A DNA stretch of 64,000 nucleotides from Chondrosia reniformis (taxonomy: Eukaryota > Porifera > Demospongiae > Chondrillida > Chondrillidae): positions 808,501 through 872,500 of the forward strand of contig OX359200.1 in the NCBI GenBank assembly GCA_947172415.1, read 5' to 3'. Position numbers and translations under genes: made by a program. The stretch's first letter is position 1. Each line of letters starts with the position of its first letter. The notes beneath the pieces were generated by a model, which did not search any database, was not told the DNA's origin, and saw only the letters and a program-made list of their open reading frames with translations. Below, piece by piece: positions 1 to 64,000 of this stretch.

Positions 1-352
1 GGGTGGCGCCGATACGTTCACGTTGACCAAGAATTGAAAGAAACCAACTGCGTTTTTAAACGCTCAAAAGTCGAAGGATGTACCATCCCAAAGATAAGTT
101 CGACACAGTTATAAGGAATCCTTATTCTATTAAAAGGGAGTTAATTGCACTGAGCCATGCAAATGCTATGGTGATAAGCAATAATTACTTTTGCTTATCG
201 TTAACATGTATTTTTATGAAGTAATAGTATTTGTTGCAATCATTATGGTAATCAATGATTTATTGAGCATATATTTAACGTCCAAATCTGTTAAATATAA
301 TATTGCTGATGCTCAATACGTAAATCATTGATTAACATGTATCTTTATGTAG
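1..352. repeat. Repeat-bearing intron sequence upstream of PFDN4 exon
   Basis: No coding exon recognised. It holds the end of a MITE-like family (about 35-105, TCAAAAG...ACCATC..AAAGATA), a segment at about 135-182 that recurs near 62320-62370, and an inverted repeat at about 252-336 (AATCAATGATTTATTGAGCA against its complement). Confidence 0.5.
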
Positions 353-1015
353 AGAGATCTTCAAAATCTGGTGGATGCTGAGGATGAACTTGTATTGGTT
401 GACGATGAACAGCCAATTTCATATCCTTCACTAACACATTTGTATATGATACCTGACTTGGTTGTGAGGAGTGTGTAATTCTCGGGTAGCCATAGCAACC
501 AAACCATGTTGTTCATCATACAGTGCGAACAGGTGTAGTTCCCTATAGGCCTTTACTCTAAAGTATATAGATGTAGCATGTAAGAAAAATGGTGTTAAAT
601 TATTTATATATTTAAGTACAGTATATCAATGTAAGGACTCAGATTACAGCTGTGCCTAGGGTTGTGCATAAAGCAAAGGGAATTTGAAGGGATGCGCACA
701 ATTTAAGTATTGAATATGCTAAACTACTCAATATTTTCTCAACCAAAATGGTCTTAATCTTTCAGTGTATTTGATGTTATCTTTACCTGCTTCTCCTTAA
801 CTATCTCGTGTACTTACCAAATTGGAGAAGTATTCTTCCTCTTGACAAGTGAAGAATCTCAAAAGTACTTGGACGCCACAAAGAAGACAATTGAAGATGA
901 CCTAAAGACCTTTAAGAAAGATATAAGAGAGATGGAGAACCAGATGGCTGACTTGAGAGTGAAGCTGTATGCTAAGTTTGGAGATAACATTAACTTGGAA
1001 GACAATCCCTCTTAA
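353..1015 (+). CDS. PFDN4: Prefoldin subunit 4, 3' part (last two exons)
   Basis: Subunit of the hexameric prefoldin chaperone that passes unfolded actin and tubulin to the cytosolic chaperonin CCT. Two coding exons are visible, 353-420 and 814-1015, stop at 1013-1015. The join reads QPISYQIGEVF and the end reads VKLYAKFGDNINLEDNPS, the typical beta-hairpin and C-terminal coiled-coil ending of PFDN4. The intron between them is not GT-AG: it starts ATATCCTT and ends AC (separate entry). The upstream coding part is missing; bases 1-352 look like intron with repeats, so the start lies outside the window. The gene is convergent with KDSR, whose stop codon is 323 bp away. The identification rests on sequence motifs and the phase-correct join. 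Confidence 0.88.
421..813 (+). other. AT-AC (U12-type) intron of PFDN4
   Basis: The intron begins exactly with ATATCCTT (421-428) and ends with AC (812-813). TCCTTAAC at 794-801 is a perfect minor-spliceosome branch-point consensus, about 12 bases before the end. Excising it gives ..PIS-YQIGE.., which matches the prefoldin-4 family. No GT donor/AG acceptor pair gives an equally good protein. Confidence 0.88.
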
Positions 1016-1337
1016 TTATTGCATGCATGTTAGTAACTTTAGGATATTAAGTTCTGTTTTATTAAATTGATAATTTCATTGTGCAATATTATTAGAGTTG
1101 CTAGGTAACCTACATTAAACACACACTTGCACACGGTACTATTGTGTAACTAAACTATGGTTTCTTTAAATTCTTCTTGACAATACTATTGAATTGTGCA
1201 ATATAAAAGAATGACATCATCCTGACAATCCCCATCAGAGATACCTACAGGAGATCAAACGAGATGAATCAGTTATCAAAGGATCAGGGAGGGAGACATA
1301 CATACGTAGTATAATAGACATTAATATCTACATATGG

Positions 1338-3664
1338 TTACTGAAAGTGTAAAGAAATAACACTTTTTGGATTATGTGCGAGTATATGTGAAGAGGAGCT
1401 ACAGCTCCAGAGTATGGGCCTTGTTACCATGACAACCATATTCCATATCTTGCTCACTTGCACAAAGGCTTCCCATAAGCTGTGGACAGGAGCGAATCCA
1501 GCAGTGACTGCACCCAACAGTACTCCTTCAAAGCCATGAGTAATACTAAACTGACCTCTCTAACAGTACAAGAAAATAACTTTAGACTTGTAGAACACTC
1601 ACCACTATTAATAAATCACAGCTTTGCCCTCCTGCTGTCTCTGAGCAGTATTTTGTAGTTATAGCTCTTCAGTTTATATAAATATGATGGTAAGGGATTT
1701 ACTGCCAACTTATCTTTGAGATGGTTCATCTTTAGTCTTTTGAGCATCTAGAGATGAGTTTGTTCAAAATGTCCAATTCTAAAAGAACAAACGGTGCATC
1801 TCTAGACACTCAAAAGACTAAAGATGAACCATCTCAAAGATAGTTAGACTGCTGACTGTATCATTTGCTGACCTTAATTCCATTTAGAATGTCACCAGCA
1901 ATCTGAGATGGGGGGAATACCCCCGATGATGCTGTTATCTCATTAGCAATCTGCGGCTACACAATTATAGAAATAATAAATCACTAACAATTACTACTGC
2001 ATTCAATTCCTGATATACTGTATGTATAATAGTGGTCCTCCAATGCCATAACCTTGATAGTGCTACACTCTAATATTGCATGAATATGCAGTGCTACTGA
2101 TGTTGAATATCAATAGAACCGCAGCTATCAGTTAATTGGCCGTATGTGTGACATGTACCCTTGTCTCCAGCTCCTCCTTCAGCTGCGGAGTGTCTGTATC
2201 CGGAGGGAAGGATATGCTTATGAGAATGTTGTATGGCTTCACTTCCATTTGAAGACATTCTGCTAGACCTCTCAATGCAAACTTTGTGGCAGCATAAGCC
2301 GTATATCCATACACGGCACACTGACCAGCCTGGGAGGACACAAAGACAATATTGCCTCTTTCTCTCTCTATCATGTCTGGAAGTACTGCCTGTGTTGTAT
2401 TGACGCTGCCAATGACATTAGTCTGAAATAGCTCCTGTGTGAATTAGCATTCAAAAGAAGGAGTTATGCACCTCCCCTGGGTAGGATAGTGGGGATATGT
2501 GTGGGTCATGTGACAGGAAGTTGTATTGAATATAATATCATTTCCTGTATGGTTGATATGGGATAGGTGGAAAGATAAGTAGATTTAAATACTCTTCCAA
2601 GACTTAATATATAATGAAAACTATAGAGCCTTGGATGAAGATACAGTATTTATACAGAGTTTTCTCCATCTTGCTCCATTGGGTCAGACAGCTGTTTCTA
2701 GGAACTATGCCCTTTATCAGTGACCCTGGGAAACTTGTGGGTCATGTGACAGGAAGTTTATCAGTGACCCTGGGAAACTTGTGGGTCATGTGACAGGAAG
2801 TTTATCAGTGACCCTGGGAAACCTGTGGGTCCTTTGTAAGTCATTTGCTCCTACGTATGTCAGTGTATCTGGTATACCTGAAACTTGCTGGGGGGTGAGT
2901 CCATGAATGCCTTAGGAAATGTTATCCCAGCACAGTTGATGAGAATGTCTACTGGTCCCAAAGTGGAGGTGGCCTGTAGTAGATCAACACTAGTAAACAA
3001 ACACATTTCAAGGCCAAACATCAAATATTGTTGGAATTATTACATACATACTTCCTTCACTACTTTTACAACATCTTCTTTTTTGCCTCCTATATCAACT
3101 GAGAACCACTGGATCTTCTGTTAGAGAAGAAATTTAAATTTCCTCAAGTGATGCATGTCCTAGCTATACCACTCAGGCTTACCTGACCGGTAAGCTGTAT
3201 AGCGGATTCAATCTCTTGTTTAGCAGAGCTCAATTTCTCCTTGAAATGTAACAGGTTGGAGATGGTATAAGAGAAGGGCCCAGGTAAACTGTCTTACCTC
3301 ATTTCGAGCTATTATTGTGACCGAAGCGCCTCTTTTCACAGACTCCATTGCCAATGCCTTTCCAATTCCACTTGATCCACCTGTTATCTGAACATAGAGG
3401 ACAATTAGATCTGCATTTAATTACCATATAATTATCTATGTAATATTTAGGTCCCCCATTTATATCAGACTATTGAAGGGATACCTTAAAATAATAAAAA
3501 TAATAATATCCCAGGTCCCAGGCTGATTGCGGACTGTAGTGTGCGCTTACCAGAATGTGCGAATTTCGGAAATTGATGCGATTTTTCGATTTCCCGCAGA
3601 GCATCCAGATGATCACTGGGAACAGCATGAGTAGGAGAGCAGAGAATATCGCGACGGCGTCCAT
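1338..3664 (-). CDS. KDSR: 3-ketodihydrosphingosine reductase, complete, 8 exons
   Basis: Short-chain dehydrogenase that reduces 3-ketodihydrosphingosine to dihydrosphingosine with NADPH in sphingolipid synthesis at the ER. Exons: 3551-3664, 3298-3387, 3183-3239, 3052-3117, 2878-2973, 2159-2434, 1873-1950, 1338-1550. All are multiples of three and sum to 329 residues, against about 330 in the family. The N-terminal hydrophobic segment (residues 3-22) is followed by the nucleotide motif TGGSSGIG (40-47). NCAG lies in exon 5. The catalytic YxxxK (Y188, K192) is in [17 protein letters not shown], and PPDTDTP matches the KDSR signature. The last exon encodes hydrophobic C-terminal segments. Start chosen because exon 1 gives the expected membrane segment in frame with exon 2. 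Its start codon lies 145 bp from the RIG-I-like gene on the other strand. Intron 5 carries a 44-bp tandem repeat and intron 7 a MITE. Confidence 0.92.
1700..1855. repeat. MITE-like inverted repeat in KDSR intron 7
   Basis: Arms of about 55 bp: TATCTTTGAGATGGTTCATC on the left and its complement near 1825-1844, each continuing through CTTTAGTCTTTTGAG and CTAGAGATG. Related copies occur at about 35-105 (one end only), 16697-16884 and 26693-26881. Confidence 0.8.
2712..2835. repeat. 44-bp tandem repeat, about 3 copies, in KDSR intron 5
   Basis: Unit begins TTTATCAGTGACCCTGGGAA and ends GTCATGTGACAGGAAG. It expands the end of a dispersed repeat that starts at about 2617. A single related unit is also seen near 2497-2521. 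Confidence 0.85.
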
Positions 3665-3809
3665 TTTTAAACCGGTTAAGGGGAAATCCCGACATTTTGG
3701 GGGAATTTTTCAAATGTTCTCGGAATCACGACAAGTTCGTATGAACAGAAATGCGTTCCGTCGTTGGAGATTTTAAGTATATCCAGATTTATTAAATTGA
3801 AATACATAG
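3665..3809. promoter_or_regulatory. Shared divergent promoter region, KDSR / RIG-I-like gene
   Basis: Only 145 bp separate the two start codons on opposite strands, so both promoters and 5' leaders must lie here or overlap the genes. No core element is proposed; this is inference from layout. Confidence 0.55.
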
Positions 3810-6093
3810 ATGGCAGGTAGGTTAAATATATTTTGTTAAACGTAGCCTACATGATTTAACCATCAATGATTTGATTTTCTTTTCAGAAAAAGTTGAACAT
3901 TTGGATGAATTGTGTGATTTGCCCCAACTCGATGACATAGGTAACGAAACTGCGACTGTATCATCATTGGTGCCTACAGTGTCTAACTTTGAAGAAAGCC
4001 CCCTGTTACAGGGGCCACCAATGGGCAGAAACCTGACGTTTAGGACTGAATTGAGAAATTATCAAGTCGAATTAGCCCGACCGGGTACAGAAGGAAAAAA
4101 CTACATAGTTCACGCACCTACGGGATCGGGAAAAACAGCCGTAGCAGCATTTATAATTTATAATCACCTTGTCTGTAGAGAGAATGGCAAAGTGGTCTTC
4201 CTCGTTAACAAAGTTCCTCTTGCCGAACAACAAATGAGAGAGATAATGCGACATAGCCCAGAAATCAGAGCTGCGTCGTTGACGGGTGACGAAGGCAGTT
4301 CCCAGTTTAAGCAATACATGGAAAGGAACGACCTAGTTGTCTGTACTGTCGGCGTGTTACTAAACTGTCTGAAAGGCTTGACGTCGCACACCAAGGTCCG
4401 CTTTAAGGACCTCAGTCTTTTGGTCGTGGACGAATGTCACAATACTAAGAAGAATTCTCCTTACGCTGCAGTTATGAGCAAGTATTTGAAGAAGAAATTG
4501 TCGAAAAAGCCTCACATGCTTCCGCAAATTGTCGGTTTGACAGCTACTCTCGGAGCTGGCGAATCGAGTAAAACTCGACCCAGCATTTTTACGGCTGTTG
4601 AGCACATGACCAAACTTTGTGCTCATTTAGATGCCTTTGGCGGAGTCAAGCCTGTGGAAGAATTAGAAAATAAAAAGGAGCTTCAGCGCCATAGCCAAAA
4701 GAGTGACATGAACATTCTAACAACTCAAAGGAGGCAGGAAGATACACTATTCAAGAGAATTATTTCGAATGCTATGTCGAACATAGAGAAATCTCTGAAG
4801 CTGGAATGTCCCCATGATAAGACCGATCAAGGATACGAGAATTGGGTGACAACACACATCAATAATTTCAGGATAAAGGGTGGCGAGACAAGAAATCAAA
4901 TAGCAGCTTTAGAAAATCTCCGTTATTACTCCATTGCACTGTCCATTTACGAAGACATGACGGAAAAGCATGCAATGCAGATGTTGGAGGAGGAGCTATG
5001 GCCAAAGGTAGACAAAAAAGGAACCAAAATGGAGGAGGCCTTGAAAACATACTTTTTGAGAGTTAAGGAAGTCTTTGAGAAGACTCCGATCACAGAGAGT
5101 CCTCTACTGATCCGTTTAGGTGCACTACTAAAGGAGACATATACAAAGGACCAGTTTTGTCAAGGAATTATCTTCTGTAAAACCAAACACCATGTTCAGT
5201 GTCTCGTTGATTGGATCAAGAGCAGTGATGACCTGCCAATGCTTATAAGGCCAGGTGTTGTTACTGGTCACACTAGGGATGGAACTAAAGGAATGAATAT
5301 TGCTGAGCAGCGTAAAGTGATTGAAGACTTTCGCAAGCAAAGTCTAAACCTTGTAATTGCTACATCAGTACTTGAAGAGGGTTTTGACGTCCCAGCCTGT
5401 AATCTGGTCATAAGACTGCATGTGACTAATGAGATTGCCAGGCAACAGGCGCAGGGGAGAGCCAGGGCAGATGATAGCAACTGTTATATCATGCTACCGA
5501 AAAGGACAGAATATAAGGTGATTCTAAATGAAGAGAGAGAAAATATTGCCGAGCAAGCCTTAGCACATTTACCCAAAGGAGAATTCTTAAAGGAAAAGAT
5601 ATTGGAATACCAGAAGGAAATTTTGCAGGAAAGTCAAGCGCAGATGTTGAAGTCAAGGAGAAGAAAAGCCGAATGTAGTGCATCTGACTTTCAGTTGTAC
5701 TGTGGGAAGTGCAATGCATTTGCATGCAAGGCATCAGATGTCAATGTTCACAAAGCAACATATATTGTCACCTCCGTTGCCTTTAGAGAAAAGTTTATTG
5801 CAAAAACACATCACACACCAAAGGAATATCAAGATTTTTCCAAAACTCACAAGATTTTTTGTAAGTCTTGTGAATCCAGCTGGGGTGTTATGTACATTTG
5901 GAAGGCCACTGGAAGGGAAGACCCTGTAATTAAATGTGAATACTTTACTTTCGAATACACTGGTAAGGATGATGTAAAAGAACGTCAGACATTCAGGAAA
6001 TGGAAGGATGTCCCATTTGATGTGGAGGCATACGACAAGTCAATGCAAATCACAGAATCAGATGACAGTAGCAGCAGTGAAGAAGCGAATTAA
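3810..6093 (+). CDS. RIG-I-like receptor without CARDs (LGP2-like DExH helicase)
   Basis: Putative cytosolic double-stranded RNA sensor or regulator. A tiny first exon (3810-3816, ATGGCAG) is spliced to 3887-6093, giving 737 residues; the first in-frame ATG of the long exon (3871) lies in the intron. Helicase core: Walker A APTGSGKT (79-86), VVDECHNT (182-189), TAT motif in GLTATLG, motif V/VI in ATSVLEEGFDVP and QQAQGRARAD. The C-terminal regulatory domain has two zinc-binding CxxC pairs (C608/C611 and C661/C664), spaced as in LGP2. The tail ESDDSSSSEEAN is acidic and serine-rich. There is no CARD or death domain before the helicase, only about 50 residues, so the layout is like LGP2 (DHX58) rather than RIG-I or MDA5. 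Orthology to one vertebrate member is not claimed. AATAAA at 6223 is a possible polyadenylation signal. Confidence 0.9.
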
Positions 6094-6481
6094 ATTGATT
6101 ATTGTCATGATCAACTACATATATATAGATTGACATATAAAACAGAAGTGTATATAGTTTGTATATACTATATATGTATATGTGAATAGTTTATGCATCA
6201 TGTAGCTATAGTTTTTGTATATAATAAATATTATTTTAGATCAATATATAAATCAGAATATATACAAATTTTATAAAATCATGGTCAGTTAATGTGAAGT
6301 AGAAATTATCCATTTGAGAGTTTTCAAATTAGCCATAACCAATGAAATAATAATACTATAATGTTACAGTACATGCATTGCATCATTGCATGACAATATA
6401 ATTCCACATGATAAACAATACCTAGGCTATATATATATACATATTAAACGTGCAAGAATTCATTCTCAAAGATAATTATGA
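6094..6481. other. Intergenic between convergent RLR and VPS4
   Basis: AT-rich, rich in TATA/ATAT runs; holds the likely 3' UTRs of two convergent genes. Nothing else recognised. Confidence 0.6.
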
Positions 6482-9400
6482 TCATCCTTCCTGACCAAAC
6501 TCTTCAGTGAACTTCTCATATTGATCCAATTGTTCTTGACTCACAGTCGACTTAGTTGTAGACAGGGAATGAAAGAAATCACCCTACATGATAAGGAATA
6601 CAAATAAAAAGAAAATAAGTATTTCGAGTTTAAAAAACTCGTGGGGCGCCAGGCGCCCCTAAGTAAACTCGAACTACTTGGCTGGGTCTCATGATATCCG
6701 GTTAACCGATTTCCGATCGACTCTTGTTGGCCGTCAATTTTTCAAGGCCATATCTCGTAGAAAACGTTTTTGCGCAAGCTTTACGTTACATAGTATTAGT
6801 AAGGGTGGTTTTTAAGTCCATTTCGTTCGTTCAATGTTCTACGCTAAGGAAGAGAAAGCTAATTTTAAGCTAGAAAACGAAAGCTAGCCGAACGTCCGCC
6901 ATTTTTTGACAGATATATAATACAAGACTACGAACAGGAAGCCATACGTTAACATAATTTCTGAAAACAATATAGGGGCGCCTGCGGCGCCCCAAAAACT
7001 AGTATACACACATATAGAATTCTGTATAAGCAAAGTCTACATAAACTTGCACATATGTATATATACTTGCACTAAATTAGATAAATTACACACGTATAAA
7101 TTGATGGAAATAGTTTATTTTAGCTTTGCTGACAGTATTTACAAGAAGGCTTTTAGCATTCAATTTGCTTTGAAAACAATACACAAATAACATTGTAGCA
7201 GTAAACAAGCGTGTGCATTACCTTGGACACTTGAGGAACCAACAAATTATATCCTTCAAGATCAACCCAAGTCATTTCTATAGCTCCATGCTCACCTAAT
7301 TAATTAAATTTAATATTATACATATAAAGAATTAATCTAATTTTAAGTATATTCAAACAAACCAGGAGAACATGGCGTTACGAAATCGCATTGTTGTCCA
7401 GGATTTTTAGGATCATCAGCTCTGACCTGTTAAAGGAGTTTAAAGAGTCAGTTAAGCCTCAAAATGGCTACCTTGTATACACTGATCAGGAGTGACTGAC
7501 TTTTTTAAAGTGTGTTGCATTTTGAATCTTCCCCACTGGTCGCATAAGAGCAGCCTTCACCAGCACACTGATGTCCGCTCCAGTGTATCCATCTGTTCTT
7601 CTAGCTAGCTCATCCAAGTCAGCTGATGTCAGGTTGTTGGGCGTGTCACCAATGTGAATTTCAAAGATACGTCTTCTTGCAGGTAAATCTGGCAGTGGAA
7701 TGTAAATTCTCCTCTCGAAACTAGAAAAAAAATGATCAAATATGAACAATATGATTTAGCTGGGTAAATACGTTGTTCTGATAAGGAAACCACAACTTTT
7801 ATGTCCCAAAAATAATGCAACTCAACTGACCGTCTCCTAATAGCACTGTCAAGTGACCATGGAAGATTAGTTGCTCCCAGAAGAAGAACACCAGTGGTAT
7901 CATTTCCAACTCCTTCAACATCATAGAAAGGAAAAGAAAAAAATATTCACAATGAATCAGTTCTCCTCTGTTGGTAGAGTGAAGACTAGTACCTTGCATT
8001 TGAACTAGAAACTCTGTTTTTACTCTCTCTGTTGCGGCATTATTACCCTCTCCACGGGCACCACAGAGCGAATCCACTTCATCAATAAAGATGACAGCTG
8101 GTGAATTCTCTCTGGCAAGTGCAAAGAGCTGTCTAACCAGTCGCTCACTTTCACCAAGAAATTTGGATACCAAATCGGCAGAGGAGATTGAGAAAAAGGT
8201 CGACTCTGCCTCAGTTGCAACAGCTTTGGCAATGTAAGATTTACCAGTACCAGGAGGCTAAATAAGCAGTTATTTAAATTTTAAACTCCACTGTAACAAT
8301 ATTATGAGTAATCAAAGTGATAATCAAACCACAAGTATATATGTATAGTATCAATCATCATAAAGAGAAAAAAACAAAAGAAGCAATTGCTGGGAATTTA
8401 ACCCATATGCAGACTTTAAACACTATGTATAGAGTATAGGGTATATTGTATCTCATTTGAATGGGTATGGCCACCGGCCAAAATGGACTAGTAACACCTA
8501 GTGAAAGAAGTACGTATAAAAAGGAACATATAAAGAAAAATCAAATAAACTAAGTTGTAAGTTTTGGTAAAAATTGCCATCAAAATAAAACACACGTATG
8601 TATTTATTTAGAGGCCTGAGACTACATAATGAGGCACTCACCCCGTAAATAAGGATGCCTTTGAATGGCTTTCTCTTACCTATTTAATCACAACAAAATG
8701 GAGACAGTTCATAACAATCATCATATACACAGACCATTAGCATATATAACTGTAGTTTTACATTCTCAATGAAACTAAAATATCAATTTAGTTTGGTTTG
8801 GAATATAATAGACTATATTGACTTTTAAAACTAAAACTATTCACTCAGTCAAATCAACTCTTAATTATATAAAAATGAAATATGTAATCTGATCCACATC
8901 GATATTATATAGCCATAATAACAATAATCAGGTATAATATCTGTATAAAATGATTCATAATTCGAGGATACTTGCCTAGGAGCATCCAATATGTAAGAAA
9001 CATATGCGTATACCTTGTACAGATAAGCACATATAATTACTAAACCAAAAGCTCACCAACAAATAGCTGAGGCAACTTAATGGGCATGATCACAGACTCC
9101 TTCAGAGCCTCCTTGGCAACCTGCAAGCCAGCAATATCGTTCCAGTGTACATTGGGTGTCTCAGTGACAATAGCACCTACAAACACGAGTCAGATGACGA
9201 TACAAACACGAGTCAGATGACGATACAAACACAAGTCAGATGACGATACAAACACGAGTCAGATGACGATACAAACACGAGTCAGATGACGATACAAACA
9301 CGAGTCAGATGACGATACAAACACGAGTCAGATGACGATACAAACACGAGTCAGATGACGATGCAAACACGAGTCAGATGACGATACAAACACGAGTCAG

Positions 9401-12400
9401 ATGACGATACAAACACGAGTCAGATGACGATACAAACACGAGTCAGATGACGATACAAACACGAGTCAGATGACGATGCAAACACGAGTCAGATGACGAT
9501 ACAAACACGAGTCAGATGACGATACAAACTTAACCATACACTTCTGTGTTTGGGCGCACCATTCCTACTTAAGGTTAGTGCGCCCAAACACAGAAGTGTA
9601 TGGTTAAGTTACTTAAATTTCAGTATATATGCAACTTCTGTATGATTAGCCTTATCATATAATCACTGTCTTGTTTCGATACTTTTTGCAGATGTATTAG
9701 TGAACACTGCCATTCCTACTTCTAACATCATTTTTGTAAATGTTTTTTTATTTACTTGTATTCCCCCTTTTTTCTTCTTAATATTACTTGTTTTAAATTG
9801 ATTTGAAAGTTTGCTTGGCGAAAATCTCAAAATAACGTCTTAGACTAGAGAAATATGCCGAAAACCATGATCTCTTAATTATAAAATGGCGTCCGAGAAA
9901 ACCACAATTTTCGCTTTTCATAATTAACCTGTTTCCTGTAGAGCGCATTCAGATTTAGGGCTGTCTATTCCCTAGTTCGGAAATATTTATGACGATTTAT
10001 AACTTGTACGTGCTCGCATAAATTCGCATATTAGCGCTAGTCTATTCAATAAAAGAAGAAGAAAAGATGAATTTTGGAAATGGGCCTATTCCTGGTTAGC
10101 CACTTTTTGAGCGCTGTAGAGCGTGTAGAGCATCGAAACATGTTTTAGCATTTAGGAAATCGTGCATTAATGGCTGCAAATAACCGAAAATCGCTTTGTT
10201 GGTGATTTATGAGGTGTTGATTGCTAATACATTGGATAGGGCGGCCATTTTTTCCCCGGCCATTCCTACTTAGAGTACTGATAGATTGGCCAATTGGGTT
10301 GTTGGTGAATAACATTGTACTATGAGCATTAGGAGCACTTGACCTCACTTGCAAGAGCTCCTTTTAACTTTTTAGTGTCTTCATCTTCATCAGAACTAGA
10401 ATCAGAATCTTTCTTCCTATAAAAAAAAATAATAAATGTCACTCACACCATGACAATTACCACCATGCCAACTATCAGTCATACCATGACAACCATCACC
10501 ATGACAACTGTCACAGCTGGATCACATTCCCAAATAAGGTTACCAAACACATATCATAATTACCCTTCTACTAGAGTGAGTATACATTATATTAATACAC
10601 ATTTCATGACATTAATGTACATTTGTACACATATGTACATGCCTGTTGTTACTATTTATAGAATAACTCAACTATACAAATAAAAATGTAAGGAATTAAC
10701 AAGTGATTTCATATACACGTATATCCTCCTCCTCCTCCTCCTCTTTACTCCTTATCCATTGCGGATGTTGGGCGGGATCTAGAAACAGGATACTATCACA
10801 TGGTGGCAGATTAGGAGTGGTGGATAGCGGCTCGCCATGTGGCACGGTCCTTCACCATCTCCTGCCAGTTGGTCAGCTTGGATAGGTCTCTGCTGATGAG
10901 GTCGATCCATCTCAGGGGGGTTCCCCCTTGTGGTCTCTTCTTCCCTTTTGGTCTGCACTTCAAGAGTTGCTTCTGGGGGCGTTCATCTTGCATTCTCTTC
11001 ACATGACCAAACCACTGCAGGCGTTTCTTCCTCAGCTGTTCATCAATTGGCAGTTCTCCAGTCACCTTCAAGATGTCAGCATTCCTTTGCATGTCCCACA
11101 GTGTGATTCCCAGGATGTCACGGAGGCATCTCATGTGGAAGGTCCTCAGCTTCCTGATATCTTGCTGTGTGACAGGCCATGTCTCCGCACCGTACAGAAG
11201 GATTGGCATCACTAATGTGCGGAGAGCACGAAGCTTGGTGGTCTTGCTGAGATTACGGCTTCGAAAAACCTTCCATCTCCACATCTGGTACACTGTACCA
11301 GCCTTCCTCAGTCTCACCATCACCTCTCTTTCTACTTTGGCAGTTTGACACACTTCGCTTCCAATATATACGTATATACGTATGGTCTCACTCAACTTAC
11401 TTGCTTTTACTTCCTTTGGAGCTCTTGGAAGTCCCTCCTCCTTCAACAAGTTTTTTTCCCTTTTTATCCTTAAGACTTTTCTTTAATTTTTCCGCTCTTT
11501 CAAGATATTCTCCAATTTTACCTCTAATATGAGCCTTGGCCTTCTCTCCATGAACTTCATCTGAACAATCAGAAACGAAATCCTATTATCATACACCTCT
11601 CAACGAGAACATGCACACATCCATAAATGTTCAGACACACTTGGCTGTACTCCTTCTCTGCTGATAAGAAAACCACAAGTTTTTTAGCTTTTGGAAGTAT
11701 TTATTGGCAAAACTTTAAGTCAAGAATTAAGGACTTTATGATTATCAAACTTTCTTAATTTTAATGGTATTTCTCTTTATACACTATACTTTCCTAATTA
11801 AAATAAAGATCTTAATATGGAGGCGAGATAGCGGTCTGGCTCACGAGACTACTAGTATATGTGACTTACATTTCACTGCATGAAGAAAGCACTCTATTCC
11901 AGACTCGTATAACCTGACAGCTTTCTGATAGTCGCCATTTTTGTCAGCTTCCGCTGCCTGTGTGAGTATATCGATCGCTTTCTAGAGGTACAGATAACAC
12001 AAACGCTATAATATCAACTCAATCAAAGTGACATCACGCCGTCCTGTGATCGGCTCATATAGAGAGAGCGGACCAAAGGGTTAGGGTTAGGGTCCGCTCT
12101 CTCTATATGTATATAGATCATAAGGTGTGATCTATACATACGTCATCATAGTACAACAAGCTTACAGCTCGATTGCCCAAATGTACTGTCAAGACGAAGC
12201 GAAACATTTAAATACATCTCATGCCCAATGAGGTATTGCACTCTTCAAGACAATATACGTACGTAGACAACAAAGAATTGTAACTTCCAAAGATGGCGTC
12301 ACTCTTTAAAAGGGAAAAGGATTCTATACGGCTGTTACAGACAGTACACGATGACAGTAGGCTCTCAAATAGATATAAACACATTCAAATACTTACGTCC

Positions 12401-12417
12401 TTAATACCTCCAGACAT
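6482..12417 (-). CDS. VPS4: Vacuolar protein sorting 4 AAA ATPase, complete, 12 exons
   Basis: Hexameric ATPase that disassembles ESCRT-III in multivesicular body formation, cytokinesis and budding. Exons: 12397-12417, 11870-11981, 11401-11560, 10349-10416, 9057-9176, 8642-8679, 7993-8257, 7831-7912, 7501-7720, 7363-7426, 7222-7295, 6482-6583; phases agree and give 441 residues (human 437/444). An N-terminal MIT domain ([13 protein letters not shown]..., [12 protein letters not shown]) is followed by an acidic [10 protein letters not shown] linker. Then come Walker A GPPGTGKS (173-180), Walker B FIDEVDSL (230-237) and [15 protein letters not shown]. The beta domain follows and the C-terminal helix ends FTEEFGQEG. 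Introns hold a 23-bp minisatellite, a LINE fragment, a hairpin repeat, a GC-palindrome insertion and a telomere-like hairpin. Its start is 137 bp from the deformylase start. Confidence 0.95.
6617..7003. repeat. Insertion bounded by GC-rich palindromes in VPS4 last intron
   Basis: Two short GC-rich palindromes, GGGGCGCCAGGCGCCCC (6643-6659) and GGGGCGCCTGCGGCGCCCC (6975-6993), bracket about 315 bp of non-coding sequence in an otherwise AT-rich intron. Probably a non-autonomous mobile element; no coding capacity seen. Confidence 0.5.
9179..9530. repeat. 23-bp minisatellite, about 15 copies, against a VPS4 splice acceptor
   Basis: Unit AAACACGAGTCAGATGACGA+TAC, almost uniform. It starts at the 3' splice site of the exon ending at 9176 (minus strand) and fills the end of that intron. 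No spacers, so not a CRISPR. Confidence 0.97.
9527..10285. mobile_element. Hairpin-headed dispersed repeat, copy 1 (VPS4 intron)
   Basis: Begins with an inverted repeat around TGTTTGGGCGCA and its complement TGCGCCCAAACA (9527-9610). The body ends CATTCCTACTTAGAGTACTG. The body matches 22690-23600, and 27270-27780 in reverse. It has no ORF of note. Class unknown. Confidence 0.7.
10727..11370 (-). mobile_element. LINE-type reverse transcriptase 3' fragment in VPS4 intron
   Basis: Reads in one minus-strand frame for about 180 codons (about 11370 down to 10811). Motifs are typical of the C-terminal end of non-LTR retrotransposon ORF2: [30 protein letters not shown] and [10 protein letters not shown]. 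The reverse-transcriptase core and endonuclease are absent, as expected for 5' truncation. A (GGA)n-like tract at 10727-10745 lies beyond the 3' end in element orientation. Open frame without stops suggests a fairly recent insertion. Confidence 0.8.
12056..12109. repeat. 19-bp perfect hairpin with telomere-like loop
   Basis: Arms CATATAGAGAGAGCGGACC (12056-12074) and its exact complement (12091-12109); the loop contains GGGTTAGGGTTAG. Lies in VPS4 intron 1. Confidence 0.9.
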
Positions 12418-12554
12418 CTCGACTTATTGTTCAGCCAAAACGTTTTTAATCAGAAAATCTCGTCTAGTATAACGACGCACACAGAAATCCTTTGGTCATG
12501 TGACAGTATGTAATGTTACATCATTGGAGGCATGCCTGAAGGGAAAGCCCCGGA
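12418..12554. promoter_or_regulatory. Shared divergent promoter region, VPS4 / PDF
   Basis: 137 bp between the two start codons on opposite strands; inference from layout, no core motifs assigned. Confidence 0.55.
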
Positions 12555-13190
12555 ATGAATTCTCTGCGAAGCGTGTGGAATTTGTTTAAGCCAAAGCAAC
12601 GAATAGAACTGCTTCTCTGTCAAACTGGAAATCAGGTTCTAAGACAATCTGCGAACCCTGTGAACCCAAAGACCGTAACCACTCCAGAATGTCAGGAGCT
12701 AATGGATAGAATGGTAGAGATGATGCGTAAGACGATGGCAGTCGGGTTGGCAGCCCCTCAAGTGGGAGTGAGTCTAAGGATCATTTGTATGGAATGCACG
12801 CAGAATCACTTGAAAATTATGGGACCGGAGCGGGCAAAAATGCGCGAAATGACTGAACTTCCTCTTGTTGTATTGGCTAATCCAGTTTTGCAGATTATCA
12901 ACCAGGAACAGATTGTGTATGAAGAAGGTTGTCTCAGCGTGGCAGGGTACATGGCTAAGGTGCCTCGTGCTCGACAGGTGAAACTGAGTGGTCTAAATCG
13001 AGATGGCATTGAAGAGTTGCATATGTTGGATGGTTGGTCAGCAAGGATTGCACAACATGAGATGGATCACCTTGATGGTGTATTGTATATAGATAAGATG
13101 GTTCCCAAAACATTGCAACATGTCCTTTATAGTGATCACATTGGATTTGGAGAGGATATTAAGAAATATGAGAAAATGCTCAAAGCATAA
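12555..13190 (+). CDS. PDF: Peptide deformylase (mitochondrial type), single exon
   Basis: Removes the N-formyl group from new organellar proteins. The 211-residue single-exon protein has all three family motifs: GLAAPQVG (64-71), EGCLS (124-128, metal ligand C126) and QHEMDH (167-172, ligands H168 and H172, catalytic E169). The N-terminal about 20 residues are basic and hydroxylated (SLRSVWNLFKPKQR), consistent with a mitochondrial targeting sequence. Intronless, unlike its neighbours. The 3' part from 12893 onward is duplicated at 21475-21772. Confidence 0.94.
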   Translation: MNSLRSVWNLFKPKQRIELLLCQTGNQVLRQSANPVNPKTVTTPECQELMDRMVEMMRKTMAVGLAAPQVGVSLRIICMECTQNHLKIMGPERAKMREMTELPLVVLANPVLQIINQEQIVYEEGCLSVAGYMAKVPRARQVKLSGLNRDGIEELHMLDGWSARIAQHEMDHLDGVLYIDKMVPKTLQHVLYSDHIGFGEDIKKYEKMLKA

Positions 13191-13940
13191 CAGCAGGATG
13201 TTAATCACATTCATTGTATTGTTTATAAAGCAAAATTTGTTATTTAACAGCTATTGATCATTATGTCTGGATAGTTACTCAAAAAGAGGCACTAAGGGTC
13301 TGTTCTCCTTCAAGCCTTTGGCTAAACAGGACAGGGCGGTAGTTGCTCCTAAAAGTGGGGGCAGGGGTTCCATCTTTCATGGAACTGTGTGGCAATATAC
13401 CACTACACTACTACTGAATTTGTTGAAAAGTCTCATTAGAGGAGGCTGGGCTATAGGCTTCAGAATGAGGGGGTAAACCCCTGCTCTTCAGAGTCAAAAT
13501 TAAATGTTTGTTTATTGACCAATTCAGAATATACATTTATGGGGAGATGGATTGGATTGATATTTGTTTAATTCTCTGTTCCACAAAATATCCTTTTGAT
13601 TCACAGTTAATGATGATGGTATAACTACCCCTGATGAACCAACTTTTAAATATAGAAATTTATAAAATCAAAACTTATTCATGAAGTATAATAATTATGT
13701 ATATATTTCACATGCACCCATGCGCTATACTGCATGACATGTATATACTTCATTCCATTTCCTTGAGATTAAGATGAGATATTTCACTATATAGTATATA
13801 GTATCAGCTTCCTCGAATCAAGTAACTATTAATTGATCATGAAAAAAATTGCTATGTAACTGTTGTGTGCTCCATTTATGCAACACACACACACACACTA
13901 TTCAGCATTTCACTCTATCTAGTAGATAATTTGATGCAGT
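13191..13940. other. Non-coding between PDF and beta-lactamase-like gene A
   Basis: Convergent 3' flanks; a short (AC)n run at about 13885-13898. No gene recognised. The same stretch recurs, slightly diverged, after 21773. Confidence 0.6.
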
Positions 13941-16900
13941 TTATTTTCTTGTAAAGTCGATCCCATACAGAAATCCAGGCGCGTTCACTACGGTGTAGAC
14001 ATTATCCTTCATTTTGGAAAACATTACCCATTCACCCGTCAAACCAAGCAGCTCTTCTACAATACAGGGGGCCAAACTAGACGGGGACCACATAGCCATT
14101 ACTCCCTCCTTGTAGTATACAAGGTATGTGTTAAATGATATCGGTAACTTTAGAACCAGAAGTTCCTTTGAATAGGGGTCCTGCTGAACTGAGATGTGGA
14201 TTGTTCCCGAGCTGTCCACATATTCCCCAATGTATGGATTGAAAGATGGAGGAATAGGTATCTATATGAAATAGAATATAGTAGAGGTTATAGTATATAA
14301 CTTTAAGAGTTTACATATAATCTGTCTTAATTTACTGGTGGGCCAAGGAGCTTTAGGGCGTTCACGAAACCTGGTATAATGATATTGTAGATGTCTGATC
14401 CACCGGAGAATTCATCAAAGCTACCACTGAAGAGCATATTCAGCCCTGGCAACAAAATGGGAACAGTAAACATGAATACATGAATAAAGTGATAATGAAA
14501 CCACAACTGTTAAATCTTACTGTTCCACGAACTGTTTATTGGAGGAAAAACAAAAAAAGAAGAAATGCTGTGAATTAACTAAATATTGGACAAACCTAAT
14601 CTGAGATTTGGGATGAAAGCAAATAGAGCTGAGTATCCATCAACATTTCCACCTTTTCGCAAAATGAAGTAATTAAGCTGAGTTCTAATTTCAAAGGGAG
14701 TTCCAAATTGAGTCAAACCATCAGCATTCCAAAATACTAAAAAAAACCAAAAAATCCACAATTTAGCTTCAAACTGACTACTCATGTTTCTAGAGGATTA
14801 TATGATAAAAGTGAAAACAGTTGAATATCTGACTTTTAAATAATTAGCACTGTATTAGATTTTAAGTATGTAGAAACATATAATAGAGTAGAATATTCAT
14901 GAACATACAGTGATTTTATTGATGCTCAATGACTATATAGTATTAGCATGCCAGTTAATTATATATGTCTCAAGTAATATGGAGGTGGGAGGGTCTTACA
15001 GGTGGAGGACAAGACTCACCTGGTTGGCTCATAGTCTTTCTCAGTTCCCTTGTAAGAACACTATCATAGTTGGAGGGGTATTTCCCTGCCTGAGGTAGGT
15101 ACTCAAAATGAAATGCATCAATGAAAAATGCAGCCAGCTAGAAAAAAATAAAAAGATAGGCTGGCTGGATGTCTACAACTAATGGTCAGTTTATGTAGTG
15201 CGACTTTGAAACTCAATTATAGTGGTCTTTTTAAGCAAGTCCCCCTCCTAGAGAGGTGACCATCCTAAAGAGGTGACCATCCTAGAGAGGCGGCCATCCT
15301 AGAAAGGCGACCATCCTAGAGAGGTGACCATCCTAGAGAGGCGACCATCCTAGAGAGGTGACCATCCTAGAGAGGTGACCCTTCTAGAGAGGTGACCATC
15401 CTAGAGAGGTGACCCTCCTAGAGAGGTGACCCTCCTAGAGAGTGGCCCTCCTAGAGAGGTGACCATCCTAGAGAGGTGACCATCCTAGAGAGGTGACCAT
15501 TTATATAGATTACATTGTATATATTTAATTAATAAATAAAATGAATGTAACAATAATTCTAGCACTCATAGCATCAGACTGATCACCAAGAGGCCCCAAG
15601 CCACTGCTGGCCCAATCATGCCAAAGATGACAGCCATATTCCCCCATTACTCCACCACAGAGTAGTCCCTGGAGGAGGTACTAGTGAGTGTGCACTTGGC
15701 TCCCCAGGTCACCTGTTGAATTAATTAACCTGAAACGTTTCTGAGTGGCTAGGTTCTTGCATTCTTTTGATCAATAAGGAGACTCCACTAGCCAAAATCG
15801 TTAGACAGATTGGGTTGAAACGTTTGAATTATTTGACAATAGCATCTTTCTAACGATTTTGGCTAGTGGAGTTTACTTATTGATCAAAAAAATAATCTTA
15901 ATCTGCCTTACTTTGTCCAGATCGCTAGTGGTGGAGTACATTTGACCACATGGACTGTTCCACCCTAAATCATATAAAATAGCCTTAGATCCATCGGGCA
16001 TGTATCCAACTGCCATCTCCTTCTGGATGCTACAGATGAGCATGGAATGGTGAAGAGGAGCATGGAATGGTGAAGAGGAGCATGGAATGGTGAAGAGGAG
16101 CATGGAATGGTGAAGAGGAGCATGGAATGGTGAAGAGGAGTATGAAATGGTGAAGAGGAGCATGAAATGGTGAAGAGGAGCATGAAATGGTGAAGAGGAG
16201 CATGAAATGGTGAAGAGGAGCATGAAATGGTGAAGAGGAGCATGAAATGGTGAAGAGGAGCATGAAATGGTGAAGAGGAGCATGAAATGGTGAAGAGGAG
16301 TATGGAATGGTGAAGAGGAGCATGGAATGGTGAAGAGGAGTATGGAATAGTAAAGAGGAGCATGAAATGGTGAAGAGGAGTATGAAATGGTGAAGAGGAG
16401 TATGAAATGGTGAATCAGGATTGTTTACTCAATGCATATTGAAGAAACTCACTCTGAGGTTATATTGAATCCAGTTTTGGTCATGTTGAGAGGTGTTAGA
16501 ATGTACTGCTGAACATACTGCTCGTAGGTCATACCTGGATAGAATTTTTCCACCAGTAGTCTTCCCAAAAGTGAAAAGGCTAAATTACTAAAAACAAAAA
16601 ATGTGTTCAACTGTTTAAATATTCAATTGTATACACATTTCTCACACTAACTATAAAGACATGTACATTCTAAGAATAATCAAGGCTACCTTTGATTTCT
16701 TCTAACTGCACCAAACTTATCTTTAGGATGGTTCATCTTTCCCATGCAGGAGATTTAGTAACTGAAGAAGATTCCCATGCAGGGATGAAATATCCAGCTT
16801 CTTAAGAAACCAAACTGCATATTTAGACGTTCAAAAGACTAAAGAAGAACCATCACAAAGATATGTTTGGGGCAGTTAGAAGAAATCCTCATCATCTAGT

Positions 16901-18246
16901 ATTACAGGGCTATTTATTAATGACCTGTATGAAGGCTTGTTGTAAACGGGTCTGATAGTGCTCATTGTGGACAGGTGCTTCAAAATTGTGGCGCTGTTTA
17001 CTGGGCAGACATTGAGCGATCCAGGAAATATACCACAGGGGGTTTCCCTAGGAAGACCTGACATCTGGCTCAACAGAGATCTACAGAAAGGAAGGAGAGA
17101 AAAAACAACTAGTTATAAGTTAGGGTTATAAGTTACATATAAAAATGGATCCAGGTCCATGCAAAACAAAGTCTGCTGCTATAGATGAGACTTTAAGAGG
17201 CTGATCATGAGTTGATTGTGTGCAAAGATCCATGTTGTGGCTTAGGGTGTAGATACGGTGCAGTCAATAAAGAAATTAGATTACAAATTGGTTTATGACA
17301 TGATAAAAATGGTTTTGGAGTGAGTGCTGCTAATGGGATTAATGGGGTGTAAATGGGATTAAAAGTTTGTGCATTCAGAATATTATATAATTTACATCTT
17401 AATGGGTGGATAACAGGACATGTGGTCAAAAGTGGGTGACATCCTCAGTCTCATTGAGATGGTAAAGCTTACTTACTTTATTGTTATATTGCTGTTAGAG
17501 TATACATGGTTAATCTTGAAGTCGGGGACATATTTGGTGAAGGGATCATCAAGGGATGCTATTAGACCATTCTGATACAACTGATACACAGCTATAGCCT
17601 ACAACAAGCAAGACTAGTAATAGAGATTGCTCCTCCTACTCAGTTCAGGATCATGATAGACAGTTCTGGTGCATAAGCATTAACTTACTACAAACACTTT
17701 AGAAATACTGCCGATTCTGAAAATAGTGTTGGCAGTTGGTATAACACCTCCAATTTTATCAGTAGTCCCAGCTCCCAAATAGAAAAGAGTCTTCCCTCTG
17801 TAATTTACTGACACTGAAATACCAGGCTGCACGCGCACGACAGAAATGTAAATCTTTTGCATTAGATACGGGCAGTCATATATTTACGGAAGATTTTAAA
17901 TTACCTATACTTACCAGTGAGACATTGTTTACTAGTGATTGAACTGTTCCAGTCATATTCTTAAAAGCTTCTTTTAGTTCTTCGGGTATCTGCTCGCCTA
18001 GGTCCACGGGGAAAGGTTGATAGGGACAGTTGGGATCATCTACTCTGTTGGCCTTTATGTGCTGGAGACGTTATATACGAACAAACAGTGATGGAGACGT
18101 TATATACGAACAAACAGTACACGCGTGATGCATTTTAACAAATAAAAAGTGACACTTACTGCAAAGTCCTCTGGGAAGAAAAAGGAGGCATCAGCGACCA
18201 GTAGCAAGACATTAAGAGAAAACCAGCAAAGAAGAAACGTCTTCAT
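13941..18246 (-). CDS. LACTBL1: Secreted serine beta-lactamase-like protein, copy A (11 exons)
   Basis: Member of the serine beta-lactamase/penicillin-binding-protein-like fold, closest in layout to animal LACTBL1; substrate unknown. Exons: 18160-18246, 17915-18061, 17689-17826, 17477-17598, 16925-17080, 16453-16587, 15912-16029, 15020-15137, 14596-14736, 14336-14445, 13941-14261; phases agree, 530 residues. A signal peptide (MKTFLLCWFSLNVLLLVADA) is followed by the active-site SxxK (S118-I-S-K121, in RIGSISKVF). ITIKSLLSQMSGLPRE spans a splice site, and the second motif is Y216-S-N218. A KGG-type third motif (K368) sits in KGGNVDGYS. A C-terminal 106-residue beta-rich extension (NPYIGEYVDSSG...) also fits the LACTBL1 family. 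Minisatellites lie in introns 6 and 7. Confidence 0.88.
15246..15500. repeat. 17-bp minisatellite in intron 7 of beta-lactamase-like A
   Basis: Unit CTAGAGAGGTGACCATC, about 15 copies with variants (GGCGACC, GACCCTC). About 110 bp before the exon 8 acceptor in transcript order. The corresponding array in copy B is 25187-25438. Confidence 0.95.
15757..15893. repeat. MITE-like hairpin in intron 7 of beta-lactamase-like A
   Basis: Arms around ACTAGCCAAAATCGTTAGA and its complement TCTAACGATTTTGGCTAGT, continuing to TTGATCAATAAG / CTTATTGATCAA. Same element at about 25697-25833 in copy B, so it predates the duplication. Confidence 0.85.
16033..16415. repeat. 20-bp minisatellite, about 19 copies, against exon 7 acceptor (copy A)
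   Basis: Unit CATGGAATGGTGAAGAGGAG with CATGAAATGG variants. On the transcribed strand it is pyrimidine-rich and runs up to the 3' splice site at 16030. Confidence 0.97.
16697..16884. repeat. MITE-like element in intron 5 of beta-lactamase-like A
   Basis: Terminal inverted repeats CTTCTAACTGC(A/C)CCAAAC; inner arms ATCTTT..GATGGTTC and TCAAAAGACTAAAG. Same family as 1700-1855. Copy B: 26693-26881. Confidence 0.75.
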
Positions 18247-19250
18247 GACCTTATTTTAGCTAGTAGATCGTCACGTGACCTCACTATAGCTGCTAAGCAA
18301 TTATTAGTCTTTTCGCAAACAGCAGTATATACGTTTTCTTCTACTCAGAATTGCTAGTATCACTCACAGTCGCAAGCAAATTAAAGCGATGCTACATTTA
18401 TAAGGACCTGTAACTGGATTCGTGATGACCTTTAGGAGGGTGCAAGTCAAGCATGACTTTTGTTAAGGTTATAAAACCCACTAGACACTAAATCAACTAC
18501 AGTTCAAAAGAAGCTATACAATTTATTATAATAATTTTATTAATAACTCATGTACCTGAGTGCTGCAACTCAATCAAATTAAGAGATATGAAGCTAATAT
18601 TACTTGGCCTCAGCATTCACAGACATCTATACAAAGAGATTCAGAAATTTTGGCATATAATTTGGTAAATAATTTAAAAGAACTTGGTGTCATTCTTGTA
18701 CAGTAAATAGGATATATTAAAAGTATATGTCATGTGATACTATCATACAATAAATATTGTAGCAATTAAGAGAGAATGCCATAAATGTAGGGGGTTTAAA
18801 ACCCATAGCTAGTCAAGTCATATTTTTTTCTAATTGCATACTTATGTATCATTACAGAATGGTAACCTGTGTGATATAAAATTAATTCAGCACCAAGTAC
18901 ACCATGCAATCACTAGCTTAATATACCAGATCTCCAGCAGCTATATATATACCATATACTACTAAGTATCCAAAAAGCTATGGCCACGCTCCTCCACACA
19001 TCACCCTAGTCCATGTCAAAAAACCTACTCACAGAGAAGATGAAAGAAGAAGGTACTATATAGTACTATAGACTAGGCAAACACTATTGTCTGAGAACTA
19101 AATTTCCCATAAGTAAAGAAGGTCATGACATTAAAATAAGATAAATGGGTGCATGAAGAAAAAATGCATAGGACATGACAACCATAACAAATCATACTGA
19201 GTGTTAGGGTGGAATAAGTACAGGGTTCCACACTGTAGGTAGTTGCATAC
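18247..19250. other. Non-coding, upstream of beta-lactamase-like A
   Basis: AT-rich 5' flank; no coding potential or repeat recognised beyond being duplicated at 28872-29880. Confidence 0.55.
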
Positions 19251-19339
19251 CGCTGTCCAAGTTCATTGCCCCATCCCTGGTCTTAATCTGTATGGCTCCC
19301 ATGAGTATTCTCTACCATAATTAGGTGTAGTACTCTTAA

Positions 19340-19530
19340 CTCTGGCACTGTCCCAGTCAATCTCATGCTGGTTTCATGGGCATGAACAGCAATGCCATTG
19401 TTAGGATCAACTCTCCTCATTGCCTGTTTGTGCTCTCCAAAGTCTCACCTTAAGAGTCCTCTCCATCTCACCTATATAGGGCTTGTTGCAGCCCTTGCAA
19501 GGGACTTGGTATACCCCTCTCTTTTTATTC
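19340..19530 (-). mobile_element. Penelope-like GIY-YIG endonuclease remnant (copy A, minus)
   Basis: Minus-strand frame reads PCKGCNKPYIGEMERTLKVR, then after a frame change EHKQAM and NNGIAVHAHE. This is the CxxCxxxYIG...EH...N..A.HA pattern of GIY-YIG endonucleases carried by Penelope-like retroelements. Frame breaks show it is dead. Confidence 0.65.
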
Positions 19531-19719
19531 TCTGTAGTATACATTATGCAGAATACATCTTTCTTTTATCGTTTTACTTTTTTACTTCCCTTTTTTCCTT
19601 TTTCGCCCTTGTATTTATTTTCCTTTTCCCCTTTACCTCCTTTTTTCCTTTTTTCCGTTACTTTCCTCCTTTTTCCTTTTTTCTATGATACATGTCTGTG
19701 TCCTGCAATGCTGCCGCAA

Positions 19720-19850
19720 AAAAGAGAGGGGTAGTGTATCAATTCCCTCGCAAGGACTGCAACAGGACCTATATAGGTAAGACAAAGAGGATCGAGAGAC
19801 TTGAGAGCACACCAAGAGTTAATCCTAACAATGGCATTGCTATTCATGCC
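19720..19850 (+). mobile_element. Penelope-like GIY-YIG endonuclease remnant (copy A, plus)
   Basis: Plus-strand frame reads VVYQFPRKDCNRTYIGKTKR and later NPNNGIAIHA, the same module as the neighbouring minus-strand remnant but facing the other way. It is flanked by polypyrimidine (TTTTCC)n tracts at 19545-19690 and 19855-19955. Confidence 0.65.
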
Positions 19851-20203
19851 ATCATCCTTTTTTCCTTTTTTCCTTTTCGTTTTACTTTCATCCTTTTTCT
19901 TTTTTTCCTTTTTCGATTCTTTCCTCTTTTTTTCCTTTTTTTCTTTTTCGTTACACAAATGTCATTATGATACATGTCTGTGTGCAACGTTGCCGCAATC
20001 TAAGGGACATAGGCGATCTTGTTATACTATAAATTACAAGAGTATACTGAATGCTTACATAGATATATGCATTTGCAATGGGCTGCATGGGTTATATTTT
20101 AATGTATATTTTACTTAATACACCAATCTCATTTTGAATTCAATTGCATATAACCACTGCACAATGATCATTTTTGTTTGACAATTCTGAAATATACATG
20201 TAC

Positions 20204-21470
20204 ATGGTGCTACTGTAGCACTGGTGATTGTGTAATGGTTATCACTATAGATACCAAAGTTTTACTGCTCAAAAGTGCTTGGATGAAATTCTGAACATTC
20301 AACTGAAGGATAGTTCTGGCGGTGGAGGAGAAACTAGAGAGAGTGTAGTTAGCAGACAGGCTGCAGAGATGCTGGAGAAGCTGCCACCAGATTATATACC
20401 TCACGAGGTAAGTAGTGCAAGCTATCTTGGGCTGAATTGCATACTTCCCAAAATGGAGTCTACAGCTGATATCCTCTACATATACACATATATACGTATT
20501 GGTTGTGTGGTATGTCTGTCCAACCTCATTGTTCTGATGATCCTTAGGTCAAAGCTAGATTAAAAGAGATGAATGCGCTGGCCCCAATGAATATCTTCTT
20601 ACGCCAGGAGATTGATCGTATGGAGCGTGTGATCACTGTTGTCAGAAGCACTCTACAAGATCTACAGCTTGCCATTGATGGTACCATCATCATGAGTGAG
20701 GTAACAGATTGTGTGATTAAATTATGATACCTTCTTGATAGAAGAATGTTTGTTTAATTTTTGTACATTCATTAATTATTTCTGAAACAAATTGGTGTTG
20801 TCACAGTGACTCCTGTAGTCATAGCTACTCCTGTACATAGCCAATGGTTGTTCTTGTAATTATACGTAGTTACCCTTGTGGTCATTATTACGCTTGTATT
20901 CACTGTTTTCTTGAGTCATGACAACTTTGTAACCATAGTTACCCCTTTTTGTACTATAATAATACATTTCTTCTTTTCATAGAATTTGAGAACAATTTTA
21001 GATTCTATCTATGATGCTCGTGTTCCTCCACTCTGGAGGAAGGTGTCCTGGGACTCCACAACTATCGGTTTCTGGTACACTGAGCTGTTGGAGAGAGACA
21101 CCCAATTCAGAACCTGGGTATTCCAAGGAAGACCCAAAGTGTTCTGGATGACTGGATTCTTCAATCCACAAGGTTTCCTCACAGCTATGAGACAAGTAAG
21201 TATTGCCTGATTGAGATAGAGAATGGAGTTATGTATATATGTAGTTCATTCTGCTGGTAGAGAGAGGAATAGTTAATTCTACCTGGTGGAGAGATAGGGT
21301 GAGATTTTTGTAATCCATCTTGTCTGTAGGAAGTGACCAGAGCTCATAAGGGATGGGCATTGGACAGTGTCACTGTCTATAATGAGATCACTAAGATGAT
21401 GAAGGACGATATAGACACTCCTCCACTTGAAGGTGTCTATGTGCATGGCCTCTATCTTGATGTCCAGTCT
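20204..21470 (+). pseudogene. Dynein heavy chain C-terminal fragment (DNAH5/8 type)
   Basis: Four exons in phase: 20251-20407, 20548-20700, 20983-21195, 21330-about 21462. They encode part of the C-terminal domain of an axonemal outer-arm dynein heavy chain. Motifs include [55 protein letters not shown] and [18 protein letters not shown]. Homology stops at GLYLDV; the next bases are the deformylase copy. No start, motor domain or natural end, so it cannot make a dynein. No stop or frameshift inside the exons, which suggests a recent capture. The dynein gene starting at 55761 is the same class and may be the source; its 3' end is outside the window. Confidence 0.9.
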
Positions 21471-21474
21471 TGCG

Positions 21475-21772
21475 GATTATCAACCAGGAACAGATTGTAT
21501 ATGAAGAAGGTTGCCTCAGCATGGCAGGGTACATGGCTAAGGTGCCTCGTGCTCGACAGGTGAAACTGAGTGGTCTAAATCGAGATGGCATTGAAGAGTT
21601 TCATATGTTGGATGGTTGGTCGGCAAGGATTGCACAACATGAGATGGATCACCTTGATGGTGTATTGTATATAGATAAGATGGTTCCCAAAACATTGCAA
21701 CATGTCCTTTATAGTGATCACATTGGATTTGGAGAAGATATTAAGAAATATGAGAAAATGCTCAAAGCATAA
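21475..21772 (+). pseudogene. Truncated peptide deformylase copy
   Basis: Encodes the last about 100 residues of the deformylase almost unchanged, with EGCLS and QHEMDHLDG but without GLAAPQVG and the N-terminal half. An ATG at 21470 happens to be in frame, so a 100-residue product is possible but would lack motif 1. It lies directly after the dynein fragment, out of frame with it. Treated as a duplication by-product. Confidence 0.88.
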
Positions 21773-22498
21773 CAGCAGGATGTTAATCACATTCATTGTA
21801 TTGTTTATAAAGCAAAGTTTGTTATTTAACAGCTATTGATCATTATGTCTGGATAGTTACTCAAAAAGAGTAAGACTAAGGGTCTGCTCTCCTTCAAGCA
21901 TTTGGCTAAACAGGACAGGGTGGTAGTCGCTCCTAAAGTGGGGGCAGGGGTTCCATCTTTCATGGAACTGTGTGGCAATATACCACTACACTACTACTGA
22001 ATTTGTTGAAAAGTCTCATTAGAGGGGGCTGGGCTATAAGCTTCAGAATGAGGGGGGTAAACCCCCAGCTCTTCAGAGCAAAAATTAAATGTTTGTTTAT
22101 TGACCAATTCAGAATATACATCTATGGGGAGATGTATTGGATTGATATTTGTTTAATTCTCTGTTCCTCAAAATATCCTTTTGATTCACGGTTAATGATG
22201 GCATATACCCTGATGAACCAACTTTTATATATAGAAATTTATAAAATCAAAACTTATTCATGCAGGATCATGAAGTATAATAATTATGTATATATTTCAC
22301 ATGAACCTGTGCACTACTGCATGACATGTATATACTTCATTCCATTTCCTTGAGAATAAGATGAGATATCTCACTATATAGTATATAGTATCAGCTTCCT
22401 CGAATCAAGTACTAGTAACTCATGAAAAATTGCTATGAAACTGTTATGTGCTCCATTTGTGCAACACACACACACACACAGGTATACACTATATATAA

Positions 22499-23600
22499 AG
22501 TTAAATAAAAACATTCAAAAATGAAATTAAAAGTAGGGATGGCACTATAACAGTGATTGGCACATCTAGAAAAAGTAACGAAACAAGAAAGTGATCATAT
22601 GGTAAGGCTAACATTGCAGAAGTGGCATACTGAAACTTAACTATACACATCACTTCTATGTTTGGGCGCATCATGGATATACTAGAAGTAGGGATCGATG
22701 CGCCCAAACATAGAAGTGATGTGTATAATTAAGTTTCAGTATGCTGCAATGTTAGCCTTACCATATGATCACTTTCTTGTTTCGTTACTTTTTCTAGATG
22801 TGCCAATCACTGTTATAGTGCCATCCCTACTTTTAACTTCATTTTTGAATGTTTTTATTTAACTTGTATTGCTCCTTTTTTCTTGTTAATATTTGTTTTG
22901 AAAGTTTTCTTGGCGAAAACTCGAAATAAAGTAGCAGAATAGACGATATAATAGAGAGCTCTAAATTAAAAATGGCGTCCGAAAAGCTCCCAAATTTGAT
23001 AAGATGTTTTCTACCGTTCTTTAACATTCAGTTTAGGATATTAAAGGGCCCATAATCGTTAAGAATACGACTGTATATAGCCCCTGCAAAGCGACTAAGA
23101 AATTCGATCGCGGGTAACGGCAGTACCACAAATATTACTCATTCGGGTTACTTATTTTATATACAGAGAATTTGAAACTTAATTAAAAAATGGCGTTCAA
23201 AGAGGCCCTAAATTTGGCACTTTCAAAAGTAACACGCTTCGGATGGAACGCGTTGAAATCTAGGGTAGCCTATTCCCTAATTCGGAAACATTCATGACGA
23301 TTTAGTATTTGTATGTACCTGCGTAAGTTCGCATGTTAGCGCTAGCTCATTTGAAAAAAGAAGAAAAAAATGAGGAATTGCAGAATTTGGCCTATTTCCG
23401 TTTAACCACTTTGCGAAGGTTGTAGAGCATCGTAACATGTTTTGGCGTTTAGAAAAGCATGCAAAAACGACTGCAAACACACGAATGCAACCAAAAATCT
23501 GAACGTTGTTGATTTATGAGGTGTTAATTGATAATACATTGAATAGGGCGGCCATGTTTTTTTTCGGCCATCCCTACTTATAGAGTACTACCGTACACTA
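22499..23600. mobile_element. Hairpin-headed dispersed repeat, copy 2
   Basis: Starts with a long inverted repeat: 22499-22680 is the complement of about 22690-22870 (arms about 180 bp, inner arms around GTTTGGGCGCATC). An AT-rich non-coding body follows, ending GGCCATCCCTACTTATAGAGTACT. Present only in duplication copy B, so it inserted after the duplication or was lost from A. Related to 9527-10285. Confidence 0.75.
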
Positions 23601-23666
23601 TGATAATGCATAGGACACACACACTATTCAGTATTTCCCACTAGATAATAGATAATTTGATGCAGT

Positions 23667-26600
23667 TTATTTTCTTGTAAAGTCAATCCCGTACAGCAAT
23701 CCAGGCATATTCACTACAGTGTAGACATTGTCCTTCATTTTGGAAAACATTACCCATTCCCCTGTCAAACCAAGCAGCTCTCCTACAATACAGGGGGTCG
23801 CAACAGATGGGTCCCACATAATCATTACTCCCTCCTTGTAGTATACAAGTAATATAAGTAATGTTTTATCTGATATAGGTAACTTTAGAAGCAGAAATTC
23901 CTGACTGGGCTGAATGGAGAGGTGGATTGTTCCTGAGCTGTCCACATATTCCCCAATGTAAGGATTGAAAGATGGAGGAATAGGTATCTATATGAAAAAG
24001 GATATAGTAGAGGTTATAGTAACGTTAAGTTTTCATTATAATCTGTCTTAATTTACTGGTGGGCCAAGGAACTTTAGGGCACTCATGAAACCAGGTATAA
24101 TGATATTGTAGATGTCTGATCCACTGGAAAATTCATCAAAGCTACCACTGAAGAGCATATTCAGCCCTGGCAACAAAATGGGAACAGTAAACATGAATAC
24201 ATGAATAAAGTGATAATGAAACCACAACTGTTAAATCTTATTGTTCCATGAACTGTTTATTGGAGGAAAAACAAAAAAAGAAGAAATATTGAGAATTAAC
24301 TAAATATTGGACAAACCTAATCTGAGATTTGGGATGAAAGCAAATAGAGCTGAGTATCCAGCAACATTTCCACCTTTTTGCAAAATGAAGTAAGTAAGTT
24401 GAGTTCTAACTTCAAAGGGAGTTCCAAATTGAGTTAAACCATCAGCATTCCAAAATACTAAAAAAAAACAAAAAATCCACAATTTAGCTTCAAATTGACT
24501 ACTCATGTTTCTAGAGGATTATATGCTAAAAGTGAAAACAATTGAATATCTGATCATGACTTTTAAATAATTAGCACTGTTTTAGATTTTAAGTATGTAG
24601 AAACATATAAGAGTAGAATATTCATGAACACACAGTGATTTTATTGATGCTCAATGACTTTATAGTATTAGCATGCCAGTTAATTATATATGTCTCAAGT
24701 AATATGGAGGTGGGAGGGTCTTACAGGTGGAGGACAAGACTCACCTGGTTGGCTCATAGCATGTCTCAGGTAATATGGAGGTGGGAGGGTCTTACAGGTG
24801 GAGGACAAGACTCACCTGGTTGGCTCATAGCATGTCTCACGTAATATGGAGGTGAGAGGGTCTTACAGGTGGAGGACAAGACTCACCTGGTTGGCTCATA
24901 GCATGTCTCACGTAATATGGAGGTGAGAGGGTCTTACAGGTGGAGGACAAGACTCACCTGGTTGGCTCATAGTCTTTCTCAGTTCCCTTGTAAGAACACT
25001 ATCATAGTTGGAGGGGTATTTCCCTGCCTGAGGTAGGTACTCAAAATGAAATGCATCAATGAAAAATGCAGCCAGCTAGAAAAAATAAAAAGATAGGCTG
25101 GCTGGATGTCTACAACTAATGGTCAGTTTATGTAGTGCAACTTTGAAACTCAATTATAGTGGTCTTTTTAAGCAAGTCCCCCTCCTAGAGAGGTGACCAT
25201 CCTAAAGAGGTGACCATCCTAGAGAGGCGGCCATCCTAGAAAGGCGACCATCCTAGAGAGGCGACCATCCTAGAGAGGCGACCATCCTAGAGAGGTGACC
25301 ATCCTAGAGAGGTGACCCTCCTAGAGAGGTGACCATCCTAGAGAGGTGACCCTCCTAGAGAGGTGACCCTCCTAGAGAGTGGCCCTCCTAGAGAGGTGAC
25401 CATCCTAGAGAGGTGACCATCCTAGAGAGGTGACCATTTATATAGATTACACTGTATATATTTAATTAATAAATAAAATGAATGTAACAATAATTCTAGC
25501 ACTCATAGCATCAGACTGATCACCAAGAGGCCCCAAGCCACTGCTGGCCCAATCATGCCAAAGATGACAGCCATATTCCCCCATTACTCCACCACAGAGT
25601 AGTCCCTGGAGGAGGTACTAGTGAGTGTGCACTTGGCTCCCCAGGTCACCTGTTGAATTAATTAACCTGAAACGTTTCTGAGTGGCTAGGTTCTTGCATT
25701 CTTTTGATCAATAAGGAGACTCCACTAGCCAAAATCGTTAGACAGATTGGGTTGAAACGTTTGAATTATTTGACAATAGCATCTTTCTAACGATTTTGGC
25801 TAGTGGAGTTTACTTATTGATCAAAAAAATAATCTTAATCTGCCTTACTTTGTCCAGATCGCTAGTGGTGGAGTACATTTGACCACATGGACTGTTCCAC
25901 CCCAAATCATATAAAATAGCCTTAGATCCATCGGGCATGTATCCAACTGCCATCTCCTTCTGGATGCTACAGATGAGCATGGAATGGTGAAGAGGAGCAT
26001 GGAATGGTGAAGATGAGCATGGAATGGTGAAGAGGAGCATGGAATGGTGAAGATGAGCATGGAATGGTGAAGAGGAGCATGGAATGGTGAAGATGAGCAT
26101 GGAATGGTGAAGAGGAGCATGGAATGGTGAAGATGAGCATGGAATGGTGAAGAGGAGCATGGAATGGTGAAGAGGAGCATGGAATGGTGAAGATGAGCAT
26201 GGAATGGTGAAGAGGAGCATGGAATGGTGAAGAGGAGCATGGAATGGTGAAGAGGAGCATGGAATGGTGAAGAGGAGCATGGAATGGTGAAGAGGAGCAT
26301 GGAATGGTGAAGAGGAGCATGGAATGGTGAAGAGGAGCATGGAATGGTGAAGAGGAGTATGAAATGGTGAAGAGGAGTATGAAATGGTGAAGAGGAGTAT
26401 GAAATGGTGAATCAGGATTGTTTACTCAATGCATATTGAAGAAACTCACTCTGAGGTTATATTGAATCCAGTTTTGGTCATGTTGAGAGGTGTTAGAATG
26501 TACTGCTGAACGTACTGCTCGTAGGTCATACCTGGATAGAATTTTTCCACCAGTAGTCTTCCCAAAAGTGAAAAGGCTAAATTACTAAAAACAAAAAATG

Positions 26601-28871
26601 TGTTCAACTGTTTAAATATTCAATTGTATACACATTTCTCACACTAACTATAAAGACATGTACATTCTAAGAATAATCAAGGCTACCTTTGATTTCTTCT
26701 AACTGCACCAAACTTATCTTTAGGATGGTTCATCTTTCCCATGCAGGAGATTTAGTAACTGAAGAAGATTCCCATGCAGGGATGAAATATCCAGCTTCTT
26801 AAGAAACCAAACTGCATATTTAGACATTCAAAAGACTAAAGAAGAACCATCACAAAGATATGTTTGGGGCAGTTAGAAGAAATCCTCATCATCTAGTATT
26901 ACAGGGCTATTTATTAATGACCTGTATGAAGGCTTGTTGTAAACAGGTCTGATAGTGCTCATTGTGGACAGGTGCTTCAAAATGGTAGCGCTGTTTACTG
27001 GACAGACATTGAGAGATCCAGGAAATATACCACAGGGGGTTTCCCTAGGAAGACCTGACATCTGGCTCAACAGAGATCTACAGAAAGGAAGGAGAGAAAG
27101 AACAAGAAGAACTTATTAACACTATATCTACATTGGAAACCATTCAGTAACTATCCTTCACACCTATAATATTCTTTACATAACATCACTGAGCTACAAT
27201 TGCCACAAGTATTGCAATCCTCCCATTCATATTTCCCTCTTGTACCATATCAGAGAATAAGTACAGTAGTACTCTCTATGTAGGGTGGCCGAAAAACATG
27301 GCCATCCTATTCAATGCTCTACGAGTTAACCCCTTATATATTGACAACAAATAGGTTTTATGGCAATAACCCTTCCTTTTTGTATGATTTCAATTGATCG
27401 AGAGAAAATTGTTTTCGGTAGCACAAAGTAGCTCTAAGTTGGTAAAACAGTTTTAGGTGTACCTCTGATTTCCTCGTTTTCTTATTCTTCCTTTTATTTC
27501 ATGCTAGTGTATAAACACGCTTATAGATAAATACTTGTAAGGGGCATATTGTCTAAACGTTTTAGAAACTATATAGACAACATTCTGTTTTAAAAACAAT
27601 TTGTCAGAGCACATTAGAAATAATAATAATACAGTAACAGCAATTACATATTATTGTACATCCATCTATTGTAAATTTTAATATATTTTAATTTCAAGTA
27701 TTAGTATATATTATCATATTTTAATTTAATAACACATTTTTATTATTGTGACACGCCATACCAAATGAATATTAAATGATGGCCCAACTAGTTTTGGGTT
27801 ATAAGTCACATATATAAATGGATCCAGGTCCAGCAAAACAAGGTCTGCAGCTGCTATAGATAAGACTTTAAGGAGCTGAGTTGATTGTGTGCATGTGTTT
27901 ATAAAGATCCATGTTGTGATTTAAGCATATAACTTATGGTGTAGATACAGTACATTCAATAAATTAGATCACAAATTGGTTTAGTATGATATGACATTAT
28001 GAAAATATAAGAACTGTTAATGAGTTTGTGCATTCATTATATTATATATCTTAATGGGTGGATAACAGGACATGTGGTCAAAAAGTGGGTGACATCCTTA
28101 TAAGTCTCATTGAGATGGTAAAGCTTACTTACTTTATTGTTATGTTGCTGTTAGAGTACATGTGGTTAATCTTGAAGTCTGGGACATACTTGGTGAATGG
28201 ATCATCAAGCGATGCTATTAGACCATTCTGATACAACTGATACACGGCTATAGCCTGCAACAAGCAAGACTAGTAATAGAGATTGCTCCTCCTACTCAGT
28301 TCAGGATCATGATAGACAGTTCTGTGCATAAGCATTAACTTACTACAAACACTTTAGAAATACTGCCGATTCTGAAAATAGTGTTGGCAGTTGGTATAAC
28401 ACCTCCACTTTTATCAGTAGTCCCAGCTCCCAAATAGAAAAGAGTCTTCCCTCTGTAATTTACTGACACTGAAATACCAGGCTGCACGCGCACGACAGAA
28501 ATGTAAATCTTTTGCATTAGATACGGGCGGTCATATAATTTACGGAAGATTATAAATTACTTACTTACCAGCGAGACATTGTTTACTAGTGATTGAACAG
28601 TTCCAGTCAGATTCTTAAAAGCTTCTTTTAGTTCTTTGGGTATCTGCTCGCCTAGGTCCACAGGGAAAGGTTGATGAGGACAGTAGGGATCATCTACTCT
28701 GTCGGCCTTTATGTGCTGGAGACGTTATATACGAGCAAACAGTGATCGCGTGATGCATTTTAACAAATAAGAAGTGACACTTACTGCAAAGTCCTCTGGG
28801 AAGAAAAAGGAGGCATCAGCGACCAGTAGCAAGACATTAAGAGAAAACCAGCAAAGAAGAAACGTCTTCAT
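23667..28871 (-). CDS. LACTBL1: Secreted serine beta-lactamase-like protein, copy B (11 exons)
   Basis: Paralogue of the gene at 13941-18246. Exons: 28785-28871, 28569-28715, 28344-28481, 28133-28254, 26922-27077, 26450-26584, 25849-25966, 24958-25075, 24317-24457, 24057-24166, 23667-23987; every exon has the same length as in copy A, 530 residues. Signal peptide, SISK and YSN motifs and the KGG motif (QKGGNVAGYS) are kept. Differences are concentrated in the C-terminal extension, where compensating small indels keep the exon length at 321 bp. No stops, so it is likely functional. Exon 8's donor lies in a 71-bp tandem array, and intron 4 carries an insertion of about 690 bp absent from copy A. 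Confidence 0.87.
24701..24985. repeat. 71-bp tandem repeat, 4 copies, containing a splice donor
   Basis: Units start at 24701, 24772, 24843 and 24914 (AATATGGAGG...). Each contains the complement of ..AGCCAACCAGGTGAG, i.e. the end of exon 8 plus its 5' splice site. Copy A has one unit. Confidence 0.93.
25187..25438. repeat. 17-bp minisatellite, copy B
   Basis: Same CTAGAGAGGTGACCATC array as 15246-15500. Confidence 0.94.
25970..26410. repeat. 20-bp minisatellite, about 22 copies (copy B)
   Basis: Unit CATGGAATGGTGAAGAGGAG alternating with GAAGATGAG variants. Longer and with a different variant pattern from copy A's array, so the arrays have changed since duplication. Abuts the exon 7 acceptor. 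Confidence 0.97.
27100..27795. mobile_element. Insertion in intron 4 of copy B, related to the hairpin-headed repeat
   Basis: Absent from copy A. From about 27265 it reads, in reverse, the end of the 9527/22499 family: TAGGGTGGCCG..CATGGCC and ATCCTATTCAATG. AT-rich and non-coding beyond that. Confidence 0.65.
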
Positions 28872-29900
28872 GACCTTATTTTAGCTAGAAGATCGTCACG
28901 TGACCTCACTATAGCTGCTAAGCAATTATTAGCTTTTCGCAAAGTGAAACAGCAGTATATACGTTTTCTTCTACTCAGAATTGCTAGTATCCCTCTCAGT
29001 TACAAACAAAGCGATGCTACATTTAAAAGGACCTGTAACTGGACTCGTGATGACCTTTAGGAAGGGTGCAAGTCAAGCATGACTTTTGTTAAGGTTATAA
29101 AACCCACTATAGACACTAAATCAACCACAGTTCAAAAAGAAGCTATACAATTTATTATAATAATTTTATTAATAACTAATGTACCTGAAGCTGCAACTCA
29201 ATCAAATTAGGAGATATGAAGCTAATATTACTTGGCCTCAGCATTCACAGACATCTATACAAAGAGATTCAGAAATTTTGGCATATAATTTGGTAAATAA
29301 TTTAAAAGAACTTGGTGTCAGTCTTGTACAGTAAATAGGATATATTAAAAGTATATGTCATGTGATACTATCATACAATAAATATTGTAGCAATTAAGAG
29401 AGAATGCCATAAATGTAGGGGGTTTAAAACCCATAGCTAGTCAAGTCATATTTTTTTCTAATTGCATACTTATGTATCATTACAGAATGGTAACCTGTGT
29501 GATATAAAATGAATTCAGCACTAAGTACACCATGCAATCACTAGCTTAATATACCAGATCTCCAGCAGCTATATATATACCATATACTACTAAGTATCCA
29601 AAAAGCTATGGCCACACTCCTCCACACATCACCCTAGTCCATGTCAAAAAACCTACTCACAGAGAAGATGAAAGAAGAAGGTACTATATAGTACTATAGA
29701 CTAGGCAAACACTATTGTCTGAGAACTAAATTTCCCATAAGTAAAGAAGGTCATGACATTAAAATAAGATAAATGGGTGCATGAAGAAAAAATGCATAGG
29801 ACATGAAAACCATAACAAATCATACTGAGTGTTAGGGTGGAATAAGTACAGGGTTCCACACTGTAGGTAGTTGCATACCGCTGTCCAAGTTCATTGCCCC
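28872..29900. other. Non-coding, upstream of beta-lactamase-like B
   Basis: Duplicate of 18247-19250; no gene recognised. Confidence 0.55.
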
Positions 29901-29969
29901 ATCCCTGGTCTTAATCTGTATGGCTCCCATGATTATTCTCTACCATAATTAGGTGTAGTACTCTTAACT

Positions 29970-30480
29970 CTGGCACTGTCCCAGTCAATCTCATGCTGGT
30001 TTCATGGGCATGAACAGCAATGCCATTGTTAGGATCAACTCTCCTCATTGCCTGTTTGTGCTCTCCAAAGTCTCACCTTAAGAGTCCTCTCCATCTCACC
30101 TATATAGGGCTTGTTGCAGCCCTTGCAAGGGACTTGGTATACCCCTCTCTTTTTATTCTCTGTAGTATACATTATGCAGAATACATCTTTCTTTTATCGT
30201 TTTACTTTTTTACTTCCTTTTTTCCTTTTTCGCCCTTTTATTTACTTTCCTTTTCCCCTTTACCTCCTTTTTTCCTTTTTTCCGTTACTTTCCTCCTTTT
30301 TCCTTTTTTCTATGATACATGTCTGTGTCCTGCAATGTTGCCGCAAAAAAGAGAGGGGTAGTGTATCAATTCCCTCGCAAGGACTGCAACAGGTAAGACA
30401 AAGAGGATCGAGAGACTTGAGAGCACACCAAGAGTTAATCCTAACAATGGCATTGCTATTCATGCCATCCTCCTTTTTTC
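29970..30480. mobile_element. Penelope-like remnants, copy B
   Basis: Duplicate of the two opposed GIY-YIG fragments and the polypyrimidine tracts in copy A. The plus-strand fragment has lost about 10 bases within the CNRTYIG region, which breaks its frame. Confidence 0.62.
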
Positions 30481-30959
30481 CTTTTTTCCTTTTCGTTTTA
30501 CTTTCATCCTTTTTCCTTTTTTTCCTTTTTCGATTCTTTCCTCTTTTTTTCCTTTTTTTTCTTTTTCATTACACAAATGACATTCATGATATATGTCTGT
30601 GTGCAACGTTGCCGCAATCTAAGGGACATAATTATATAGGCGATCTTATTATACTATAAATTACAAGAGTATACTGAATGCTTGCATAGATGTATGCATT
30701 TGCAATGGGCTGCATGGGTTATTGTATATCTTACTTATTATACCAATCTCATTTTGAATTCAATTGTATATAACCACTGCACAATGATCATTTTTGTTTG
30801 ACAATTCTGAAATATACATAGTACATAGTTTTCAAAATAAAAAAATTCAAACAATGCAGTTCTAAATCAAGTTCTTCATGTTGCTTCTTCTCCTTTTGAG
30901 TGTTACTGGAACGGTGCTGCAGTACTTCGTTTCGCATCACTTTACTGAGTGTAAATGTG

Positions 30960-31780
30960 ATCCCAGGGCACACCACGTGGAGGTAGAAGTACTTCGTGCC
31001 CCAAATGGCCTCCGGTTTCTCAACTCTGTTTGACACTTCCACTACTTGCGTCGTAAGAGAAGTTGCTCGGGAACGGTCCGGCGTACCTGACCGACCTGTG
31101 ACCAGTTACTAGTCCTGCACTGCCTCCCGCTACGGACAGAACAAGCCCGACCCTGGCGGACCACAAACTCCCACCAATGAGAATCATCATGTGCACACAA
31201 CGCAGCTTGAGAGCACTGTACACAGACTTTAGCTCCTTGGGATCGGCCAGGTTGCTTTAGAGTAGGGACCCATCGATGAACTATAAGAAAAGAAATAGAG
31301 AATAAATAATTAACAACGTAGAACATACGGACATAAACATTGAGAACAAGCACATGTATAAATTACAAATGCAATGTCTTCCAAACCAACCTGATGTGGC
31401 AGCCTACAATAGCTTCCTGACCGACTACGTAGTGGCACTGGACCCACGCTCCTCCAGGTACGGGTCGTATAGCAAGAATCCGCAAGTGCCAATTTAACAC
31501 ACAAGCAGGATTAATAGTGAGATACATCTCCAGGCACTAACCCATAGGTAGAGAGACCACCCCACTATACGAACACCGATGACCCTTTGTCGCATGGTAC
31601 CATGGTCGTGCTCCTACCACGGTTTTCGCATCGATCCACACCAAAGTAGACCTCCAGAGTTGATAGCCCGGAGGCCAAAGACTGAAAATTTCCTCGACTA
31701 TTTATTAGAAATTGTCGGCGGGAAACATCGTGAACTTGGCGGAAAATGGTGGAACCAATTACTTTCGAGGCCATGTTAGC
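30960..31780 (-). other. GC-rich block, possibly an unidentified gene (minus)
   Basis: Clearly more GC-rich than its surroundings, with long minus-strand frames, a strong acceptor (TTCTTTTCTTATAG, exon from 31280 down) and an ATG at 31774. The reading from that ATG looks like a mitochondrial presequence (MASKVIGSTIFRQVHDVSRR). From 31280 one frame gives a Cys-rich stretch (VCVQCSQAALCAHDDSHWW), another a small-residue hydrophobic stretch. I could not join exons in one phase and do not recognise the product; it could also be a decayed mobile element. Confidence 0.25.
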
Positions 31781-31799
31781 GATCAATAGGGTACATGTA

Positions 31800-34700
31800 A
31801 TTACAAGACCCGGCCTATTCAGTAAGTTGTTATTGTTATAATTTTGTTTATTGTTTTCGACCTCATGTTCAAGAACAATAGACAACATGCAGAACATGAC
31901 CCGGCCTATTCAGCAAGTTCTTATTGTTTAATGAGTTTGTAATAGAAATCAATCATGGCTATCCAGCGAAGCAAATCATAAAATGTACAGTGACCCCATG
32001 AATAGAAGTGCTTAATTAATAAACAAGCTATCCGTATCTTAACTTCTAAAGTGAACTTTTATTTCACAAACTCTTGCAAGCGCATGAATCAACATATCAA
32101 TCGGCATGTTTCATGCACAACACAGGACAACGTCAAAAGCCTGAAGGATATTTATTTAACAAGAATCACTTATCTTTTTCGCTATAGTGAGCATACACGT
32201 AGCTATCCTCACGCTATTGCTCAATCAATTTATGAAACAAAATGGCCGTTACTAGTTTGAGGAACTTTGACGTTGTCCATGCCTAAACTATGCTCATTGG
32301 TAGGTCATCTTGTTTAGAGAATCAGACAAACTGTATAGCTACTTTAAGTCTATGATGTTTCTTTTTATGATTAGCATACATAATTAATTAGCTACCTCAT
32401 GTAAAATACTTTTTACTTGTGAGACTGTTCAAAATGTAATTTGTACTTATAGTTTATACAAACTAACATTAAATTTTGATTAGACAAGTATATGTCTTAT
32501 TGTGCAGCCTATACTTGATTTGCTGTATATTCATCTATTAATAGAATTGTCATGGAAGTCAAATATCAGTTACCTAGCAACATGTCCAATTAAGAAACAA
32601 GGAGAACTGAGTGCAATTATTATTAAAGTTATTGGCTTAACCCATTCAGTTGGGAAAAGATAGTGAAAGAAAGTGTTGGATCAAGGGAATATTTGCATGG
32701 AATTTACAGTGAGTATAACAACTGAAAAGGTCCTGGATTATATCTGTTCAATGGTACCACCAGATTTAGCATGTCTACAGTCCCTAGCAACTAGTAACTC
32801 CTAGCTACCATAGTTCAGTTGGAAGAGGTGTGTAGTACATGCTTACCAGGCTCTCTGTATCCTATAGATCAGTTTGCCTTGTTATTTGGCTATGAAACTG
32901 TACAATCCCTTTGAGCAAGATTATTTATTGCTTTTATAGGAAACTTTGGTGGGTTAGTCAGACCCTCAGTGTGACATTGACATTCGGCAAGATATTTGTT
33001 TTTGCTTGTCTTAGCCTCCTGAGGTCTCAAGCTCAGAACACTTGTCTTAGCCTCCTGAGGTCTCAAGCTCAGAACACTTGTCTTAGCCTAGCTCAGAACA
33101 CTTGTCAACTCAGTATACATGTATAAAGTGTATATGTATAGCTATACAATTATATGTAAGCATGATCTGTTCTGACTCTGTTAACCCTTTAATAAAATCC
33201 AAACATTCTCCAGCCAAACTACTGATTAGTAGTCAATTAGCCTTGTAATTGATCAATATAATTAGACAACCATATATGCTCAAAGAATACTTGCATGGCA
33301 GAGGCATACATGTACATCTTAGCAAAGTCTACATGTACAAACTATTAAATCTAAATCTAGTTTGACATTAATCATAAAGCACCCATGTAGTTTCAATTCT
33401 TATTATTCATTGGGCATTGTAAGCTCGAATAATCTAGTGTTAATTGACACTACAATCTAAGTGGAAGAGAAATGTGCAATGAATGGACTACAGGATCAGA
33501 TGTAAATATGCAATTTGATTTTTAAAATGGCAGTAGAGTGAAGTTGTTTGCTATATTGACCATCAGAGTCCTTCTACTAACTGATGCCAAGGGAAGATTA
33601 AAGGTATCAGTTTGTATCAGAGCTAGTGAATGCTAACACAAGTGTATGGATTATAGCAGTGACATGGCTTTGGAATATAACATTACTTCTACTGAAGTTA
33701 AACCTAATTTCACAATTGGAATGGAAACATGATGTATAGCAAAGGGCATGCCATGTTGTAGAATTGTTGGATTAGATGCATTGGACTTGGCAAATGGTAC
33801 TAAAGTAATTTGTCCTATGACATTGATCATTACACTCAATAATACTATGTCATCGCTATACTCTATCAAATTGAAATTTGTTTTTCCTCCATTCACAATG
33901 CTTCAATCTCCAGAAAGGAGTACGTGTAGGCAATACAAAAACACTCTCTTCTTGATAGTCTAAAGGCCTTTTCACACTGGCAAACTGAATGCACATTATA
34001 ACTATTTGCAGTGTGAAAAAGCCTTAATTCTCTCGGTGACACTTAATTGTCTCTGTACTTCTTGTCTGCATCTGCATGAAGTGTTGTAAAAAGACTAAAA
34101 GAAGCATGTGATTTACAGAATGGCATGCAAGCGAAGAGGTACATATATACCACACAGCTATACTATTAATTTATACTATTGAGTTGATATTTTGAGGAAA
34201 AGTTTCTGACCAAGTGATTTAAACAATGCAAAGTTAAATCACAAATCAAGGTTTTTAAACTTTTAGCATCAACATGAAAGTGTGTGTTATTACAACAGAA
34301 CTGCGTACAGTACATTGATAGTAATGTACCAAGCACACTGCAAAAGGATATATATACGACTCAATTATACGTGCAAATTTTCAGAAGTATATAAGTCATT
34401 GATGTTGTCAAAGGCAACTCCTCATGGATAGCCACAATGTTGTCTGAACAACTGCTAATAAAAAGGGAAAGTGAATGTGCATGAGACTCTCCCAACTAAC
34501 GAACTGTAATAGCCCCACCCTACCCATTGATAAGGGACATCCCCCTAATGAAGGCGGAGCAAATAAGGATACCTCCAATGGAAAGGCAGTATATATATAC
34601 TAGATGAAGAGGATCTAGTAGTCCAAAACATCTACAGTATCTTGGAGCCTATTTTAGGTATGGATGTAGCAACAGTAACTGTGCATGTACAGTCCAATGG

Positions 34701-34860
34701 AGGACCACTGCATGAAGAGATTAAGGAGACTGTATACTTCACACTTTAAGAGCATGTTGTGGATAGTGAAAGCTGATGTGAAGAAAGTTGAAATTGAAAA
34801 ACTTCTGTCTGTTTGTTCATTTGTTTGTTAATTAAAATACACTTCACAAGTTCTATAATA
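31800..34860. other. Gene-poor stretch
   Basis: No convincing coding exon. Contains a direct repeat around GACCCGGCCTATTCAG (about 31808 and 31897), a 36-bp tandem repeat at about 33006-33110 (CTTAGCCTCCTGAGGTCTCA) and a small hairpin at 33963-34025. Confidence 0.5.
33963..34025. repeat. Small hairpin element
   Basis: AAGGCCTTTTCACACTG..CAAA pairs with TTTGCAGTGTGAAAAAGCCTT; arms about 21 bp, spacer about 20 bp. Confidence 0.8.
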
Positions 34861-34876
34861 TATATAATATATATAT

Positions 34877-35092
34877 ACCCACAACTGCTACCATCAGACA
34901 CTCAACTAGTTAGCTAGTTTACAATGGTTTTGACTAGATAGTTGAGTGTCTGATGGTGGCAGTAAATTTATCCATTTATCTTCTCATCTATTTTCATTAG
35001 TCGTAATCTTACAAGAATTTGATGTTAAGTGTGAATTTGTCTCATACAGTTATAATCAAAATCCCAGCAGTGTCGAGAAAGATTGATTGATA
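34877..35092 (+). pseudogene. Broken duplicate of exon 2 of the EGF/TM gene
   Basis: Matches 36127-36345, including the intronic hairpin (CCATCAGACACTCAACT and its complement) and the exon start (CTTACAAGAATTTGA). A deletion after the conserved NQ codons, loss of the Cys-rich part and a stop break it. Confidence 0.8.
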
Positions 35093-35512
35093 ATTAAGTA
35101 CTATATTTCTGCTTAATATTAATCTATTGACCAATGGTCCAATTTGTCTAATCACAGAATACATCATGATCAATCCCCATTTCCACTCACAGTACTCCAA
35201 AAAAAGCATTTTCATCATATCATATCCCACTAAACCAATTTGTCACCTAATCTATTTAATGTAATCTCATAATTATACTACTTAACGTTAGTTTTATGAT
35301 TAAAGTGACCATCTTATATAAGCATCAGTATACCCTTAACAAATATAAAACAAATTTTTACCGCAGGGGTAGTACAAGTTATTAAACTCCAGTGAGGTCT
35401 ATTTAGGTCTTTGAGAATTCAGTGTTATGTGAGTATAATGGAATCACGTGATCGTGTATAGATATAAGTTTCAGTATAGCATAGCAAATCAATGTGTAAA
35501 TTTTAACCGAGG

Positions 35513-38500
35513 ATGTCGGGTGGGATGTCGGCGATACTCCTTTATTGTTATCTAATTATTTTGGGAAGCTTTAGAGGTGAGTCATGGTAAGAGTCTAGTT
35601 CTGCTACGTACAGGTAGCTCTACACGCCCAGTTTCGTCTTCTTAAGCTTCCATATCAATTAGGACTATCATCTGATGGTGATAATTTGTAAACTGCAAAC
35701 TGTTTCCTCTAATGTGGTGTTGCTTTCTAAACTAGTTTAGTCTATAGTCTATATTTGTTCCGAAACTTGCATGCCTTATTAAATGGCGTACCAGCTTTTA
35801 TAGGTAAACAGGACTAGTCTATTATTATAGCGTTACCGCCATCCGTTGCGCATACAGTATACCAGATGTGATCAAACTAACTATATTCTCCGAAGTACAG
35901 CCTTATGTCATAGTGTGAATATATACGCTTAAAACCTTTGAGGCCGTTTCTCTGTATCCATTGCTCTACAGAACATGACGATCAAGGAATTCTCTATGTC
36001 TAAGTATTTTCCCCAATCACTAATTGGAATGTTCCTACGCATGCAATGTTGATACATACAGGTGTGTTTAGAAACAGAATTTCTTGTCACTGGAATCTTG
36101 TACTATCTTCTTAATAAAACAAACCTACCCACAACTGCTACCATCAGACACTCAACTAGTTAGCTAGTTTACAATGGTTTTGACTAGAGAGTTGAGTGTC
36201 TGATGGTGGCAGTAAATTTATCCATTTATCTTCTCATCTATTTTCATTTATAGTCGTTATCTTACAAGAATTTGAAGTTAAGTGTGAATTTGCCTCATAC
36301 AAATATAATCAAAGTTGTGTCCAGCAGTGTCCAGAAAGACTGATTGCTAATTCAGTCTCAAGAGTGTGTGAAAACTTGATTGAAGGTATTGAATTAATTA
36401 AAATGCATTTCTATAATTATAATTACAATATTTTCCATAGCCTAAATTGAAAATTGAAGGTATTCTCTGAATCTAATTACTAATAGTATTTCTCATGACT
36501 AACGCAAATTAAATTTCTATTCTATATATATATAGACAATTGCTTATCAGAGAATAAAGACAATTATACGATAAACTCAACCCATATTGAATCAGCCATG
36601 TTTACCATGTTGACTGCTGGAGTATGGCTGGCTACATTTCAAATCATGCCATGTAATTTGGGTATGCCAATCCCAAGTAGTGGAGTTCAGTGGCGTTTTT
36701 CTGTAGAACCAAAACAAAATAATAGTAATGTTTCTCTTTCAGTTGTTCCTGGTACCAAATCAACCCTCTTCCACGTCATAACAAGTGACGTGTTCAATCA
36801 AGGAGACTATGATTTCACTCTTACCATAAGAGCTCAAGGATCTTCCTATACCAATCTTGAGTTCAGGAGAGACATTAATCTCAGAATACTAGCCCCACCA
36901 GGTAGAAATAACCATGTAAAATTAATTACAAATTGGTCCCATATGTAACTCATTTGCAATTGTTCTCTGTGATAAATGTGGCTATTCTGAGACTGAGGTC
37001 TTACATAGAGAAATTTGGTACAAGTTGATATATAGTATGGATGTATATATAATACTTGTATTTGCATGCCTACATTGCAGGATGGTCTTATGTATAATAG
37101 AGATTTAAATGAGCCTCATGCAGCAATTGCTGATGAAGACCTCAAAGAAGACCTTCAAATTGACACAATTATGTTGATGAGGAATTTTTAAATCTCTTTA
37201 TTGATTATAATCTCAACAAACAACCCCTATCATATAATCTATATATATGGGATATCATTTAATGTAATATAATATATATATACTGTTGAATAGTTCCTTG
37301 CAGTGTTGGAAAATGTATGAATAATGGTACTTGTCAAGATGTGGCTATCGGTGATCACAGGATGTTTACTTGCCAGTGTGGGCCAGCCTGGAATGGATCA
37401 GTTTGTCAGATACCAGTATTGCATAATTGTACAGATTGTCCAGAATGTTGCACTAGTGGCTGTACCTGTATTGGAAAGTGTACTGATTGCAGCAGTTCCA
37501 CTCTCCCAACAGCAAGCCCATGTCCAAATGCAAGTATGCCATTAAACACACTGTAAAGCCATTCAATGAAGCCATTACCTATAAGTATGCATGTACAGCA
37601 TCTGATGAATGTAAATATACGGAGTTCAAATATTTGGGAGTTTTTCATATATATGTTCAAAGGACTAAACTACAAATATTTAGAGTAAAGGCCTATAGGG
37701 AACTAAACCTAGTGAGAGCTTTGGATGAGGATACAAGAGTTTTCTACTTATTCCCCACTGGACCAGACAGCTGTTTCTGGGAATTCCAACCTCATCATTG
37801 ACCCTGGGAATCTTTGTCTTTTTGGTTTTTTGTGAGGCCTTCATGCATGTACTGTTTCTGGTATAGTTTAAGCCAAAGCAATATAACCAATATGGGAACA
37901 TAGGATTAATAACCTAAAACACCATTTTCCTAGTTCAGCACCCGTTTGGGACCAAGGAAAGATTGATATGAAAAAATACATGTACAAATCAGAAAATGTT
38001 TGTGTCATAGCAACATAAGCAAGCACATTGCCAAATATAATTAAACAAAACATCAGGCAACTAAATAAAATTATAAGTAGGAATGTGTCAAGGTCTTTGT
38101 TGTGGGGTTCAGAAAGAAAAATGATTTTATATTATTTAGCCTCCAACAATCAGCAATAAATATTGTGAATCTGGGACATTTCACTCGTATCCATAGGTAT
38201 ATATGCATGGGTATAGCTGATGAACACATATATATATAGGTTGCATGAATGGTATATATGAATGTTCTTATGTATGTAAGCATATTTCTTCTATTTTAAA
38301 ATTTTGTTCATGTAGCCCCTGATTGTAAAATCATCATTGGAGCAAGTGTTGGTGGAGTAGCAGCGCTAGCTTTACTTGTTTTCGTTTCAATAATTATTAT
38401 TGTAATTGTCAGCAAGTGCAAACGATCCAAACAATGTCCATATACTACTGGATACACCAACAAGAAAAGGATTGGAAATCTGATGTTAGATGAAGGAAGC

Positions 38501-38521
38501 AGTTTTGAAAAATCTATGTAA
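35513..38521 (+). CDS. Signal peptide, EGF-like, single-pass membrane protein
   Basis: Function unknown; layout is that of a small cell-surface receptor or adhesion protein. Exons: 35513-35576, 36254-36385, 36536-36901, 37294-37533, 38316-38521, all introns in phase 1, 335 residues. Exon 1 encodes a signal peptide (MSGGMSAILLYCYLIILGSF). Exon 2 holds a short Cys-containing segment (VKCEF..CVQQCPERL). Exon 3 has a beta-strand-rich segment of about 120 residues with several NxS/T sites. Exon 4 is an EGF-like domain (CSVGKCMNNGTCQDV..CQCGPAWNGSVC) plus a Cys-rich stalk. Exon 5 is a transmembrane helix (IGASVGGVAALALLVFVSII) and a short cytoplasmic tail with KCKRSK. All phase-1 borders suit exon shuffling of extracellular modules. 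Confidence 0.85.
37684..37812. repeat. Dispersed non-coding repeat family (representative copy)
   Basis: Consensus features: AAGGCCTATAGGGAACTAAA, AGAGCTTTGGATGAAGATAC, CCACTGGGTCAGACAGCTGT, GACCCTGGGAA. Other copies at about 2617-2720, 42550-42670, 45475-45590, 52283-52343, 57950-58035 and, reversed, 535-590 and 44425-44490. Probably a short mobile element; class unknown. Confidence 0.75.
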
Positions 38522-39506
38522 AAGAATGTTGCATAAAACCTGTATAGTTAGATGTGTCTATAGTTTTTAATTCTCTATATAGATGATATTTGCTGAATGT
38601 AAAATATAGTGTCATCAAATTTATATACATATATTTAAAAATAACTTTAAATCACATTTAAGTGGTCTCTATGGTATATATTTTTTGCTGTGAAATGTTA
38701 TCTCAACTATTAAAGGTACATATATCATGGCCTCAGTTTTTCATATCAGATCACTTATGCGCCTGGAATTTAAGATATTTGTCAATCATGCTCATAATAG
38801 ATTATATATAATTCAAAAATCTAAAACACTCTTACTATATCCATAATACGTATGTCTATTCTATATACAGTATATAGAATCTATAGAACTGTTTATATAT
38901 TGTATCAGGCCATATAAGTGAAAGGTTTGGATGAAGATTGATATACAATTATAATGTTCTGTGCTGCATGCACTAGTACTGGGTATACATATATTAGGTT
39001 ATTATGATATCAAAATTCATTACAGAAAGCCAAGGAGTCACAAGAGATCAAGAAGAAGACAAGGTTCCTAGCTAGGGTCACTGATGAAGGATGCATGGTA
39101 GAGAAAACCCTTGTATATCCTCATTGAATGCTCTCTCACTATATAGGTCTTTGTAATATGCAGCATGTAAAAAATGGTGCATTGGATGGATGTATGATTA
39201 CTGTCTTGTTGATGTGCTAGCTAGTCATGATCACTGTACATGTTGCAGCACTGACATTCCTAATGCTAATATAACTTTTTATATACATTTCGGATGGGCG
39301 CATAATCCAAACCGCTAGCTCGACCACGGAAGCACGTATTGGTAAACCCTCGAGCAGGAAATTGTACAATTAGGCGCACGTGAATCACTATTATCTGAAG
39401 GCGAGTTGGCCAAAAATTATACTTATAATCATTATTGTCAAATATATATTTCCTATAGTTTGATCGGTGTACTATTCAGTGTTAATAGACCTGACACGCG
39501 TTTAGG
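38522..39506. other. Intergenic between EGF/TM gene and death-domain gene
   Basis: AT-rich, many TATATA runs; no gene recognised. Confidence 0.6.
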
Positions 39507-41425
39507 ATGTCTGACGATCCCTACGCAGGCAAAATCTTGTTATCTGTACGTTCGAAGATAAAACGAATTTTGGATAGTGAAGAAGAGTGGAGTGAATTTT
39601 TGAGTCATGCAATTGAAAACCCCATTCCTGAACGGTCTCCTATCCGCGAAGAAATTGTTACAGACATCAAGAATTACGTTGGAATCAAGAACCGAAGTCC
39701 GACTGAAAAAATGTTGAGCGAGTTAGGAATGCTGGGATACCGTCAGAGCGATTTGTTGCACTGGGCTAATATTGATGGACGATTCAAGCAAATAGCTGAT
39801 TTAATAGGTAACTATAAATTATAAAACGCATGTATTATGTATCTTATAATACAGTACTACATCATATATAAATGAATGGTTAATTACTTTCACTATATAT
39901 ACATGTCAGAAAACAGGGGAAAGTCCCTTCCTAATACACCCACTGGTGACCAAGAGACTTTCAAAGCTACAAATAGAGAGTTGCAGAGATTACATAGCTA
40001 CACTACTTCAGCACCTGGGAAATTCCCTAAGAGGTTCTCTATTGAAGAAGCTGGATCAGAGAATGGTGCGTTTGTTGCTGTTTCAGTTATGCTTCAAAAC
40101 TTGTATACCTATATTGCTTTTCTCTTTTATTTGATGTCAGAAATGTTGCATGTGTTTTAGAGTACTTTCTTATCTTTTCTCTAGAAATTGTGTCAGATAA
40201 TGAAAAGCCGTCACTACTTGATCTTCAGTTTGTGGTTGAATCAACTGCCATCTCTAAATCCAATGGAATATGCAGACGATTGGGAGTTAGCGAAGCTGTT
40301 CTAAATCAAGCTGAGATGACCTATCCATTGGCTGCAAGCAGTGCTTCTTTAGACAGATTCATGTACGCCCTGAAGGACTGGCATGATGGAAATGGAGTCC
40401 TGGATGGTAAACCAGTGCCAGTGACGTATAATTTGTTGTGTACAGCACTAGAAGAAAGCAGATGTAGAGAAGTATCTGATGATTTGAGGAAGAGACAATG
40501 TAAGTTTAGTTTATGTGTGCACATATTGCATCTGCCTTATTGTACTTATGAAAGATTCGTTACTATTTGTGAGAGGTATTGGAGAAGACAGGAGAACAGT
40601 GTATCAACGAAGGAGGACTGAAGAAATACAGTGTAGCACACCTTCAAAGTTGTTCAAACCAAATGAAGACTCTAAAGGTTAGCTGATGGATGAGCCTATA
40701 TGTTAGCAGTGTACTGTATTTGTCTGTATAGAGGCCGGGCTCAAATAAAGGCTGGGTCTCGTTTAGAGGCCGGGGGGTCAGCTGGGCTATTCTTAAATAG
40801 AAGCCGGGTTCGAATGAAAACTGGGCTCAAATTGAGGTCAAGTCAAAAATGACTGGAACGAAATAGAAGCCGGTGCTTCTATTCAGACAAATATGCGGTA
40901 TATGTATAAAGTGCAGGGCCAACGTTCTCTGCTGCAGCAATCTAGAATCTAATTATATAAAATGTGTACAATAGCTATTCAGAATTTGGGTCATTTTCAG
41001 CTGTTTCTTGTACAAGTGTACAGCAGCCTTAACAGCTTATATTATATATTCGTATGTATGCATATATATTATATAAATGTAGTTATATATACATTCTGCT
41101 AGTTACTACAGAGAAGGGACCAAAAGAAATCCAAACATTCTTAGAGGATATCAGAGAGGTTATGCTCAATTACTGCGATGTGAGAGAGATTTCTAACGAA
41201 CTTAGAAAGGATAACATAATTTCTGCTTCTCAGTATGACACGTTGAAAGCTTCTATCTCCCGTGATTTGGCCAATCAGGCACTGTATGACATCCTCTATG
41301 CTGACCCAAGCGAGAGGAAACTGAAGGCTACAGCTGAAGCCTTGGACAGGTGTACATGTCATGACAACAACCAAGGAATGGCAGACAAAATCAATAGATT
41401 TCTATCCAACCACAGCTACAAATAA
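39507..41425 (+). CDS. Triple death-fold adaptor-like protein
   Basis: Probable scaffold for homotypic death-fold interactions; pathway unknown. Exons: 39507-39807, 39910-40065, 40185-40499, 40576-40677, 41103-41425, all introns phase 1, 398 residues. Residues 1-100 are an N-terminal IRAK/Pelle-like death domain (SPTEKMLSELGMLGY..DLLHWANIDGRFKQIADLIG). Residues about 163-257 are a classical death domain (RRLGVSEAVLNQAEM..., LKDWHDGNG, NLLCTALEESRCREVSDDL). Residues about 292-398 are a further helical domain resembling a CARD (DVREISNELRKDNIIS..QYDTLK..LANQALYDIL). No kinase, TIR or membrane segment. Linker exon 2 has one APGKxPKxxSIEEA unit that is multiplied in the neighbour. The exon 4 acceptor is weak. 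Tandem paralogue of 42130-44770. The CARD call is tentative. Confidence 0.8.
40735..40895. repeat. Degenerate internal repeats (GAGGCCGGGCTCAAAT type)
   Basis: Several short, partly inverted copies of GAGGC(C)GGGCTCAAAT / GAAGCCGGGTTCGAAT within intron 4 of the death-domain gene. GGTTCGAAT resembles a tRNA B box, but no tRNA can be folded, so a SINE-like origin is only possible. Confidence 0.4.
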
Positions 41426-42129
41426 TCAAAGTGATAACCAAACCACAAGTAAATTCTTATTTCTCTTTTAAAAAACTACAGATATATACATTATGTAAGG
41501 TGAACCATGGACTGTACGTTTAGTCATATTATATATATATATACAAACTTTCACCCCAAACATTGCTAACACTTCATTCACTTTGTGGGCTGGCTGGATA
41601 GGTGTGCCTGGTAGCCTTAAGTGGCGATGGTAGACTCCCAGTCAGCTGGGCTGTACACCTGGGTAGGTGTGCCTGGTAGCCTTAAGTGGCGATGGCTTAT
41701 ACGTTCCCAGGTGCAGCCCTGTGCCCTGTAACCATGTCTGGTTGGTTTTTTGTTTGTTCATCTCTGTAAGCTATGGGCACAATAATAATAATAATATATA
41801 GCTCTATGTGTCATATTTCCTTCTGTAGGTCATGTTTGGGGCATCCAGGGGCATCATCATATGTGTTTCAATGAGACTATAGATTGTTCTTAATTAATTA
41901 GTTTTAATGTACTGGTAGTTATCATTTATTTCTTGCCCTATCAATTCATACATCTTGAAGTGCTTAATGATAGTTTAGATAGTCATTACACGGACCATTC
42001 GGTCTGCGGCATTGCACGTGATCCTTGAAACTAAAAATGGACGACCATGTACCGCTCAATTATGGTGATTTAGCATACGTATTTTGAAGTTCGAATCGCA
42101 TAGACTCTTCTTCTGTGAATGTATAAAGA
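41426..42129. other. Intergenic between the two death-domain genes
   Basis: Contains a 33-bp duplication (GTGCCTGGTAGCCTTAAGTG at about 41603 and 41668), AT-rich flanks, and the second gene's presumed promoter. No coding exon seen. Confidence 0.6.
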
Positions 42130-44770
42130 ATGTCTAATCCTTATTTAAACAAGCTTCCACTTGTTCTGCGCCCCGAGATAAGACGAATTCTGGACCATGA
42201 TGGCGAATGGAAGGAATTTGTGATCCATGCAATTGAACACCCAATTCCAAACGGGAATCCCATTAAGGAAGAAATTGTAGTTGAAATCGAAAATCATGTT
42301 GAAATTGAGAAGAAGAGTCCGACTGAAAAGATGTTGAAAGAGTTAGGAAGACTTGGATACCATCAGAGCGATTTGTTGCACTGGGCTAATATTGATGGAC
42401 GATTCAAGCAGATTGCTAATATTATAGGTATAGTCATCTGAAACATAATAGGACGCATGAATAATCTAAAACACCAATTTCCTATGGATATGGTTGACAA
42501 GTACGTATATGAGGCTCTAAAAATATTGAGTGGACATCCTCCTTGACTAATCCCTTAGAGGTTTGAATGAGGCTACAGTTACATATCAATTTTTTTACTT
42601 TTCCACTGGGCCAGATGGCTGTTTCTGGGAATTTTGCCCTTCATCAACGGCCCTGGGAGTCTCTGTCTTCCGCTGTTTAGTTCATACTGTTATAAGTGTC
42701 ATGTTACTTTAAATGTAGAGGAGAGAGGACGAAGGAGATCCCTCCCTAGCACACCAACGGGTAACCAAGAGAGATCCTTAATAGCTGCCAGTAGAGTGCT
42801 GCAGAGATCACAGTCATGCAGCTACAGTACTACAGCACCAGGGAAACCCCCTAAAATGGACAGTATTGAAGAAGCTGAAGTATCATCATCTCTAATAACA
42901 CCAGGGAAACCCCCTAAAGTGAACAGTATTGAAGAAGCTGAAGTATCATCATCTCTAATAACACCAGGGAAACCCCCTAAAGTGAACAGTATTGAAGAAG
43001 CTGAAGTATCATCATCTCTAATAACACCAGGGAAACCCCCTAAAATGGACAGTATTGAAGAAACTGTAAAGTTATTATCTCCAACTAGATCAGAGAACAG
43101 TGCGTTTCAACTGCTGCTACTGGGATTTACCATTTCACCGTGCATTCTATAGTTGTGTTCATTGTATAGGGTTTGCTAGCAAGCTAGGAGTATAAAACCC
43201 TGTTGTTTGTGCATGTTTAATATTCCACCGTATAGAAATATATCACACAGGGTTGTATTATAATGCATATAGCTGGTTCTCAAGAAATGTACATATAAGA
43301 TTATCAACTTTATCATACAGTAGTGAATGTGCTTAGCCCTGTTTACTGTTTTTAATGTTATATTTACAAACAATTTGTATATGTATTCTCAAAGGTGATA
43401 ATAAACCGAGAGAAGTCAGCCTGATTGGGGAAGGAGATACTAGAGAAGACCGGAAGATAGACACTCAACAAAGGAGGACTGAAGAAATGCAGAGTAGCAC
43501 ACCTTCAAAGTTGTTCAAACCAAATGAAGACTCTAAAGGTTAGCAGATGGATGAGTCTATGAATATGATTATTATAACAATACTGTAAAACCCTTAAAAT
43601 TCTAAAGGTTAGCAGATGGATGAGTCTATGAATATGATTAATATAACAATACTGTAAAACCCTTAAAATTCTAGATGGATGAATCTATGAATATGATTAA
43701 TATAACAATTGTTTCACAACACTTGACCTATTACATATACAATGTAGGTGTAATTGCCGAGCGCCTTAGTGCAAAATGTTAACTTTAGATTTACTACGAT
43801 ATTATTAATTAAAGGTTAGTGAGCTTCAGCAACAATGAATACTTTAGAAATGAACGCTTCAACTCAAAGGGGCATTCATCAGCAATTAAATAGGGAGAAA
43901 AAAACTTGTGTTTAAATTGATGATGGGTGAGAGGTGGTGAAGTTGCCTAATACTGTAAAACCCTTAATATTAGTGTGCCATTAATGTTAGCAAAATTAGC
44001 AATACGATATCATTCGCTAACATTTGTGGTCACTAAAATGTTTATTATTACATGTGTGCAGTAGTGTGGAGCAAGTATTTGCAACAAACGCTAAGTTTAA
44101 TGGACGCTAATAAGTCCTATACGGTAAAATGTTACGTTAACACAGTAACCTTTAATTCATTATGATTGCAATAAATACTCGTGTATATATATTATGTACT
44201 GTACATATGTATATATATGCCAAAGATCTTACTGAAAGTGGTGTTCCCAGAAGTGGTGGCAAACAGAGAGATGTTACATTGCTGAGAGTAAGAGGTAGTG
44301 GAGAAGACAGGAGGACTGAAGTTCGAAGGCGACAGACTGGAATAAAATGGAGTTCCACACCTGAAGGGATACAAGAGAAAGGTATGTACATATACAATTA
44401 GGGTTATATAGTACATGAGCAGAAGAAGAGAAAACTCCACTATCTTCATCCAAAGCTCTCTCCGGGTTTATTTCCCTATAGGCTTTAGGAAAATCATGTA
44501 TAGATTATTCATATGCAATTTATTTTTCATGCATGTGCTATCTATCCTTCTCTTCTGGTAGTTACAGAAGTGGGCCCTTCTGATGTTCAAAGTGACAGGA
44601 AAATGAAGATTACAAATGATACTTCAGAAATGTGCCAGAGCCAAGACAAAAACCAAAGGAATATGATCTACAGATTCCTACCAGGCTGGGGCTCTGTCTC
44701 AGTTGGACTTGTTTTATTTTTTTTTATTTTTGTTTCTTGTTTCTTGTTTCTTGTTCCTTTTATAAAGTAA
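42130..44770 (+). CDS. Death domain, repeat linker, C-terminal transmembrane protein
   Basis: Possible membrane-anchored death-fold adaptor; function unknown. Exons: 42130-42427, 42719-43099, 43395-43538, 44226-44381, 44562-44770, all introns phase 1, 395 residues. The N-terminal death domain (1-99) is closely related to the neighbour's (SPTEKMLKELGRLGYHQSDL, DGRFKQIANIIG). The linker contains four PGKPPK units, three followed by a full 21-residue (63-bp) spacing (SIEEAEVSSSLI). It then becomes charged, Arg/Lys-rich and phosphosite-like. The last about 25 residues form a strong hydrophobic segment ending in Lys (WGSVSVGLVLFFFIFVSCFL...FIK), i.e. a tail anchor with almost nothing beyond it. 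No signal peptide. The layout (death fold, Pro/Ser-rich linker, tail anchor) resembles MAVS, but with a death domain rather than a CARD; homology to MAVS is not shown. Confidence 0.83.
42836..43065 (+). repeat. 63-bp coding tandem repeat, about 3.7 copies
   Basis: In frame within exon 2 of the death-domain/TM gene. Unit encodes TPGKPPKxxSIEEAEVSSSLI. The neighbour gene has one diverged unit. Confidence 0.95.
43540..43720. repeat. Tandem repeat of about 68 bp, 2.5 copies, next to an exon end
   Basis: Unit TAAAGGTTAGCAGATGGATG..AATATGATTA; the first copy includes the 3' end and splice donor (TCTAAAGGTTAGC) of exon 3 of the death-domain/TM gene. Confidence 0.85.
43925..44160. repeat. Possible MITE in intron 3 of the death-domain/TM gene
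   Basis: Flanked by ACTGTAAAACCC at the left and a near-complement ACGGTAAAATG at the right, with repeated GCTAACATT/ATGTTAGC internal motifs. No coding. Confidence 0.35.
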
Positions 44771-45062
44771 CCAAACATTCACTGACCTATATCTGTGGAA
44801 CCTTAATCAAATGGAACATTTAATACTGAAGCTATATATCTGAAATATCATATTTCAATGCAAAAAGGCTGCATATATTTATCTGTACTTCACAGATTAA
44901 GTCATGTTTTAAATATAAGTGGTGCATATATATATGTATATATATATTGCAGTGTGATTATAACATACATATGTCAATATAATGTTATTATATATATATG
45001 TCAATTATGTTATTATTAAATTACAGGGCAAATAAAAAATGCATAAAACTATATACAATGAA

Positions 45063-48000
45063 TTATATCAATCTAGTGGGACAGTCGCCATAGAACATTT
45101 TAAGTTTTCGAGTGCACATTCTTCGCCTTCTTCTTCTTTGTAACTTTGAAACAAAGTACACGAGTACTATTACACTGACAATACCAAGCATTATCCAGTG
45201 ACTGGGATCAGAATGCACGGGAGATTCTGGGTGAAGAATTGCAACCTCTTTCAAACAACAACCATCCTATAATAAGAAACAATGTATAAAAATAGTAAAC
45301 ATTATTAAGATTTGTTTAAGAGTTATTGGATTGCCAATTTTCTGAAAGAAAACTTTAAAATATTACCAACGTTTTAACTAACTGCTCTACCCTTCTTCAG
45401 GGCAAAGATAGAAAAGTAAGTATGAAAAATCTAAGATACCATTTTCCTACATGCTATATGCCTATTCTGTAAAAAGAGCCTATAGGGGAACTAAACCTGA
45501 AGAGAGCTTTGGATGAAGATACAGGAGTCTTTTCTTCCTTCTTTTCCCTTCTTTCATCTTCTTCTCCACTGGGTCAGACAGTATAGTATACATAAAGTCA
45601 TAGCTTGTAGACATGCATATTATCAATGGCAGTCCATGAAAACGCCAGTTGAGAAACCTTCACTTTATTATAGAGATTATGTAGTTCAACAATAAGACAT
45701 ATATGTTACCTACAGTAAGTAATCTATACTTATTCACTATGTTAAGAAGACTTAGTGCATTAAGAAGGTTGGGATTTCCCCTACATACCTGCATTCCATC
45801 AGCTAGAAGGTTAAGTTGCTTGAAAGGTACACTACAAATACACAAAAAAGAATGGCCCTTAAATATTTTAAATTTAAAAAAGGAGGATTAACATTCAAAT
45901 TATTTATTTGCATTCTGCTATAATGAGAATTTCAGACCTGGTTGAGGTAATGTTCAGTGGCTTTGGCTTCACCCATGCGAGGTGGGGGCAGACGAGGGAC
46001 TTTATATGACCACTGGCATTTACTACTCTAGAGTAATGATACAGCAGGTTGTCTAAGGGAAGAAAGAAGTAATTATTATATATTACTGTCACTGAACAAA
46101 GAACGCTACAACAGATCAAATATTTATACATTTTAAGTAACAAAAAGCGTCCTGCAATTCACTTTGGTGAATGATTGAAATATTGAATTGGTACAAAAGT
46201 ATGTAAATAATTCTTTGTCAAAGACTTGATCAAATTCTGCTCCCAAAAGAAAAATGTTATTACTATCTTACAAATTACTGCCACCTATCTATAAGATTCT
46301 ATTATGAGTGGTATAAGTGCCTATATTGAGGCTGCTGATAAGGCACACAGAAACACTTTAAAGGGCCCATGACATGCACATTTTTGGCCAAAACTTTAGT
46401 ATACGTAGTTTATAAACTACCTACTTAACAATCTCTATGTACGTATGTATGCTTTATAGATTTTAGGTTTAAAGTGAAGAATTCCAATGTTTTAGCTACG
46501 AAAAATAGCCATTTTTATTAAACCGCCCACACATTCCAGTACCCTAGCAACATCTCAACTTACTCATTCTAGAAGGTTCTCTTCTCTTAATCTTTCTGAT
46601 GGAGTCTGAATAAGGAAAATCTGGCACCCGTCCAGTTGTGGCGTACAGCAGTAGTTTACCTAGCAGCCAATAACAATCTGTAAAAGACAAAATAAAGACA
46701 GTCATTCTTCTGAATCTCAATAAAACAATTCTGTTCAATATTCCAAAAAAGGAGAACCAAAAGCATATTAAACTATGCATATACCAACATACCTCTCTGT
46801 TGGTGGGCATTATCTAGACAGTTTGAGTCACCATAAACTACAATACGACCACCTCCTGGCACCTGATAGAGCCCGAGGATTGGTACATTTTTAACCAATG
46901 ACTTTTTGCCATGTAATATTTCCATTGCTACAAAGTCAGATAATCAAATATGATGCACAGTAGTAGATTACAGTTAGATTAATTTAGTATACCTTCATCA
47001 TTAAGGTTTACTGGAAGTTGAAAGCCAGCATTTGGAAATGACTGAATTCCCACTCCAGATCCAAAATAAACTGGAAATTGGAATCAAACATTCAAACATC
47101 TACATATGTAAAAACAATTTCTAAGCTAACCTGTCCTATCTCCAATGAGATATTCTCCACTTAACACTTCATCACTAAATAATAGGCAGTAATCATCATT
47201 ACCTGAAGTACCTTACAGTATGCTAAGTTAACTTGCAAGGACACATGTCGGAATGATCTCAAATTTGGTTGGACGCTTATAATTTTAGGAGCATGTGTAC
47301 TGTACCTGAAGGCAATGTTCCAGCTCTTCAGTAAATCATTTAATGCAGGAACATTAGCTCCACCAGTACTGGGCATCCACCACTGTCTTGTGTTCTCATC
47401 AAAAAACTTTATCTTCATCATGACTTCTGTGTTGTACCAGTCTGATATCACTATTAGGGAGAGTCCCTGCTTCTCAACATCGTTCTTTATTTTCTCAATT
47501 TCCTCTGTGGAATATTCGTCTTCACTATCAACAATCATAAGAGCCCCTGGACATAAGAAACCAGTAGTTATCATAAGAGCCCCTGGACATAAGAAACGAG
47601 TAGTTATCATAAGAGCCCCTGGACATAAGAAACCAGTAGTTATCATAAGAGCCCCTGGACATAAGAAACCAGTAGTTATCATAAGAGCCCCTGGACATAA
47701 GAAACCAGTAGTTATCATAAGAGCCCCCTGGACAATGATCATAAGAGCAAATTCTTACCATATTGAGTAGCATCGATGCAGGTGAATGGAGAACCATTCA
47801 CTTCAATGAAGTAACCCAGGTTTCTAATGGCTGTATACATGTCTTTGAAATTGGTATGAATATGATCTCCATTCCTACATATCAAAGGGGTGTGAACAAG
47901 GAGGTGTGACAGCCACAAAGAGGGTGTGAACAAGGAGGTGTGACAGCCACAAAGAGGGTGTGAACAAGGAGGTGTGACAGCCACAAAGAGGGTGTGAACA

Positions 48001-51000
48001 AGGAGGTGTGACAGCCACAAAGAGGGTGTGAACAAGGAGGTGTGACAGCCACAAAGGGGTGTGAACAAGGAGGTGTGACAGCCACAAAGAGGGTATGAAC
48101 AAGGAGGTGTGACAGCCACAAAGAGGGTGTGAACAAGGAGGTGTGACAGCCACAAAGAGGGTGTGAACAAGGAGGTGTGGCAGCCACAAAGAGGGTGTGA
48201 ACAAGGAGGTGTGGCAGCCACAAAGAGGGTGTGAACAAGGAGGTGTGACAGCCACAAAGAGGGTGTGAACAAGGAGGTGTGACAGCCACAAAGAGGGTGT
48301 GAACAAGGAGGTGTGGCAGCCACAAAGAGGGTGTGAACAAGGAGGTGTGGCAGCCACAAAGAGGGTGTGAACAAGGAGGTGTGGCAGCCACAAAGAGGGT
48401 GTAAACAAGGAGGTGTGGCAGCCACAAAGAGGGTGTGTGTACTAATTCACAATGAAGTGATCAAATGATGCAATACCAACCAGTCAAGCGGATCATTCTT
48501 AATATGAAGGTCATCCCTGGGAAAGTATCCCGATGGATAGTGCAGGTTGTGAAACTGATCCCAAAGAATTCGCTTTGTTCTTAGAGGTGTCGGGGTGATG
48601 AGGACGCGAATCGGCAGCCTTATAACAGATACCTGTTCCTCACCTCCTTTCTATTACAACATCAACAAACAACATGAAGTACGCACATACATACAGTATA
48701 AACATGGATGTAAGAAATTTCCAATTAAGTTACCAAGTTAGAAAGATTCTCTAAAAAGCTATAGTACTTTATACAGTATATACAATCAATCCTGTTAAAT
48801 GTTCCTTATAATACAATGTAGAAGGTTGCAAAATTAAATAGAATATTGACAGCTAATCTTAAAGTTTCATTGGTAAAGACAGAGTCATGGATAGATTATT
48901 AGTAAATTGCAACAGCTTAGAGGTAAATCCATGTAGGGGGATGTCCCAGGTAATTATAAGTAACTCACAGGAGGAGAAGAAATCTTTACTAAAACATGAC
49001 CTTTTGCTTCTCCTTCAAATGTCATTGCTTCCTTGGTAACACTCAGAGAAATGGCAAGGTACCCAGACCACGGCCACAAAACGGGGGAATATTTGAAGGA
49101 CAGGTCTAAATATAGTCCATTACTCAGAGTGTAAGGTTGCCAAATAGGCTACACAGAGTGAGGAAAGTTCCAATACATGCAGCTCCAACTAGTAATGTAT
49201 ATATTACAGTGTTTCTTTCAGAGTATTTACCAAGGGGGGGGGAGGCGAATGATAATAATAGAAATGAAGGGGGGCAAACATATTTAGTGCACCAATGTTC
49301 ATTCTAGCACATATATAGGATATAACATTGGTCATTTTCAAGGGGGGGGGGCAAATTTTTTAAGGGGGGGGGACAAATTTTTTAAGGGGGGGGGCAAATT
49401 TTTTAAGGGGGGGGACAAATTGCCTAGTTAACTTAAATAACCTTGGCCTCTATTATGGACAAATACAGTACATACGTACGTACCTACATACCACAGCTCC
49501 TTATACTATATCCTACTTATTTAAAACTATTTGATAACATACAACTCTTTGATTATGTCTTTCTGTGTATACCCATATTCATTAAGTGGATAATTGTACA
49601 TTGTAAATGAGAGCTGTATTCCCTCGCTTGCAAATAAGTCAACATGGAGGTCAGATGAAGGTCGTACATGTACAGTGGTATGTGTATATATAAGACTCAC
49701 TGGTACAACATAGAAATCAGATGAATGTATGTGTGTGTACATACGTATAAGACTCACTGGTACAACATAGAAATCAGATGAATGTACGTGTGTGTACATA
49801 CGTATAAGACTTACGGGTTCTGCTATCTTCCCTTTCGGTCCCATGCCATTGAGTACAGTCACCTATAGATATGTACGTATGTGTGTGTATAGAGAAGTAG
49901 TTACCTTGACAACCACCTAGCCTGGGGGTTGCCAGGACAACCAATCATATATATCACTGTAAACTCACATTCACTACTATTGGAAGGGCTCCGTAATAGA
50001 GAGGTTGACTACTGTATGGCCACATGTAAGTCTTGTCATGCCAGTCAATGTACCCGGGACTGAGGCTATGTACATGAACACAAAGTAGACACTACATGAA
50101 TGCAAAGTACACGAATACAATTACGCCGGGATTACACTATACATACCAGGGTTTCTTTCGGGGGGGGGGGGGGGGGAAATTTGCCCTCCTTTGAAAATGA
50201 CAAATGTTATATACTATATAAGTGCCAGAATGAACATTGGTGCACTAAATATGTTTGCCCCCCTTCATTTCTATTATCATCATTCCCTCCCCTTGCTAAA
50301 TACTCTGAAAGAAACACTGCATGATACAATGAGAGCTCCCTACCATCCAAATAGTGCATGCATGCAGACCACACTTCAGTTGCAAGTGTGATACAGTGTC
50401 ATCGTACATGTACTAACCTAGCTTGTGGTTTATAGGTGGACAACACATGAAAAGCCCTCAGCAGGTCCAGTTTCCCGTGGCCTTGTTCAAACATGTTGGC
50501 CCCTTTGAGCGGCTGCGCTGAAGCCATTAGAGCCTGTTTCATACTTGCAGGGTTCACCAGCTCAGACCGGACAGCACTGGGGAGGGGGGAGACAATGCAT
50601 GACCAGACACACCTACGTACATCCTCTTGTCATCATTACAGTACGACATGCCCAAGGCAGCAAGACAGCCTACTTACCTGTACAGCAAGGCCACAGCGCC
50701 AGCTACCACAGGTGAGGCAACACTGGTGCCAGAGAGAGATCTACACCGCCCACTGAATCAAAGAGAACAGAATTTATAAAATAGTTTCTTGGACACATCC
50801 ATTAGTAAAAACACCTCTTGCATAACATGTTGACAATCAGAAACCTTACTTGATACCCGAGCCATGGACACCAGATCCATAAGTGACAATGTCTGGTTTA
50901 ACCCTACCGTATCCAAGGGGAATTTCCTATAATAACAAAGAAGAGTTCTGTGTGATAATTATTACCACACCTCTCCACTTTACCACCATCTAAAGGTGAT

Positions 51001-54000
51001 AAGTATCTCTACCTAAAAAGGTTGATGATGCAATCTTACCCATGTATGACGTAATCTTACCCAAGTGGTCATTCCACGTGAAGAGAACTTAGCAATGGTG
51101 TCCTCAAAAGTGATTCCTCCAACTCCAATGACGTCCATCATATCAGCAGGATTGTTCAGTGTACTGGAAAACAGGAAATATACAACAGGAAATACAACAT
51201 TGTACGTACAACAGGAAATACAACATTGTACGTACAACAGGAAATACAACATTGTACGTACAACAGGAAATACAACATTGTACGTACAACAGGAAATACA
51301 ACATCGTACGTACAACAGGAAATACAACATCGTACGTACAACAGGAAATACAACATCGTACGTACAACAGGAAATACAACATCGTACGTACAACAGGAAA
51401 TACAACATCGTACGTACAACAGGAAATACAACATCGTACGTACAACAGGAAATACAACATCGTACATACAACAGGAAATACAACATCGTACGTACAACAG
51501 GAAATACAACATCGTACGTACAACAGGAAATACAACATTGTACATACAACAGGAAATACAACATCGTACGTACAACAGGAAATACAACATCGTACGTACA
51601 ACAGGAAATACAACATTGTACATACAACAGGAGATAACAGGAAATATAATATAAAACAGGATATATACGTACATCAGATGTCCAGTCATTCCGTATGACC
51701 CTAGGTCAAATACCAGAAGGGAAGGGAAGCTTTAAAGCGCTATAAATACGGTACCTATTACACTCTCATATATTCTTGACTCAAAAAGCATTTTTGAATC
51801 TAGTCCACATTTCTTAATGTCTAGCAAACTTTCCAACAAAACTGTTGTACATGAAATCCAGCAGTGTTATTGCCATTGCAACCAGATTGATCATGCAGTG
51901 TATGTACAAGGTAATCCAGAGGTCAAAGGTCAGCCAAATCAACCCCAACTCATTCATTATGAAAGGATTCTGTTTACAAACATGCTTACCCATAAAGAGG
52001 ACCATCGTTGCCAATGGCTGACACCATAATTAAACCATTAGCAGTCAATTCCCAGACCTTCTCCACAAAAGGCCTGTCAAGAAAGTCCGGACCTCCAATG
52101 CTTAGATTAAGAACATTTATGCCCTTCAAAATGGCATAATTAAATGCATCTAGAAACCATGACGTATACGAGACCTGCACACATACAAAGAACAACAGAA
52201 AGCTTTTTAAAAAAATAATTGCTCAAGTCATTCAAGAATAATTTATAAAACCATCATTTTTCTTATATGCTAAATCTACTTTAGAGTAAAAGGCCTATAG
52301 TGAACTAGTGAAAGCTTCGGATGACGAAAGAGTTTTCTCCTTTTGCAACACTAACCTGATTGTTTGTGAAGACTCTGAATATGTAGAGTTCAGCATCGGG
52401 GGCAAACCCTAAGCAATCTGATGCACTGGCTATCACTCCAGCTACAAATGTTCCGTGTCCCAAAGCTACAGTTGTACAATAGTATTTATGGTAATGAGGA
52501 GACCTAAATGCAATAAGAGGCACCTAGTGGCAATAAGAGGATCCTAGTAATAATAAGAGGCATCTATTGGCAATAAGAGTCACCTAGCGGGAATAAGAGA
52601 CACCTATTGGCAATAAGAGGTACTTAATGGAAATAAGAGTTACGGTACGCGTCAAAAGTAAGGCTTATACTCGCGAGATTCGAGTGCGAGTGCCTCGACA
52701 AGGCGAGTGATAACCTCGAAGGATCACTCGACAAATTCTCGATCTCGAAAGGTGCCCATCGAGGGGTAAATTGACTATTACCGAGTGATGTAAATCGACA
52801 CGTTTAGTTGACGATTTCGAGAAATGAGGGCGAATTACTCGAATAATCTCGAGCATCACTCGACTACACCTCGATCTACTCGAATAAATCTCGAGCATCA
52901 CTCGACTACACCTCGATCTAATATCATTGGGGAAATACGTTCGCTTTGAGTGCTAAAAGCAACACGTTTTTAGGTGAGAAATTCGAGATTTGAGAAGTGA
53001 CGCCGCTATGCCAAGACTATCTCTTTATGCTAGACAACGTCGTTTCGTTCACTCGTTTCGTTCACTCGATTCTCGAATGGTGATTAAAAAATCTGACACC
53101 TACGTATTCACATCATTATCGCTTTCAGGGCCTGTCGTGCGCACTCGATTTGGCCCTCGCTAAAATCTCGAGATAAATGCCACTCGTTAGCACTCGCCTC
53201 GTCGAGGCACTCGCACTCGAATCTCGCGAGTATAAGCCTTACTTTTGACGCGTACCGTACCTCTTTGGCCCACTATGAACTAACATAATGTTTAACTTAC
53301 AATCATCCAAGGTATGCTCATTTGTCCAATCAGTTCTTTCCATGACATTTTTGAAGTGTGAATGGTACTTGGAGAGGCCAGTATCAAATATGGCTACCTT
53401 CACTCCTTTTCCACTGTAGCCCCTTGACCACAGCACGTCCGCTTGAAGCACTGATGTTATCTACACAACTTCACACAATATTAGTGGGTCTTAATAATTT
53501 CAAGGGAATCAGACCTGTTTTGGTATAGCCCGGAGCAATCTCCTTCCAGCATACCAGTGGTGTCCCGGCTACAGAGATACAAATGTGATCCCATGGCATG
53601 CATTGTCTCATGCAAGTAGGTCAATATCTACAACTTTTTGTACATCCTAATAGTATTACATGAATCCTTCCCATTTAGTACATTCAGTAGTCTCATTATA
53701 CAGTGGAACCTCACAAATGAGACCACCTTTGGGACCACATTTTTTGGTCTTAATTTAGAGGTGGTCTTAATTCTGAAATTATTACGTACATGTACACTCA
53801 TTATATTATACTACTGAAAGACAGCTGCTATACAGCGGTTAAAGTGTTTGGTTAATTAGAAAATTTGGTTAGTGTCACACTTGTACAGAATAGCAGAGTA
53901 CAAATTGACCTAGCCAGGTAATAACATGTGAAGCTAAACTTGAACCAAATGATGTACGTACGTATAAGATAATTACTTCTTCTACAAACCTACATGCAAG

Positions 54001-55629
54001 TCTTCTGAACTCATGTCATCCAATTTGGATACTTCAGTGAGCTTTCTGGGTAGACATGACAAACAAAACCAAAATAAAATACTAAAAATTTAACCAAAAC
54101 CTCTGACAAGTACAAAGGTACATAATTGGTGATTCAAATACGGTAGCCATAGCAACAGATACAGCTAACTCTCCTTGCTAGTTCAGTTAAACAAACACAG
54201 AACACACTGAAACAGTTTCTTATACAGTACACACCTTCTGTGCCAGTTTGAAACAATTGTATCATACCAGTTCTCTATAGAGTGTAAGTAGGATGAAAGT
54301 GTTACAATATACATTGAGCTATTTTCAAAATTTGTTCACACAAGATATGTATTCAAAATCAAACACAAACAACTGATAGTTTAAATTGAATGGCAAATCA
54401 AACAGTGAAAATGAGTGTACAAACATATAAGCCACGTCACTCCTGCACAGTGCAACTTAATTACTTACCATTATTATCATGTGGAATGATTCGAGTAACT
54501 TTCTTTTGTGGTACAACATGTGCTATGAGCGGATGGCTCATCAATGCATCTATGGCCACTTTATCATTGCAAAACAACTACGCATGCAAAAGACAACTTT
54601 CTGAATACAAATACCACTACTAGGAGGATGTTAATATGTACCTTTACTATACTGAAGTCACTTGGAAATTTGGCCATTTCATTCTCCCTTGAGACAATTG
54701 ACCAATCCTCAACATGAGAGGACTTGAGAATGGTGGAAATGTATTTCCTCCTGGTATCACTGCTGTAATATCCTTTGAAAGTAACTATATATTCTGCAGC
54801 ACAGACGAAACATCATATGATGAGATGAGAAAAATCCAATATTCAAAAAATTATATTTCACTATAATGATAAGCAAAAATAATCAATGGAAAGTATTACA
54901 CCAAACCAGCCAAGTGACCAAAGTCTAATCTTGGCTGGGGAATGAGGACGAAACAGCTGTCTGTGGTTCTTTGGTGAGTCCATCTTGGATGACTCAGAGG
55001 CGATCAATGGTTGCCAATTTAATAGGACTTCAGTCCCCCAGCCAAGATTAGACTTTGGTCCCTTTATTCAAAATCCAATACTCTGACATCATCAAAAAGG
55101 GAGGCGAAATATATAGCAGTTGAGACTAGACGACTCCCAGAGCAAGTCCACTGTTGGAATTCATTATTGCTGTTCTTAGGCAACCCGTCAGCACTTACAC
55201 TGACACGAGTACTTAGGGAAACGTAACAATGTGGATTAATCTAATAAGTTCTCCATTTCTCGTCTTTACAATTCACTTTAGCATTTAGAACCTATGTATA
55301 TTTTCCGTTTAAATTCACATTCTGATAGACAAATATAGCTAAATTCGTCAATAGTTCACGTTTCAGCAAGAACACGGTACCCAGGTATATCAGTAACTTG
55401 AGCAGATGACTCAAATATCTATCCATCAGAGTGATCACTAACCATTTTCGACTAGCGACGACTGAAAATCAAAATCAAAGTCCTCAAATAAATTTGTTTC
55501 GTTATCAAAGTTGGCTACTACAGTTGAATTTAGATAATACTGACAAAATGAAACTTCTTCAAGGGAAAACGGTAAAAAGCCCAACAATAGTATCGTCAAA
55601 ATGCTTTTGTTCCAACATTTAGCGGCCAT
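45063..55629 (-). CDS. MBTPS1: Site-1 protease (membrane-bound subtilisin-kexin type), complete, 26 exons
   Basis: Golgi serine protease that cleaves SREBP, ATF6 and other precursors. Exons: 55443-55629, 54642-54793, 54469-54577, 54235-54274, 53994-54045, 53515-53568, 53301-53460, 52356-52465, 51990-52174, 51061-51163, 50850-50926, 50678-50752, 50418-50576, 49969-50065, 49815-49862, 48969-49148, 48481-48650, 47759-47874, 47306-47546, 47131-47174, 46993-47070, 46793-46927, 46564-46677, 45938-46052, 45789-45831, 45063-45266; phases agree, 1,015 residues (human 1,052). It has a signal peptide ([13 protein letters not shown]), a prodomain with [10 protein letters not shown], and triad D224 (FDTGLS), H255 (GHGTFVAG) and S420 (SGTSVASP). 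Conserved [21 protein letters not shown] and GDSNCLD follow. The C-terminal TM helix ([15 protein letters not shown]) leads to a basic QRRRRRR tail. Introns 9, 17 and 18 are mostly minisatellite. Confidence 0.95.
47535..47732. repeat. 36-bp repeat, 5-6 copies, spanning the MBTPS1 exon 19 acceptor
   Basis: Each unit carries the complement of TTTCTTATGTCCAG|GGGCTCTTATGAT, i.e. polypyrimidine tract, 3' splice site and first exon bases. 36 bp is 12 codons and each unit is open in the exon's frame ([12 protein letters not shown]). Confidence 0.95.
47880..48436. repeat. 34-bp minisatellite, about 16 copies, MBTPS1 intron 17
   Basis: Unit AAAGAGGGTGTGAACAAGGA+GGTGTGACAGCCAC. Fills nearly the whole intron and abuts the exon 18 acceptor. 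Confidence 0.97.
49205..49425. repeat. Poly-G-rich repeat element, MBTPS1 intron 15
   Basis: Starts CAGTGTTTCTTTCAGAGTAT, then GGGGGGG runs and units of GGGGGGGG(G)CAAATTTTTTAA. 49205-49345 is the complement of about 50155-50330. Confidence 0.85.
50150..50330. repeat. Poly-G-rich repeat element, inverted copy, MBTPS1 intron 13
   Basis: Opposite orientation to 49205-49345: G-run at 50160-50176, ending ACTCTGAAAGAAACACTG. Confidence 0.85.
51168..51645. repeat. 26-bp minisatellite, about 18 copies, MBTPS1 intron 9
   Basis: Unit ACAACAGGAAATACAACATC+GTACGT with T/C and G/A variants. Abuts the acceptor of exon 10 (51163). Long ORFs across it on both strands are a by-product of the repeat. Confidence 0.97.
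52641..53259. mobile_element. 615-bp TIR element with TA target duplication, MBTPS1 intron 7
   Basis: Terminal inverted repeats of about 67 bp, starting CGGTACGCGTCAAAAG at 52643 and ending with the complement at 53257, with one mismatch. TA flanks both ends (52641-52642, 53258-53259). The inside is full of CTCGA/TCGAG and GCGAGTG motifs and has no transposase. Non-autonomous DNA transposon, TA-inserting type. Confidence 0.9.
53697..53795. repeat. MITE-like repeat (CAGTGGAACCTC... TGGTCTTAATTTAGAGGTGGTC)
   Basis: Starts CAGTGGAACCTCACAAATGA and contains GGACCA / TGGTC internal complements. The 17-bp minisatellites at 15246 and 25187 (AGAGAGGTGACC) look like expansions of a related TAGAGAGGTG motif. 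Confidence 0.5.
54905..55067. repeat. MITE-like hairpin in MBTPS1 intron 1
   Basis: GACCAAAGTCTAATCTTGGC at the left pairs with GCCAAGATTAGACTTTGGTC at the right; about 110 bp loop. Confidence 0.9.
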
Positions 55630-55760
55630 TTTGCGAGAGAGGCTTTCCGTAATGATATTCATAGTGGGTCAAACGTATTCATTGTCGTTTATGTGGGCGT
55701 TCCCAAGGTCAACTAAACAAGAATAATTTTATTTCGTGAAGGTTGAAGGACTTCCTTACA
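55630..55760. promoter_or_regulatory. Shared divergent promoter region, MBTPS1 / dynein heavy chain
   Basis: 131 bp between the start codons on opposite strands. Inference from layout only. Confidence 0.5.
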
Positions 55761-58700
55761 ATGACTACGTTGCAGCCCCCTGCGGGCATGCATCGAACTT
55801 CCAGTGCACGAAAGAAGCATGTAAAACGAGGAGAAAGGAAACGAACCCTCGTAAACAGTGATACCCTACGAGAGCAGAAGGTAATCATGCAAGAAGCTTC
55901 GAATAACCACAATAATTTACTGCATGCTCGTAGCCACTTGCAGGATATTTATTTGTAATTGTGAATAAAATTTAAAGTATTAATATCTATCGTATCGTGA
56001 TCAGTTGAAATTCAAATTACAATAGCTTCTCTCCGTATTCATTTAGCGTCTATTGCAGGAAGAACGTGATGCCAAGCTTGCTCGCATGGACGGACGCCAC
56101 GAGTACATCTTTGCAACTCTAGGATACAAGCTTGACATGAATGTGGAGGAAATACAAGAGTACATGATATCAGGAAATCAGGTAGGCAACCTTTTCACAC
56201 TGCATGTGCAACTTTTATCACCACCTTCCAATCCATTAACGACCTCTGGTCATCAGCTGGACATGATGGAGAATTTCTTTTCGAGCGGAGGGCGAGCTTC
56301 CCTGATGTTCTTTTATGAACCTCCTTCAGAAGATCAACAAAATGATAAAAGTAGGTAGAGGTGCAATCTAGTAATTATCATTGCCTTCAGTATTTTAAAT
56401 TAATTTTAATTTTACAGGCAAGGATAAGGTATCTGAGGCAAATTCTGATTTACCAGATAAATTGTGGATATCAGATGGAACTGATCCCTTCACTGGAATA
56501 TGTCTATTCTTTGTAAAATCTAATCCTCAAAAGGCTATCACAAATGTCAATATTCATCAGGAGATTAATTTTGGCATACTGGAAGCAAATGGTGGAGGGC
56601 TTCTAGGGGCTTGTGAAGAATTGCTGTCCTCAATTTTTATCCCAGCTTTGAGTAAATATTCAAAATGGGGAGAATTAAGTGGTCCAGAAGGAGAACAGAT
56701 AAAGCAGAACTTTCTGGTAAAGCTTCGCAATTTTGCTGGAGTCTTGGCCAATGCTAGAGCAAGCATATCTGATGCGGTTGAACTCTCTAAATGCACAGAA
56801 CTGGACATCAGTAGCATCAAGTCTCCAGCACTGATACCATCCATGATAGGAAATGCTGATTTTGTGGAGTCAGCTGAAAAGAGAGCTCTTATTTGGTGCA
56901 GTGAAATAGAACAGGTGGGAGCAACTTCAAGTCCTAAATCGTTTTATTAATATTCTCCATAGTTCCATAGTCTTGGCCACTTGTCTCTATGTCACTATCC
57001 ATAGATTTTGACTGAATCAGAACAGATGAGAAAGGAAGCAGACGATGTTGGACCACGAGCTGAACTAGAACACTGGAAGAAGAGATTGGCAAAGTTTGAC
57101 TCTTTGACTAAGTGCATCAAGAGCCACGAGTGTAGGACTGTAGTAGCCATCTTGGTAGCAGCCAAGTCTAAAGTATTAAAGGTTTGTATTGACGTAACAC
57201 TGCTCATTAGGTTTGTATACATTTATAAAATGTAATGTAATGTGCATAATCACTGGATCAAAATTGTTATGTCTTTTATCATAATACACAGGATTTGAGC
57301 TATTAACCTTTTATAATTGGTTAAAGGTAACATGTAACTTAGTCTTATTTTCCAAAATACCTTTAGAGCTGGCGACAGCTGGATACACAAATCACTGACT
57401 GCACCAATGAGGCTAAAGATAATGTTAAGTTTCTCTATACACTGGAGAAATACATAGAACCGTTGTACAACTGTAACCCAGTAACTATGCTTGACAGCAT
57501 ACCCGGTCTGATGAATGCAATCCGAATGATCAATAACTACTCTCGCTATTACAACACTTCAGAGAGGATGACGGCCCTCTTTGTTAAAGTAACCAATCAG
57601 ATGGTGACCGCTTGCAAGGCTTACATCACCAGCAATGGGTATAAGAAAGTGTGGGAGCAGGAGAGAGAGGTGGTGTTAGATAGGATAGCAGCCTCTATGA
57701 AACTGAATGATGAATACCAGAAGTTCTATCAAAAAACAAAGGATAAAGTTGCAGCAAGCAAGAATGAAAGGAACTTTGATTTTTCAGAAGTCTACATGTT
57801 TGGCAGGTTCAACAATTTTTGTATAAGGTACATACATATGTATATTTGCCATTCATAAAACACTATTTTCCTATAGACATACGTAAATACATACGTATGA
57901 GGCTATAAGGAATATTTAGAATATTACGTATATACACTATTTTCATAGACCTGTTAAATAAGGAAAACCTATATAGCTTTGGATGAGGATACAGTTTTGT
58001 ACATGTACATACATTTCTTCTTTTTCCACTACATTAGCCAGATATTATATGTACGTACATGAATATTCTAACACACCATTTATCATAGTACTATAAAAGG
58101 CCTATCTTTTTTCTGATTTCAGTTCTTTATATGGTATGTTACAATAATTATTATTATTATACTGTATAATGTACGTACGTATAATTTGTATCATCTTACT
58201 CTTTATGTTTAGGCTGACTAAATTGAATGAGTTGATGGCTATGCTTGAGATGTACTCGTCACTCGGGTTGTCTCATATTGAAGGTATTGAGGCCTTCAAT
58301 AACAGGTTCAATGTTGCCTTTACCAGCCTCAGGAAAAAGCCTTACGATGTTCTTGATCAGAGAAAATCAGATTTTGATTTTGACTTCGATGACTTTAAAA
58401 AGCAAGTATCGGATTTATGTGTAAGTTCATTCATTCAATAGGTATATATACATGGCATAACTCTAATATTGCATGAATCAATCCTTGTTTGATTTAATGT
58501 TTGCCTCTTTGACGACTTATAGGACCAGCTGCAATTAATGATGGATGAGCGGTTTCAAGGTGTCGCATCTGTTAAGCAGGCACTAGAGTTACTCCAAAGA
58601 TTTCATAGGTGAATTATGTTATTCCTATAAACCAATACACTAGAATATTGAACTAACACAAATTATTTAGCTGGTCTACGTATGCCTGTGGAAAGGCTAG

Positions 58701-61700
58701 TTTAGATAAATAATGGAAGTTGGGCACATTAAATTATCATGTACTACGTAAATGTACATACATACATCTAACTCTAACAAGTATGTATTTAACATTACTG
58801 ATGTACAGGCTTAAAATACCAAGGCTAGATATTGCTGGCCGGTTTCAAGTTATTCTTGATCAATTTTTGAATGAGTTGGAGAATTCAAGACAGCTGTATA
58901 ACAAGTTTCGAGAACATCCTCCGTTGGCATGGAACATGCCGCCAATAGCTGGGAGGGTAAATTGGATTCGTCAACTTTATCAACATATTACCGAGCCGGT
59001 CTCCACTTTTCAAATGTTTGAACAACTGATGAGTACTCCAAAGGCAAAGAAAGCCATCAAGGCTTATAACAAACTGGCTCGTGTGTTTGTTGAGTATGAA
59101 ATGCTCTACCATCAAGGTTGGAGTGATGAGGTAATTAGTAATTAGTATTGTACACACACATACGCATATATAAATTCATTTTAAAAATCATTTTTGGTTA
59201 TACCATCATTTGTTATTGAATTGAGACCAATATTTCAAACCTCAGCCTATCCAACTGACCTTTGACCTTTAGGGTCACACGTACATATGTACGTACTTTG
59301 TCATGGTTGCTAGGTAATTTTTTTCTGTTCATGCATATCAGGTTGAAAATGTGGCCACTTGTCTGAATGCTACACTACTTGTCAGACACCCTGAGAATGG
59401 ACAAGTTCTCGTTAACTTTGATTCTCGGATTTTGGAGCTGTTCAGAGAGATCCAATGCTTCCAAACACTTGGCCTAGAGGTCCCCGCTTTAGGAAGAATA
59501 CTGTTTGGTAGAAAAGATACAATTATAAGCAATTACCAAAGTCTACAAGTACGTATGTAAACATTCACACATATATATACAATATTGATGTACGTATATA
59601 GACACATGTGATTAATAGAGAGAAGGAGAAGGAGTTCTCAGTAGGTTTATTTTTTTATTCTAAAAATAGATGTAGCATGTAAGAAAAAATGGTACGTATA
59701 TTAGATTATTCATACGTACCTACCTATATCAGAAGGAGTTCACACTGTATTGCATTAAATTACATATAGAAATTTATTGACTTAATTTCTTATTAGCATG
59801 CAATCAATGAACTTGTAAGAGTTCAGCAGAAGATTCCAGAACTTTTCCGTCGTCTGATGGAGCCACACCTTAACCAGGTGGAGGAAGTCCTCAGCCCTGG
59901 GTTTACCATCCACACGTGGACTTCCTTGAACATACAGCTCTTTATTGAATCAATTCACCGGGCACTGTCAGACCTGGAGCTTCTGGTTGACAAGGTGGTG
60001 GGAATAAAAGAGAATCGGATCCAACTTGCCTTGGAGGGTGTAACCCTATTGGATATTTGTGGCTTACCTCCCAATGGTGAAGTGTGCACCATTCAAGAGT
60101 TCCTGAGTGCCACAAAGGTACGTATGTACGTACATACATACATACATACTATATCATATATACATATATCTATCTGTACATATATACGTAGATAATGAAT
60201 TTTACTACTGAAATCACTGAGTGGTTGATCCACTGTCCATATACTGCTGTTATTGCTACATATGTACGTACATATACATACATAGACCCTGTGTGAAACT
60301 GCTGGGGTGAAGGTGGAGACCCACAGCCAAGTTGTTGAAGCAGCTGTTCAGGAGATGCTGGACCTGTTAATGATGCCAGAGAAAGAGATTCCTTCAGACG
60401 CCATTGAAATTGTGGACGGAGATGATGCTGATGTAACCATAGTAAAAAGACCCGACACCGCAAGAATTAAAAAACAGGTTGAACTGAGTAAGCAAATGCA
60501 GATTGAAGCTCGTGAGATTTATCAATATTTTAAACAGCAGTTTCTTGATTCATTGCTACAACTGATTCGTTGTTCAATGGACATACTTCGTCGGAGACTG
60601 CTCCCGACCTCACAGCACTACAACATGCAAGACCCACTTCAAGAGTCAAAAACACGTCCGCCAGTGTTCAAGACTAGCATTACTCTAGCCTTGCCCACCA
60701 TAGTCTTGAGACCAGCCCTGGATGATATCCAGCAAGCTGTCTGCTCAGCTACAACCATGATGGTGTCCATCAGTAAACAAGTGTTTGAATGGCAACAGAA
60801 CCGAGCCAACAGAATGATTGAATCACAAGTTTGTCTGAAAACTGAAGCAGTTGATTCTGTACAGCCTCTTACATCTCGCTCTAAACGAAACTTGGCCAAA
60901 ATGCAGAAGGTTTCCAGCTTAAAGAATTGCTACAAATATGTTTCCGAAAATAAGGAAATACTGAAACTGCAAAGTTTTGTGTCAACTATCATTTCTTCTA
61001 TGAAGAAGATGACAACGGATTCCTTTGAAACCTTCACCAAGTACCAATTCCTCTGGACTGTAGACAGAGATGAGAAAATGAAGGGTATAGAGAAGGAGTT
61101 TACCTTAGTTGCAAACTTTCATGGAGAAATGAAGAGATATAGAGAATTAGAAGATGTCATCTCTTCAGAGGCCGATAGCATCACTCAGGGTCCCCTCCTC
61201 ATGGTCACTGATGACATAAAGCTTGCCTTAGTGACGGAAGCCAAAGCTTGGGTTATAAGCTTTGGAAGGGCAATGAACATGAAGTAAGTAATAAAGTATT
61301 ATATATAGTGTATGGTTCCTGTAGTAAAGGTCAAAAAGGTGTATTTCTATTGGTTCTATTGCAAGGAAATGTTTGAAACTAATTGAAATGTGTGTCCTTC
61401 CATTCATGTACAATTGCAGCTGGTATTGCTTATCAGACCTGTATATTACGTATTTCAGATATGCCCTTACTACTTTTAACCTTATATCAATATTACTATA
61501 CAACTTATGTATGTATGTACTGTACATATGCATCATTGCTGCATTATTCGTTATTCAGGTACAGAATCTCAGTTGAGCAAACCTTTGAATTGTTTGATGA
61601 TTGGAGCATCCGATTAAGCCGTCCAATCAAGGATTTGGATGATATTCGTGAAGCAATGAAAGCTCTTAAGGAGCTGAGGGAGAAGGAGATAGAAATTGAT

Positions 61701-64000
61701 ATGAATCTAGGACCCATAGAAGAATCATACTCCATCCTCCAAAGAATGAATATTACTGTTCCCCAAGAAGAAGTGGATAGAGTAGACACTCTGAGATATA
61801 CTTGGGAGAAGTTACAGATTCAAGCTCATGATGTAACAGTTCATTTGGTGGAAATTCAAAATGTTTATCACGAAAAGTTGAAGGTCAACATAGAAGTGTT
61901 TGCTAAAGATGTAACCACATTTACAGAGGACTATAAACTGGTTAGTGCCACATCACAAGATCCTGGAAAACTGTAACTGAACTTTGCCAATAAAAGTTGA
62001 AATTAGCCAACTACAGCCAAATAATTATTGATAAACATGTTTTCCTCATCTGTAACCATGCGTATGTTGTTGTTTTCCTTTCAGAGTGGTCCAATGGCTG
62101 AGGGAGTTCTTCCAAGAGAGGCCAGTACAAGACTAATATTGTATCAGGTGAACCCATAATAACATATATAATATGCATCTACCTACGTACTGTACATATG
62201 TACGTATATACACATATATAATTGTATATCTGATGTACACTGTACACAAAACATATAATACGTACATACGTAATATGTATATACCTTGGTAAGCATATAA
62301 ACTAACTTGAGTATGAAGTAAGGGAGTTAATTGCACTTGGCCTTGCAAAGGCTGTAATGATAAGCAAATAATCATAATACATTCCAGTGATTATTTGCTT
62401 AACTTTTAGCATCTTTTTCCTGTTTAGACTCGTTTTGATGACTTGTGGTCAAACTTCCAGACTTATTCTGATGGAGAGAAGCTGTTTGGCCTTACAGTAA
62501 CTGAATATCCTGATGTGCAAAGAATCAAAAAGGAACTCAATCTCCTCCAGAAACTCTACCAGTTGTACAATCAAGTGATGGACAGTGTGGATGGTTACTA
62601 TGACATCCTCTGGCAGGAAGTGGACATTGATAAGATTAACAATGAAATATTGGACTTCCAAAACAAGCAAGTTGCTTATTTTATCCCTTACTTATACACC
62701 TTTCATTTTGCTACATATATACGGATTTGAGCCTTAAACTTCCAAAACAAGCTAGTGTGTTGTAAAAAGCACAATTTATCCTAAATAGTAAATCAAATGT
62801 ACGTATGTATGTGCAATGCAATTATTTATCTGAAATACAATTGTAATATGACTTTATTGGTTTATGTAAATATACGTACATACGTATGTAGATGTCGTAA
62901 GCTCCCCAAAGCTCTTAAAGAATGGCAAGCTTTCAAGGACTTGCAGAAGAAGATTGATGACTTCAATCAAGTGTGCCCTTTGCTGGAGAGAATGACAGAC
63001 AAAGCCATGAAGGAGAGACATTGGAAGAGGATAGAAGAAATCACTAAACATACTTTTGATGTAGAATCAGAAGGTTTTCAACTCCGACATGTGATGGAAG
63101 CACCATTGCTTGAACACCTAGAAGACATAGAAGTAAGAGAAAATAATGTATGAAGCTGTACATTGTGACCCATAGGTCTTTATCAGTGTAATCCTTCAGG
63201 GTTGAAACTTTAAATTTGTGAATACAATTGTTTCTAAGGCTCAATAAAGCCTGGATACTTACATATATACCATGAAGGCCGTATCCTATATCATTTCATA
63301 AGCTGTTCTGTACCTATGGACAAGTGCATACGTACGTATATCTTTTCATATTAATTATTTATGCACTTAAATTTTACATTTAGGATGTGTGCATTGCAGC
63401 TGTCAAGGAGAAGGATATTGAAGCTAAGCTCAAGCAAGTCATTGCAGAATGGAGCACACACAACCTGGGATTTTCCAACTTCAAGACTCGTGGGGAATTG
63501 TTGCTTCGAGGTGAAGAGACTTCAGAACTCATCTCACTAATGGAAGATTCACTCATGATATTGAGTTCCTTGTTATCCAACAGGTACATAATATTAGTAG
63601 TATAATTCAGTGATATATAGAGAAGAGCATTCTACTTCTGGTTATTCTGCTCCTGTGAGATGCACCATAGACATGTACATAACATACGTACATGTGTATA
63701 TATATCTATGAAAGAAGGGTGTTATTTGCACAATGCCTATGGAAAGGCTATGTTATAATATGTACATATACTCACTGGACACTGAGAATTGAAAATGTAG
63801 TGTGTTTTAAGAGAATGCTCTTCTTATTAGGTACAATGCTCCCTTCAAGAAGAACATTCAAGAATGGGTGCATAAACTTTCTAACACAACTGAAATTCTG
63901 GAAACTTGGATGGTTGTACAAAATCTTTGGGTATACTTGGAGGCTGTGTTTGTTGGAGGTGACATTGCTAAGCAACTGCCAAAAGTAAACTACAATCATT
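55761..64000 (+). CDS. DNAH5: Axonemal outer-arm dynein heavy chain, N-terminal part (runs off window)
   Basis: Force-producing ATPase subunit of ciliary outer dynein arms; only the tail and part of the linker region are here. Exons: 55761-55880, 56059-56181, 56257-56350, 56418-56914, 57005-57181, 57367-57827, 58213-about 58405, 58523-58608, 58809-59130, 59342-59548, 59797-60117, 60286-61283, 61559-61940, 62085-62147, 62428-62666, 62892-63132, 63384-63583, 63831-63984; about 1,620 residues, frame open throughout. DHC N-terminal region 1 is seen in [34 protein letters not shown] and [18 protein letters not shown]-like text ([12 protein letters not shown]). Linker-type text appears in [12 protein letters not shown] and [24 protein letters not shown]5/DNAH8 class by overall pattern. 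The border of exon 7 is uncertain. The intron after 62666 uses a GC donor (GCAAGT). The AAA motor lies beyond the window. Confidence 0.92.
62320..62372. repeat. Dispersed repeat segment shared with 135-182
   Basis: AGGGAGTTAATTGCACT..GCC.TGCAAA.GCT.T..TGATAAGCA in both places, followed here by a hairpin GCAAATAATC / GATTATTTGC. In a dynein intron. Confidence 0.75.

Follow-up and report, generated by a model that had tools for sequence, protein, structure and literature searches.

The locus at positions 42130-44770 of the 64,000-nucleotide stretch of Chondrosia reniformis DNA analysed here (contig OX359200.1; hereafter the window) raises the question of whether a sponge gene with the plan of MAVS, in which a death fold and a repeat linker are followed by a C-terminal membrane tail, is an adaptor of the RLR pathway or has acquired this plan in another way. 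The gene (gene B) is predicted to start with an ATG at 42130 and to end with a stop codon at 44770, and its five exons, separated by GT-AG introns that are all in phase 1 (four of four), encode a product of 395 amino acids. Exon 1 (42130-42427; this and all other exons of the locus lie on the forward strand) encodes residues 1-99, a six-helix N-terminal domain that resembles the death domain (DD) of IRAK4 by AlphaFold2, Foldseek and alignment to IRAK4. The linker starts in exon 2 (42719-43099), which contains a 21-residue repeat and four SIEE motifs, and continues in exon 3 (43395-43538), which is homologous to an exon of the upstream neighbour described below (exon A4, 40576-40677), and in exon 4 (44226-44381), which includes an additional diverged copy of the exon-3/A4 type of sequence. 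Exon 5 (44562-44770) begins with an apparent remnant of a CARD exon, comprising its 5' end, helix 5 and the larger part of helix 6, and then encodes the hydrophobic tail and the stop codon. The layout of DD fold, repeat linker and tail anchor proposed by the sequence-only reading thus stands as a gene model, and its coordinates hold.

The hexamers ATTAAA (45015) and AATAAA (45031) are present downstream of gene B. What appears by eye to be the last exon of MBTPS1 (45063-45266, minus strand), which contains a transmembrane (TM) segment, ends approximately 30 bp from this AATAAA; therefore, gene B and MBTPS1 (site-1 protease, identified by Pfam at 47164-47754, minus strand) converge. Two introns of gene B contain sequences that recur in the window: a dispersed repeat in intron 4 (44421-44484) is found on the other strand at 45477-45542 and 37688-37753, and a stretch of intron 1 (42591-42669) matches 37740-37820.

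The linker (residues 100-346) had been described as a Pro/Ser/Lys repeat. The repeat itself was found, as a 63-bp tandem repeat at 42836-43066 (3.7 copies) that encodes the 21-residue unit, but the composition is characterized just as much by Ser, Glu and Arg (S 14.6%, E 10.9%, R 9.3%, P 8.5%, T 8.1%, K 7.7%). A scan of the linker with the motif patterns of TRAF-binding sites and of pLxIS detected no TRAF6-type, pLxIS-like or PxQxxD pattern. SIEE, which we take to be a TRAF2-type motif pattern, was found four times, a number reached in 70 of 2000 shuffles, and all four are copies of one repeat. The same motif is also present once in exon 2 of the upstream paralogue.

The hydrophobic tail had been placed within about three residues of the C-terminus and in fact ends one residue before it. 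The best 19-residue hydropathy window of gene B (2.97) covers residues 376-394 of 395, while windows starting before residue 350 reach 0.08 at best, and a single Lys follows the tail. Human MAVS has a basic C-terminus. Among the 641 stop-to-stop ORFs of at least 40 amino acids across the window, only three, gene B included, have a tail with a hydropathy of at least 2.5 that ends within six residues of the stop codon. A single C-terminal transmembrane tail of the MAVS type is therefore predicted for gene B. The tail is encoded by a T-rich segment (44695-44769; 64% T compared with 21% in the rest of exon 5 and 29.6% in the window) that contains a (TTGTTTC)4.3 microsatellite at 44730-44759. All three reading frames of this DNA encode hydrophobic residues, so that the tail may have arisen recently by accident.

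The identification of the N-terminal domain as a death domain was borne out by structure prediction and by alignment to IRAK4, but not by sequence searches of Pfam and the PDB. AlphaFold2, with two sequences as input, yielded a six-helix model of low confidence (mean pLDDT 60, pTM 0.44). When this model was compared with the PDB by Foldseek, the first match was the DD of mouse IRAK4 (probability 0.92, E 0.38), followed by a second IRAK4 DD entry (0.72, E 1.2) and the DD of MALT1 (0.63, E 1.2). At E up to 10 there were 22 matches; seven belong to the death superfamily, including RIPK1, FAS/FADD and two with CARDs, and the remaining 15 are unrelated folds with probabilities of at most 0.06; E is below 0.001 in none of the 22. 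A six-helix fold of the death domain superfamily is thus seen in a low-confidence model of a domain with no Pfam match to that superfamily. In the Pfam searches (E up to 10), no death domain was detected in exon 1 of gene B, the best match being DUF5071 (E 0.0036, below the cut-off), and exon 1 of the paralogue had no match of any kind. Likewise, phmmer found no death domain among PDB sequences, and a profile of the two paralogues yielded one unrelated PDB match (E 0.066).

The score of the alignment to the human IRAK4 DD was reached by 12 of 2000 shuffles for gene B and 17 of 2000 for its paralogue and, in a repeat with 1000 shuffles, by 5 and 11, respectively. For the DDs of ankyrin-1, ankyrin-3, RIPK1 and FADD, 211 to 960 of 1000 shuffles were as good against one or the other paralogue (461 to 960 for exon 1 of gene B); IRAK4 is the only one of these five DDs whose match to gene B beats most shuffles. 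The IRAK4 and gene B domains also share an SPTxxxL stretch. A DD profile built from ankyrin-1, -2, -3, RIPK1 and FADD was searched against the 260 ORFs of at least 60 amino acids in the window, and the first three ranks, at low scores, were taken by the ORFs that contain exon 3 of the paralogue (5.7 bits), exon 1 of gene B (4.5 bits) and exon 5 of the paralogue (4.4 bits), the best ORF from elsewhere in the window reaching 3.7 bits; exon 1 of the paralogue was not recognized by this five-sequence profile (-0.7 bits; 220 of 500 shuffles as good). No relatives of the DD were found by tblastn in 600 pattern stretches of viral contigs or in 55 pattern stretches of genome contigs, results that carry little weight for an animal gene. 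This moderate evidence indicates that the N-terminal fold of gene B is probably a death domain of the IRAK4 kind. The plan of gene B may fairly be read as that of a death-domain protein anchored in a membrane.

The sequence-only reading had missed the key neighbour of gene B, a tandem paralogue with a predicted CARD, the exon of which is homologous to the tail-anchor exon. This paralogue (gene A) occupies 39507-41425, approximately 2.6 kb upstream of gene B (start to start), and is likewise predicted to consist of five exons, with every intron in phase 1, and to encode 395 amino acids. Exon 1 (39507-39807) encodes an IRAK4-like death domain, judged by alignment to IRAK4; exon 2 (39910-40065) is a linker exon homologous to exon 2 of gene B that lacks the repeat array; exon 3 (40185-40499) encodes a second, death-domain-like but unclassified module that is absent from gene B; exon 4 (40576-40677) encodes linker; and exon 5 (41112-41425) encodes a predicted CARD (by AlphaFold2 and Foldseek) and the stop codon. 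An alternative acceptor of exon 5, nine bases upstream, is possible and would match the acceptor of exon 5 of gene B. Gene A has no membrane segment (best hydropathy 0.76), and neither AATAAA nor ATTAAA is present between its stop codon and the start of gene B (41426-42129). Exon 3 of gene A is only tentatively death-domain-like: Pfam yielded nothing for it and the PDB search no death domain, it scores only 7.2 bits on its own against the five-sequence DD profile (5.7 bits as its ORF), and 38 to 542 of 1000 shuffles were as good against the five single DDs.

The collinear exon order and the phases of gene A speak for the joining of the TM exon to the DD exons in gene B. As all introns are in phase 1, splicing of gene A exons to gene B exons is also possible in principle. 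The DDs of the two genes are 64% identical, and dN is lower than dS in the DD exon (0.236 and 0.820, respectively), in exon 2 (0.225 and 0.467) and between exon 4 of gene A and exon 3 of gene B (0.115 and 0.205), in two-sequence comparisons that do not separate the branches of A and B. The coding indels seen in the locus (the 63-bp repeat unit, the phase 1-1 exons and the CARD deletion) all keep the frame. We consider it likely that gene B is a gene and that it descends from a duplication.

The divergence of the DD exons is uneven. Their DNA differs at only 12 of 111 positions in the C-terminal part (39696-39806 versus 42316-42426) but at 66 of 180 in the N-terminal part (Fisher p 6.7e-7), with dS values of 0.28 and 1.57, respectively. 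By this pattern, the C-terminal parts look partly homogenized in recent times, as by gene conversion, and their likeness is thus weak evidence for a shared interface between A and B.

The predicted CARD of gene A was examined in the same manner. AlphaFold2 modelled exon 5 from the single sequence with a pLDDT of 77.8 and a pTM of 0.67. Foldseek gave 115 matches at E up to 10, and the best 50 of these comprise 44 CARDs or CARD-bearing proteins, some of which are known to bear a CARD although their titles do not say so, two designs on an APAF-1 CARD template and four others. The matches listed include APAF-1, NLRC4, NOD1, RIP2, NLRP1 and RIG-I; the best E among them is 0.061 and none is below 0.001, while probabilities reach 1.00 and TMq values 0.70. 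The predicted structure of exon 5 therefore has a CARD fold. At the sequence level, the Pfam CARD match (E 0.082, 13.4 bits against a cut-off of 23.9) falls below the cut-off, as does SMG1_N, which ranks ahead of it (E 0.0012, 19.9 bits against a cut-off of 25), and the designed protein 6jcc, built on the APAF-1 CARD, was matched with E 0.7. Exon 5 of gene A is thus a predicted CARD with weak sequence-based support.

The relationship of this exon to the tail-anchor exon of gene B was first noticed by eye and tested afterwards. The first 45 residues of exon 5 of gene B align to exon 5 of gene A with a local score of 54, which none of 3000 shuffles reached, and among the 260 ORFs exon 5 of gene A ranks second, directly after the exon's own ORF and ahead of the exon-3 ORF of gene B (score 40). 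The exon starts also match (TEVGPSDVQ versus TEKGPKEIQ; 3 of 3000 shuffles as good). The codon alignment (30 codons) has 58 identical bases out of 90, with 9, 7 and 16 mismatches at the three codon positions (dN 0.365, dS 1.68). At the DNA level, the exon ends match less well than the proteins do: 46 of 2000 shuffles did as well as the match at the acceptor and 8 of 2000 as that at the 3' end. When projected onto the predicted helices of gene A, exon 5 of gene B retains helix 5 and most of helix 6, whereas most of helices 1-4 is missing in frame; soon after a shared RFL motif, the T-rich segment with the microsatellite begins. Judged by these alignments, the tail-anchor exon of gene B is homologous to the predicted CARD exon of gene A. 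Since insertion of a CARD core is less likely than its deletion, we infer that gene A is nearer to the ancestor. Gene B is a duplicate of a DD-CARD adaptor in which a tail anchor has probably taken the place of the CARD. Homology between the 3'UTR of gene A and the DNA beyond the stop codon of gene B, as would be expected had the tail been inserted ahead of an old stop codon, found no support (1385 of 3000 shuffles as good). The birth of membrane segments from thymine-rich DNA has been proposed previously (PMC7005711). As presented in the parts of that report drawn on here, the proposal resembles gene B in that a hydrophobic segment arises from T-rich sequence, but differs in that it concerns whole new yeast ORFs from non-genic DNA, whereas in gene B an old signalling gene would have been extended at its C-terminus.

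The proposed link to RLR signalling is not supported. The RLR gene of the window (3810-6093, forward strand; exon 1 at 3810-3816, exon 2 from 3887) encodes 737 amino acids with DEAD helicase, Helicase_C and RIG-I_C-RD matches. It had been described as having no CARD, and our model agrees: approximately 60 residues precede the helicase match, which leaves insufficient space for a CARD or a death fold, and neither domain is present. This argument from room matters because Pfam also misses the DDs of genes A and B. A hidden upstream death-domain exon was considered and rejected, as the upstream DNA is occupied by an SDR ORF (minus strand) and a prefoldin ORF. In having neither an N-terminal CARD nor an N-terminal death domain, this RLR resembles LGP2. 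In the sources cited here, as far as they were available, LGP2-like proteins are reported for Amphimedon (PMC8260672), in conflict with a report of two RLRs with N-terminal death domains in the same sponge (PMC8998645). The RLR gene lies approximately 36 kb from gene B, with AAA-ATPase and peptide deformylase ORFs in between, and its presence in the same window is no evidence of a common pathway. This intervening DNA also includes a repeated block (12540-16424 and 21461-26421): by eye, the peptide deformylase ORF (12540-13187, by Pfam) has its end repeated at 21461-21769, and both copies contain matching minus-strand ORFs, some of them simple-repeat. An ORF at 10814-11482 (minus strand) resembles, by eye, part of a retroelement reverse transcriptase and has no Pfam match at E 0.01.

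Gene B and vertebrate MAVS share an N-terminal domain of the death superfamily, a long low-complexity middle and a single C-terminal membrane tail. They differ in that MAVS, in the sections of the source cited, contains a CARD together with a proline-rich region (PMC5557890), whereas gene B has an IRAK4-like DD, a linker in which neither a TRAF6 nor a pLxIS-like pattern was found, and a single Lys behind the tail. What is left of its CARD exon corresponds approximately to helix 5 and the larger part of helix 6, and no N-terminal CARD of the MAVS type was found. Because it lacks the CARD that defines MAVS, gene B is MAVS-like in plan but not a member of the MAVS family, and its layout was probably reached independently.

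Gene B may function as a partner or decoy of gene A at a membrane; of these, we tentatively favour a partnership with gene A, which is possible but far from assured. Gene B is a tandem duplicate of gene A, which carries a DD, a death-domain-like module and a CARD. The alignments suggest that gene B lost the second module and, without a frameshift, most of CARD helices 1-4, that its linker grew longer, and that a membrane segment arose at its C-terminus within T-rich microsatellite DNA. Its product would be a cytosol-facing, tail-anchored death-domain protein. On the assumption that the DDs bind each other, the related IRAK4-like domains of A and B would co-assemble, and gene B would hold a DD-CARD oligomer of gene A at the membrane, where the CARD of A may recruit a CARD partner (a caspase or an NLR-type protein). 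Together, A and B would then carry a CARD, a death domain and an anchor, the parts that oyster MAVS carries in one chain.

A second reading holds that gene B is a decoy: by binding gene A, or a DD complex of the MyD88/IRAK type, it would sequester its partner at a membrane and act as a brake with no CARD output. This is consistent with the absence of the second module and of most of CARD helices 1-4 and with the lower dN than dS in the DD exon, but the long repeat linker with its four SIEE motifs could still recruit partners, and we regard this reading as somewhat unlikely. It also seems unlikely that gene B is simply a duplicate of recent origin, perhaps in decay, whose hydrophobic tail is accidental and whose function is unsettled. 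The position of the tail in T-rich microsatellite DNA (64% T against 29.6% in the window) and the large losses relative to gene A would fit such a history; against it, the frame is open across five exons, the indels keep it, and dN is below dS in both the DD exon and the CARD remnant, although the branches of A and B are not separable in this two-sequence comparison.

We know of no tail anchor in a Tube or IRAK protein, which bears on a reading that we likewise consider unlikely, namely that gene B is a kinase-less IRAK4/Tube-like membrane adaptor that acts in a Myddosome-like DD complex below TIR receptors, independently of gene A and of RLRs. The two best fold matches are IRAK4 DDs, IRAK4 alone among the five DDs tested is matched by exon 1 of gene B beyond most shuffles (5 of 1000 as good), and MyD88 and TRAF are reported for Amphimedon in the part of the source cited (PMC3517549). 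However, the similarity to the DD of IRAK4, which gives the best fold match and shares the SPTxxxL stretch, derives in part from a model of low confidence (pLDDT 60), and gene B differs in its lack of a kinase: Pfam detected neither a kinase match, a feature of IRAK, nor a TIR match in the 395-amino-acid model. Finally, although the layout of gene B and the possibility that death-domain-headed RLRs signal through a DD adaptor would suit a membrane adaptor of the RLR pathway, this is very improbable, given that the RLR of the window is too short at its N-terminus to include a death fold and lies approximately 36 kb away, the linker contains no TRAF6, pLxIS-like or PxQxxD pattern, the DD is IRAK4-like, and the anchor exon appears to be a reworked CARD exon, which makes the layout look secondary.

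Genes A and B may also be compared with a MAVS of another invertebrate. Oyster CgMAVS contains a CARD, a Death domain and a C-terminal TM in one protein, according to the portion of the report cited (PMC5557890), and the parts list of A plus B therefore has a precedent. The oyster protein is a single chain, whereas the CARD and the TM of the sponge locus are distributed over two tandem genes that share the DD. The more far-reaching proposal would be that of a split MAVS, in which tandem genes with a common IRAK4-like DD, one with the CARD and one with the tail anchor, together form a signalling platform of the oyster MAVS type at a membrane, the anchor having arisen de novo from T-rich microsatellite DNA at the end of the reduced CARD exon and the plan having been reached independently; we regard this as unlikely.

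A new death-domain gene in a sponge is in itself ordinary, given the large repertoires of these animals. In the sections of the reports cited here, 128 DEATH and 39 CARD genes are described for Dysidea avara (PMC12909245), and Amphimedon is described as having 357 TRADD-N proteins, the majority of whose architectural types contain one to three death-like domains (PMC8195603). The Amphimedon expansions resemble the present locus in being lineage-specific and in combining N-terminal death-like domains with variable, often fast-evolving C-termini, but those sections do not list a tail anchor as one of the C-termini (PMC8195603). No Pfam TRADD-N match was obtained for gene B or for exons 1, 3 and 5 of gene A. 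Among the matches listed in our search of the open-licence literature, we found neither a sponge adaptor described as combining a death domain with a tail anchor nor a CARD exon turned into a tail anchor beside a CARD-intact copy.

If the proposed history is true, a single locus would show how a soluble death-fold adaptor became membrane-anchored through exon loss and a tail derived from a simple repeat. It would also provide a test case for the view that anchored platforms of the MAVS type arose more than once, and a concrete candidate for a DD-CARD adaptor in an animal lineage for which the literature excerpts considered here yielded no report of MAVS.
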